A stretch of 64,000 nucleotides of DNA from Zanthoxylum bungeanum (lineage: Eukaryota > Streptophyta > Magnoliopsida > Sapindales > Rutaceae): NCBI GenBank assembly GCA_019454045.1, contig SKCR01007812.1, forward strand, positions 1,116,001 to 1,180,000. The letters are read 5' to 3'. Shown piece by piece: positions 1 to 64,000 of this stretch (position 1 is its first letter; each line of letters opens with the position of its first letter). The notes under the pieces are model-generated. The model had not been told where the DNA came from. It worked only from the letters and a program-made list of their open reading frames with translations, and made no database searches. A program made the translations under genes and the position numbers.

Positions 1-1824
1 AGTAGATGAGAAATCATCTTGCTTCCTCACCCAAACCTTTCTAGAAACCTCTTCCACATGAGAGTTCCCAGACAACAAAGCAAGTTTCTCACTCAAAAAT
101 TGAGCTTGTTTGGTTAGTGCAGAAACTTGAGACATTAGATTTGATGAATCAAATCTAGGAGACACACTCTTAGGCCTTCTCTTTTGCTTGTGCAATATGA
201 AACACTTAGGCCTAATATGTCCAGCCTTGCCACAGTGGTGGCACACATGCACAAACCTTAGACGAGAGCGGGATTTACCCATAGCACCTCTAGATCGAGG
301 TTGGGTCATAGGACGAGGAATAAAAGGAGGAATAACATGACTACACTCAACAAGTTTCTTGCATAAGTCATGTTTAGCTGCTACAGACACAACTTTAGAA
401 GAAGAAGCCTTATCACAGTTAGGCTCAGAAATAATTCCTAACATACGGTCCACATTTTTATTCTCACTAGAAAATACAGACAATTGGGTTCTAGTATCTT
501 CAAGTTCAGTTTCTAATATTTGGACCCTATTAATTAGACCTTTATTTCTCTCCTCCAGGTCATCTACCATCAAAAGGCTCTGCTCAAATTTGGCTTGAGC
601 TTCATTCTTTTCTAGCTCAACAGCTTTCAGCCTTTTATTGACCTCTATGTTAGTCTTCTTAATAGCTAAACTCTCATTAAACAGTTCAACATAAGCTACC
701 TGAAGACTTTCCTCATTTACAGACTCATCAAGAGAGACTTCTGAATCATCATCATTAACCACAATCTCTCTCTCACCAGTCACACTAGCAGTAAAGGCAA
801 TAAAATTTTTCTTGCCTTTAGGAGACTCATCAGAAGAATAACCACCTTCTGAAACATTAGGAGAGGCAGCCATGGCTTTCTTGCCTTTAGCTCTGAGATA
901 TGTAGGGCACTCTGGTCGAATATGCCCATAGTCTTCACACTCATGGCATTGGACATCACGGGATCTACTACCTCTATCCTCTCTAGACTCTTTTCTGCTA
1001 TGCCTACTCTCTCTATGCATAACCTCCCTATCTCTATTACTGTTATGGCCACTCTTCTTAAGTTTAAGAAATTTCTTAAACTTCTTTGCAAACAAGGCCA
1101 AATCATGATCCTTGATGGTATCATCATCACTAAACGAATCATGTAGAACTTCCTTAGCGATTTTCATCGCAAACTTTTTTGGCTCTCTAAAACCAGGAAG
1201 CTTTTTCTCATAAACCTGTAGCTTTCCTACGAGTTCTTCTAAATTAAGCTTATCGAGATCATTGCTTTCCTCGATGGCAGTAATCTTGGGTAGGAATTTA
1301 TCAGGAAGAGATCTAAGGATTTTTCTAACTATCCTATTCGTAGGTATAGTCTCACCTAGGTTAAAACTAGAGTTAACGATATCGTTAATCTCAGCATAAA
1401 ATTCATCAAATGTCTCATCATCCTTCATTTTGGCGACCTCAAACCTAGTGGCTAAATCCTGGAGTCTAATATTTTTAACAGACAATGTGCCCTCATGCAC
1501 AGTCTGCAGGATGTCCCAAACATCCTTGGCTATCTCACACATTGAGATTCTCCTAAACTCAGCAGAGCAGACAACACCGTGTATGGCATTAACAGCTTTG
1601 CTGTTCTTATTGCTAGCATCAAATTCGTCCTTGGTCCAGGTCAATTTGTCTTTAGGGGTAGTGACCCCATCAACAGTAACAACGGGAGGTTTCCACCCGT
1701 ATTCAACAGTCATCCAGACCCTCTAATCTAAGGACTTAAGGAACGCCTTCATGCGAACCTTCCAATGTAAATATTTTGTGCCATAAAAAAATGACGGACA
1801 ATTCAAGGGTTGACTACGCTCCAT
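1..1824 (-). pseudogene. Copia gag, 3' end outside window, one in-frame stop
   Basis: The minus-strand frame starts at the ATG at 1824 (MERSQPLNCPSFFYGTKYLH), shortly after the primer-binding site, and stays open to the window edge except for a TAG at 1725-1723, where related gag proteins have Tyr (KSLD*RVWMTVEYGWKPP). It then shows the UBN2-type gag region (WDILQTVHEGT, DEFYAEINDIVNSSFNLG, VRKILRSLPDKF), a basic Arg/Ser-rich stretch, zinc knuckle CHECEDYGHIRPEC near 945-905, a coiled-coil-like acidic middle, and a second knuckle CHHCGKAGHIRPKC near 240-195. Gag packages element RNA. The single stop suggests a fairly young but inactivated copy. The pol region is not in view. Confidence 0.85.
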
Positions 1825-1850
1825 AGCTAATGGGTCAATGATCGAGTTCA

Positions 1851-1863
1851 GGCTCTGATACCA
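1851..1863 (-). other. Primer-binding site (initiator tRNA-Met type)
   Basis: TGGTATCAGAGCC on the minus strand, three bases inside the LTR end at 1866. This is the usual plant Copia primer-binding sequence. Confidence 0.9.
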
Positions 1864-2541
1864 ATTGAAAATTCGGGGTTATCCTAAGTTCTGACCCTAT
1901 GCGGAATTATAAACAATAAGCAGGACAAGTCCTGTTACTGCTACTATGGAATTACAACAGGCAAATTATCAGGCAACCACAATAACAAATAAATAAAATA
2001 TGCTGCAAATATAAAAACAATAACGATAAATAAAGCAGCAAATGAAATCAATCACACAAAATTCAACACAATAATTTTGGTGACGAAGTGGAAAACTCTT
2101 CAGAGTAAAAAACCACTCCGGGTATAGGCTACCACTCGAATCCACTATATCGAGAAAAACTTACAGCGATGGTCAAGACCTATAGTGGCAACTCCACCGA
2201 CTCAAATACCTCTATACTGCAAGAACTCAAAGAACTCCTCAAGCCTGCGACCCACGGTTTTCTTCAGAACCTCTGAAGTCTCTGAGTAGATTGTATCACC
2301 TCTGAACGCCGGAACTCCGACTACCAAAACTCCTCCTATAGAACTCTAAAGGATTAGGGATTTTGGGTTATGTTGTGTTGAAGGTTTATCAAAGATGGAA
2401 TCACACCATTAATGAAGAATACAAGAAGATGAAGAAGTCTTCAATGGTGGATTCAAAGAGAGTTGAAAGCTTTGAGAGATTTGGCTCAAGGGAAAAGTGT
2501 TTCAGCTCTTTCAACTCCTGAGAATGGCGGCTATAGTGTTA

Positions 2542-2549
2542 TATTTATA
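2542..2549 (-). promoter_or_regulatory. LTR TATA box
   Basis: Minus strand TATAAATA in the context CCTATAAATATAAC. It lies about 57 bp downstream of the GTTCGAAC array and about 680 bp upstream of the LTR end, as expected for a retrotransposon promoter. Confidence 0.6.
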
Positions 2550-2605
2550 GGTAGGGTAAAAACCTAGGGTTTTGCAGGTCAAATACGCGTTCAGATCGCA
2601 GTCGC

Positions 2606-2880
2606 GTTCGAACGCTTACTAGAACGCTACACGAACGCGCCCTTTCTGTGAAGACTCGTTCGAACGTCAATCGAACGTACAACGAACGTGAGCTCTCTGG
2701 AATGCTCCCGTTCGAACCCCACAAGAACGTGCCTCAAACGTTTGCTCTCTGGAATGCTCCCGTTCGAACCCAATAAAGAACGCGCCACTAACGCCACACG
2801 TTCGAACCCACAAACGAATGCAGCACTGACGCTAATCGTTCGAACACTGAAACGAACGCACCACGAACGCATGCCTGATG
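2606..2880. repeat. GTTCGAAC palindrome array in LTR U3
   Basis: Six perfect 8-bp palindromes GTTCGAAC start at 2606, 2658, 2710, 2762, 2800 and 2838, giving spacings of 52, 52, 52, 38 and 38 bp. Most units also hold one or two GAACG half-sites 7-9 bp apart. The 38-bp units look like 52-bp units that lost the segment containing ctctctggaatgctccc. It lies directly upstream of the LTR TATA box. Confidence 0.9.
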
Positions 2881-5342
2881 CACAGCAGCCAGAAACCAGT
2901 CCAATTGCACAAAGATCTTCATGAAAGATTACAACTCAATTGAACTTGTTTTGTCACGGACACATGCCAATAAAAATGGAACTAACAATTTCCAACTCTT
3001 GAAAATTACTCCAAGCATATAAAATTTTTATATCAACTATATATCAATTATCATACACTTCAATGCTCATAATTCCTCACTTACATACTTCCAATTTATC
3101 CAACAAATCCACAATAATTTTTCTCAATAATAATCATCAACAAATTGAACAAAAAATTTACAAATTAAATGTACCAACAAGTTTTGCCAATTGATTGAAG
3201 CTTTGCATCAAAACTTCCAAATCCTCCGAGCTTTTTCAACCTTTGAAAGTTTCTCCAAATCTTCCAAGCTTTTGAACTCCTTCAAAACTCCACCAAATTG
3301 AGCTTTCTCAAGAACAAATCTTGGTGATCAAAATATGGTTTGATCACTCAATAATGGCAACAAGATTTTCCCAATATTTAACTCTTAAACCCTACGAAAA
3401 TCAAGCATCAAGAACACTAATTAACCCTTAACACTTAAGGATCAATTCCATGTTATTGATAAGATTTTGGGGAATGATTTGGTGAGAATAATGGCTTGAT
3501 TTTGGAAAGCAACTTAATTCTTTTCTCTTGTTCTTTCGGCAGGCAGAGAGCAAAAGCAAATCATTTTTTGATGTTGTTTGCTTCAGGATTGCCTTTTGTT
3601 GTTCTCATTTTCTTTTATTGGTCAACGGCAGTAGCCTTGTAAAATGAGCAAAAGTTTTTGCTTTTATTAAATTAAAACAATCAAAAACAAAATCAAACCA
3701 TATACCTTTAATTAAACCATGGTTTAATGAATCTTTTTCCTACACCACAAATTTCAAAAAAATAACTCAACCAAGGTTAAATTAATTAATCTCACCAAAT
3801 TTAGTAACTTAGTTACAATTGAATGAATTAGTTACTTAAACAAAAAAAAAGTTCAATAGCTTTAACTTAGTTACTTTAATTAATTAAAACATTTATTTGT
3901 ATAAATTAAGTAATTAATTTAACTATTAATTTAATTCACAAATTAATTACTAATTTAATGTAAATCAAATTTACATTTATTATACAATAAACTTATATCA
4001 ACTCTTGATATAAAATTAATTAATTCAATTCATCTCGTGAATTATCGGATTAAACAATTTAATCCTAAATACCCAAATAATACTTTGTCAACATTCGACG
4101 AGAGGTCGCCCTAGTGCTCAACGAGTAAACTCAATATAATGGAACTCTCTAGGCTCACGTTCGTTGTTTCGTATATATATACATATTTCATGAAGGTATG
4201 CCCACCTACAAATCATGACTAAAACAACACGACACGTCGAATCATACAAGTCGAGGTTAAAACGCTAATGTATAATCCCTTCTTCATTAGCATTTCCAAT
4301 TGAGTAATGTTATAGTTATACTGTCAAAACCTTATCTACTCAATATATGAAATTTTTCATCCTTATATTCCATTAATAAATAATATAGCAAAACTCTTTT
4401 TGAATATTATTTATAATGTTAAATAAACAATTTCTTCAATGAACTTTCGGCCAAAAGATTTCCGGAATATATTCTGAAAATTTATGGAAATAAAATCCAA
4501 CCATATGAACTGACGAAACCTCATATTAACACACACCGATCTTCGTAAGCATCGGTCTATACTTAACAGTCATCCATAGGTCAGACCATGAAAGGTCTCT
4601 GGCATGCATGGTATCAGACATAGAGGATCACTCATAAAACCACTGTGGTGTCTCAAGTCAAAGGACCACAATAACTATTCAACTCTAAAAGACAACTATT
4701 GACAGTTTTATAAAATATCTATTAGTCATCTTTTATGAATTTGTTCAATACTCATTCAACTAATGAATATCTGCATTTTTATACGAGCTTCTGCTAAGCT
4801 CACAGTCTGTTGAGACAAACCATATGTTCATTACATATATAGATAATGCAATAGTCTTACCAATATAATGACCGACACATGTCAATGTATCTAGACCATG
4901 AATAATTTATATTCGAGAGATGCGTGATATTTCTCAACACCATTTGCAACTCTTGCAACTATATCACCATGAGTTGTAACTCTCGGGTCTTTACTAATTT
5001 CATATAAGGTTCCGAGTAAAACTCGAAATCTCTAACTCTTAGAGTAATCTAACTCTTAGATTTACAATATATAAAATAAAGTAAGAGTTTCACCATATAT
5101 AAAAATAAATAATCATGATAAAATAAATATTATATTGCATAAATATCAAATATTCATATAAAAAGTGAATGGTGCTCGATCACCATTTCCAACACATTAG
5201 TCATATGAATTGATTTTCAGTGCATTGATAACGCTCAAATTAATTATATGCAACTTTGATAATATAACACAAAATACAAATTATGGAACATCTGAACTCA
5301 CAAGTTTTCCTTTTGGATGTCTTTGTTTAATGTTTGTTATAG

Positions 5343-7030
5343 ACTGTCCTCATTGAGCTGACAAGTGGAAACACCGGCATAGGATTGGCCTTCATTGCAG
5401 CATTAAGGGGTTACAAGCTTATCATTTTGATGCCATCAACATATAGTATTGAGAGAAGAATAATTCTCAAAGCTTTGGGAGCTGAGATTTATCTTGCAGA
5501 TCCAGCGGGGGGCTTTGAGGGGATTGTTAAAAAGTGCGAGGAGATACTAAACAGAACACCAAATGGTTATATGCTTCGACAGTTTGAAAATCCTGCAAAT
5601 CCTAAGGTATTTTGTTGGTTAATATTATATTTGAGGTTGGCGTTTGAAAGGGTTAATAAATCTTTTTATTGTCGAATGGGTAGATTCATTACGAGACAAC
5701 TGGCCCGGAGATATGGAATGACTCGGGGGGCAAGGTTGATGCATTTATAGCAGGGATCGGGACTGGCGGTACTGTAACTGGTGCTGGGAGATTCCTTAAA
5801 GAAAAGAACCCAAATATTAAGGTTATCTTGAGGATATTTTTTGTGTGCGCAAGCACGACTGAAAGATAGAGAAATAATGCTGATTATTCAGTTATTCTTT
5901 CTAATCCTTTGCTTTTTAGGTATATGGTATAGAACCATCTGAAAGTGCAATCTTGAATGGAGGACAACCTGGTTAGTTATTCCATATATATATATATATA
6001 TCATTCATTCATTTCATACTACCATTTGTTCTTTCGTATTTGTAAATGATGGCCCTGCGCCTTCCACAACTATCCATAATTGCATAATCTCACAATTTCA
6101 CATTTGAAAGATTTTGTGGTTTAAAGCTGAGAGATTGCATCAACAAATTGTGCAGGTGCACATTTTTAGAATTTCATCGGTAACAGAATTTCGTCTGAAC
6201 ACCTGCAGTCTTATCATATTTGACAAGACGAGAAACTTTTGACAGTATTTCCGTTGATCATTCTTGTTATACCTGATTTTTCCTGATTCCTCTTTTGAAG
6301 ACATCATACGACTTTATTGACACTTCGCATTTAAGTTGCTGCATATATTTTCTCCACTTTTCATTTCATGAACGGTGTACCTTGCATGTTGCAAAATGTC
6401 ATAGGCAAGCATCTGATCCAGGGTATTGGTGCTGGTATCATCCCTCCTGTTTTGGATGTTGGCATACTTGATGAAGTTCTTACAGTAAGTCTTAAAATCC
6501 AAATGTAGGTTAGTTAAATAAAACTTACTCTTAATGGAATCGTAAATGATTCTTTTCAGGTATCAAGTGAGGAAGCTATTGAAACTACTAAGCTGCTTGC
6601 CTTGAAAGAAGGTTTGCTGGTGCGTTCGGAATTTCAAATATTTCTTTTATTCTTATGCCGTATCTTTTGCTATCCTATAATTTCAGTCCAGATTTTGTCC
6701 CTTTGGTGACTAATTGTAGAACAATTCTTTGGCAGGTTGGAATATCTTCTGGTGCAGCAGCAGCTGCTGCTATACGATTAGCAAAGAAGCCAGAAAATGC
6801 CGGGAAGCTCATTGTTGTAAGTTTGATTTTCTTTTTTATATATATTTATAAATCTTACTTTGCTTATTGTAAACTGTTGTCCAATTTTTAATTTGTTCTA
6901 AACTACATTAACCATGCCAATTCTTCGGCTTCATGTGCAGGTGATTTTCCCCAGTGGTGGAGAGCGTTATATATCCACAGTTTTGTTCGACTCCATTAGA
7001 CACGAAGCGGAAAATATGTCCATTGATTGA
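5343..7030 (+). CDS. Cysteine synthase (O-acetylserine (thiol)lyase)-like, last seven exons
   Basis: Exons, by GT-AG borders and continuous homology: 5343-5606, 5684-5821, 5920-5971, 6405-6484, 6560-6619, 6736-6816, 6941-7030. The product is a PLP enzyme that makes cysteine from O-acetylserine and sulfide, or the related cyanoalanine synthase. Visible motifs are TSGNTG (substrate loop), [17 protein letters not shown] (PLP phosphate loop), [25 protein letters not shown] and the C-terminal GERY...[11 protein letters not shown]. The upstream exons, including the PLP lysine (SVKDR), are not in the window; a retrotransposon ends at 5194, inside what should be an intron. The loop usually reads EPTSGNTG; here it is ELTSGNTG, and PSFGERY has become PSGGERY. 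The seven exons hold no stop or frameshift, so the gene may still be functional if it splices across the element; otherwise it is a truncated relic. Confidence 0.85.
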
Positions 7031-7663
7031 GATGTCACCGAGTTTGGAAAGCATTACATGTCTTCTATGCTTTCTTGCTGCCAGAATTAAGGACAAACAT
7101 TCCTGTATTTTTGCAGGAGCCAACCTATGCTTACTATTGCTCAGCTCTAGACAGTGGAACTAAGTCTTCAGCATAAGAAGATTCAACCTATGTTGTGTGT
7201 CCAAGTGCAATTAATCATTCTGCTAATATAGCAATGAATTATTAAAAAGAATCTCAAATTTTCTTGCTTTCAGAAGCAAGGTTTGGATAAGGTTGACAGA
7301 TTATTAATTTTCCCAGGTTGCAATAAACTCATTCTGCAATGAAAGTTTATCCTTAAACACCTAATTTTTTGAAAACCAAATGAAACATTTATGATGATCA
7401 CTAATGACGGTTCTAAATACAATGAGTTGTTCAAACACTCTAATTAAAGTAGTGTCCAGAAATAACAGACGGTTATTATATCTTAACAACTATTTTTAGT
7501 TAATTCCATAACTAGAAATTAACATTTAATGCATTCTCAACTTTATCTAACTACTTTCTAAGAATCTCTATTATAATTTTGTAAATTAGCAATATTATGC
7601 AAGAACATGCAAAAATCCATTAAGGGAATTAAATTTAATACACCTGGATTCTTTTGCATTAAA
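7031..7663. other. 3' flank of cysteine synthase gene
   Basis: AT-rich, presumably 3' UTR and intergenic DNA. I see no gene or clear repeat. Confidence 0.5.
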
Positions 7664-8575
7664 TTTTAGGGTTATTTACGTCTTACTATTAAAGTTATAA
7701 TAAAATAATAATTGGGTACTATGAATATTAACATATTACATTTTACTACTAAACTTATATAAAATTTAACATTTTACTACTTTTCCATCTAAACCGTTAA
7801 TTGACCGTCAGTTGACCTTTAAAAATAATGTTTTATCTAGGGGTGTTTATGGGTCGGGTCGAGTTTTTTTGAAATTTTTGAGACCCGAGTATAATTATAA
7901 TTTTTACTTTTATTTTATTTTGAGGATAAAATTAGGGGTGTACATAGGGTCGGTTCAACTTGGAACCCGACCCGACTCGATCCGATCCGCGCAGGTTTCA
8001 TACAAAAATAATGATTTTTCGGGTTAACCCGACCCGACCCGGAATTTTCATGTTGGGTCACGGGTTTGACATTAAAATCCGACCCTACCCGAAATTATAA
8101 TATTTTTATTATATTTCTAAAATTTTATTATTTTTTTAAAGATTTCACTATTATTTCATTTATTTATTACTTTTGTTGTCTTGAAACATTATATACATGA
8201 TAATTTTCCGGACATAAAATAACTAATATTTATATTTTAAAATAAATAATTCATTAAAATTTTTTTTTAAACGACCCGACCCGACCCGATCGGGTTTCAC
8301 CTTTCAAATTTTGGGTTCAGGTTTTGGACCCGCATGATCCGATCCGATCGGGTCTCAAAAATTTCAAAAAACCCCAACCCGACCCATGAACACCCCTAGA
8401 TAAAACATTATTTTTAAAGGTTTACTGACGGTCAACTAATGGTTTAGATGAAAAAGTAGTAAAATGTTAATTTTTATATAAGTTTTGTAGTAAAATGTAA
8501 TATATTAATATTCATAGTACCCAATTGTTATTTTATCATAACTTTAATAGTAAAACGTAATTTAGGGCAAAAGTA
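7664..8575. repeat. Foldback element with about 220-bp inverted arms
   Basis: The left arm (about 7664-7886) is the reverse complement of the right arm (about 8352-8575) with scattered mismatches, including ttttatctaggggtgtt against aacacccctagataaaa. The interior is AT-rich with GACCCG/CGGGTC hexamer clusters near both arms. A second taggggtgtacat start occurs at about 7933, so the arms may derive from an hAT-like element (TAGGGGTGT...ACACCCCTA) plus an inverted duplicate of its flank. No transposase and no convincing target duplication are seen. Confidence 0.8.
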
Positions 8576-8774
8576 ATCTAAAGTCCATGTTACCTGCCAT
8601 CTATTTACCCATAAATAAGATTGCTGCATAAGTTTGACAGTTCAGTATTCGTGAGTTGTTGGAGCCATTACAATCAGGTACTTGAAGCTTGTGTTTGCTG
8701 TAATTTTTATGTATAGTTTTTCAACTTCTAGTTTATCATTTTCTTCCCAGGCTGGCTTATGCCGTTTCCGATGC

Positions 8775-8817
8775 GTCCCACATCGGTTGCGGGGCGCCTC
8801 CTGGGCTGGTTTATAAG
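8775..8817 (+). promoter_or_regulatory. snRNA-type promoter: USE plus TATA
   Basis: GTCCCACATCG at 8775-8785 matches the plant snRNA upstream sequence element (RTCCCACATCG). A TATA-like TTTATAAG at 8810-8817 follows after 24 bp, the spacing of Pol III-type snRNA promoters. The sequence downstream (from about 8840) does not look like U6, U3 or 7SL RNA. It contains a duplicated tttggggtagagttag motif. It may be a relic of a repeat carrying such a promoter. Confidence 0.5.
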
Positions 8818-9338
8818 GCCAGGGCCAACCCTCTCCAGGCTAGCTTTTGGGGTAGAGTTAGTTTTGGGGTAGAGTTAGGGCTTGGGGATGCCAACCCTCT
8901 GACCCTCTCCCTCTGAGGTAGCTTTTGGGACAGGGCTTGGTTCTTATCAGTTTCTTTGGTACCTTTTAGCCTTGTTTAATCCGTAGGATAACGAGTTCTT
9001 GCCTTCAAATGCCTTGATCAGTTTTAGATCCACTGAGTTTGTTTCCTTGTTTGGTGTTTATTAGTCATTGATTTCTAACTCTCTAGTCAGCTGACGAAAA
9101 ATGGGACTAGACAAGTGTGCCACTGCAAATGATATAACTGAAGTAAAATGCCTTCATCTAATTCAGATTTTCAGGTTTTCTTTCCGATGCTTCGATAATT
9201 TTCACATTTGTTGCATATGTATTATCAGTGACTAGGCAATACCCCAAAAGGTTTACCTCAAAAATATTGTGGATGATTTCATGGCAAGTATTGCTGCTAA
9301 GCTAGAGATGATGGAACCATGTCCTAGTGTCAAGAGGG

Positions 9339-9687
9339 TGTTGAGGTTGAAGACAACAAGCTTACTGCTTGCTTACATTTCCACCGAAAGTAAGTGGAAG
9401 CCAGCAAGTCAGCATGCAAGTCAACATGATGAAAGCTGGAAGTGTGAAGCTGGCAGCAAGTGCCAAACCACGTGGCACTGTTCATGCGGTTTGGGCACTA
9501 TAAATTGAAGCCCTGAAAACCATTGTTATCATCACAAAGTGTGTGTAAGCTCCAAGTAAAGAGCTTGAGAGTGTGTGAGATTTTTTGTTAAGTTTCTAGT
9601 TGTAAACTTGAATTTTATTCTTGAAGTAATAAAATTGCATTCGGTTTTTCCTTAAATACACTCTAAAGTGATTGGTGAATCACAACA
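9339..9687 (+). repeat. Left LTR of the 9339-13537 Copia element
   Basis: 349 bp, TGTTGAGG...CACAACA. By eye it differs from the right LTR at about 19 positions (roughly 5 percent), mostly transitions. Confidence 0.92.
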
Positions 9688-10314
9688 AATGGTATCAGAG
9701 TTTTGGTTCTTCTTTGGGGTCGAAAAACCGAAGAATGGAGCTCGGTTCGGAAAATTCGGGTTCCGGAAAAGTTGTCAAAAATCAACTTTGAGCATACCAT
9801 CAGCTAGTTCACGTCGAGACGAACACGGTGGTATTTTCCGGCGACCAAACGGAGGTCCAGGGAGCCCTCACGCGCCGCACGCGCCTTCCAAAAGCCAGCC
9901 CACGCGCCGCCAGTCGCGCCACGCGCCACACGCGCATTCAGAGGTTGAAGACGATTACGTGGCCGCCATGTGAGCGCCCAGTCAGCGCACAGTCAGCGCC
10001 ACTTCAGCCACCACGTCAGCGCCACGTGTCTGCCACGTCAGCAAAATCGGTCCCACTTGCCACGTCAGCATCCTGGTAAATTTCATTTAGCCCCTGAAGT
10101 TTTGAAATTTACAGTTTTACCCCAAAACTTTTAGGAATTTACAAATCAGCCCATGTGTCAGATTTAGACCAACGAAGTGTCTATTCCACCATTTTCGACC
10201 GTTTCGGACGCAACGGTGACCTCAGATTTGTGAAATTCAGCCCTAATTTTATTGTATTTACATTTTAAACTTTAAAAACTTAAAATGGAAATTTGAGATT
10301 CGTCTTCTGGTGTA

Positions 10315-12810
10315 ATGATTAAACTGACTGCAACTAATTACTCCCTCTGGAGACCTCAAATGATAGATTTTTTGCATTGCAAAGATTTATTTGATGTCAT
10401 CGAGTTGAAGGGAGTGAAACCAGAGTCTGTTAAGGAGTATGACTGGAATAAACTCAACAACAGAACTTTGGGTCAGATAAGGCAGTGGATCTGTCACAGT
10501 GTCTTCCACCACGTAGCACATGATTCAGATGCTTACGGGATGTGGATAAAGCTGGAAGACATGTTTCAGGCTAAGACAGCTCGGAATAAAGCCCTGTTAA
10601 TGAGGCGTTTGGTGAACCTGAAGCTACGGAGTGGAACTTCCGTTGCAGAACACACCAACGAGTTCCAGAGCCTGGTGAATCAATTGTCTGCAGTAGAGAT
10701 GCAGCTGGGAGATGAAGTACAAGCCCTCTTACTACTCAGTTCCCTTCCTGATAGCTGAGAGACATTGGTGGTTACTCTCAGCAATTCCGCTCCAGGAAAT
10801 AAAGTTATCATGCCTATGGTAAAAGATGCCCTGTCGAATGAGGAGTCCAGGAGAAAAGATGTCGGCTCAGAACAGACAGAAGCATTCGTCACGGAGACTC
10901 GAGGAAGACATCAAGGAAGAGACGGAGAGAGATGCAGAAGCACAACCAGGGGTAGATCATCAGATGGAAGGAAGCCTACCTATAAGTGCTACCATAATGG
11001 CATTATAGGTCACCTAAAGAAGAATTGCCGAAAACTGCAACGAGAGTAGAGAGAATGCAATTATCAGCCGAAGAATGACGAAGGAGAGACACTGGTCGTT
11101 GTCCAAGCAGATGTAGCAATATGCTTCATACAGGAAAAGACATGCCTTCACAACGCAACCCAAGATGTTGAGTGGGTGGTAGATACTGCAGCATCCTACC
11201 ACGTCACTCCTCACAGAGATTACTTCACAACCTACAAAGCGGGAGACTTTGGAGCAGTGGGGATGGGAAATATCAGTTCCTCTGGGATAGTAGGAATGGG
11301 TGATATTCAGTTGCGGACAAATGTCGGGTGTACATTGACCTTGAAGGATGTACTGCATGTTCCAGAACTTCGGCTGAATGTACTCTCGGGGATAGCTCTT
11401 GACAAACAGGGCTATGACAATCACTTCAGAAATGACACATGGAGAATGACGAAATGTGTCATGGTTGTCGCCCGATGACATGTTTACGGCGCACTATACA
11501 AGACTCATGTGAAGATTTGTGCAGACAACCTCAATTTAGCTGAAAAATAGGCTTCTCAAAATCTGTGGAACCAGAGACTCGGACACATGAGTGGGAGATG
11601 GTTGTCTACCCTGAACAAGAATGAGCTTACCAAGGATGTTGCACGAGGTCCTTGCAACCACTACTTGATTGGTAAGCAACGCATAGTCTCATTTGATTTC
11701 TCTTCAGAGAGAAGATCAGAGTTGCTCAGTCTGGTGCACTCTGATGTTTGTGGTCCCTTGGAGGTTGATTCATTGGGCGATAACAAGTATTTTCTGACTT
11801 TCATTGATGATGTTTCTCTTAAAATCTGGGTGTATTTCCTCAAGACGAAAGATCAGGTCCTAGATCAATTCAAGCTGTTCCACGCCATGGTAGAGCATGA
11901 AACATAGAAAAAGCTGAAGTGCATTCGCACAGACGATGGATGCGAGTACAATTCAAGAGGGTTCGAAGCCTACTGCAGGAGACACGACATTCGACATGAG
12001 AGAACTGTTTTACATACACCATAACATAATGGTGTCGCTGCGAGAATGAACTGCACCATTATGGAGAAAGTCAGAGGAATGATCAGTATGGCTAAGCTGC
12101 CAAAGCCATTTTGGGGAGAAGCTGTTCGTGCTGCCTGTTACCTGATCAACAGATCACCATCTAAACCGTTGAACTTGGAGATTCCGGAGAAAATATGGTC
12201 TGGTAAGAATCCCTCCTACACTCACCCTAGAGTATTCAGTTGTTTAGCCATTGTATATGTATCCAATGAGCTTAGGAAGAAGCTCGATGCAAGGACAACT
12301 TCATGTATATTCCTAGGCCATTGAGATGAAGAATTTGGATACAGACTATGAGATCCGAAGGAAAAGATGGTCATCAGAAGCCAGGAAGTAGAGTTTCTTG
12401 AAGACCGAACAATTGAAGACATTGAAATGCCCAGAATGTCTTCCAATTCCAGTGCCAACAGAAATCCAGACCCAACACTAGCACGATTGGCCACAGATAT
12501 GATGCACGAGGAAATTCCAGAAGCAGAACTAGAGGAGGCAAATGAGGATGTTGAGCAGGGGGAGACACAGCCTGTTCCATCGGAGATTACAGAAGAAAAT
12601 GTTGAGCAGGGGGAGCCGCAACCCACTCCACTAGAAGCTGCAAGATCATTCACAGAGATGGATGATGACAGACCTCCAGAAATCAGTAGACCTCAGACAA
12701 TAAGATCTGAACGAGGTAGGAATCCATCAACCAGATATCCGGGATCCGAATATATTCTGCTTACTGATGTGGGGGAGCCAGAGAGTTTCCCAAAGGCAAG
12801 AAGGCATTGA
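10315..12810 (+). pseudogene. Copia gag-protease-integrase relic
   Basis: Gag starts at the ATG at 10315 (MIKLTATNYSLWRPQM) and carries the UBN2-type region. A TGA at 10756 breaks it, and reading then continues to a zinc knuckle CYHNGIIGHLKKNC near 10987, in which the second Cys has become Asn. The protease site near 11180 reads VVDTAASYHV, with Ala replacing the usual Gly of D-S/T-G-A. Integrase pieces follow: LWNQRLGHMS (about 11560), DVCGPLEVDS (about 11740), FIDDVS, and FSCLAIVYVS (about 12235), with several stops between. The acidic linker (12367-12810) ends with RGRNPSTRYPGSEY, normally just ahead of RT. No RT motif follows. Not functional. Confidence 0.85.
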
Positions 12811-12842
12811 GGAACAAATGAGTGAAGAAACATGGCAGCAAA

Positions 12843-13022
12843 AACTGTGCAGAGACACAATAGAAGATTACTGTGCAGAGACACAATGGATTGTACTATG
12901 CAGAGACATAGCAGGAGAATACTGTATAGAGATGCAGTGAAGTATGTTGTGCAGAGACACAACCGACATGTCCACAAATGAACGATGATCGGGACAAGCT
13001 AGAGTTGTGCAGAGACATAACC
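12843..13022 (+). repeat. Degenerate GTGCAGAGACACA repeats
   Basis: Seven variants of (t)gtgcagagacacaa occur at irregular 25-60 bp spacing, where RT would normally begin. They may be slippage products or a remnant of another sequence that replaced pol. Confidence 0.75.
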
Positions 13023-13188
13023 AGGATAGCTGTCAGATGACGATTATTTTTAGATATAGAGAACTACGATTGGCTTGATCCCAATTTAGGGTATGAAAGC
13101 AGTCATACAGATGCAGCCAGGGGAGGATCCGTTTTGGATGATTGATGGTCGGCTCAGATTTTAAGAAATCTTCACCGAGGGGGAGATT

Positions 13189-13537
13189 TGTTGAGGTTGA
13201 AGACAACAAGCTCACTGCTTGCTTACATTTCCACCGAAAGCAAGTGGAAGCCAGCAAGTCAGCATGCAAGCCAACGGGATGAAAATTGGAAGTGTGAAGC
13301 TGGCAGCAAGTGCCAAACCGCGTGGTACTGTTCACGCGGTTTGGGCACTATAAATTGAAGCCCTGAAAACCATTGTTATCATCCCAAAGTGTGTGTAAGC
13401 TCCAAGTATAGAGTTTGAGAGTGCGTGAGGTTTTTTGTTAAGTTTCTAGTTGTAAACTTGAATTTTATTCTTAAAGTAATAAAATTGCATTCGGTTTTTC
13501 CTCAAATACACTCTAAAGTGATCGGTGAATCAAAACA
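13189..13537 (+). repeat. Right LTR of the 9339-13537 Copia element
   Basis: 349 bp, the same length as the left LTR and aligned to it without gaps. It ends CAAAACA, directly followed by cysteine synthase pseudogene sequence. Confidence 0.92.
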
Positions 13538-14451
13538 GATGGCAAGTTGATATCTTTGTATCTGGGATTGGGACTGGCAGTACAGTATCTAAGTGTTGGG
13601 AATTATTTTTTGTGCTTGAATTTTGGAATAGTTGAATTTCCATTTTTTAGCCATGTAGACTGATACTCTTTAATATCTTAAGGTACCAAGCGACGAAGCC
13701 ATTCAAAGAGCTAAGCTTCTTGCCAAAAAATAAGGTTTACTGGTAAGTTCAATATCTTCGCATGCCTAGTTCTTTCTTCTGTAAAATACCACTACGAAAA
13801 TTGACAAAATAAAGAACCAACATACACGAAATAGGGAGTCTGTAAGGCTTATGATAACATTCAATTGATGATGGTGTTTCTGTTTATAAATATTGGAGGT
13901 AGGGATGTCACATGGTGCTGCAATTAAAATAGCCAAAATGACTGAAAAGTACTGGAAGAAAACTAATTGTCGAAGCTCATTCAAGTAGATTGCCATCATT
14001 GCCAACTGTGTTTGACATGTTTATTTGGACTGCCATTAATAGCATATGTTATCGAAGAAGTTTGATACTGAGAGACATGAAGCAGAAAACATGAATTGTG
14101 TCTCAACAATTGTCTAATGTTTGAGTTCTAGAGCTCAAGTTGAACCAATATGATATCAGAAATAAAATGATGTTCCTGTGATTCTAATAGCAGTAGCAGT
14201 AGTGAAAGAGAGACTGAGATGTATTTGCTTTTGTCTGTAATGCACAGTTAGCATTTTCTTCTTTTATTAGCCAGTGGTTGCAAGGAAGTGTTGTTCCCAA
14301 ATAAATTTGGATGATTCCATTTTAATGTGATGTACTCATTTCTTGAACTCTTTTATTAGAACAAGATATCATAGTTGGCTTAACTGTTACAATAAAAGTA
14401 AGAGGTCACAAGTTCAAATCATATAGGATACGTTTAATTTGGAATTTTGGT

Positions 14452-15348
14452 GAGTTGGTTAGGGGTGTCGGTCGGTTCGGTCGGTTAATCCTTGATTTTT
14501 TAACCGTAACCGAAATTTTCGGTTAAATAAAAGTGTGACCGATTTAACCAATTTATGACTCATAACCATTAACCAATTAACCATTATATTTCGGTCGGTT
14601 ATGGTTGATTCGGTTATTAACCAATCCAATAAATTAAAATTTAATAATTTTTAATTAATAAAATTATATATGTTGTAGGTCGGTTCTACCGAATTTTTCG
14701 AAATATTTCAACCAGTCGAACCACCGACGCATTAAATTTTTTAGATCACTAATTCGATCACATATCCGATTCTAAAAATACCGATTCTAACTAACATTTG
14801 AATAAATATATCTATATTTAATTACATGCGAGAAAAATATTTTTTAAACTCTCGATGATTGTCACGACATCAGATTTCTTTCCAAACCTGCAATGTTAGA
14901 AATTTTAAGGGTCATGAATCCACAACGATGAAAAATCTACACATTTGAAATTTTATGTATTTTTACCTTTAAATTCTTGAGAGAAATTAAAAAGAGTCAA
15001 AATCAAGCTGTTAATGTAGCTTGTCATTTGAATTTTATCAATTTTATTTTCGGGTAGTATTATCAAATCAATATAACTACAACCAATTGAGAGTTTACAT
15101 GCAGATTATCTTAACTCTAAAAAATTTAAGGATTCACACGCGCTAATATATATAGTTTAATTTCGGTTAATCGGTCGGTTCGGTTATACGAATCTCATAA
15201 CTGTAACGGAACTGAATAACCGAAAAAGTTAAAAATTTTAACCGCAATAACCAATTTAACCGAATTAACCGAACCGTAATAAAAAAAATGAGTCGGAACG
15301 GTTCGGTTAATCGGTTAAAACCGATTAATAAACACCCCTAGAGTTGGT
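14452..15348. mobile_element. Non-autonomous hAT element with 8-bp target duplication
   Basis: The element is 14460-15340, with termini TAGGGGTGT and ACACCCCTA. It is flanked by a perfect 8-bp direct repeat gagttggt (14452-14459 and 15341-15348), the hAT signature. Both subterminal regions are packed with CGGTTA/TAACCG and TTCGGT/ACCGAA hexamers in both orientations. The AT-rich centre has no transposase. Confidence 0.88.
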
Positions 15349-15389
15349 AGTATATTATTTGAGGGAAAACTTAGACATTCTTTAAACTT

Positions 15390-15556
15390 ATATATATTTA
15401 TTGATAGCTTCATCTTGCTTTAATGCTAATCCAAATCCAAAAAGAATAGCTGGTGTTGTATTTGATTCGAGAAATTATAGCTAAAATAAATACAACACAT
15501 CTATTCTTTTTGGATTTGGATTAACATTAAAGCAAGATGAAGCTATCAATATATAT
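15390..15556. repeat. Perfect-looking hairpin, about 72-bp arms
   Basis: The left arm (15390-15463) and the right arm (15488-15556) are near-perfect reverse complements, separated by about 24 bases. Only a few mismatches are seen, for example gctaat against attaac. It lies about 45 bp right of the hAT element. It could be a small MITE or a foldback RNA source. Confidence 0.8.
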
Positions 15557-15663
15557 ACACACATACACGCACACACCTTGAAAAGTTGAAGTACTTTCAG
15601 TCTTTCATAGAAAGAGTTGGTATTATATTTAAAAAAGAAAGATTTGAAGTGCTTTTGTAGAAA

Positions 15664-16205
15664 TAGGGGTGGCAAAACGAATCAACGAATCGAATTTGTA
15701 TCGAATCATAAACGAATCGAATCAAAATGTGATGAATTCGTATTCGATTCGTTTATTAAACGAATCCTAATATCAAGATTCGTATTCGATTCGTTTATTA
15801 AAAGAATCGAATACGGATATTCGTTTAGTCAATGATATTATTTAATAAAATAATTTACCACACTTGATTTATATTAATTATTCATAAATTTATACATATG
15901 AAATATGTAATTAATATATTTACTAAAAATACCTCACCAAATATCGAAAATATTATTTTTTCTATGATAATTAGCTATAATTTCTCGAATCTTAATTGAA
16001 AATTAACAAGAATTAGTAAATAAAAATAATAAAATGAATCCTAAACGAATAAATGAATTAATGAGCTTAAATTCGCATTCGATTCGTTTAATAAACAAAT
16101 CTAATCAAATTGACCAATTTATTAAATGAATCTATCTTTTCAAACCCATATTCGCTTTAAAGCGAATCGAATCGAACGAATAAATGAATATCGACCCAAA
16201 TTATC
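15664..16205. repeat. hAT-like MITE with GAATCG/CGATTC arrays
   Basis: It starts taggggtggcaaaacgaatc and has repeated CGAATC/GATTCG hexamers at both ends. Its right end (cgacccaaattatca) matches the right end of the element at 23523 but has lost the final cacccct. No clear target duplication. It abuts the MON2-like promoter region. Confidence 0.65.
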
Positions 16206-16686
16206 ATATGTTTGTTTAAAGAATCCCCAAACACTGAATTAAAAGCCAAGCCCAAGCCCATGTTCAAGACAAAAGGTGTCGTACATAATCTATTCCATGA
16301 TCCCGAGAAGCCCACAAACTCCTTCTTCCAATTCACGCGTGTCACCGCACGTGCCAAATTCTCTCCCAACAGAGCTCTCCTCTCGCGCGCGCAAGAAGAT
16401 TTTAATTTTCCATTTCTAATTTCCGGTTCTGTTTGTCATCACAAACGCGCACAGATCTGAGAGAGCTTCGAATATGGCTTTGATGGCCGTATTAGAATCC
16501 GATCTTCGAGCTCTCTCCGCCGAAGCTCGCCGTCGTCATCCCGCCGTCAAAGACGGAGCTGAGCAAGCTATCTTAAAGGTCTCAATTCTCACTTATTTTT
16601 CTCTTTAAATGAAGCACGAAGTAAATGCGGCTTTTTTGTATTTAAATTTAAATTCTGGTTTTAGAATTTTTAGAAAATTGTGGCAT

Positions 16687-17185
16687 CTTTTTGGATACTG
16701 AGAAACTGGTGAATTATATTGAGTTATCAGTTATTGACTGAGAGCTTGATACAGTCGCATGACTTTGTTTAGTTACTTTTTCGGTTTTTTTTTTTCAAAT
16801 TTTTTGTATTATTTATTGATTCAGCTTGATATAGTTGCTAGAAGCTAGACTGGAATTGGTTGCCTGTTAGGTTCTGAAAAAAACTGTAGTATCTTTTTTA
16901 TTTGCTTAGAGTATGGTGAATTATATGATGAAATGTTTTACTCTTGACTCTACTTGATACATTTATGTGACTTAATTAAGTAATTTTTTAGGTTTTGAAG
17001 CAATTATTTCATCTGTTTTGTTGGTGAGAAAATGGTAAATTTCACTGAATTGTTTACTCTTGACTTGACTTGACTTGACGCAGTTTTGTGACTTGATTGA
17101 GTTGCTTTTGTGTTAATTTTCAAAATTGGATGAAATTTTTGGCATTATTGTAGCAATATTGTATGAGTTATGAACAGGGGCAAAG
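16687..17185. repeat. Intron duplication, copy A
   Basis: About 499 bp from ctttttggatactgagaaac to gagttatgaacaggggcaaag. It is repeated in the same orientation at 18872-19366 with small indels. The two copies flank transposon debris. Confidence 0.88.
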
Positions 17186-18871
17186 AGAGTCTGAGAAGTT
17201 GGTTAAAATAAGTAACCTGAAGCCAGTTCAAACTCGGCACTCGCACGTTCCCGTTTGCTTTACATTGAGAAGAACTTTAGTAGCTTGACCCTCGACTATC
17301 TCCAAATCGATCTAGTATGGCAGTCTTCAAGATCTCCCATGAGCGAAACAAAATCCGCAGCTCACTCTATTGAAACCAATTAATGGCCTCCCCTTCGAAA
17401 CTTAAAGAAGCAATGGGCACTTTGTCCTTTTCTGTTGTCTGATTAATAGCAAAGAATCTCTCAACTTTATAGATCCAAGCTTTAGGTTCTTCTCCCATAA
17501 AAATCGACATCTCAAGCTTCCTCCGCTTTGTTTTGATTTCCTCTCTCACCATACCTCCCGTCTCTCCTTCGTGTTCTTCGTCCTCATAGCTCGAGACGTC
17601 TCTTTTGGTGTTTGTTTGCCATAATATTTCAGTTGGTCCATAATCTCTTTCAACACCTTCTACGTACTTTCCTTCATCTCATCCAACTCCTTCTGTTTAA
17701 TCTTATTTCCTCTATATCTTTCTTCGCTTTCGCAATTGGTTGGTCATTGAGTTCATTGGACCTGGTTTGAACCATTGTTCCAGATTCAGGATCAGCTGAG
17801 TTAACATTTGCTCTGATACCAATTAATATGATCCTGCCTTTTCGTGATAGGATCAGTGTTGGGTTTGAGAACAAATTGTTAAACATAGAAAGGTTATGAA
17901 TATGTATTTGTATTTGTATTTGTATTGACTGAATCAAGGCTTATTACAATTAGTTTGCTATTCTCAAATTACTTCAGTAATGAGATTACAATCAATTACA
18001 AATTATATGCACAAAGGAAAAATTAACATAAGGGATAATAAGGCCATCTTCCAGACTTAGAGAGCTGGATTCTCCAAAAGGCCAAAAGAAAATAATTCCC
18101 AGGATGCCTTCATCTTCATGCACCCCTAATATTTATACTAGGTAATGATTACTTGTAACTGAATGCCACCTCAACAGATTCTTTGCACCAGCTAATGCCC
18201 TCATACCCTCACGCCCATAATCTGCTATCAGCTACGCTTTGGCTGCAACTGTTTCATTTCCAGAAAAGACTCTTTTGCCCCTCCTTTCATAAACCTTGAT
18301 GCCAACCAACCTATCATCTTCCAAGCCATTGCCTCTAATTGAGGTAAGGACTTGCGTGCGCCAAATAATGAAGTTGTTACGATCAAGTTTAATAGGTGTT
18401 ACAAAGCTAAAGCTTGTGTTAGTGTTCATATTTTCCATGAATAGCTTTGATACCATGAAAAAACTCTGTTGCGTAACACTTGCGTTGTTTGGAACGTGAG
18501 AAAATGATAGAAAATTATTTAGATTTTGAGAAGCGTACTGTGTAAGACTTGATATTCAATATTTGTTTATGATACAATTTTTTCTGCTATACAAACTTGT
18601 AATCGTATCTACTATTTATACTAAGTTAACTGCCTTTTACTAACTAACACACTTAACAAACTTAACAAACTATTAATAAGAATAACAAACTTTGCTGAGT
18701 CACCAATCCATGTGAAACCTTTCCTGACCAGTCATAAGGCACAAACTTGGTCCACGTCAGCAACTGATTAATCACAATACATTGCTGAGAATAACTACAC
18801 CATGAGCTGCACAGTAGCTGCTCCTTAATGGCCAACACCCCTTCTCATGAGCTATTGAGCCTAGACTGTGG
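17186..18871 (-). mobile_element. Retrotransposon debris: Gypsy-like and Copia gag ends with LTRs
   Basis: Two minus-strand elements are recognised. (1) A relic with gag pieces: a start MVQTRSNEL near 17775 and RKLEMSIFMGEEPKAWIYKV...SFEGEAINWFQ at about 17530-17370, typical of Gypsy-type gag. Its primer-binding site TGGTATCAGAGC is near 17825-17813 and an LTR-like block runs from 17829 to about 18230. (2) A Copia gag start MVSKLFMENMNTNTSFSFVT / LDRNNFIIWRTQVL at 18456-18240, primer-binding site TGGTATCAAAGC, and a 382-bp LTR-like block 18456-18837 (tgaaaaaac...ggccaaca). No 3' LTR or pol is present. Confidence 0.75.
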
Positions 18872-19366
18872 CTTTTTGGATACTGAGAAACTGGTGAATT
18901 ACATTGAGTTATCAGTTATTGACTGAGAGAACTCAATTATTGACTGAGAGCTTGATATGACTTTGTTTAGTTACTTTTTCGTGTTTTTTTTTTTTTTGTA
19001 TTAATTATTGACTCAGCTTGATATAGTTGCTAGAAGCTAGACTGGAATTAGTTGCCTGTTAGGTTCTGAAAAAAACTGTTGCATCTTTTTTATTTGCTGA
19101 GAGTATGGTGATTTATATGAAATGTTTTACTCTTGACTCCTTGATACATTTATGTGACTTAATTAAGTTATTTTTTAGGTTTCGAACCAATTATTTCATC
19201 TGTTTTGTTGGTGAGAAAATGGTAAATTTCACTGAATTGTTTACTCTTGACTTGGCTTGACGCATTTTTGTGACTTGATTCAGTTGCTTTTATGTTAATT
19301 TTCAAAATTGGATGAAAATTTTGCATTATTGTAGCAATATTGTATGAGTTATGAATAGGGGCAAAG
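18872..19366. repeat. Intron duplication, copy B
   Basis: Direct repeat of 16687-17185. It has a small internal duplication (attgactgagag twice) and short deletions relative to copy A. Confidence 0.88.
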
Positions 19367-20019
19367 CCATGATGTTTCTTGAGGGGGGATTTTGTAATTT
19401 TTAAGAGTTTAATTTATAATTCATGAGGTATTTCTATTACTTAGTAATAATAGTTGAACAAAATTTTTTTTTGAAAAGGTCAGCTGAGATATTCCCCTGG
19501 TTATGAAGTTGGTAACGTGGATTTGTAATCACTGCAGCTTCGATCGCTGTCAAGTTTTAATGAAATTGCACAGAATATAGACATACTTTAGATATTTTTA
19601 AAAATGTAAGTGCTCTCTTGTTTTGGCATGTTGATGTGGTTGTTGGTACAGATTCATTGATACATTAGAAAAATATTTGCTCAATAATTATGATTACCCA
19701 GTTCTTATTGGTAAACACAATTGTGAGATCTTACATGCATCATCTTTCTTGCAGCATTGCTGAAATGGTAGATGAGAGTGTCCAACTGAAGACCTTGCAG
19801 ACAATATTGATAATATTTCAGTCACGTTTACATCCTGAAAATGCGGTTCAATTGATTTCATAAGTTAATATTTCTAGTATTTGCTTGCAAGATTGCAGGA
19901 TGTGGTATCATTGTAGTCCCCAATAAGCATATTGGACTCCAGTTTCTAACATTGAATTATCCTTACTAAAGAACACGTGACACCATAAGAGGAAATAGCC
20001 TGTCATGCACCTGGCCACC

Positions 20020-20445
20020 AGTACTGTTTGATTCCGAACCGGAATCAAACCGAACCAGCCGGTTCTCGATTCCACAAGTGTGGAACCGAAACCGAACCGA
20101 ATAATTCTGATTTGGTTCCGGTACGACGCTTTTGTAGAATCGGGAATCGGAACCGAACCGTTCTGATTCCTTGCATTTTTTTTAAAAAAAAAAAAAAAAA
20201 TTAATAATGATTTAAAATAAATATAAAAATGAGATTAAAAAAATTATTTAAAATTATTTAAAATTATGAATTTAGATTACATTAAATTTTTATTTATTTA
20301 TTTGAATTTTATTAATTAAATTAAAAATTTTAAATTATTTAAAATTTAATAGTAGAAGCATCCGGTTCCCGTTGGAACCGTTCGATTCTAATGAAACTGG
20401 AACTGTCCGATTCGGTTTCGGTTCCGAATTGGAACTGGACCTACA
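20020..20445. repeat. hAT-like non-autonomous element with GGAACCG arrays
   Basis: Clusters of GGAACCGA/TTCGGTTCC lie at both ends of an AT-rich core. The motif ccacaagtgtggaaccgaa is shared, inverted, with the subterminal region of the hAT element at 60845-63847 (cacacttgtggaaccg). It is probably an internally deleted relative. Exact ends and target duplication are not resolved. Confidence 0.65.
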
Positions 20446-20941
20446 TGCGTGCTCCTGCTAAGGAGAGATTCTTTGGTGCAACAGTGGTATGAGTGATGTG
20501 GTACCACAAGTGAATTAAAAAATGACATGTAGAGTTTCTTCACCTATTTTTTAGTTGTTTTTTAAATTTTTAGCACGCGTAGCAGTGAATGATTGACTTG
20601 TTACATTGATGACGTGGTACCACTGTTGCATAAAAGATTTTCTATGCTAAGGCCACTATGCCAAAACGAGTGAAACCCCATCCTTCTTTTTTCCTTTTTA
20701 CGCCCCATGTCATAACATGAGAGGATCCAGGGGCGTAAAAGGAGGATTACAAGGATAATCAACTCATGGGCTTCACCTGGACAAGAAGAGGCACTACATG
20801 CCAATTTATTCATTACAAAAAGTTGAATATTACAGGCAGGGCACAAGACAGAATAGCATTGTTCAGCTAAATTGTTCAAAAAGCTTAAAAAAAAAAAAGA
20901 CATCTTGCCAACTTATAAAACTGCTAGCCAAATATCACAAC
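20446..20941 (-). other. 3' flank of LEA gene
   Basis: Presumed 3' UTR and downstream DNA of the minus-strand LEA gene. Nothing else recognised. Confidence 0.4.
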
Positions 20942-22493
20942 TTACTTATTATTATTATTACTCTGGTTGAGCCTAGCGGCAGCAGCCACGGACGCCGCCA
21001 CACCAGCAGGGTGCGTAGACAGCATCGGATCATTCCTCATCTCAGCAGCCGCCACCCCCTCTGCATCTCTTCGTGTCACTTGCTTGTCTGATGGTAACTT
21101 CGCCGTCGCATCCTGCGTTAATTAAACATAAACCTTAGCTCCTCCACTCATAACTCATATAATGTTCCGAGTAAAGGTTTAAAGGTTCAGAAGAAAAATC
21201 AACTCAAAATCACTTCATAGTTAATACAAGTTTAGATACTAACCCTAAATTTCTATTATTAAACTATTATGAACTATACAATGGTACAGTCCGAACTGCG
21301 CCGTGCTTACAAGTTATCATGAAACAAATAAATAACCTAAACGTGCTTCCACACAAAACTACTTTTTGCCCTTTTGTTTTTAAATGATAAATACAACTTA
21401 TACAACAATACAATTAGGGCTTTTCATTTGCTTATAGATGAAAGGTTATTACAGTTAAAATGTCAGCAAGCTTCGTCTTGTCCTCATCTCGAGTGGCTCT
21501 GGCATTGGCGGTTGCGGCTGACTGGGCCGCAGCAGCGACACCACCGGGGGTGATGTTGATCCGGCCTGTGGCTCTAACTTCTGCGGCTTGAATGGCGGCA
21601 GCGTCGCTCCACTCAACCGGCTTCTTTCCGGCTGTAAGGGCAGTTGCTTCTAGTGCTTCCCCAATTGTAATTCCACCACCACATTTTCCTTCTCCGTATG
21701 AAGACGCTGGTGCCGGGGACTGCAGCGCTGCCGGTTGGCTATACCGCCCAACAACCTGTTTGCTAAAAGAAACTGAAATCAAGTGGAAACGATTCTGAAA
21801 AATAAAAAGAAAAATGCTAAACATCTAAAAATTACACACCGTCTTGGGAAAAAGTTTGTATAACGGAAAAAAAATGTCGAAAACATATTTGATTGGACAC
21901 TATTATTTTCGAAATAGATTTAGACAATGTTTCAGAAACAAATAGATAGATACTCTATTAGTAGAATTTGAATCTTTTTATAATGATGACCATAAAAATT
22001 CAATGCCCCGAATCCCGGTACACATGTATGTACCCCAAAGAATATTTTCTGTTTTCTAAAATCTGCTTTTGGAAATCACATTTTCATTTCCAAAAACACT
22101 AATTTAAAAATAAAACAGATATAAGCTACTAGCTGCAAGGCTTGCTAGCTCAAACAACCAATAAAGAAACCATACCTGTCCACCAATTTCTTCTGTAATA
22201 ATTCTTCTTCCCGGAAGATCAGTCTCGGTGATGCTAACACCTTGATCACCAGCCGCATCAGTCATATCCCCATGGCCCACAAAACCTGCCACCTCATTTC
22301 TCACAGCCGCTGATTGCATCACCGACGCTGCAGCTCCCTTCTGGATCTGCCCTAGCATCGCGTTTTCCGCCTTCTGCATCATCGCCGCGTCTTTCGGCGC
22401 CACCGTCTTCTGCGCCAGCTCGCCTTCAACGGAAGAAAACACGTCTCCGTACGTGATGGGTTCTTGCAGCCTACGCGGTGGTTCTTGGCTCAT
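20942..22493 (-). CDS. Seed maturation protein (SMP domain, LEA D-34 class)
   Basis: Three exons on the minus strand, all phase 0: 22493-22176, 21755-21453, 21112-20942; 263 residues. It starts MSQEPPRRLQEPITYGDVFS and has three SMP-type repeats: KDAAMMQKAENAMLGQIQKG (about 34-53), TIGEALEATALTAGKKPVEW with DAAAIQAAEVRATG (about 133-170), and RRDAEGVAAAEMRN with THPAGVAASVAAAARLNQS (about 220-258). These Ala-rich, hydrophilic proteins accumulate in drying seeds and protect cell contents. The length fits the family (about 250-270). Exon joints give IGGQ-VVGRY and LADILT-DATAK, as expected. The promoter carries ABRE and RY motifs. Intact and probably functional. Confidence 0.92.
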
Positions 22494-22575
22494 TTTGTTT
22501 TGAGTTTTTTACGTCAAATTAAGTTTCGCTGTTTTGTTAGATTAATTGGGAAAGATTAAAAGGCATGGATTGTTA

Positions 22576-22681
22576 TTATTATATATACGTGCATGGGACA
22601 TGCAATATTTGGACACGTTAGTGTAGAGAATGAAGCGTGGCGAAAATCCAGCGAGCCATTTTTGCTTGTTACGACACGTGG
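22576..22681 (-). promoter_or_regulatory. Seed-type promoter of the LEA gene: TATA, RY and ABRE/G-box
   Basis: Upstream of the ATG at 22493 lie, in order, TATATATAAT (near 22585-22576, about -85), ACGTG (22587-22591), RY cores TGCATG (22590-22595) and CATGCA (22599-22604), CACGT (22614-22618) and the G-box ACACGTGG (22674-22681). RY elements bind ABI3/FUS3/LEC2 and ABREs bind ABI5-type bZIPs. The combination fits embryo- and ABA-induced expression. Confidence 0.7.
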
Positions 22682-23077
22682 GAGATTGTGTTGCTGGTAA
22701 TGGGTGCTTTTCTGTACTCCACAAAAGAGACTCTTGGAGAAGATAAAGACAAGTCAGTTTTTTCGCTTGAAGATTGTGGACTCCGTCAAAGGCTGGCATT
22801 TATTAATGACAATCAGGTGGCTCTGGCTCTAAGTCGAGAAATGCAGTGGGTTGGATTTCAAAATTTATCTTGAAATTATAATTTTTAATTTAAAAATAAT
22901 AATTTTTAAATATATGATATAATTTTTATATTTTATATTTTTATTGATAGGTCGTATTTTAATAAGTCAGTTAAAACAGGGCCTCCACATGATAATGTTA
23001 AATCGCAGCTTGCAACACATGATTTCAACTTTTATGAAACTTGAGAAAATAAATAAATAGAAAAACAATGGAGCTGC

Positions 23078-23523
23078 TAGGGGTGTCTCATGGATAACCC
23101 CTATCGACGTGAAGGCTGAAGAAGAAGAACTGGAGCGTGTGATTGATTTCAGATTTGAGAGAGTTTTAGGTTTAGATTGAGAGAGGCGGCTGGAAGACGT
23201 GGGAAATGTTTTTATGAAGCCTAGGTTTAAATTTTTAGGTTAAACGTAAATTACTAAAATATCATTCGTGCAGTTAAACACATATTTGAAAAATTTAAGG
23301 TAAATTTGTAATAACATTAAACGGGTATTAAACGAATTCGATTCGGATTCGATTCGTTTATGATTCGTTTAATAAACGAATCCTAAATGAATAAACGAAT
23401 TGATGACCTCAAATTCAGATTCGATTCGTTTAATAAACGAATCCATTTTTCCAAACCTGTATTCGCTTTAAAATGAATCGAATTTGACGAATAAATGAAT
23501 CCTGACCCAAATTGTCACCCCTA
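23078..23523. repeat. hAT-like MITE with GAATCG arrays
   Basis: Termini TAGGGGTGTC and GTCACCCCTA. The right third has CGATTCG/CGAATC repeats like the element at 15664-16205. The flanking 8-mers (ggagctgc, tattgatt) do not match, so it may be recombinant. Confidence 0.65.
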
Positions 23524-24901
23524 TATTGATTGGGGTCTTTACATTTGAATTAAAATTATTAAATTTTAAATTTAAGGAAAATTAATATTTATTAAAATTA
23601 AAAAGTCAAAGAATCTCTATTTTATTAGTTGAGAGCCACATACTATAAAAAAGTGATTTAGAAGCTCTAAAACTTAAGGTGGCACCTGTAATGTCATTAG
23701 CGAAGATATGGTAAAGTACTATTTTCTTTGGAGGATAAGATCTCTAGATTTTTATTGAGACTCTTTCTTTTCTTATACGTAATTAATATCAATATGTTTT
23801 TTCATGCATCCTAAAAAAATGAGAAGCTTTAATTAATTTGAGGGAAAAAAATAATATTACCACCGGATGATCTCTACTCTTTAATGAATCATTACAATCT
23901 CAACTTTCGACATGTATAATTTCTTATATATAATTTCTTGATGTTTTAATTATTTGTTGATGTTATAGTGGCTTTTTAAAATTGCTTGATATGATTGATA
24001 AAAAAAAATATTAATAACTTTTTTTTAAATAAACATTAGTTGCTAAAGAAGGTGAAAGGTTGGAATATGAAAAACTAGAGATCTTAGTTAAAAATATTTA
24101 AATATGAGATTCAATTTCATTATTAATTGTTTGAGATTATGAAGGATTTAGAATTAAGAAAATATTATTAGATCATCTATAAGTTAATCATTAAGATAAA
24201 ATAATATAAAAGGTTGGAATGTGAAAGCATGCTCATCTTAAAATATTTATTGTGTATTTTAAATCAAAAATATAATTTAAAAAGATCACCAAAGACGATT
24301 CGATAATTTATAAAATTCCAAATCCATGGAACACAATTTACAATTGAAGTGATGTGAAATTCTTCCTCTTGGCAAATTCACGAAGCCAATGTCGACGTCC
24401 GTCGTCCGTTCTTAAGGCTATTGCTTTTGTGTTCAAGGAAAATTTTGAATAATATTTAGTTATACAAATACTTATTTTCACGTTTTGTTTACATTACTGA
24501 ATACTGATCTGAAGACAATTGCTTTTATAAATTTGTTTGTATAGATTCATCAGGTTGAATTATTGACTTGTACTACATAAAGCTTATAATAAGTCTTTAC
24601 TTGTATTTTTAATCTCAACACAGTAATTCAAAATTATAAATTTAACAGTCGTCTCATATTTATTATAAGAACAATATAATTTTTAAGTAATTTTCCAAGT
24701 GATTAGATGATGAGTCACTAGATCATGCATTCACGGTGGCTCTGTTCAGAATTCCACCGCACATTTCACTATTTCAGCAGTTATCACATATCACAACTAG
24801 AAAAAGAAAACTTGATTTTTTTTCACCCGACTCTTGTCATAAATCAAAACTTCATTTCTTGCTCGCCACAACTGAACTCTTGAGATATAATCTCCCGTTG
24901 T
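23524..24901. other. Intergenic AT-rich DNA
   Basis: Low-complexity AT-rich sequence with no gene recognised. Short reading frames near 24736-24945 have no recognisable motif. Confidence 0.5.
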
Positions 24902-24972
24902 TCCTCAGTAGCTCAGTGGTAGAACGGTTGGTTATCAGCTGTTAACGGATCATTGGTCGTTGGGGGGACTCC
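24902..24972 (+). pseudogene. Plastid-type tRNA-Asn(GUU) relic
   Basis: tcctcagtagctcagtggta followed by gaacggttgg matches the acceptor and D arm of plastid trnN-GUU. The anticodon-loop text ctgttaac and ttggtcgt follow, but with a 7-base insertion (ttatcag) before the anticodon arm and a ruined T arm (ggttcgaat is absent). This looks like a small plastid-DNA insertion in the nucleus. Nuclear tRNA-Asn has a different acceptor stem. Confidence 0.7.
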
Positions 24973-25305
24973 AAACTTCATGTGATATCTATTACTATAA
25001 TTCAATACAAACTAAACTCACCGAATTTGCTGTCATCAGAAACTTCAACTTTGGACATGATTTATGTCAATCTGAGAACTAAGAAATAACCTGCAGTTTC
25101 AGCCCCTTTTGATTAGTTTCATGAGCATTCATGCAGTAAAAAAAGATTAGGTTCTTCAAGAAAGCAAAAAAGGGATGTTAAAACTAGGTATTAGACATAG
25201 TACAGTGTATATGGAATAAATGTAGCAAAAAGAGGAATCAGATAAGGGAGAATTGTTTAGCTAATAACTACCGTTATACACAGATGACAAACAATTATCG
25301 ATATC

Positions 25306-28849
<3,544 letters not shown>

Positions 28850-29049
28850 TTTTGTTTCTCCTTTTTGCCCTTCGCCTTTGTCCGTATATTATTCACTTAC
28901 TTGCAAAGATACATATTTGTGATCGCAGAGCAAGGATGCAAGAGGAATGAGAATGGTTGTGGAGGGAAGATGTACGACATGTCATTCCTTTTACTGATTT
29001 TCGTACGATTTGTCATCAACTATGAAACTTGAAAATATTCAATTGCGCC

Positions 29050-29480
29050 TCCAGATGAGATAAGGATGCCAAAAAACGCCCACGGCCCATTCCGGGCTTA
29101 AACTCGGTCCGATCTTAAAAAAATCTGGACCGAGCCATATGATAGTAGATTTGGGTCTGGCCTGAATCCAGTCAAAAATAAATAAAAATTAAATTAAATT
29201 AAATAATTAAATGTTAAAAATTAATAGATTTTTTTATTATTAGATTGATACATATATTTTTAAGAAATTGATATTATATTTTTATTGATATATTTTAATA
29301 TAAAATTTTGATTATTAATAATTTTATAAAATAAAAAATTTTTAAAAAAAGGACAAAAAAAATTGAGTCCAAGGACCCGGGACAGACCACTCAGATTTTT
29401 TTAGGCCAGACTCGGACTGGATTTCTTAAAGCCTGTCCGTCCCATTGGACTCTGTTGGGCCTCGTATAAAAAAAAAAAAA
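29050..29480. repeat. Probable hAT-type non-autonomous element
   Basis: GC-rich ends with short GGACCGAG/CTCGGTCC and GGGCC/GGCCC inverted motifs surround an AT-rich centre, the same design as the other elements in the window. Termini not resolved. Confidence 0.35.
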
Positions 29481-29878
29481 ACAAAAACACCCAGAAACTG
29501 TCCTACGTGTCACCATCACTAGACCCTCATTTCCGTGACATCCTTCCACCTCAACTGCCACCTTGGGTCTTCTCATTGGTGGGTTACATGTCCACCATCA
29601 AGAAGCCCAGAGTGTGTCAGCATCGATGACAATTTCGTAATTAAAAGAAATTTGAGGGGTAGTAAATTAAAAGTCAACATGTATAGTTTATTTATCATAC
29701 CGGCCACGTTAAGTTTTTTTCCCTCCCTAATACTTTCTTCTCCCTTGACCTCTCAAAAACCAGAGAGAAACTGAGAAAGTCAGGGAAAATCGGCGAGAAA
29801 GTGAGAGAAAGCAGAGAGAGAGGAAGTGACAGTAAGTGAGGAACTTAAGTCTGCTGAGAGAGAGCGAGAGATAGAGAA
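29481..29878 (+). promoter_or_regulatory. Promoter and 5' UTR region of the EDR1-like gene
   Basis: The last 110 bases before the ATG at 29879 are strongly GA-rich (gagagaaag repeats), typical of plant 5' UTRs. No unambiguous TATA box. Confidence 0.4.
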
Positions 29879-37857
<7,979 letters not shown>

Positions 37858-38429
37858 AACGTCTCAGTTTGTCAATTGTGAATAAAGAGACATTCTGTTT
37901 CTTGCTCGAGTGAGTTTGGTATAGCAATGTCAGTAATAGGACAAAAAAAGAGAAGAATATAGGGGTATAAAAAAACTTACAGGCCAAATGTTTGTGTGAA
38001 GTAAATTGTATTGCTGCTGCTGCTGCCAACCAAAGATGGCAACAATGGGTTTTTTGTACAGTGCAGTGTCCATAGTGTGCCCATAGGGACTAATGCACCG
38101 TTTGGTGTAGAGTTTAATGAGTTTATAAGCTAATTTATATTCTCAATGCAATATTTATAAGTTAGCTTATACTCTCAATCAATACTACCAACCAATCAGT
38201 GTATAAAAGTTTGTTAATGTGTGTATATGTTAATACTGTTTACAAGATGAAATGAAATTGTAATTATCAGATTTTTAGATTATAATTTTCCGCATGAATG
38301 ATGCATGATTAAGACTGTTCTGTGCCATTGCTACAAGTGTTAGACGAGTGATGCCTTCACAAAAAACACAAACAGAAACACATACTTTATTCACAGACCA
38401 AGCTATTTAAGCTTGGTTAATTAGGTTTC
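37858..38429. other. 3' flank of EDR1-like gene
   Basis: 3' UTR and intergenic DNA up to the target duplication gtttc of the retroelement at 38430. No other gene seen. Confidence 0.5.
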
Positions 38430-38698
38430 TGTTAGGGACTGCATTCCATAGGGGGAGCAAGAAAGACCGCAAGATGGGCTTGGGCTCCCATGATCAGGAC
38501 ATTGCAGCCCAAGTCACGTTTCTGCTGGTGTATGAAAGAAGAAGATGAGCCCATTCACGTGAGGGGGGCAACTGGTGCAATCAATGAAGGAGGGTTGATG
38601 TGGATTGAGTTACGTTTTTTGTTTCTTCTTGGGTTGGGGTCTTGTGGCTCAGTTGGAAAATACAACAGAATGGGGTAAGTGAGGGGCTGAGGCCTTAC
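38430..38698 (+). repeat. 5' LTR of carrier element, first part
   Basis: Matches 47719 onward (ttagggactgcattccatag against ttagggaccgcattccatag, with several indels). It continues at 44993-45203 after the nested element. Confidence 0.88.
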
Positions 38699-39157
38699 TG
38701 TTGAAAATTCTTCAAATATCATTGGAGGATAAATATGTCTTTTGAATGAGAGGGTGCATTGGAAAGGTACAACCCTATGGAGGGTTGCACCCTTTCATGC
38801 CTTTATAAGGATGCATCCATGTTCACTCTCATTAATCGAAAAACAATAAAAATTTGTGAGTCTGATTTTACTGTTTTGAGTCAGAGAGAGTTCCTCCATT
38901 TTCCAGTTCGAGATCTTGTTAAGGAGTGCCCCTTGAACAAGATGAATCCGGGTTATCCTGAGAGAACATTAGCCACAAAACCCGTAGAGCACCGAGACAT
39001 GACTGATAAGTTCTTAAGGACATATAATCATCTCGACTCGGATAATTTTAATCAGGTTTTTTCTGGTTCTTAAAGTTTTAGGATTTACATGATTATGATC
39101 TGGTTTTAACTGAGTGAAGCATGCCAAATTAGATTTACAACACATATTCTTCCAACA
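38699..39157 (+). repeat. Left LTR of nested Copia
   Basis: TGTTGAAAATTC...TTCTTCCAACA. Lacks a 28-bp segment present in the right LTR next to gcaccct. Confidence 0.93.
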
Positions 39158-40447
39158 ATCTTAAGAACTTACCAATATTGTGTTGTAAAATCATTTTTCC
39201 CCCTATACATGATTCACGCATTGTATCATTCAATTTCATGACAAACCAAAAAAAAAAAACAGGATAAGTTTGACGAGAAAAAAAAAAGGAAGAAGAAAAA
39301 GATCAAACATTAGATTTAATTCATGTGACGTATCATAGAAGCCTTTATAGTTGGATCTAGGCAGTTCTATAATTCTATTATTTAATTTATGCTGCTTCGT
39401 CCTGGCGATATGATCACATTTATTTTGAATAACCTTTTCCAATGCGTCATTTTTTTATTCTGGTTAATTAACATATATCTATATGAAGGTCTATGACCTT
39501 TCGGCTTCCTAAGCCATGCATGTAATTTTTTTTTGCAACATTAAATAATGTCGTGGGATATTGTGTATCAGCTTCATTTAGAATATGTTTAGAAACTTGA
39601 AAGGTTATGATGATTCATTAACCTTATATTTAATTTAAAATAATATAATGGTGCGTGTAACATATTAATATTAGGATTACTCATTAATATTAATTTAGGA
39701 AAAGTCAAATGATTATTTTGTAATCCTGAAAGGTTTAAAGAATAATAACATAGATTGAGATTAAAATAAATTAATATATGAGATACATGTTATAAAATAT
39801 GCAATTAACATTATAGAATATATGTAATTATATTAACTTAGTAAAATCATATATTGTATTTTATAAACTTGGTAGTATATGTTTAAGTTAATATTAGGAT
39901 ATTCAATTATCACAAGTATACATTTATTTTATTATGATAAAGTTGAAAGTTATTTGTTAATTATATGTTGCATACTTGGTTGAGAATTAAAAGTGTAGTT
40001 ATACACAAGTAATTCCATCCAAGCTTGATTGAATTTTATATTTATATTGTTTTGTGACATTGAAAAAGTGAAATACTGAGTTTGAATTGCTAAGAGGTTC
40101 TATTGAGAAAGTAGTTAAATGATATTCTGTTAAAAATGCGATAAGAGCCTAAGTGGTCAGAGACTTAAGTGGTTACTCCGGACCCCCCTCGTCCTCTGGA
40201 ATATTCCTTTATTTACTTTTCATAAGAAATCTTGGTTGGAAATTCAAGGACTTGTGTTTATTGGTACTACTGTCCAATAAAACAACAAATGGATATTTGG
40301 TATATCACTTGAGACAAGATCATTTGTTGGTCGTTGTACAATTTGTCTTTTGTAGACTTATTGAACCCTGTTTGTTTCCAGTTACATATGGTTAGCGGAA
40401 ACATCACAGTACCGGTCTCTCATTGAGAAAAACCGGAGAAGTTTGGT

Positions 40448-43400
40448 GTGGCAAACTTCAAACAGTGGCAGAGCAAAATACTGTTCTACCTGACAACTCT
40501 GCAGTTGGCTAAGTACCTCAAAAATCCTATGGGTCCTGTGGAGGGTGAATCAGAGGCAGCCAATGAACTGCGAGAAGAGACATGGTCGTCTGGCGACTTC
40601 CTATGCAAGAACTACCTTATGAGTGGTCTTGATAATATCATGTACAATGTGTACCAAGGCATGTCTTCTGCGAAGATTCTTTGGGAATCTCTCGAGAAGA
40701 AATACAAAACCGAGGATTCCGGACAAAAGAAATTTGTCGTGGGTGGAATGATGTCTCACTTGGGTGAACTGCAGTTGATCATTCATGAAATACTGAATGA
40801 ATGAATGAAACTCTGTGAGACGTTTCAAGTTGCCACCATAATTGAAAAGTTGCCTCCATCATGGAAGGACTTCAGGAGCTATCTGAAACACACAAAAAGA
40901 AGCAGATGAGCTTTGAGGGTGTAAAGGGTAGCAAGAAGAGAACAGTGGAGCTGATTCTTCCCAAGCGAACAAGAAGTTCAAGGGGAAGTGCTACAACTGT
41001 GAAAAGAGCGGCCATATGACAAATGACTGCAGAAACAAGAAGTCTCAGGACAAGGGCAAGAAAAATGAGGCCTATGTCGCTAAAGATGAGCAGTTAACTG
41101 ATGAGATTTTAGAAATGAACATCTCAGCAGTGGTAACTGAAGCCAACTTGGTTGGAAATCCGAGAGAATGGTGGGTAGACACTGAGGCTACTCGTCATAT
41201 ATGTGCTTATAGCAAGATGCTTTCCTCGTATCAGAAGGTCGATGGCGGCGATCATCTGACAATGGGAAACTCGTATACCTCTAGAGTGGTTGGACAAGGC
41301 ACGGTGGTTCTGAAAATGATATCCGGAACGGAGCTTACAAAGAAGAATGTTTGCATGTTCCAGATATTCGGAAGAACTCGGTCTCGGGTTTGTATTTGTT
41401 TCTGACAAGATTGTATTGACAAAAAATGATGTCTATGTAGGAAAATGATACATCGCTGATGGCCTTTTCAATGACTGTCAATTGTGCTATTAATAAAGCT
41501 GAAACTTCTGCTTATATTATTGAGTCACAAAATGTATGACATGAGAGGTTATGACATGTTAATTATGATACAATGCGTACATTAATTAACATGAACCTTA
41601 TACCTAAATTTGCATTGATAGCCAACATAAGTGTGAGGCATGTGTTGAAGCAAAAATACATAGAACATCATAGAACGAAGTTCTGAACCCTTGGAACTTG
41701 TACACACTGACGTGTGTGACATGAATATTGTGCAAACAAGAGGCGGTAAAAAGTACTTTGTCACTTTTATCGATGAAAGCACAAGATTCTGTTAGGTGTA
41801 TTTGCTGAGAAGCAAAGCTGAAGCTATTGAGAGCTTTATACACTGAGAACAAAGTTGCAAATCAACTTGGCAAGGAAATCAAAAGAATCAGGAGTGATAG
41901 AGGTGGTGAATATGTTTCATCATTCGGTGAATATTGTTCTGTGCACGGAATTATTCACGAAACCACTGCTCCTTATTCTCCTCAACAAAATGGGATTGCT
42001 GAGTGCAAAAACCGAACGTTGAAGGAAATGATGAATGCCATGTTGACTAGTTCTGGTTTACCTCAGAACTTGTGGAGGGAAAGCCCTGCTTTCCGCGAAC
42101 TACGTTCTGAACAAGCTTCCTCACAAGAGATTGGACAAGACACTATATGAGTTGTGGAAAGGTTATGTACCTTCCTACAAATATCTGAAAATGTGGGGGT
42201 GTCTTGCCAATTGCCAAAGTGATGGATTCCTAAACCTAAGAAGGTGGAATATGACCCAAAACTGTTGACTGTATATTCATCGGATATACTTGCAACAGTA
42301 GTGCGTATCGATTCTTGGCACACAAGGATGAGATTCATGACATCAATCCAAATGTGATGATTGAGTCAAGGAATGCAATATTTTTTGAAGAGACATTTCC
42401 TTGTAAGGAAAGATAAAGAAGAGAGTCTTTCAAAAATATCTGTTGATACTGTCAAGGACAGTGATTAGGTTGACCAAGAGTCAAATCCGATTTTCTGACA
42501 TATTTGTTAGAAAATGAGCCTCAATGCTATAAAAAACAATGTCTTCTCCGGAGGCACCTCTGTGGAAAGAGGCTATTAACAATGAAATTGATTCAATCCT
42601 ACAAAACCATACTTGAGAGTAGGTTGATCTTCCTCCAGGTTGTAAGCCATTGGGCTACAAATGGATATTCAAACGGAAGATGAAAACAGATGGATCAATA
42701 GAGAAGTACAAGGCGAGGTTTGTCATAAAAGGTTATAGACAAAAAGAATGCCTTGTTTACTTTGACACCTATTCACCAGTGATTCGTATCACATCGATAA
42801 GAATGCTCATAGCCATAGCAGCTATATTTGGTCTTGAAATACATCAAAATGATGTAAAGACGTCATTCTTGAGTGGTGAATTGGATGAAGAGATTTACAT
42901 GGAACAATCAGAAGGGTTTAATGTTCCTGGATAAGAACAGAAGGTGTGAAAATTTGTAAAATCTTTGTACGGATTAAAACAAGCACCTAGACAATGACAT
43001 GAGAAAATTGACAAAGAGATGTTGTCAAATGGGTTTAAAACTGATGAGTGTGATAAATGTATGTACATCAAATCAACTCAAAAGGATATGTCATTGTATG
43101 TCTCTATATAGACGATATGCTGATAATTGGTAATAATCATGAGTTGATTCAGTCTACCAAGAAAGTGTTATCCAACAAATTTGATATGAAAGATTTGGGA
43201 GTAGCTAACCTAACTCTTCCTCTATCAAATAATACTGGCTTAAGCGTATCGCAATTAGAGTATTCAATGATCATCGGAAGTCTGATGTATCTCACAAATT
43301 GCACACGAACTGATATCGCTCAATCTGTGAACAGGCTTAGCAGATATACAAGCACTCCAGGACATAACCACTGGAAAGCCATAGTAAGAGTTTTGAGGTA

Positions 43401-43720
43401 TGAGAAACTTCAAAATATGGACTACATTACGAGAGATATCATGCTGTTCTAGAGGGATACATCGATGCTGAATGGATATCTGATACAGTGGATTCCAAAT
43501 CTACGAGTGGATTTATTTTCACACTTGGTAATGCAGCCGTGTCATGGAAATCCTCGAGGCAAACATGTTTTGCCTGGTCTACTATGGAATCAGAGTTCAT
43601 AGCGTTAGACAAAATAGCGGAAGAAGCGGAATGACTTTGAAATTTCCTGGAGGATATTCCTAGTTGGCCCAAACCGGTGCCAGCGATGAGCATACATTGT
43701 GACAGCCAATCGGCCATTGG
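40448..43720 (+). pseudogene. Copia gag-pol relic of the nested element
   Basis: In order: gag (NFKQWQSKILFYLTTLQLAK, WESLEKKYKTEDSGQKKFVV) at 40448-40804; zinc knuckle CYNCEKSGHMTNDC near 40990; protease site WWVDTEATRHIC near 41170, with Glu in place of the active-site Gly; integrase core pieces (FVTFIDEST near 41756; IRSDRGGEYVSSFGEYCSVH near 41890; YSPQQNGIAE); RT (GYKWIFKRKMKTDGSIEKYK at 42650; [26 protein letters not shown] near 43105); RNase H ([20 protein letters not shown] near 43465; [11 protein letters not shown]). Frames change several times and stops are frequent, so no polyprotein can be made. The RT active site YIDDM (usually YVDDM) itself is still readable. Confidence 0.9.
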
Positions 43721-44500
43721 GAGAGCCCAAAATACAATGTATGATGGTAAGTCTCGACATATACGTCGGAGACATAATACCATAGGTCAACTGCTCTCAA
43801 GTGGCATAATATCGATCGATTATGTTGAGTCGAAGGAAACCTAGCGGATCCACTAACTAAAGGTTTACCTCGAGAGAACGTTGAGAAGTCATCGAGGGAA
43901 ATGGGCTTGAAGCCTATAATCTAAGAATTGTCACTGTGAAAACCCAACCTAGCTGACTGGAGATCCCAAGATCTAGGTTCAAAAGGGACAACAGAAACTT
44001 TGTACAATTCAAAACAAGCACTGAAGAGTTTTGTACTCTTTCCCATTCCGATAATGACGATGAGTGCTGTCTGTCATGGTTAGGATAAGCTAAGGCTTTT
44101 AATGATCATTATATTAGGAGATGAGTCCTAATTGGGGTAAAGGCAGATTACCTATTCATAGTAGATCATCTATTTCAAGTAAAAAGTGAGGCCGCTTCCA
44201 TGGGAACTTTTAAAGGCGGGTTACCCTAAAGTATTTGATTAATCCAGGACCGTTGTTCAGGGCCGAAATGAACACAACCGTAGAACGGGAAATAGTCGAA
44301 GTAAAGCTGTGTGTTGGCGATTGTCTTGGTTTACACCAACGGCAGAACAATTCAAGACTATGGGTCACTGGTTTGCCAAGTAAATCCGATTGTCATTCAC
44401 TAGGAAAGGTTCAAGGCGAAAGCTACCTATTTCGATGCACCTTTAGTTCATGGAAACTCTCTCGAGTGTCTGTATGGATATTTGAAGAATTGTGAGGGAA

Positions 44501-44987
44501 TGTTGAAAATTCTTCAAATATCATTGGAGGATATATATGTCTTTTGAATGAGAGTGTGCATTGGAGAGGTACAACCCTATGGAGGATTGCACCCTAAACC
44601 AAAGGGTGCCCTTAAGGCACCCTTCCATGCCTTTATAAGGATGCATCCATGTTCACTCTCATTAATCGAAAAACAATAAAATTTTGTGAGTCTGATTTTA
44701 CTGTTTTGAGTCTGAGAGAGTTCCTCTATTTTCCAGTTCGAGATCTTGTTAAGGAGTGCCCCTTGAACAAGAGGAATCTGGGTTATCCTGGGAGAACATT
44801 AGCCACAAAACCCGTAGAGTACCGAGACATGGCTGATAAGTTCTTAAGGACAGATAATCATCTCGACTCGGATAATTTTAATCAGGTTTTTTCTAGTTCT
44901 TAAAGTTTTAGGATTTACATGATTATGATCTGGATTTAATTGAGTGATGCATGTCAAATTAGATTTACAACACATATTCTTCCAACA
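44501..44987 (+). repeat. Right LTR of nested Copia
   Basis: Same termini as the left LTR. Preceded by the short purine tract gtgagggaa. Confidence 0.93.
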
Positions 44988-44992
44988 CTTAC

Positions 44993-45203
44993 TGATTGTC
45001 TTGAAACTCTTCACCATTGTTTTATCTTTATGGAAACCTCTTAGGTTTTGATCTATTTTATGACGTTGGATATTCATGTTAGTGTTATTTGAATTTGAAT
45101 GAATATACTTTTCTGTATTGTGTGTTGAATACCAGGAGTTCCAATTACTAACAAATCTCTATCAAACTTTTCCAACAAATTTCAATCTCGCAAATTTTTT
45201 ACA
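44993..45203 (+). repeat. 5' LTR of carrier element, second part
   Basis: Continues the LTR after the nested Copia. tgattgtcttgaaactcttc onward matches 48096-48305; it ends near ttttttaca at 45203. Confidence 0.85.
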
Positions 45204-45211
45204 TTAATTGT

Positions 45212-45346
45212 TTTTTGAATGGCCTTCAACTTGAGGTAGTAAAGGGGATCAACTTCGCAGTGGTGGATTATTTAGATGATGCGATAGATCGGGCATTGTG
45301 GGTGGAACATATTAGGTTAAAGAAAAAACAATCTGATTGGGAATAA
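45212..45346 (+). pseudogene. Gypsy-type gag tail remnant
   Basis: Forty-four codons then TAA, directly after the 5' LTR: FLNGLQLEVV, then a stretch with YLDDAIDRALWVEHIRLKKK. This matches the end of Ty3/Gypsy gag domains (FL.GL...I...V......LDDA...A..VE). It is the only retroviral-type coding text in the carrier, and suggests a Gypsy parent. Confidence 0.55.
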
Positions 45347-45443
45347 CTTTGTGATAAATGGAGGGGTGATTTAGCACAGAAAAAAGTAAGAAAAGGAAAT
45401 TAGGAAGATAATCCAGGAAAAAGAAGATGCTACAGAGGGTCCT

Positions 45444-45877
45444 ATGGAACAGACAATACATGCGAATGGGGTAAAGGAGAAAAAACTAGAAAACGAAACA
45501 CCCTTTACAGTAACTCAGAGGACATGTTTTTCCTTTGAATCAACAAGGAACCAATTAGAGCCCAACAAAAAAATGGGGGACGAAGTAGAGATATACGATG
45601 AAGATAGAGACCGATTCTACTCACTATCGACAGACAATCAAAGCCCCAAACGCCTCTCGAGAAAACCCACGACGCAACTCGCCGATCCAACCTGTCAACA
45701 ACAACAACTGCCGCTGATAAAATGAGAAACGTAGATCAAACGGCAGGTCGTTCGCGAAGGCTGAGAATAGGGTTAAAGGACTCAAAGGGAAAAGAAAAAA
45801 GAGGTTCTAATACTAAATTAAGCCGGTTGGTGACAGAAGAAGACAAATGGAGCCGAGACACAGAAGGAACTCTCGCC
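45444..45877 (+). other. Unassigned open stretch before the RPL10 piece
   Basis: A 93-codon hydrophilic frame (45444-45725) is followed by a 52-codon lead (from 45722) that reads in frame into the RPL10-like fragment. I recognise no family; it may be further captured sequence or 5' UTR of the RPL10 transcript. Confidence 0.4.
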
Positions 45878-46314
45878 ATGGGAAGAAGATCTGCAAGATG
45901 CTACCGTCAAATCAAAAACAAACTCTACCCAAGGTCCCACTACTGTGTTGATCATCTCGTGAGCTGGGAGAAAGGGAACGTGTCGAGTGAGGCTTCAGAC
46001 GCTACTCGTATTGCTGGCAACAAATGCATGGCCAAGTTTGCCGGCAAGGATGATTTCCATTTGAGAGGAGTTCATCCATCTCATGTACTTAGGATTAATA
46101 AGATGCTTTCTTATGCTGGGGCTGATAGGCCACAGACTGAAATGAGAGATGCTTTTGGAAAGTCGCAGGGGACTTGTGCTAAGGTTGTTATTGGTATGGT
46201 ATTGCTTTATGTCCGTTGTAAGTACAATAATAGTCATCATGCTCATGAGGCCATTCGTCGTGCTAAGCTCAAGTTTCATGGTCGTCAAAAGATTATTGAC
46301 AACAGAGAGTGGGG
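45878..46314 (+). pseudogene. RPL10: Captured 60S ribosomal protein L10 cDNA fragment
   Basis: Starts [20 protein letters not shown], the RPL10/QM N-terminus. It then jumps from SHYC straight to [16 protein letters not shown], omitting about 25 residues between two Cys codons, and continues [54 protein letters not shown] and [15 protein letters not shown]. No introns. Many substitutions at residues that are nearly invariant in RPL10. It ends where the RPS2-like text begins, about 40 residues short of the normal C-terminus. Confidence 0.92.
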
Positions 46315-47183
46315 AATATCCACATACCAAGTCGTGTAAGGGGACTGGTAAGTGCAGCAATGCTATCGTAAGGATGGTTCCGACCCCACATGGTGTTAGT
46401 GGTATAGTGGCTAGGGTTCCTAAGAAGGTGCTGCAGATCACTGGTATTGTGAATGTTTTCACTTTATCTAGTGGAGTGACGGAAAAACAGAAAGGTTTTC
46501 ACATAATGAGAATGAGACAACAGAGTTTAATGGTTGGAGGTGTTGGTGGCCATGACCTATTTGCCACCTTTTCGTCTCTCTTTGGTAGTAGCCCAGTTGA
46601 AGGGGGTAACAGTAGGGAATTGGCACATGTAATTATATTTTCCGAGGATTTTAATCTCTTTGCCGGTGTTCGTGGTCAGTTTAGTCACACTAAACAACAG
46701 ATTCATGAAGCCTTTAATAATCAGCTTCTTGTGGAACTTGACGGGTTTGAGAAACAAGATGAGGTGGTTTTGATGGCTATTACAAGAAATATCAAGAAAA
46801 GTGATGAGGCGTTACAGCAGCCTGGTCGAATGGATATAGTACTTAATCTTCAGAAGCTGATGCAAACAAAAAGGGAGAAGATATTGTGTATTGCTGTTCA
46901 AGAAATCTTAGGTGAGGAGTTCGTTGATTTAGTAAGTTGGAGGAAGGTTATCGTGAAGACTTCCCTTTTACGGCCCATAGAACTAAAACTTGTTCTTGTG
47001 GCTTTAGAAGGTAGCAATTTCAGGAGCACATTTCTCGATAGAAACAAATTTATGAGTTATTGTAGTTGGTTTGCTACATTCAGTGGTGTTGTCCCCAAAT
47101 GGTTTCGGAAAAACAAAATTATGAAGAAGATAAACAGAAAGTTAATGGATCATCTGGGGTCAACATGGAAGAAAAAGAGGTGA
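46149..47183 (+). CDS. Chimeric 344-codon open frame across RPS2, DnaJ and FTSHI5 pieces
   Basis: One ATG-to-stop frame. The first roughly 55 codons read the RPL10 fragment out of frame. The remainder reads the RPS2-like, DnaJ-like and FTSHI5-like fragments in their native frames with no stop between them. Whether it is transcribed or translated is unknown. The LTR could supply a promoter. It lacks the Walker A region of FTSHI5, so no ATPase activity is expected. Given the many substitutions in conserved sites it may simply be a frame not yet interrupted. Confidence 0.4.
46315..46485 (+). pseudogene. RPS2: Captured 40S ribosomal protein S2 cDNA fragment
   Basis: In the frame with [13 protein letters not shown] the text continues [40 protein letters not shown]. 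This corresponds to the RPS2 (uS5) core, KPHTVPCKVTGKC...[22 protein letters not shown]. About 57 residues, no introns. It joins directly after the RPL10 fragment in another frame. Confidence 0.88.
46500..46619 (+). pseudogene. Captured DnaJ (type A Hsp40) fragment
   Basis: [20 protein letters not shown] then GGNSR resembles the Gly/Phe-rich segment of plant DnaJA proteins (GGHDPFDIFSSFFGGSPFGG...SSRG). Short, about 27 clear residues, so the assignment is moderate. In frame with the preceding RPS2 and following FTSHI5 pieces. Confidence 0.6.
46617..47162 (+). pseudogene. Captured FTSHI5-like AAA protein fragment
   Basis: Reads [106 protein letters not shown]. This is the second half of the AAA domain and the following region of the plastid FtsH-like, probably inactive protease FTSHI5. 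The family text VEDFDLFAGVRG has become [12 protein letters not shown], and the RPGRMD arginine has become Gln (QPGRMD). About 180 residues, intronless, no stop. Confidence 0.88.
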
Positions 47184-47456
47184 CTTACAGCTACACTTGG
47201 CAGCTCAAGCAATGAATTCAAGTAGAGTTAAGGAGATTTTACAGAATTGTGATACGAGCGAAGTTAAGAAGTTGTTGACCAACCAAAATCAAGAAGGGGA
47301 GATCCCTGTCTATGTGGCTGCAGAGATTGGGTACGCTTTGATTGTTGAAGAAAGGCTTCAACATATGGACCTTGAAAAAGCATTTATCGTAGCTAGAAAG
47401 GAATTTGATTAATTTCTTGTGGCAGCTAAACAGGACCATATTGGTTGCAAACTCTC
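47163..47456 (+). pseudogene. Captured ankyrin-repeat protein fragment (ITN1-like)
   Basis: [72 protein letters not shown]. This matches the first ankyrin repeats of plant ITN1/ACD6-type proteins (DLHLAARAGN...NQ.GETALYVAAE.G). The segment aaaagcatttatcgtagcta plus the next 15 bases is repeated directly at about 47377 and 47457, marking another junction. Confidence 0.85.
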
Positions 47457-47718
47457 TAAAAGCATTTATCGTAGCTAGAAAGGAATTTGATTCATACCTT
47501 GTCGGGAAGTTTCTTTTCTTTGTATATACTCGGGCAATAGTAAATGATGATGCTAAAGAGATGGACAAGACTGTGGCTGAGAAGGGGACATACATGATAT
47601 TGGGAGTTCTTATAATGGCATCGAAAGCTGAGAATGCGATTGCATACCCTTCTATGTTCGGGCAAAAATTATTTGAACTCGGACTTGAGGACAAGTCTGT
47701 TGTTATGGAGGAGGCAAT
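47457..47718 (+). other. Unidentified captured segment before the 3' LTR
   Basis: Open text KGTYMILGVLIMASKAENAI, AYPSMFGQKLFELGLEDKS, VVMEEAMLGTA looks like real protein sequence, but I do not recognise the parent gene. It ends at the purine tract and the 3' LTR. Confidence 0.5.
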
Positions 47719-48305
47719 GTTAGGGACCGCATTCCATAGGGGGAGCAAGAAAGACCGCAAGATGGGTTTGGCTTGAGCAAACTGCTACCCATGATCAGGA
47801 CATTGCAGCCCAAGTTAAGGAGAAGCCAGAGTCACGTTTCTGCTGATGTATGAAATAAGAAGATGAGCCCAGTCACGTGAGGGGGACAACTGGTGCAATC
47901 AATGAAGGAGGGCTGGGGTAGATTGAGTTAGTTTTAGGAAAATATTGTTATATATTTAGTAATCATGAGATGGAGAGACAATTCCGTTTTTTGTTTCTTC
48001 TTGGGTTGGGGTCTTGCAGGTCAGTTTGGAAAATACAGCATAATGGGGTAAGAGTATGGGATTATCAGTGAGTAAGGGGCTGAAGTCTTACTGATTGTCT
48101 TATAACTCTTCACCATTATTTTATCTTTTTGGAAACCTGTTGGGTTTGGATCTATTTTGTGACGCTAGATATTCATGTTAGTGTTATTTGAATCTGAATG
48201 AATATACTTTTCTGTATTGTGTGTTGAATACCAGGATCTCCGATTACTAACAAATCTCTATCAAACTTTTCCAATAAATTTCAATCTGGCAAATCATTCC
48301 TAACA
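47719..48305 (+). repeat. 3' LTR of carrier element
   Basis: 587 bp, TGTTAGGGAC...CCTAACA. Longer than the reconstructed 5' LTR (about 480 bp) because of several indels, including about 60 bp around gaaaatattgttatatattt. Confidence 0.9.
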
Positions 48306-48627
48306 GTTTCCAACAGTAGAAGCTTAATCAGCTTCCCCCACGGTGAAGAAAGAAGTACTTCCTCAGGTCTATAAACCCAGCTCTCCCCCAGGACCTTTAG
48401 AAAAAAATGAGGATTGTATTAAGTCTCGCTAATGTAAAGCTAATCGAATTCTTATGATTAAAAAATAATGACAACACAGAGATACGTGCATGATATAAGT
48501 TGGTGCAAAGCTCTATCTAGTAGATACAATCATTCATTACATATCAGTAAGTTTGCGATACAATCTCTGAGTCATAAATATCAAATAAGTTTGGTACATA
48601 CCGATTCCTATTCACAAATTATTCGTA

Positions 48628-49170
48628 TCAATTGTGTTCTGATTTTTCTACAACTGGAAAATCTGTTGATAAAAAACTGTAAACATATAAATCTTGCAGT
48701 TTTCCCTTAAGATAGCTGTATTTACTCAGATGACCTTCCCGTAGGAATCCAGATTTTTCCAACACTTTTTGGGAAGCCTTATTTTCTATATCAACATAAG
48801 CTTGTAATCTTACCACATTAGTATAGTCCTTGAACACTTCATTAAGAGCCATTTTCACTGCCTTGGTTGCAATTCCATGGCCCCAGTACTTCACAGCTAT
48901 AGCATACCCTATATCAGCCCTACACCTGTCGTCACCCGAACCAGGAAAGATTGAAACAAACCCGATCGAACGGTCATCGATGCATATGGATCTACGCCAA
49001 GGGTGGGGGATACAAACATCCTTGATGAAGGTCAAAGCTTCTTCCTTGGATGTGAAAGTCTTCCATCTGAGGGATTTTGTTACTTGATCATCCCCTGCCC
49101 ATAACATGAAATCATCAACGTCAGTTTGCTTGAATGGACGGAGGGTGATCCTTGATAAATCAATCTCCAT
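48628..49170 (-). CDS. GNAT-family N-acetyltransferase (p20/RimJ-like)
   Basis: Single exon, 180 residues, start MEIDLSRITLRPFKQTDVDD at 49170; the frame is open further upstream but has no better ATG. GNAT enzymes move acetyl from acetyl-CoA to an amine. Features: LRPF..TDVDDFMLWAGDD at the N-terminus, ADIGYAIAVKYWGHGIATKA (about 95-115; the WGHGIA loop is the acetyl-CoA pyrophosphate-binding motif), then NKASQKVLEKSGFLREG (about 142-158), characteristic of RimJ/RimL-type and plant p20-like acetyltransferases. Substrate unknown. Intact and of normal length. It lies about 320 bp right of the gene-capturing retroelement, which is therefore in its 3' flank. Confidence 0.88.
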   Translation of the reverse strand: MEIDLSRITLRPFKQTDVDDFMLWAGDDQVTKSLRWKTFTSKEEALTFIKDVCIPHPWRRSICIDDRSIGFVSIFPGSGDDRCRADIGYAIAVKYWGHGIATKAVKMALNEVFKDYTNVVRLQAYVDIENKASQKVLEKSGFLREGHLSKYSYLKGKLQDLYVYSFLSTDFPVVEKSEHN

Positions 49171-49830
49171 TTGATGAGAGAAATTATGATTAAAAAAAAA
49201 ATGAATAGCGATGATTCTCACAGCAATGCTAGTAAGGTCAAGGATTGTTTATAAGATTGAGATGGACCACTTATAGAATATTAAATTCATTTCTATTCTT
49301 ATTTTAAAAACTCATACAAAGTAACACAGGGCCCCACTGCCACAAATTATGACATAGGCTTAAATTATGACATAGGCTCTGCCACCTCCAAAGTGCAATG
49401 GAGGCCACCAACCTAGGCCATGAGCTTTCTTGATCGCCCATTGACCCGTGCAGGTAAGTATGGTTTTGAGTTGCTTCACAGTCCTTATTTACATCTATTG
49501 TCAGAGCCAATGTCATACTCATATCTCTTTGATATGGGATAAAAATTAGTTTTCACATAGCTATATGAAGCAATTGTTGTGTTTATGGTTAAATAAAATG
49601 AAAATAGAACATATTCTAAGATAGCAAAAGATCTAAGGCTATCATATAGAGGATAAAATCATTGAGATAAGCTCTAGTGGTGGCAACAATCATTCAGAAA
49701 CTGTGATGAAGAACTCCCTATAAGAGTTTAAGTTCCATGAAAGCAAATTTAAACTTGAGAAATTCAAGAAAAAGGTACCATGTAAATGAACATATTATAA
49801 TTATTCCCTGTGCTCGTGAACTGGTGGAAT
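49171..49830. other. Intergenic between GNAT and SDE3 genes
   Basis: Contains the GNAT 5' region and the SDE3 3' UTR. Nothing else recognised. Confidence 0.45.
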
Positions 49831-52800
49831 TTACTTCCAACCATCGGACCATTCAGCTTCATCAGTGACTGGTTGTGGAATTTCTGGACACTCTTTTGCT
49901 TCAAATGATTGGCCCCATGAACCTGTGTTAAAGGAGTCCGGATCCTCAAATTCGTTACTTGAGTTTTGTTCTGGGTTTGATACGACATCTGCACAGTCTT
50001 GCCTTTCAGGAGCAGGGCAGCCCTGGTAAGAATTATTGTCACAACAATGCCACAAAAGCTTGTTCCAATAAGGGTCCTGCGTTCAACAAAAAACTCTAAA
50101 TCATTAATGTGCTCAGCTGCCTAAGTGATCATCAGGATTTGCATAGCTAGACAAGATTAAAGTTGCAGAAAAGCTGAAAGAGGGTCTCTTCAACTAGTTC
50201 TGTAATGGTGATCGATAAGTGGACAACATAAAAGGCGTTGAAAGATACTGTTATTAATGGCGATGGACCGTGATTCAAAGAATATACTGATGAAGAATGT
50301 ACACCATTTAATACTGGAGAATCTGCTTATTTCATTCATCTGGATTTTTCCAAACCACTATACAATCTAAATGATTAGGCAATTGTAATAGTATGATAAG
50401 CAAGCATATTAAATTACAGCATTAGAAATGTACTTAACAAAGGATGTGTAAATACCTGACATACTATGTGAGGATTCCCAACAATAATAAGCAGCGATCT
50501 GGCACGAGTAATTGCAACATTAAATCTCCTTGGATTGCTAAGAAATCCAAGACAGTAAGTTTTGTCAAATTCATTGTGTTTGACTGTTGATCTGACAGTT
50601 GATACAATGATAACCTCTCTCTCTTGTCCTTGAAATTGTTCTACAGTCCCAACCTTAACATCTGGCATATCCCAAGTTTCAAGAACTTTCTTGATCTTGA
50701 GGACCTGCTGGCGGTAAGGTGTTATAACCCCAATATCTATCTCATTGAGATCCATATTTTCTCTCAGCTTGTTGATGATCTCAACAACCTTGCTTGCCTC
50801 GAATCTGTTAAACCATGATGGATTATTGCCTTCTCTTTCATCACAGCCTTGAATGCCAAAGAACAGAACAGGAAACTCTTTGTTTGGAAGGAAATCCACC
50901 TGAGCACTTAAAGAGGAAGAGGCATCATCTTTGCATGCCAGTAACTCCCCTTTATAGAAAAGCTTCGAAGGGAGATCTAGAATTGCCGGATGACATCGAT
51001 AATTTCTCACCAGCTTTGTAACATAACCTTTGTCTTCATTGTGGTAAAATTTACATTCGAAAAGCCTTTGAAGATATGATTTTCCCAATCCGAAAGCCTC
51101 TGCATCTTTTGAATATATAACAGGACCAAGTTGTTTCGGGTCTCCAGCAAGAACAACAACTGTTTGTTTTTTACAAAGGTGGGCTATAGGAATCATACAT
51201 TCTGGCTCTGAAGCTTGGCCAGCCTCATCCAAGAAAATATGGGAAAAATTACCGCGCTTGATACCATTTGCATTAAGTAGAGATGAACTCATATAAGTAG
51301 AAATGATGATCCTATAACGCTCCAAGGCCTTCAGTGGAGGACTTTTGAAAATGGACTCCTCAAAAAAGCAAAAGCGAATATAATCAGGAGGAACATCCTC
51401 ATAAGGGCGGCTAGTAGCATTCAGCCTGAATATTTCATTCTCTTTAATTTCAGTAACTTCGCTAGAGATGAGTCTCTCTAATATGTGATCTGCTGCACTG
51501 TTTGAAGCAGCACATACAAGAATCCGGCTATTCTTTCTAGTTGAATATAGTTGTAAGATTGCTTCCACCATAGTCATAGTTTTACCTGTACCAGGAGGCC
51601 CATAAATCACATAGGGAGGCGCACCTTTGCAACCAAGGATAGTCTCAACAGAATGCATCTGTTCTTCATTTAGACTAGTAAATGGCACAAATGGGGTTAC
51701 CTTAGTTAATCTCCTAGGGGTGGATTGTGATGGAAAGAGAAGATTTGATTCTAAATTTTCTGCTGCTTGAACTGCTTGATACGACCTCCTCATGTTTATC
51801 CTATTATATGTGAATCTGACATTGTACAAGCTGTCATTTCTGTGACGAGTGTGAACTTCTTTGGCAAATTTCAGAATCACTTCATCAGCCTCAACACTGT
51901 AGATATAACCCTGTAAACATACCTTACTTAATTTTGAAAAAGAAAGATTAAGCATACAATTATTCAGAATTCAATAATGGAAGTTCATTCAACTAAGCGA
52001 CTGAAAGTAATTAAGATATCCATGCCCGAGAATAAGCTGACAGAGGCTCTGCTCAAGCTATAGTATATTTGAAAATAAATGACAAAAAGAGAAATTTAAT
52101 CAACCGTTCATTAAGGAACTCAACATCATGCAATAAAAATAAATCATCAATATGCAGCATCATGACTTAAGAAGAAAGCCGAGGTGAAACTTCATTGTCC
52201 CGTTACTTTAGAAGCAAGACTTGGCCGGGCAAGGAAAAAATAAAAAATTTCAAATTGATTGATGTTTCAACTTCCATGCATGCTAACATCCTCTTCTATG
52301 AGAAGAAAGAGTTCTTCCAAGAGAAGGAGCAAACCTGATATACAGTATTGTCATCAGCAAGCTTCACAAAAACGTGATCCCCATGTACAAGTGAAGGCCT
52401 CCTCTCAGCCAAACCTGGGACATCAAGAGCCAGTAAGTGAGGCCCTTTCTTCCTCATGGGGACACAATCCATGTTATGGCACCTCATATCTTCCTGCAAG
52501 AAAACTAAACAATTTCAGATCCAACTAAAATAAGAGAGCAGTTTAACGCTACTAACTTAACTCACATTACCTCTAAATGCAGCTCTTCCATAACAAGCAA
52601 TGTACTGAAAAAGTCAAAATAATTCTTCCTCACTAGACCCTCAACTAGAACTTGAGGGACTTGCTTATTTTCTACCAGCTCACGAACATCCTTCGGGATT
52701 GGAAATTCAGGGAGCTTATACTTGAAACCTTGTGCTGTCGCTCTAGCAGGACGCGAGGAAACAACATATTCATCAACTGCAAACTGCTTTTTTCTTGGCA

Positions 52801-53356
52801 CTCTTGAATATGGCCGGTTAGAAGCCAGAGACTGAGAGACATTGTCTTCAGCCAATAGGAATACCACGCGTTCAAATCTATCATCCCCTATATCAAAATG
52901 AACCACAGATGTGTGCAAACCCATGTCCTTAGGCTTGCAAGATAACCAAATGGTTAAAGTCCTGAGAGGATGAAGCACTCTGTCCTCAATGGAGAATCCC
53001 TCTAAGAAGCCTTGAGTATTTCCTGAATCTGAGTTTGCTGGTGGCGGTTCCATTAGAGATAAAGAGAAAGAATTTGCAGGATTTGAGCAATAGATTTTAA
53101 TTCCCCACAGTTCAACTGGTTCACGAGTAGTGTTCTGTATTGTAATTGAACACTTGGAAGTTTCTCCTACAGAAATTGACTGAGGTTTCCCTTGAACAAA
53201 AGGAAATGGAATGGATAAAATAACAGGACCCTCGTCACTTGGATCATAGCTCATCATTGATTGATCATCTTGAAAATCAATAAATCCAATCTCTCTTTTT
53301 TCTCCAATCACAGAAAATTCATCACCCCAGGAATCCTTTTCAATATTGCTCATCAT
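49831..53356 (-). CDS. SDE3: RNA helicase SDE3
   Basis: Four coding exons on the minus strand: 53356-52571, 52493-52335, 51910-50456, 50076-49831; 881 residues, all joints phase 0. SDE3 is a superfamily 1 (Upf1-like) helicase that works with RDR6 to amplify RNA silencing; animal relatives are MOV10 and Armitage. Visible: N-terminal [12 protein letters not shown]; Walker A GPPGTGKT (about 395); FLDEAGQ (Walker B, DEAG box); [10 protein letters not shown] (motif III); [15 protein letters not shown] (motif V); [18 protein letters not shown] (motif VI). The C-terminus [10 protein letters not shown] is Trp/Gly-rich, and SDE3 C-termini are known to carry GW motifs that bind AGO proteins; SWGQS and DGWK may be such sites. 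The first ATG of two adjacent ones is used. No disruption seen; probably functional. Confidence 0.93.
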
Positions 53357-54080
53357 TTAAATAGTATGGATCAAACTAAGTTCCTGAAATAGTGAAATGC
53401 TTAACATATACCAATAAAGTAAACACTAATGACTCATCAAATAATGATACAACACTAATTCAAAAGGGATGTTAAAATAAGTCACTAGATTATAAAGAAA
53501 CAGACATGTTATGGGCAGTGAAACAAATTTTAATAACTCAACAACAACAACGATCAAAATGAAAAACAGATGAAACAAAACTTAAAAAAAAAAATAATAA
53601 TAACACAACCAATGAAAATCACAAGATATAATAAGATTAAACAAACTATAACAGGTACCCAAAATCTGAAAAGAGATAACAAGAACAAACCTTTTATTAA
53701 AGAACACCTTAAGAACTTATATGGGCAGGGAAAAGTTTGTAACTTTGAAGGAGAGACTGAGGTATTAAACAGAGAGAACCCAGTTGAGCCAATGGAATTT
53801 TCAGTGAATATTTTAATGCTGTATTTGATTTTAAAGGACCTGGACAAGATTCTGCCTTTAGAAATGAAAAGGACAGAAGCACAAGATGAGTGAGTAAAAA
53901 CCTAAAACTGGATTTCATAAAAACAATGTCTTTGGAAGTTTCAGAATCTGATATTTTTGTATCGGTACGGAGAATTAAAGCATATCTGTCAACACGTGGC
54001 AGGATGTTACTGGGAACTTTCTGGAGTCATTAAAGAAGCTGAGGGGTCAGTAGTCACTGACTGACTAAATTTATAATTAA
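53357..54080 (-). promoter_or_regulatory. 5' region of SDE3
   Basis: Probably 5' UTR, possibly with an intron, and promoter. Short open frames here have no recognisable content. Confidence 0.35.
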
Positions 54081-56700
54081 TCAATAATAATAGATGAATT
54101 TATTGATTAAAATGTGATATATATTCATTGAAGGATCTCATAGAATATGTCTCATATAATTTTTTTTTTAGTTCATTTAAAAAAATTAAGTTAAAATCTG
54201 ATAATATATCAAGTTTATAAAATTTTTCATTTGTAATCCTAAGTTAAAAATATTTTATATTCAAAAACTAGTAAAAACATATATTTTATACTAAAATTTT
54301 CAAAAAATCTAATATATTTTCAAATTTTAACTTAAAAATTGATAGATATATAATAATTTCCTACTTAATTTCGTAGAGAAGGCTAAACCAAAATGGAACT
54401 TTTTTAAAAAATGAGAAACAACAAGCTGAATACGTTAAATTTAAAATAGTATTACATATCTAATAATGTAATTATTAAAATTTATACTAAAAATAATATA
54501 ATTGGTTTAAACAAAGTAGAAGAAAAGCTAAGTTTGTTTGTTAATTCGTTCATTCTGAGTTTATATCTATCATAGATCATTAATTAACTTAATAATTTCA
54601 CTTTCATATCTTAAAAAGTGATTAAAAAATTTCTGAGAAATTTGCAATAATGATTTTTTTTTTTAAATTCACAATTCTCTCAGTCTCGAATAAACTCCTA
54701 CCACCTTGTTTTGAGTCTTTTGAGTCTTGACCGCGTAAATAGTTGACATAGGATTTGGGATGGTAGAAACGGCACCATGATGTGCCGTTTTTTGGTTTTT
54801 CTTTCGTTTTTTGATTTTTGTTATGGGAAATTATTATTTTTCAGAAAAATAAAATAAATATCGTTTCTTATGAAAATTTTAAAATCTTTCTATTTTTCAT
54901 TTGAAGTTTTCAAATGTATTTATTTTTTCATTTCTATAAAATGAAAACCGAATAATAGAGTAAAGTAATGATTCAATCTTTTCCACTTTTAATGTTTTTT
55001 AAATAATGATTCGATCTTGCATTGTCTTGATTTCTCACTGCACTTCCTTTTGCCATGCTGGAGGTGATACGGACTGAGATTTTATTTTTCAGGCAACTCT
55101 TTTTTCAGCTGTTTTGATATAAATAATAAATGACTTGTAATTCATAAAAATAAAAATAATTAGATTTTCTTATTTTCATTGTCAATGCATTTGTTGGCAT
55201 TGAAATCATCAATGAAAATTATAATTGTAAATGTTAATTATTACTATGACAAGGCTCACACTCTATGCGGATTGAATATATATTTTAAGTATTGATTTTA
55301 TAAATGTTTCGGATCTTATCGGTTGTATAGTCTAAATGAAACAATGATTTACTTACATATAATATATATACTTCATTCGTTTGTCTCTCAGTTCTCAAAT
55401 AATATTTTTAATTCATTGTGTAAAAGCTAATAGTCAGAGTCAGCATCCTGAAACACATTAAATAATAAAAAAAAAAAAAACTTATTAAAAAATTAAAAAT
55501 AAAATAACAAACAACAATATACCCGAATTCCAAAAAAATTGCTAGGTTTTATGGGCGACTACTATTTAGGTTACTTATTTAAATAGAATATTATATTTTT
55601 ATATTGTAAAATATTTTTTATTTTAATAATTTATTATTATTATTTTAATTTTATCATTTAATAATAAAAATATTAATTGTAAAGATTATCTGTCACATAT
55701 ATTTTTTTATTTTAATAGAAAATTATAATATATATTCTTATTATAATATATAATAAAAAATTAATGGTAGAGATTAAGTGTCAGTGACGCGATGAGAAAC
55801 CTTAAAAAATTTAACACACACACAAATATATATATATATATATTTATTTATTGTGTTTGTCGGATTATCTATGATATTATTCAAAAATTAATGAGATAGT
55901 ATAATATGTTTTATTATTATAATGGAGTTCTTATTTAATAAAATTATTAATTTGATTTTATAATTTATAGTGTTTTTTAATTGTAATAGGATAATATAAT
56001 ATATTTTCTTATTATAATACAATTCCTATAAATTATAATATATATTTTTGATATAATATGTATTTTTATTTAATAAAAAATTAATTGTAAATATATTTTA
56101 ATTTTATAAATTAATAATAAAAAATTTATTTTAAGTGTCACGTATATTTTTTAATTTAATGAGAGATTATAATATATTTTCTTATTATAATATGATTCTT
56201 TATTTAATTTTATAATTTAATAATAATAAATTAATTAATTGATCAAATTAATAGATTTCTTACTTTAATAGTTGATTACGTTTTTATATTTTAATAGGTT
56301 TTTTAATTTTATAATTTAATTAAATAATTAATTAAATTAATAAGTTTCCATGAACTCAATGAACCTCATGGAAACTTATATGTATGTAAAATAATTTTTT
56401 TTTTTTTTTTTTTTTATATATTCAAGTTTGAACTGCTTCCAGTTTATTCAAACCTGAAGTACATGGCTGCAGTGTGGATGCACAAAAGCACTGCTTAGAA
56501 ACCGATGTTGCTGCATATAAATAACACATTCCATTCTGTTGTATGAGTTTTTGTAGTCTTCATTGCAGCGATTTTCATCCTGGCAGGTCTAAATTTAGTG
56601 GTACTCTTTCACTTCTGCCACATTGCACAATGCATTCATCTGTTTTTCAAGCACAGTATTAATTAGCTTTTGGAGAATTTACTTAATAATAATTATACCT
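54081..56700. other. AT-rich intergenic DNA
   Basis: About 2.6 kb of very AT-rich sequence with imperfect ttataatatat tracts, a short TA repeat near 55830 and a T-run near 56396-56415. No gene recognised. The imperfect repetition of cttattataat text between 55600 and 56250 suggests old local duplication. Confidence 0.5.
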
Positions 56701-56903
56701 AAAATAATTGAACCAATGATTAAAAATTGTACCAGATGCATAGATTAGGAGGACAAGCAAGAAGCAAAGTGGAAAGCTTTGCCATCTTTGAACTCTCACT
56801 GGGGTGGCCTTTTGTGAACCATCTTGGCTGCTTGCCATTTATACTAACAGAACTGCTACACCAAGCATAAATACTCGTAAAAGTGGACCTTTTTATTGCT
56901 TGG

Positions 56904-58541
56904 TTACCAGTAATCCAAGCAGGAGCAAGAACCTTCTTCAAAATGGTGATAATGTTTCCGATCTCGAACAGATATTTTCCTTTTGAAAACTTTTGAAATA
57001 AGCTTCATGGCTGAATGGCAATCATTGCAGATTCGAATATTCTTCACAATCCTTATTTCATATCCAGGCTTGGTGCAGATTAAACCAAAAGCCAAGGCTA
57101 ATTTCTCACTGTGGTATCCAATCACAGTTTCCTTTTCCTCCTCTTCAATGTCAAACATAACTGCTCCCGTCTCTGCATTATACCCATAATTCTTTATCTT
57201 TTTGACAACTTCTTCCCACACCTGGTAGATCTCCTCTGTCATTTCATGGGATCTATCTCCTGCCAAGAATTCATGAACAACACCATCCACTTCAATCAAA
57301 CTATATCCAGGGGCCCGTTTTATTTTTCTTTTTTTCATAGTTTTTCTGACTTCTTCAGCATCCTCTCCTTTCATTGTTTCAGCATAAATGTTCGACAATA
57401 AAATGTAATTCCCATCATGGTTTTCATGAGATTTCATCAGCATATTCCCAATTCTTTGACCCATCTCAGCATTTCTGTGTACCCTGCAAGCAAAAAGGAG
57501 GGTACCCCAGATGACATTATCAGGTTTCATTGGCATTAAAGCAATAAAATTTTCTGCCTCCTCCAACAAACCAGCACGGCCGAGAAGATCAACCATGCAG
57601 GCATAGTGATCCAACTCTGGTCTAATTCCATGAACATCAAACATTGAATGAAAATAGTAAAGTCCCTTCTCAACCCACCCTAAGTGACTGCATGCACATA
57701 AAACTGCTATGTAAGAGACACTATCAGGTGAGATACCCTTTCCTTTCATATTCTCAAAAAGCTGAAACGCTTCTATACTGCGTCCATTCATTGCCAGGCC
57801 AAAAATTGCACTCGTATAAGCTGAAACATCTTTCTCCCCAGATGAATGAAACACCTGCATTGCTAAATTAATGCTTCCACATTTGGCATACATATCTATA
57901 ATAGCTGCACAAAGTATTGAATCTAATTTTATACATTTCTTTCGGATATAAGAGTACACCCAATTCCCATGATCCAAAGCTCCTAACTGTGCGCATGCAG
58001 AAAGCACACTCACAAAAATGGCAGAGTTTGGTTCCAAATCCAATGATTGCATCTCTCTAAACAAAGCCAAAGCTTCCTTTGGCCGCCCATTCTGAGAAAA
58101 CGCAGAAATCATCACAACCCAAGAAACCAAACTTCTCTTTGTCATCTCATTAAAGACCCTACAAGCATCGTCAATAAAACCAAACTTAACCAATCCACCA
58201 AGGACACAATTCCAAGAAACATCATTTCGTTTAGGCATGTTGTCAAACAGCTTAAGCCCTTCCAAAATCTCACCACTCCTTACATACCCACTAATCATCG
58301 AATTCCACGACACAACATCAAGATCACCACTCTCATCAAATACCCATCTCGCGTCTCTCACCCTCCCGCAAACAGAGTAAAAATGTATCAGAGAATTTTT
58401 AACAAACAAGTCATATGCAAATGAATTTTTAACTACCATCCCATGTAACTGCCTACCCAAATCAAAATGAGCACAACTAGCAAAACCCTGAAACAGAAAC
58501 GTGAATGTAAAGTTATTCGGAACAACATTCAAGCGAATCAT
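56904..58541 (-). CDS. Pentatricopeptide repeat protein, E/DYW class
   Basis: Single exon. From the ATG at 58541 it gives 545 residues, but the same frame is open to a TAG at 58747-58745 and carries PPR sequence (FGDINYALLLLFQSSTPPQV, FLFNTVIRGLARIS) with no ATG. The true start is therefore missing, spliced or changed. PLS-type PPR repeats include NSLIHFYSVCGRVRDARWVF, DVVSWNSMISGYVRSGEILE, MIDMYAKCGS-like text, and HYACMVDLLGRAGLLEEAE. The E region then ends in a DYW domain: GYHSEKLALAFGL (zinc-binding HxE), CNDCH (CxxCH), final CSCLDYW. DYW PPR proteins act in plastids or mitochondria, usually as C-to-U RNA editing factors. The usual final GDYW is LDYW here. The organelle-targeting peptide is not seen. 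Confidence 0.88.
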   Translation of the reverse strand: MIRLNVVPNNFTFTFLFQGFASCAHFDLGRQLHGMVVKNSFAYDLFVKNSLIHFYSVCGRVRDARWVFDESGDLDVVSWNSMISGYVRSGEILEGLKLFDNMPKRNDVSWNCVLGGLVKFGFIDDACRVFNEMTKRSLVSWVVMISAFSQNGRPKEALALFREMQSLDLEPNSAIFVSVLSACAQLGALDHGNWVYSYIRKKCIKLDSILCAAIIDMYAKCGSINLAMQVFHSSGEKDVSAYTSAIFGLAMNGRSIEAFQLFENMKGKGISPDSVSYIAVLCACSHLGWVEKGLYYFHSMFDVHGIRPELDHYACMVDLLGRAGLLEEAENFIALMPMKPDNVIWGTLLFACRVHRNAEMGQRIGNMLMKSHENHDGNYILLSNIYAETMKGEDAEEVRKTMKKRKIKRAPGYSLIEVDGVVHEFLAGDRSHEMTEEIYQVWEEVVKKIKNYGYNAETGAVMFDIEEEEKETVIGYHSEKLALAFGLICTKPGYEIRIVKNIRICNDCHSAMKLISKVFKRKISVRDRKHYHHFEEGSCSCLDYW

Positions 58542-58922
58542 TCGATAAAACAATTGTAAATAAGTTGAGAGAATGTATTGCCGGGAAATGCGCGCGAGGC
58601 CACGAATGACGGTGTTGAATAGGAAGACTTGAGGGGGTGTAGAGGATTGAAAGAGGAGAAGAAGAGCGTAATTTATGTCACCAAAGGATTGAGAGCTGAG
58701 AATGAGATGATGGGTCTGAAAGAATTTGGCGGGTGATTTAGGCCTCTAATTATAAGCTGAGTGTGGGTTTGTTTGAATTGTTGCATGGCTTTGCATTTGT
58801 AAAGAAGCGGTGTGAATGCAAAACCAGCAGCCATCATTAAAATTATACTAAAAGATTATCAAGAAGTATCCTGTTTTTTAGGACCATAGAGATGGAATGC
58901 GCTTTCAAAAAAATGCACTCAT
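58542..58922 (-). other. 5' extension of the PPR frame and upstream DNA
   Basis: 58542-58744 continues the PPR reading frame without an ATG. Beyond it is the presumptive promoter. The repeat array starts at 58923. Confidence 0.5.
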
Positions 58923-59186
58923 CAAGTGCTTCTTCAAAAACCATTGCAAGTGCTTCTTCAAAAACCATTGCAAGTGCTTCTTCAAAAACCATTGCAAGTG
59001 CTTCTTCAAAAACCATTGCAAGTGCTTCTTCAAAAACCATTGCAAGTGCTTCTTCAAAAACCATTGCAAGTGCTTCTTCAAAAACCATTGCAAGTGCTTC
59101 TTCAAAAACCATTGCAAGTGCTTCTTCAAAAACCATTGCAAGTGCTTCTTCAAAAACCATTGCAAGTGCTTCTTCAAAAACCATTG
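58923..59186. repeat. 24-bp minisatellite, 11 perfect copies
   Basis: Unit caagtgcttcttcaaaaaccattg (24 bp: caagtgcttcttcaaaaacc then attg) repeated 11 times without a visible change (264 bp). Because 24 is a multiple of 3, five of six frames stay open, giving artefactual repeat peptides such as ASASSKTI. The flanks carry diverged half units (aaaatgcactc, gtgcattcttgttc). Confidence 0.95.
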
Positions 59187-59232
59187 CAAGTGCATTCTTG
59201 TTCAAAATGCATTTTTAGAAGGGAAATTTATA

Positions 59233-59425
59233 AAAATAGCCAAAATAAAACTTTGTATTTGTCAAAATAAATCACAACATTTGACGTTTGTAAAAATAAT
59301 CGGCTTCTCCGAAGTGAACTTCGAAGAAATAGCGAAAAAAAAACTTTGTATTTACCAAAATAAATCACAACATTTGGCTTTTGTAAAAATTATCAGCTTC
59401 ACCGAAGTGAACTTCGAAGAAATTG
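59233..59425. repeat. About 90-bp tandem repeat containing a TTCGAAG palindrome
   Basis: Two copies of a unit with aactttgtattt, aaataaatcacaacattt and the inverted repeat gaagtgaacttcgaagaaat. Partial copies continue to about 59580 (cttctccgaagttgagcttg, cttcggatatccgaag). Confidence 0.75.
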
Positions 59426-60192
59426 GCTTCTCCGAAGTTGAGCTTGAAGTCAGATATGTACTTCATAGATCCTGGATTTTTTATTTTTTCCTTATTTTAA
59501 ATTTATGAGATCTGAAGTTTTAACTGAGAATCTCTGAAGTGTGTTTAACTTCGGATATCCGAAGTTTGAAAATATATTTATTGTCAACCCATTTTTCCAA
59601 GTTTCAATTAATTCTCCGAAGTTTCTTCATATTCTCCTAAGTTTGAAATGAAATAAATACCTCTAACTTTTTACACTAAAAGGTTTTGGGAGAAATTAGA
59701 TGATGACAACGATGAATATAAGGGAGAGTATATTTTTTTAGAGTTAGTTGATGCGAGCACAACTTATTAGCAGTTAATGGAAATGTTGTGTGTCTAGATG
59801 CAGATAAGTTGGATGGAGTACAAAATCAGCATGAAAAGTTTAATTTCCTTGTATTCATGACGACTTTTAGTTATTGAAATTTCTAGTCAAAAGGACTGAG
59901 AGTGGTTTTTAAATTTCCATTCAAATGTCGTTCGATAAGGTAGTGTGGTCAAGCTATATTTGAGTTGGGATTAAATTGCTACTAGTGGTGATCAACAATA
60001 TGGAGGAAGTCGTTCTACGTTGAGCTGCAATATGGTAAGCCAATCAATTCTCGTGAATATGTAGGATGAAAATGTCCATGGGGTTTGGCTAGGTGAGGGG
60101 TCATGGTCAAGTAGTGGGTTTTCTAGAGGCGATATGACTGGTCCCTCAAAAATAGTTCGAAAAATTCCTATGAATATTCGACTGGATGCATC

Positions 60193-60836
60193 TTGATGTC
60201 TCCCCAAAGCATTGAGAAATCAATTATCACAGTTTTCCCCGAAGCTTTTCATGGTGTTTGCATCCACCACGTATCTATCAATCTTAAAGCTAGGTTTAGG
60301 ATGAGACCAAAGGACATGGACAATTTTATGGTGACCTACTTTGTTGCTACCAAGGCATATAGGTGTCAGAACATTGATGCGCAACTTCAAAAATTTTGGC
60401 AGATTAATGCAGATGCAGCAAGGTACTTAGAAGAGTCTGTAGAGTGCAACAGATGGGCAAGAGCAATGTTTTCAATTAGAAAATACAACATGATGACCAT
60501 AAACATTACTGAAAGTTTGAATGTCTTGCTTAAAGAGGCTCAAGCCCTTCATATATGATTTTTTGATAGGAGAGAATCAGTATAAAAGATTGTTACTCCG
60601 TTGAGCTCATGGGTGTAGGCAAAAATTGAGAAACGTCTAGTCAAATCACATCGAATGTCCGTGTCACTTGCTGATCGCCATGAGTTTGAGGTCTGGGGTG
60701 GCAACATGATTGAAATCATCAACATAAGAGAAAAGACATGCACGTGCATAAAGTTTGATTTAAAGCAACTTTTGTATGCAAACATTGGTTGTATATGCAG
60801 CTGCTAGAATTAGACGCTCTAGTCTTTGAAGCAAGA
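60193..60836 (+). pseudogene. MULE (MuDR-type) transposase relic, left part
   Basis: MSPQSIEKSIITVFPEAFHG, VCIHHVSINLKARFRM, KFWQINADAARYLEESVECN, RWARAMFSIRKYNMMTINIT ESLN are typical of the C-terminal half of plant MULE transposases. After a stop at 60556 the text continues (FDRRESV, KRLVKSHRMSVSLADRHEFE, REKTCTCIKFDLKQLLYA) into a SWIM zinc-finger region (C-x-C...FDL...), then VVYAAARIRRSSL*SKMYT. It is cut at 60844 by an hAT element and resumes at 63848. Several stops. Confidence 0.85.
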
Positions 60837-63800
60837 TGTACACATAGAACAGGGCACGGTTCCGGTTCGGAACCGGAACCGAACCAGTTGGAACCGGAAG
60901 GTTCCGGTTCCGGAACCGAACCGGAATGGGACCGGTTCAATTGGGGTTCCACCCCAACTCGAACCGGTGGAACCGTACGGTTCCACCGGTTCGGACGGTT
61001 CCGGTTGGAACCGTAGCCCTACGGCCCCCAACAGCTACTAGCCGTTGGGGGATGCAGGGAGCCGTTTGGCTCCTGCCAAAAAAAATAATAATAATTAAAA
61101 AAAAAAATTATTATATAAAATAAAAATTACTAATGTACCCCTAATAACAGTAATAAAACGGTTATATTTATGGGCATTTTTTGTATCAAAAAAATTCTAA
61201 AATTCTATAAATATGATTCATTTTTCATAATTCATCACACCAAATTCTCAACTCTCTCATTTTCTATAATTCTCTTATTCTCAATCTTACTTCAATACAA
61301 TTCTCTTATAATCTTATATTCTTATTCTCAATCTCAATTCATTTAGTTGTTAATTTGTTATCATTCGCATCGCAATTATTCAATTTTCTTATTTTTCTTC
61401 CTAATTTCTTAAACGAAAAATGGCTAGCTCATCTGAGAACATTATGTCAAATATGCCAACCCAAGAGAGCGGCCCTAGTGTCAGTGCACAATCACGGAGA
61501 AGAGAAGTTAAGGCTCGGTCCTTCGATATTTTCAAAATTCATTTTAATTTGGAACGGCTAGAAAATGGTTCACAACGAGCAATTTGCAACTATTGTGGGG
61601 TTATCTATAAATTTTCTGGTGGATACGGCAATATGATCAAGCACATGGAAAAACATCATCCGGTTGAAGTTGGCATTGATACGACGCAGACTCAAATGGC
61701 CAGGTACGCATCATCTAGTAGAGGTACGAGTAGTGTAGATTTATTTAAATATTCTGATGCAAAAAATAGAGAAGAATTTGCGAAATTAACATGTATGGCA
61801 CATCTTTCTTTAAGCTTTGGTGAAAAACTCCATTTTACTAATTACGTGCATAATGCTTTAAACCCTCTGCATGTAGAATGACTAGGAACACAACAAAACG
61901 TCATATTTTCAAATTATATAAAGATGGTAAAATTATTTTAAATGAATTATTTAAAGAGATGAAAGGTCGTATTTCTATATGTTCTGATATTTGGAGTGAC
62001 CATTGGCAAACACACTCATGCATGGGTGTGACTTGTCATTGGATTGATTCATCATTTACTATGCAAAAAAGACTTATTGCATTTAGAGTTTTTGATGACC
62101 CACATACTGCACAAAATATTTATAGAATGATGAAGGTAATTTTTGATGAATATGGTTTAGTAGAAAAAATTTTAACAATTGGATTTGATAATGCATCTGC
62201 AAATACTGCATCCATTAATGATTTAAAATCCTTATGTGAACCAAATTTAGGGGGTCGATTTTTTCATATTCGTTGTACATGTCATTAAAATTATGTGTGC
62301 AAGACGGTCTAAAATTATTATCGCCTTTCCTTGATCCAATTAAAACGGTACTTAACTGTATTTGGTCATATTCTCAAGTTATGAGAGAATGGACCAAGTT
62401 TTGTAAAATAAATGGTATTAAACCGATTAAATTTTCAAGAGATGTTCCAACACGTTGGAATTCTACTTATTTTCTTTTATGTCAAGCATTTCAATACAAA
62501 GATGCATTATGTAGTTTTTTTCTCAACATGTTCAAAATATCACACCTATCCTAGTCAATGGGATATTTGTGAATTGTTTTAGATATTTTAAGAGTTTTTA
62601 ATGATGCTACTTTAGTTTTTAGCGGTGTTTATTATCCTACAGCACATTTATTTCTTCTTGAGAGTTTGAATATTGTTGGCACTCTCGATGAACATGTTGA
62701 CAGTGACGACCCTAATGATATTGTTTTGCTCGAAGCCATTACTGCTATGAAGGTAAAATTGTTGAATATTTTAGAGAAATTCATTTACTTTATCTTATTG
62801 CTGCTGTTTTTTATCCTAAATTTAAATTAGAAGGTTTGAATGGTGGTTTACAAGCTTACTATGGTTATTTAGGAATATTAGATGATGTTGATATTACGAG
62901 CATAATGACGAAATTAAGAAGTGATTTAATTATTTTATTTAATGATTATATTGTAAGATATAACTTAGGAACATTAGGTCAATCTAGTAGTAGCGAACCG
63001 GTAATTCAAACAAGACTTAGCGTATGGGATCGTTGGTTATTGCAACGAAATAAAAAATCTAGGGATACGACAACAATTAATAACCCTGAATTAGATAATT
63101 ATTTATCTACAAATTTTGAGTTTTCTAATGAAAGTTTATGCAGTAAAAATTTTAAAATCCTTGCGGTTGAGCAAGCCTTCAGCTTGGGAGGTAATATATG
63201 GAAGCTAGGCGATCTTCATTACATCCAAGCACTCTAGAAGCAACAGCTTGTGTGGATGATTGGACTCGAGCTGATCTGAGACAACAAGAAGATGCCACCG
63301 ATGATTTTGAAGATTTGTTCGATAATGCTTCTGCAACAAGTGCAAGCGGAACCGGAGCCGAAGGATCAACTGATAATGATGATATAATTGTAAAATTATA
63401 ATTTACAAAGAGGATATGTCTTAAACTTGTAATGGAACTACGTGAGCTTTGATTCCTCTCACCCTTGGAGGATACGTAGGCAACTTAAATTTTTAAAAAT
63501 TTAAGCTCAAGCTCTTCAATGTAATAAATTTTTTTTATTTATAAATTTAATCTCATTTTTTTTAATTAATAAATTTTTTTTATTTAAGCTTTGATTCCTC
63601 TCATTTTTTTTATTTTAATTAATTAAAAAAAAAACTAAAAGGAACCGAACCGGAACCGAACCGTTCGGTTTTAGGTTCCGGTTCCACACTTGTGGAACCG
63701 AAAACCGGCCGGTTCAGTTCGGTTCCGAACCGGAACCGAACCGTTCGGTTCCGGTTCGGTTTTAGGTTCCGGTTCCACACTTGTGGAACCGGAAACCGGC

Positions 63801-63855
63801 CGGTTCAGTTCGGTTCCGAACCGGAACCGAACAGCCGGCCGTGTCTATGTACACA
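60837..63855 (+). mobile_element. hAT transposon inserted in the MULE relic
   Basis: Element 60845-63847 (3003 bp), flanked by the exact 8-bp repeat tgtacaca (60837-60844, 63848-63855). Ends TAGAACAGGGCACGG and (reverse complement of right end) TAGACACGGCCGG. About 180 bp at the left and 210 bp at the right are packed with GGTTCCGG/CCGGAACC, GGAACCGAACC and related hexamers. Between them lies a broken hAT transposase gene. Confidence 0.92.
61420..63401 (+). pseudogene. hAT (Ac-like, BED finger) transposase, broken
   Basis: Starts MASSSENIMSNMPTQESGPS. BED-type zinc finger AICNYCGVIYKFSGGYGN and MIKHMEKHHP (about residues 50-80). Then RISICSDIWSDHWQTHSCMG, ILTIGFDNASAN, FFHIRCTCH, LKLCVQDGLK, DVPTRWNSTYFLL, FYPKFKLE-like text, and the C-terminal dimerisation region LDNYLSTNFEFSN ... 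LAVEQAFSLGGN ... ARRSSLHPSTLEATACVDDW. Frameshifts near 61875, 62285, 62560 and 63205, a stop before 62836, and loss of about 30 residues inside the hATC region (between SNES and AVEQ) make it inactive. Confidence 0.88.
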
Positions 63856-63968
63856 GCGGACTGTATATGGGGAGACCATCCATACTATTGGTGACCATCA
63901 TGTATGCAGGTTTGAACGTATTGCCACCAAATGAGCGTATTTTCGGCATGATGATTGAAAACAAATAG
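63856..63968 (+). pseudogene. MULE transposase relic, right part
   Basis: Resumes the reading interrupted at 60844: TVYGETIHTIGDHHV and VLPPNE, which match the end of MULE SWIM domains (..Y.E.IYPVGD...W.VP....VLPP). Confidence 0.8.
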
Positions 63969-64000
63969 AAGACCTTCACAGAACGAACAACCAGTTCAAA

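Follow-up and report, generated by a model that had tools for sequence, protein, structure and literature searches.

The window analysed here, a 64,000-nucleotide stretch of the Zanthoxylum bungeanum genome, contains an LTR retrotransposon that carries pieces of five firmly identified host genes, and of a likely sixth, between its LTRs. It is a Bs1-like capture with more donors than Bs1 itself, and related elements with other cargo suggest a lineage that has repeatedly picked up host messenger RNAs. We consider it probable that a non-autonomous Ty3-like lineage switched template again and again onto spliced host mRNAs during reverse transcription. Beyond an earlier sequence-only reading of this DNA, we find the same mosaic at two other insertion sites, one captured block nested inside another piece, and different cargo in sister loci.

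Element boundaries and a later copia insertion

The whole element spans 38430–48305 and is flanked by a 5-bp target-site duplication (TSD), GTTTC, read from the sequence at 38425–38429 and 48306–48310; the sequence-only reading had placed these outer limits correctly to the base. Its 5′ LTR lies in two parts (38430–38698 and 44993–45195) on either side of a Ty1-copia element that inserted later (38699–44987; TSD CTTAC at 38694–38698 and 44988–44992), and the 588-bp 3′ LTR occupies 47718–48305, all on the plus strand. The two 5′ parts align with the 3′ LTR over 472 sites (K2P 0.081), bearing out the similarity that had been claimed for them, and paired LTRs with TG..CA ends and a 5-bp TSD identify the element as an LTR retrotransposon. 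The LTRs of the copia insertion itself differ by K2P 0.043 over 459 sites.

Contig C32048 (locus L009) holds the same element insertion within the same flanks and is without the copia element, and is therefore an allele or homeologue of the window copy. Its outer LTR pair differs by K2P 0.066, and it keeps the LTR end and the candidate PBS motif that are missing from the window copy. The 18-nt PBS motif, which presumably pairs with tRNA-Tyr, adjoins the 5′ LTR and is exact in two further copies of the mosaic (L010 and L013, described below), with one mismatch in L009. The window and C32048 differ by about 4% over much of the element's length, but not at all in the two 250-bp bins of 47500–48000 or in an unbroken run of 17 bins spanning 49000–53250; the pattern resembles a patchwork of two haplotypes, produced by conversion or assembly.

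The internal part, about 2.5 kb, retains a gag remnant only and has no room for pol; none was seen, as the sequence-only reading had stated, and other pieces fill nearly all of this length, with an exception at about 45776–45849. The element does not have the gag and pol genes of an autonomous Ty3/gypsy element, and its 3′ LTR and internal part together exceed the size of a TRIM (about 1.5 kb or less). A plus-strand tail (47615–47717, by sequence reading) stands ahead of the 3′ LTR and is purine-rich at its end, where a candidate polypurine tract, GGAGGAGGCAA, was recognized by eye. PDB and Pfam searches gave no credited match for this tail; a weak match to penicillin acylase (E = 0.03) was not credited.

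Host gene pieces between the LTRs

The internal part opens with ~580 bp (45196–45775, right end approximate, plus strand) that are, on sequence comparison, a Ty3-like gag remnant and form the family backbone: tblastn matches 45197–45611, the DNA resembles that of sister locus L044, and the stretch is common to the sister loci. In the L013 copy, Pfam Retrotrans_gag reaches 16.7 bits, below the cut-off of 24.1. A possible host gene was considered here and dropped, as sister loci carry the same stretch as backbone. The sequence-only reading had left at least one piece without a name; two such pieces are present, the 5′ one being this gag remnant and the 3′ one a fragment of dihydrolipoyl dehydrogenase (LPD).

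Downstream, all host pieces lie in element sense, as had been claimed, in the order RPL10, RPS2, ITN1(a), DnaJ-like, FTSHI5, ITN1(b), LPD. The RPL10 (uL16) fragment (45850–46311, right end approximate) presumably begins in the 5′ UTR, just upstream of the ATG, and runs across the spliced exon 1/exon 2 joint, with a net loss of about 75 bp between 45941 and 45952; its best PDB match is a plant homologue (4v7e chain CI, E = 3.4e-58). Protein and genome comparison define the RPS2 (uS5) fragment (46320–46478; best PDB match 8auv, E = 1.1e-15). The FTSHI5 fragment (46611–47166; best PDB match 8xku chain C, E = 1.8e-69) consists of three exons joined without introns at 46744–47166 and of 46611–46743, assigned by protein match. 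On either side of it stand two pieces of an ITN1-like ankyrin gene, both placed by donor alignment: an N-terminal piece (a) at 46481–46542 and a piece (b) at 47171–47445. The ankyrin fragment scores below the Pfam cut-off, and its ITN1 identity comes mainly from a host locus (83.8% over 277 bp). A local 45-bp duplication follows (47376–47502; copies 47376–47420 and 47458–47502), and then the remainder of the LPD fragment (47489–47623), of which about 45 codons are left in the window; the piece is longer in L010 and L013, and clear in the latter (best PDB match 1dxl, E = 1.4e-29). Some of the PDB query sequences bridged frame breaks or an insertion; unbridged pieces score above the Pfam cut-off for Ribosomal_L16, Ribosomal_S5_C and AAA, and the DNA matches to host loci were obtained without bridging. 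The window cargo is broken: the stop counts for the three reading frames across 45850–47623 are 46, 33 and 19.

Both protein comparison and matching host loci elsewhere in this genome thus back the RPL10, RPS2, FTSHI5 and ankyrin fragments named by the sequence-only reading. Its count of at least five donors stands with a change of membership, as the fifth firm donor is LPD and DnaJ is only likely. The first part of what it had called a DnaJ piece is the ITN1-like N-terminus; another ~25 codons (46543–46610, ends approximate, by sequence reading) form a putative piece that we take to be DnaJ-like and that has no PDB match.

Donor genes and missing introns

Among the matches listed are host loci for RPL10 (C3125, C5255 and C49925), FTSHI5 (C22663, C14248 and C3439) and the ITN1-like gene (C39646, C10754 and C3745). 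The RPS2 search of the genome found 14 places (four element copies, nine host-like at 63% and one weak), and the LPD search found 27 matches, with five host-like places at 54–56%. Distances to the host loci (K2P 0.09–0.19 for RPL10, 0.15–0.19 for FTSHI5 and 0.17–0.27 for ITN1) are uneven, so that some of these loci could be paralogous to the actual donors. RPL10 intron 1 is precisely absent from the element when compared with host locus L036, and two FTSHI5 introns are precisely absent when compared with host locus L052, with GT..AG ends at the joints; the claim that the cargo is intronless holds for these two donors, in which intron absence was established. The ITN1 match stops at the presumed donor exon end and does not enter the intron.

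Capture at the DNA level, whether during repair or through a Helitron or Pack-type element that afterwards became trapped between LTRs, would be a familiar route, as Helitrons and Pack-MULEs are described as carrying host gene pieces (PMC13317346), and a nearly blunt junction at FTSHI5/ITN1, compared on both donors, would suit it. Three precisely absent donor introns speak against it, and exon-only captures by TRIM and LTR elements are set against intron-bearing PACK-MULEs in what PMC4717578 reports; we regard this route as very improbable. Pieces that are spliced and in one sense could also arise if read-through transduction had picked up a single adjacent chimeric locus and its long transcript had then been spliced. 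At least five unrelated donors would have to lie side by side for this, but the host loci found for different donors sit on different contigs, no locus with adjacent donor genes is among the matches listed, and an ITN1 piece in two parts is at odds with a single transcript, leaving this origin scarcely credible beside repeated template switching onto separate mRNAs.

A nested block and its joints

In four of four copies, two of them alleles, the DnaJ–FTSHI5 block lies between the two ITN1 pieces. The donor ITN1 alignment runs to base 120–121 before the block and resumes after it at base 128 in L010 and L013 and at base 148 in the window and L009. Scores for the short N-terminal match are 49, 54, 62 and 70 across the four copies; none of 1,000 mononucleotide shuffles reached the score of any copy, the best shuffle scoring 25–27. 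Since the block sits inside the ITN1 piece, ITN1 was present first and the captures were layered.

Short repeats had been proposed at the joints. This does not hold at FTSHI5/ITN1, the sole joint compared with the DNA of both donors, where 0–1 nt is shared (by eye); being nearly blunt, it lends no support to switching at homology. At the RPL10/RPS2, RPS2/ITN1 and ITN1/DnaJ joints, the apparent shared words are partly deduced from protein.

Other insertion sites of the same mosaic

Three sites, each with its own TSD, show one and the same fragment order; the two copies other than the window's have internal deletions. L010 (C11693, allele C9461) has the TSD CAGCC and an LTR pair at K2P 0.044, and L013 (C21716) the TSD CAGAC and an LTR pair at K2P 0.0068. 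Both are without parts of the backbone and of RPL10, and their internal part is longer, largely through later insertions, whose TSDs were read by eye (AGTAG, TAA and CTCACAAG). Retained introns were considered for this extra DNA and rejected, since by eye it consists of later insertions, three of the four with TSDs. The LTRs of L013 are only 0.7% apart, so this copy moved recently: about 0.3 million years ago at the rice rate of 1.3e-8 substitutions per site per year, a guide only, as that rate may not be the host's.

Internal K2P distances are 0.108 between the window and L010, 0.131 between the window and L013, 0.099 between L010 and L013, and 0.036 between the window and L009; distances from element to host loci range from 0.09 to 0.27, most of them above 0.13. 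These values suggest, without proving it, that capture preceded the separation of the window, L010 and L013 copies, an order that the L010 RPL10 piece (83 bp; 0.09 to host) does not fit. The LTR matches L012 and L014–L016 were rejected as mosaic copies, as TSD-like sequences flank them and they resemble solo LTRs; L017–L021 match only part of the LTR.

Sister loci with other cargo

A genome search with the internal part of the element gave at least 61 matches (best 40 of 86 candidates scored), and eight loci with the gag remnant, ~3.2 kb each, were read (L040–L044, L050, L051 and L055). They hold three cargo groups besides that of the window: HSP70/alpha/beta-hydrolase/PPR, PPR, and RRM. L044 (C31915) and L043 (C28471), 89.5% alike over 1862 bp, share HSP70 and an alpha/beta-hydrolase piece, to which L044 adds an LPD-like piece (E = 0.001) and PPR repeats (below the Pfam cut-off; PDB match E = 3.8e-18). 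The second group, L041 (C11732), its allele L042 (C11566) and L040 (C18287), is 90% alike and carries a PPR piece that is above the Pfam cut-off in L041 and L042 and below it in L040; L040 also has a 630-codon open frame starting in its LTR. In L050 (C30911), an RRM piece and the end of gag are read in a single open frame, which measures 524 codons up to the locus end. L051 has no Pfam match, and L055 none downstream of gag. A SET match in L055, upstream of gag, was not counted, nor were Chromo in L050 and ABC2 in L041, both below the Pfam cut-off.

Of these eight loci, L040, L041, L042 and L043 contain an exact PBS motif and L044 one with three mismatches; in L050, L051 and L055 the motif was not found. 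LTR pairs enclose L044 (C31915 225128–225536 and 228424–228830, 92%) and L040; no second LTR appears on the contigs of L041, L042, L043 and L050 among the matches listed.

These loci also weigh on the idea that processed pseudogenes made by LINEs landed one after another inside an old LTR element. LINE retrocopies occur in plants, and the idea accommodates both pieces that are spliced wherever tested and one block inside another. It leaves unexplained why the inner joints, by eye, have neither a poly(A) stretch nor a TSD, when true later insertions in L010 and L013 do carry TSDs (by eye), why every piece is in element sense, and why the same pattern recurs in sister loci with different genes. 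We judge it unlikely.

Template switching accommodates these features. The element would be a non-autonomous Ty3-like LTR retrotransposon with enzymes supplied in trans, its RNA packaged alongside host mRNAs that had already been spliced. Reverse transcriptase, while making the minus strand, would jump to host mRNAs and back and thereby insert exon-only pieces downstream of the gag remnant and upstream of the 3′ end. Capture would proceed in layers, LPD perhaps early, because an LPD-like piece lies near the 3′ LTR in several sister loci, and DnaJ–FTSHI5 later, into the resident ITN1 piece; the composite element would then retrotranspose further. The sequence-only reading had proposed template switching, and the checks on introns and LTRs came out in its favour; template switching itself, co-packaging, a partner in trans and the order of the other captures are what we infer. 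No autonomous partner was found.

LPD matches near the 3′ LTR

With the L041 LTR as query (best 40 of 53 candidates scored), at least 12 contigs have two LTR matches. Six of the 12 (C5373, C19888, C18287, C39947, C22893 and C20134) contain an LPD match that lies upstream of the 3′ LTR and shares its strand, and the LPD query found no match in the other six (C20141, C50243, C3474, C40702, C37760 and C326). Two contigs with one LTR also have an LPD match, adjoining the LTR in C31276 and 1.1 kb before it in C20438. The gap between LPD match and LTR is 101–124 bp in six of these eight contigs and 246 bp in C22893, where the match is shorter. The match lies in frames of 814 (C19888), 544 (C39947), 490 (C18287), 489 (C22893), 233 (C5373) and 187 (C20438) codons, lengths for which the frame ends are unseen and which may run into the LTRs; the matches in C20134 and C31276 contain stops.

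A more tentative reading, possible but rather doubtful, is a lineage with fixed end modules and an exchangeable middle refilled with spliced host mRNA. The fixed modules would be the LTR, the shared PBS motif and the gag remnant at the 5′ end and, in part of the lineage, the LPD-derived module adjoining the 3′ LTR; the six two-LTR contigs without an LPD match lower its weight. If true, such a lineage would be the retrotransposon counterpart of an exon-shuffling cassette, and members with long frames could make gag–host or other fusion proteins (814 codons in C19888).

Comparison with known captures

Exon shuffling by LTR elements has been told mostly from single cases such as Bs1. A family that combines multiple donors per element, nesting and varied cargo would make capture order, joints and rates measurable within a single genome, and would put to the test whether a given reverse transcription and packaging system captures genes by accident or by habit; with a copy as recent as L013, activity is testable in the living plant. 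The literature searched, at the level of titles and abstract openings and with few subscription journals, yielded no LTR element with five donors and no lineage with exchangeable cargo. A review of additional open reading frames in plant LTR elements cites Bs1 and the same genome surveys (PMC7264820). The survey of maize B73 reports 425 intact LTR elements with gene fragments; under the conditions it used, none was identified as holding fragments of two or more standard nuclear genes, unlike the window element (PMC2774510). LTR-captured genes in rice and sorghum are reported to have multiplied by retrotransposition and are described one gene at a time, whereas the window element is a spliced mosaic (PMC3726574). 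The soybean TRIM GmaRetroS15 is described as holding exon pieces of three genes without introns, in a paper whose gene-carrying TRIMs measure 1,172–1,449 bp (PMC4717578); the window element differs in its 2.5-kb internal part, its gag remnant and its larger number of donors. Bs1 of maize is described as an LTR element in which the pieces of three host genes make up a chimeric gene (PMC13317346), exons only (PMC4717578). The window element is like Bs1, as so described, in holding several host gene pieces between LTRs, exon-only for RPL10 and FTSHI5, and differs from it in its at least five donors, its nested block and its sister loci with different cargo.

Later insertions and haplotype divergence

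The 5' LTR of the mosaic element is itself interrupted, by a Ty1-copia element at window 38699–44987 whose own LTRs differ by a K2P distance of 0.043 and whose coding part, read by eye, contains stops. The two copies of the mosaic at other insertion sites (L010 and L013) have cargo broken up by later insertions, typed by eye as a solo LTR (TSD AGTAG), a PIF-like MITE (TSD TAA) and a hAT-like MITE (TSD CTCACAAG), with one further insertion beside these three.

Comparing window 45192–58969 with the allelic contig C32048 gives ~4% divergence across much of the LTR element and zero differences at 47500–48000 and 49000–53250, an unevenness that looks like mosaic haplotypes produced by gene conversion or by assembly. 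Elsewhere in the window, at 60858–60927, ARAGORN calls a tRNA-like gene whose anticodon has two bases; this call is probably spurious.

Related LTRs and a sister element

Three loci on three contigs (L014, L015 and L016) carry LTRs 76–78% like that of the window; their 20-bp flanks are identical, and these LTRs therefore lie within duplicated sequence or a repeat. The sister element at C19888:106644–110058 has two LTRs and an internal part of 2486 bp, with an 814-codon open frame (ends not seen) that contains a match resembling dihydrolipoyl dehydrogenase (LPD).
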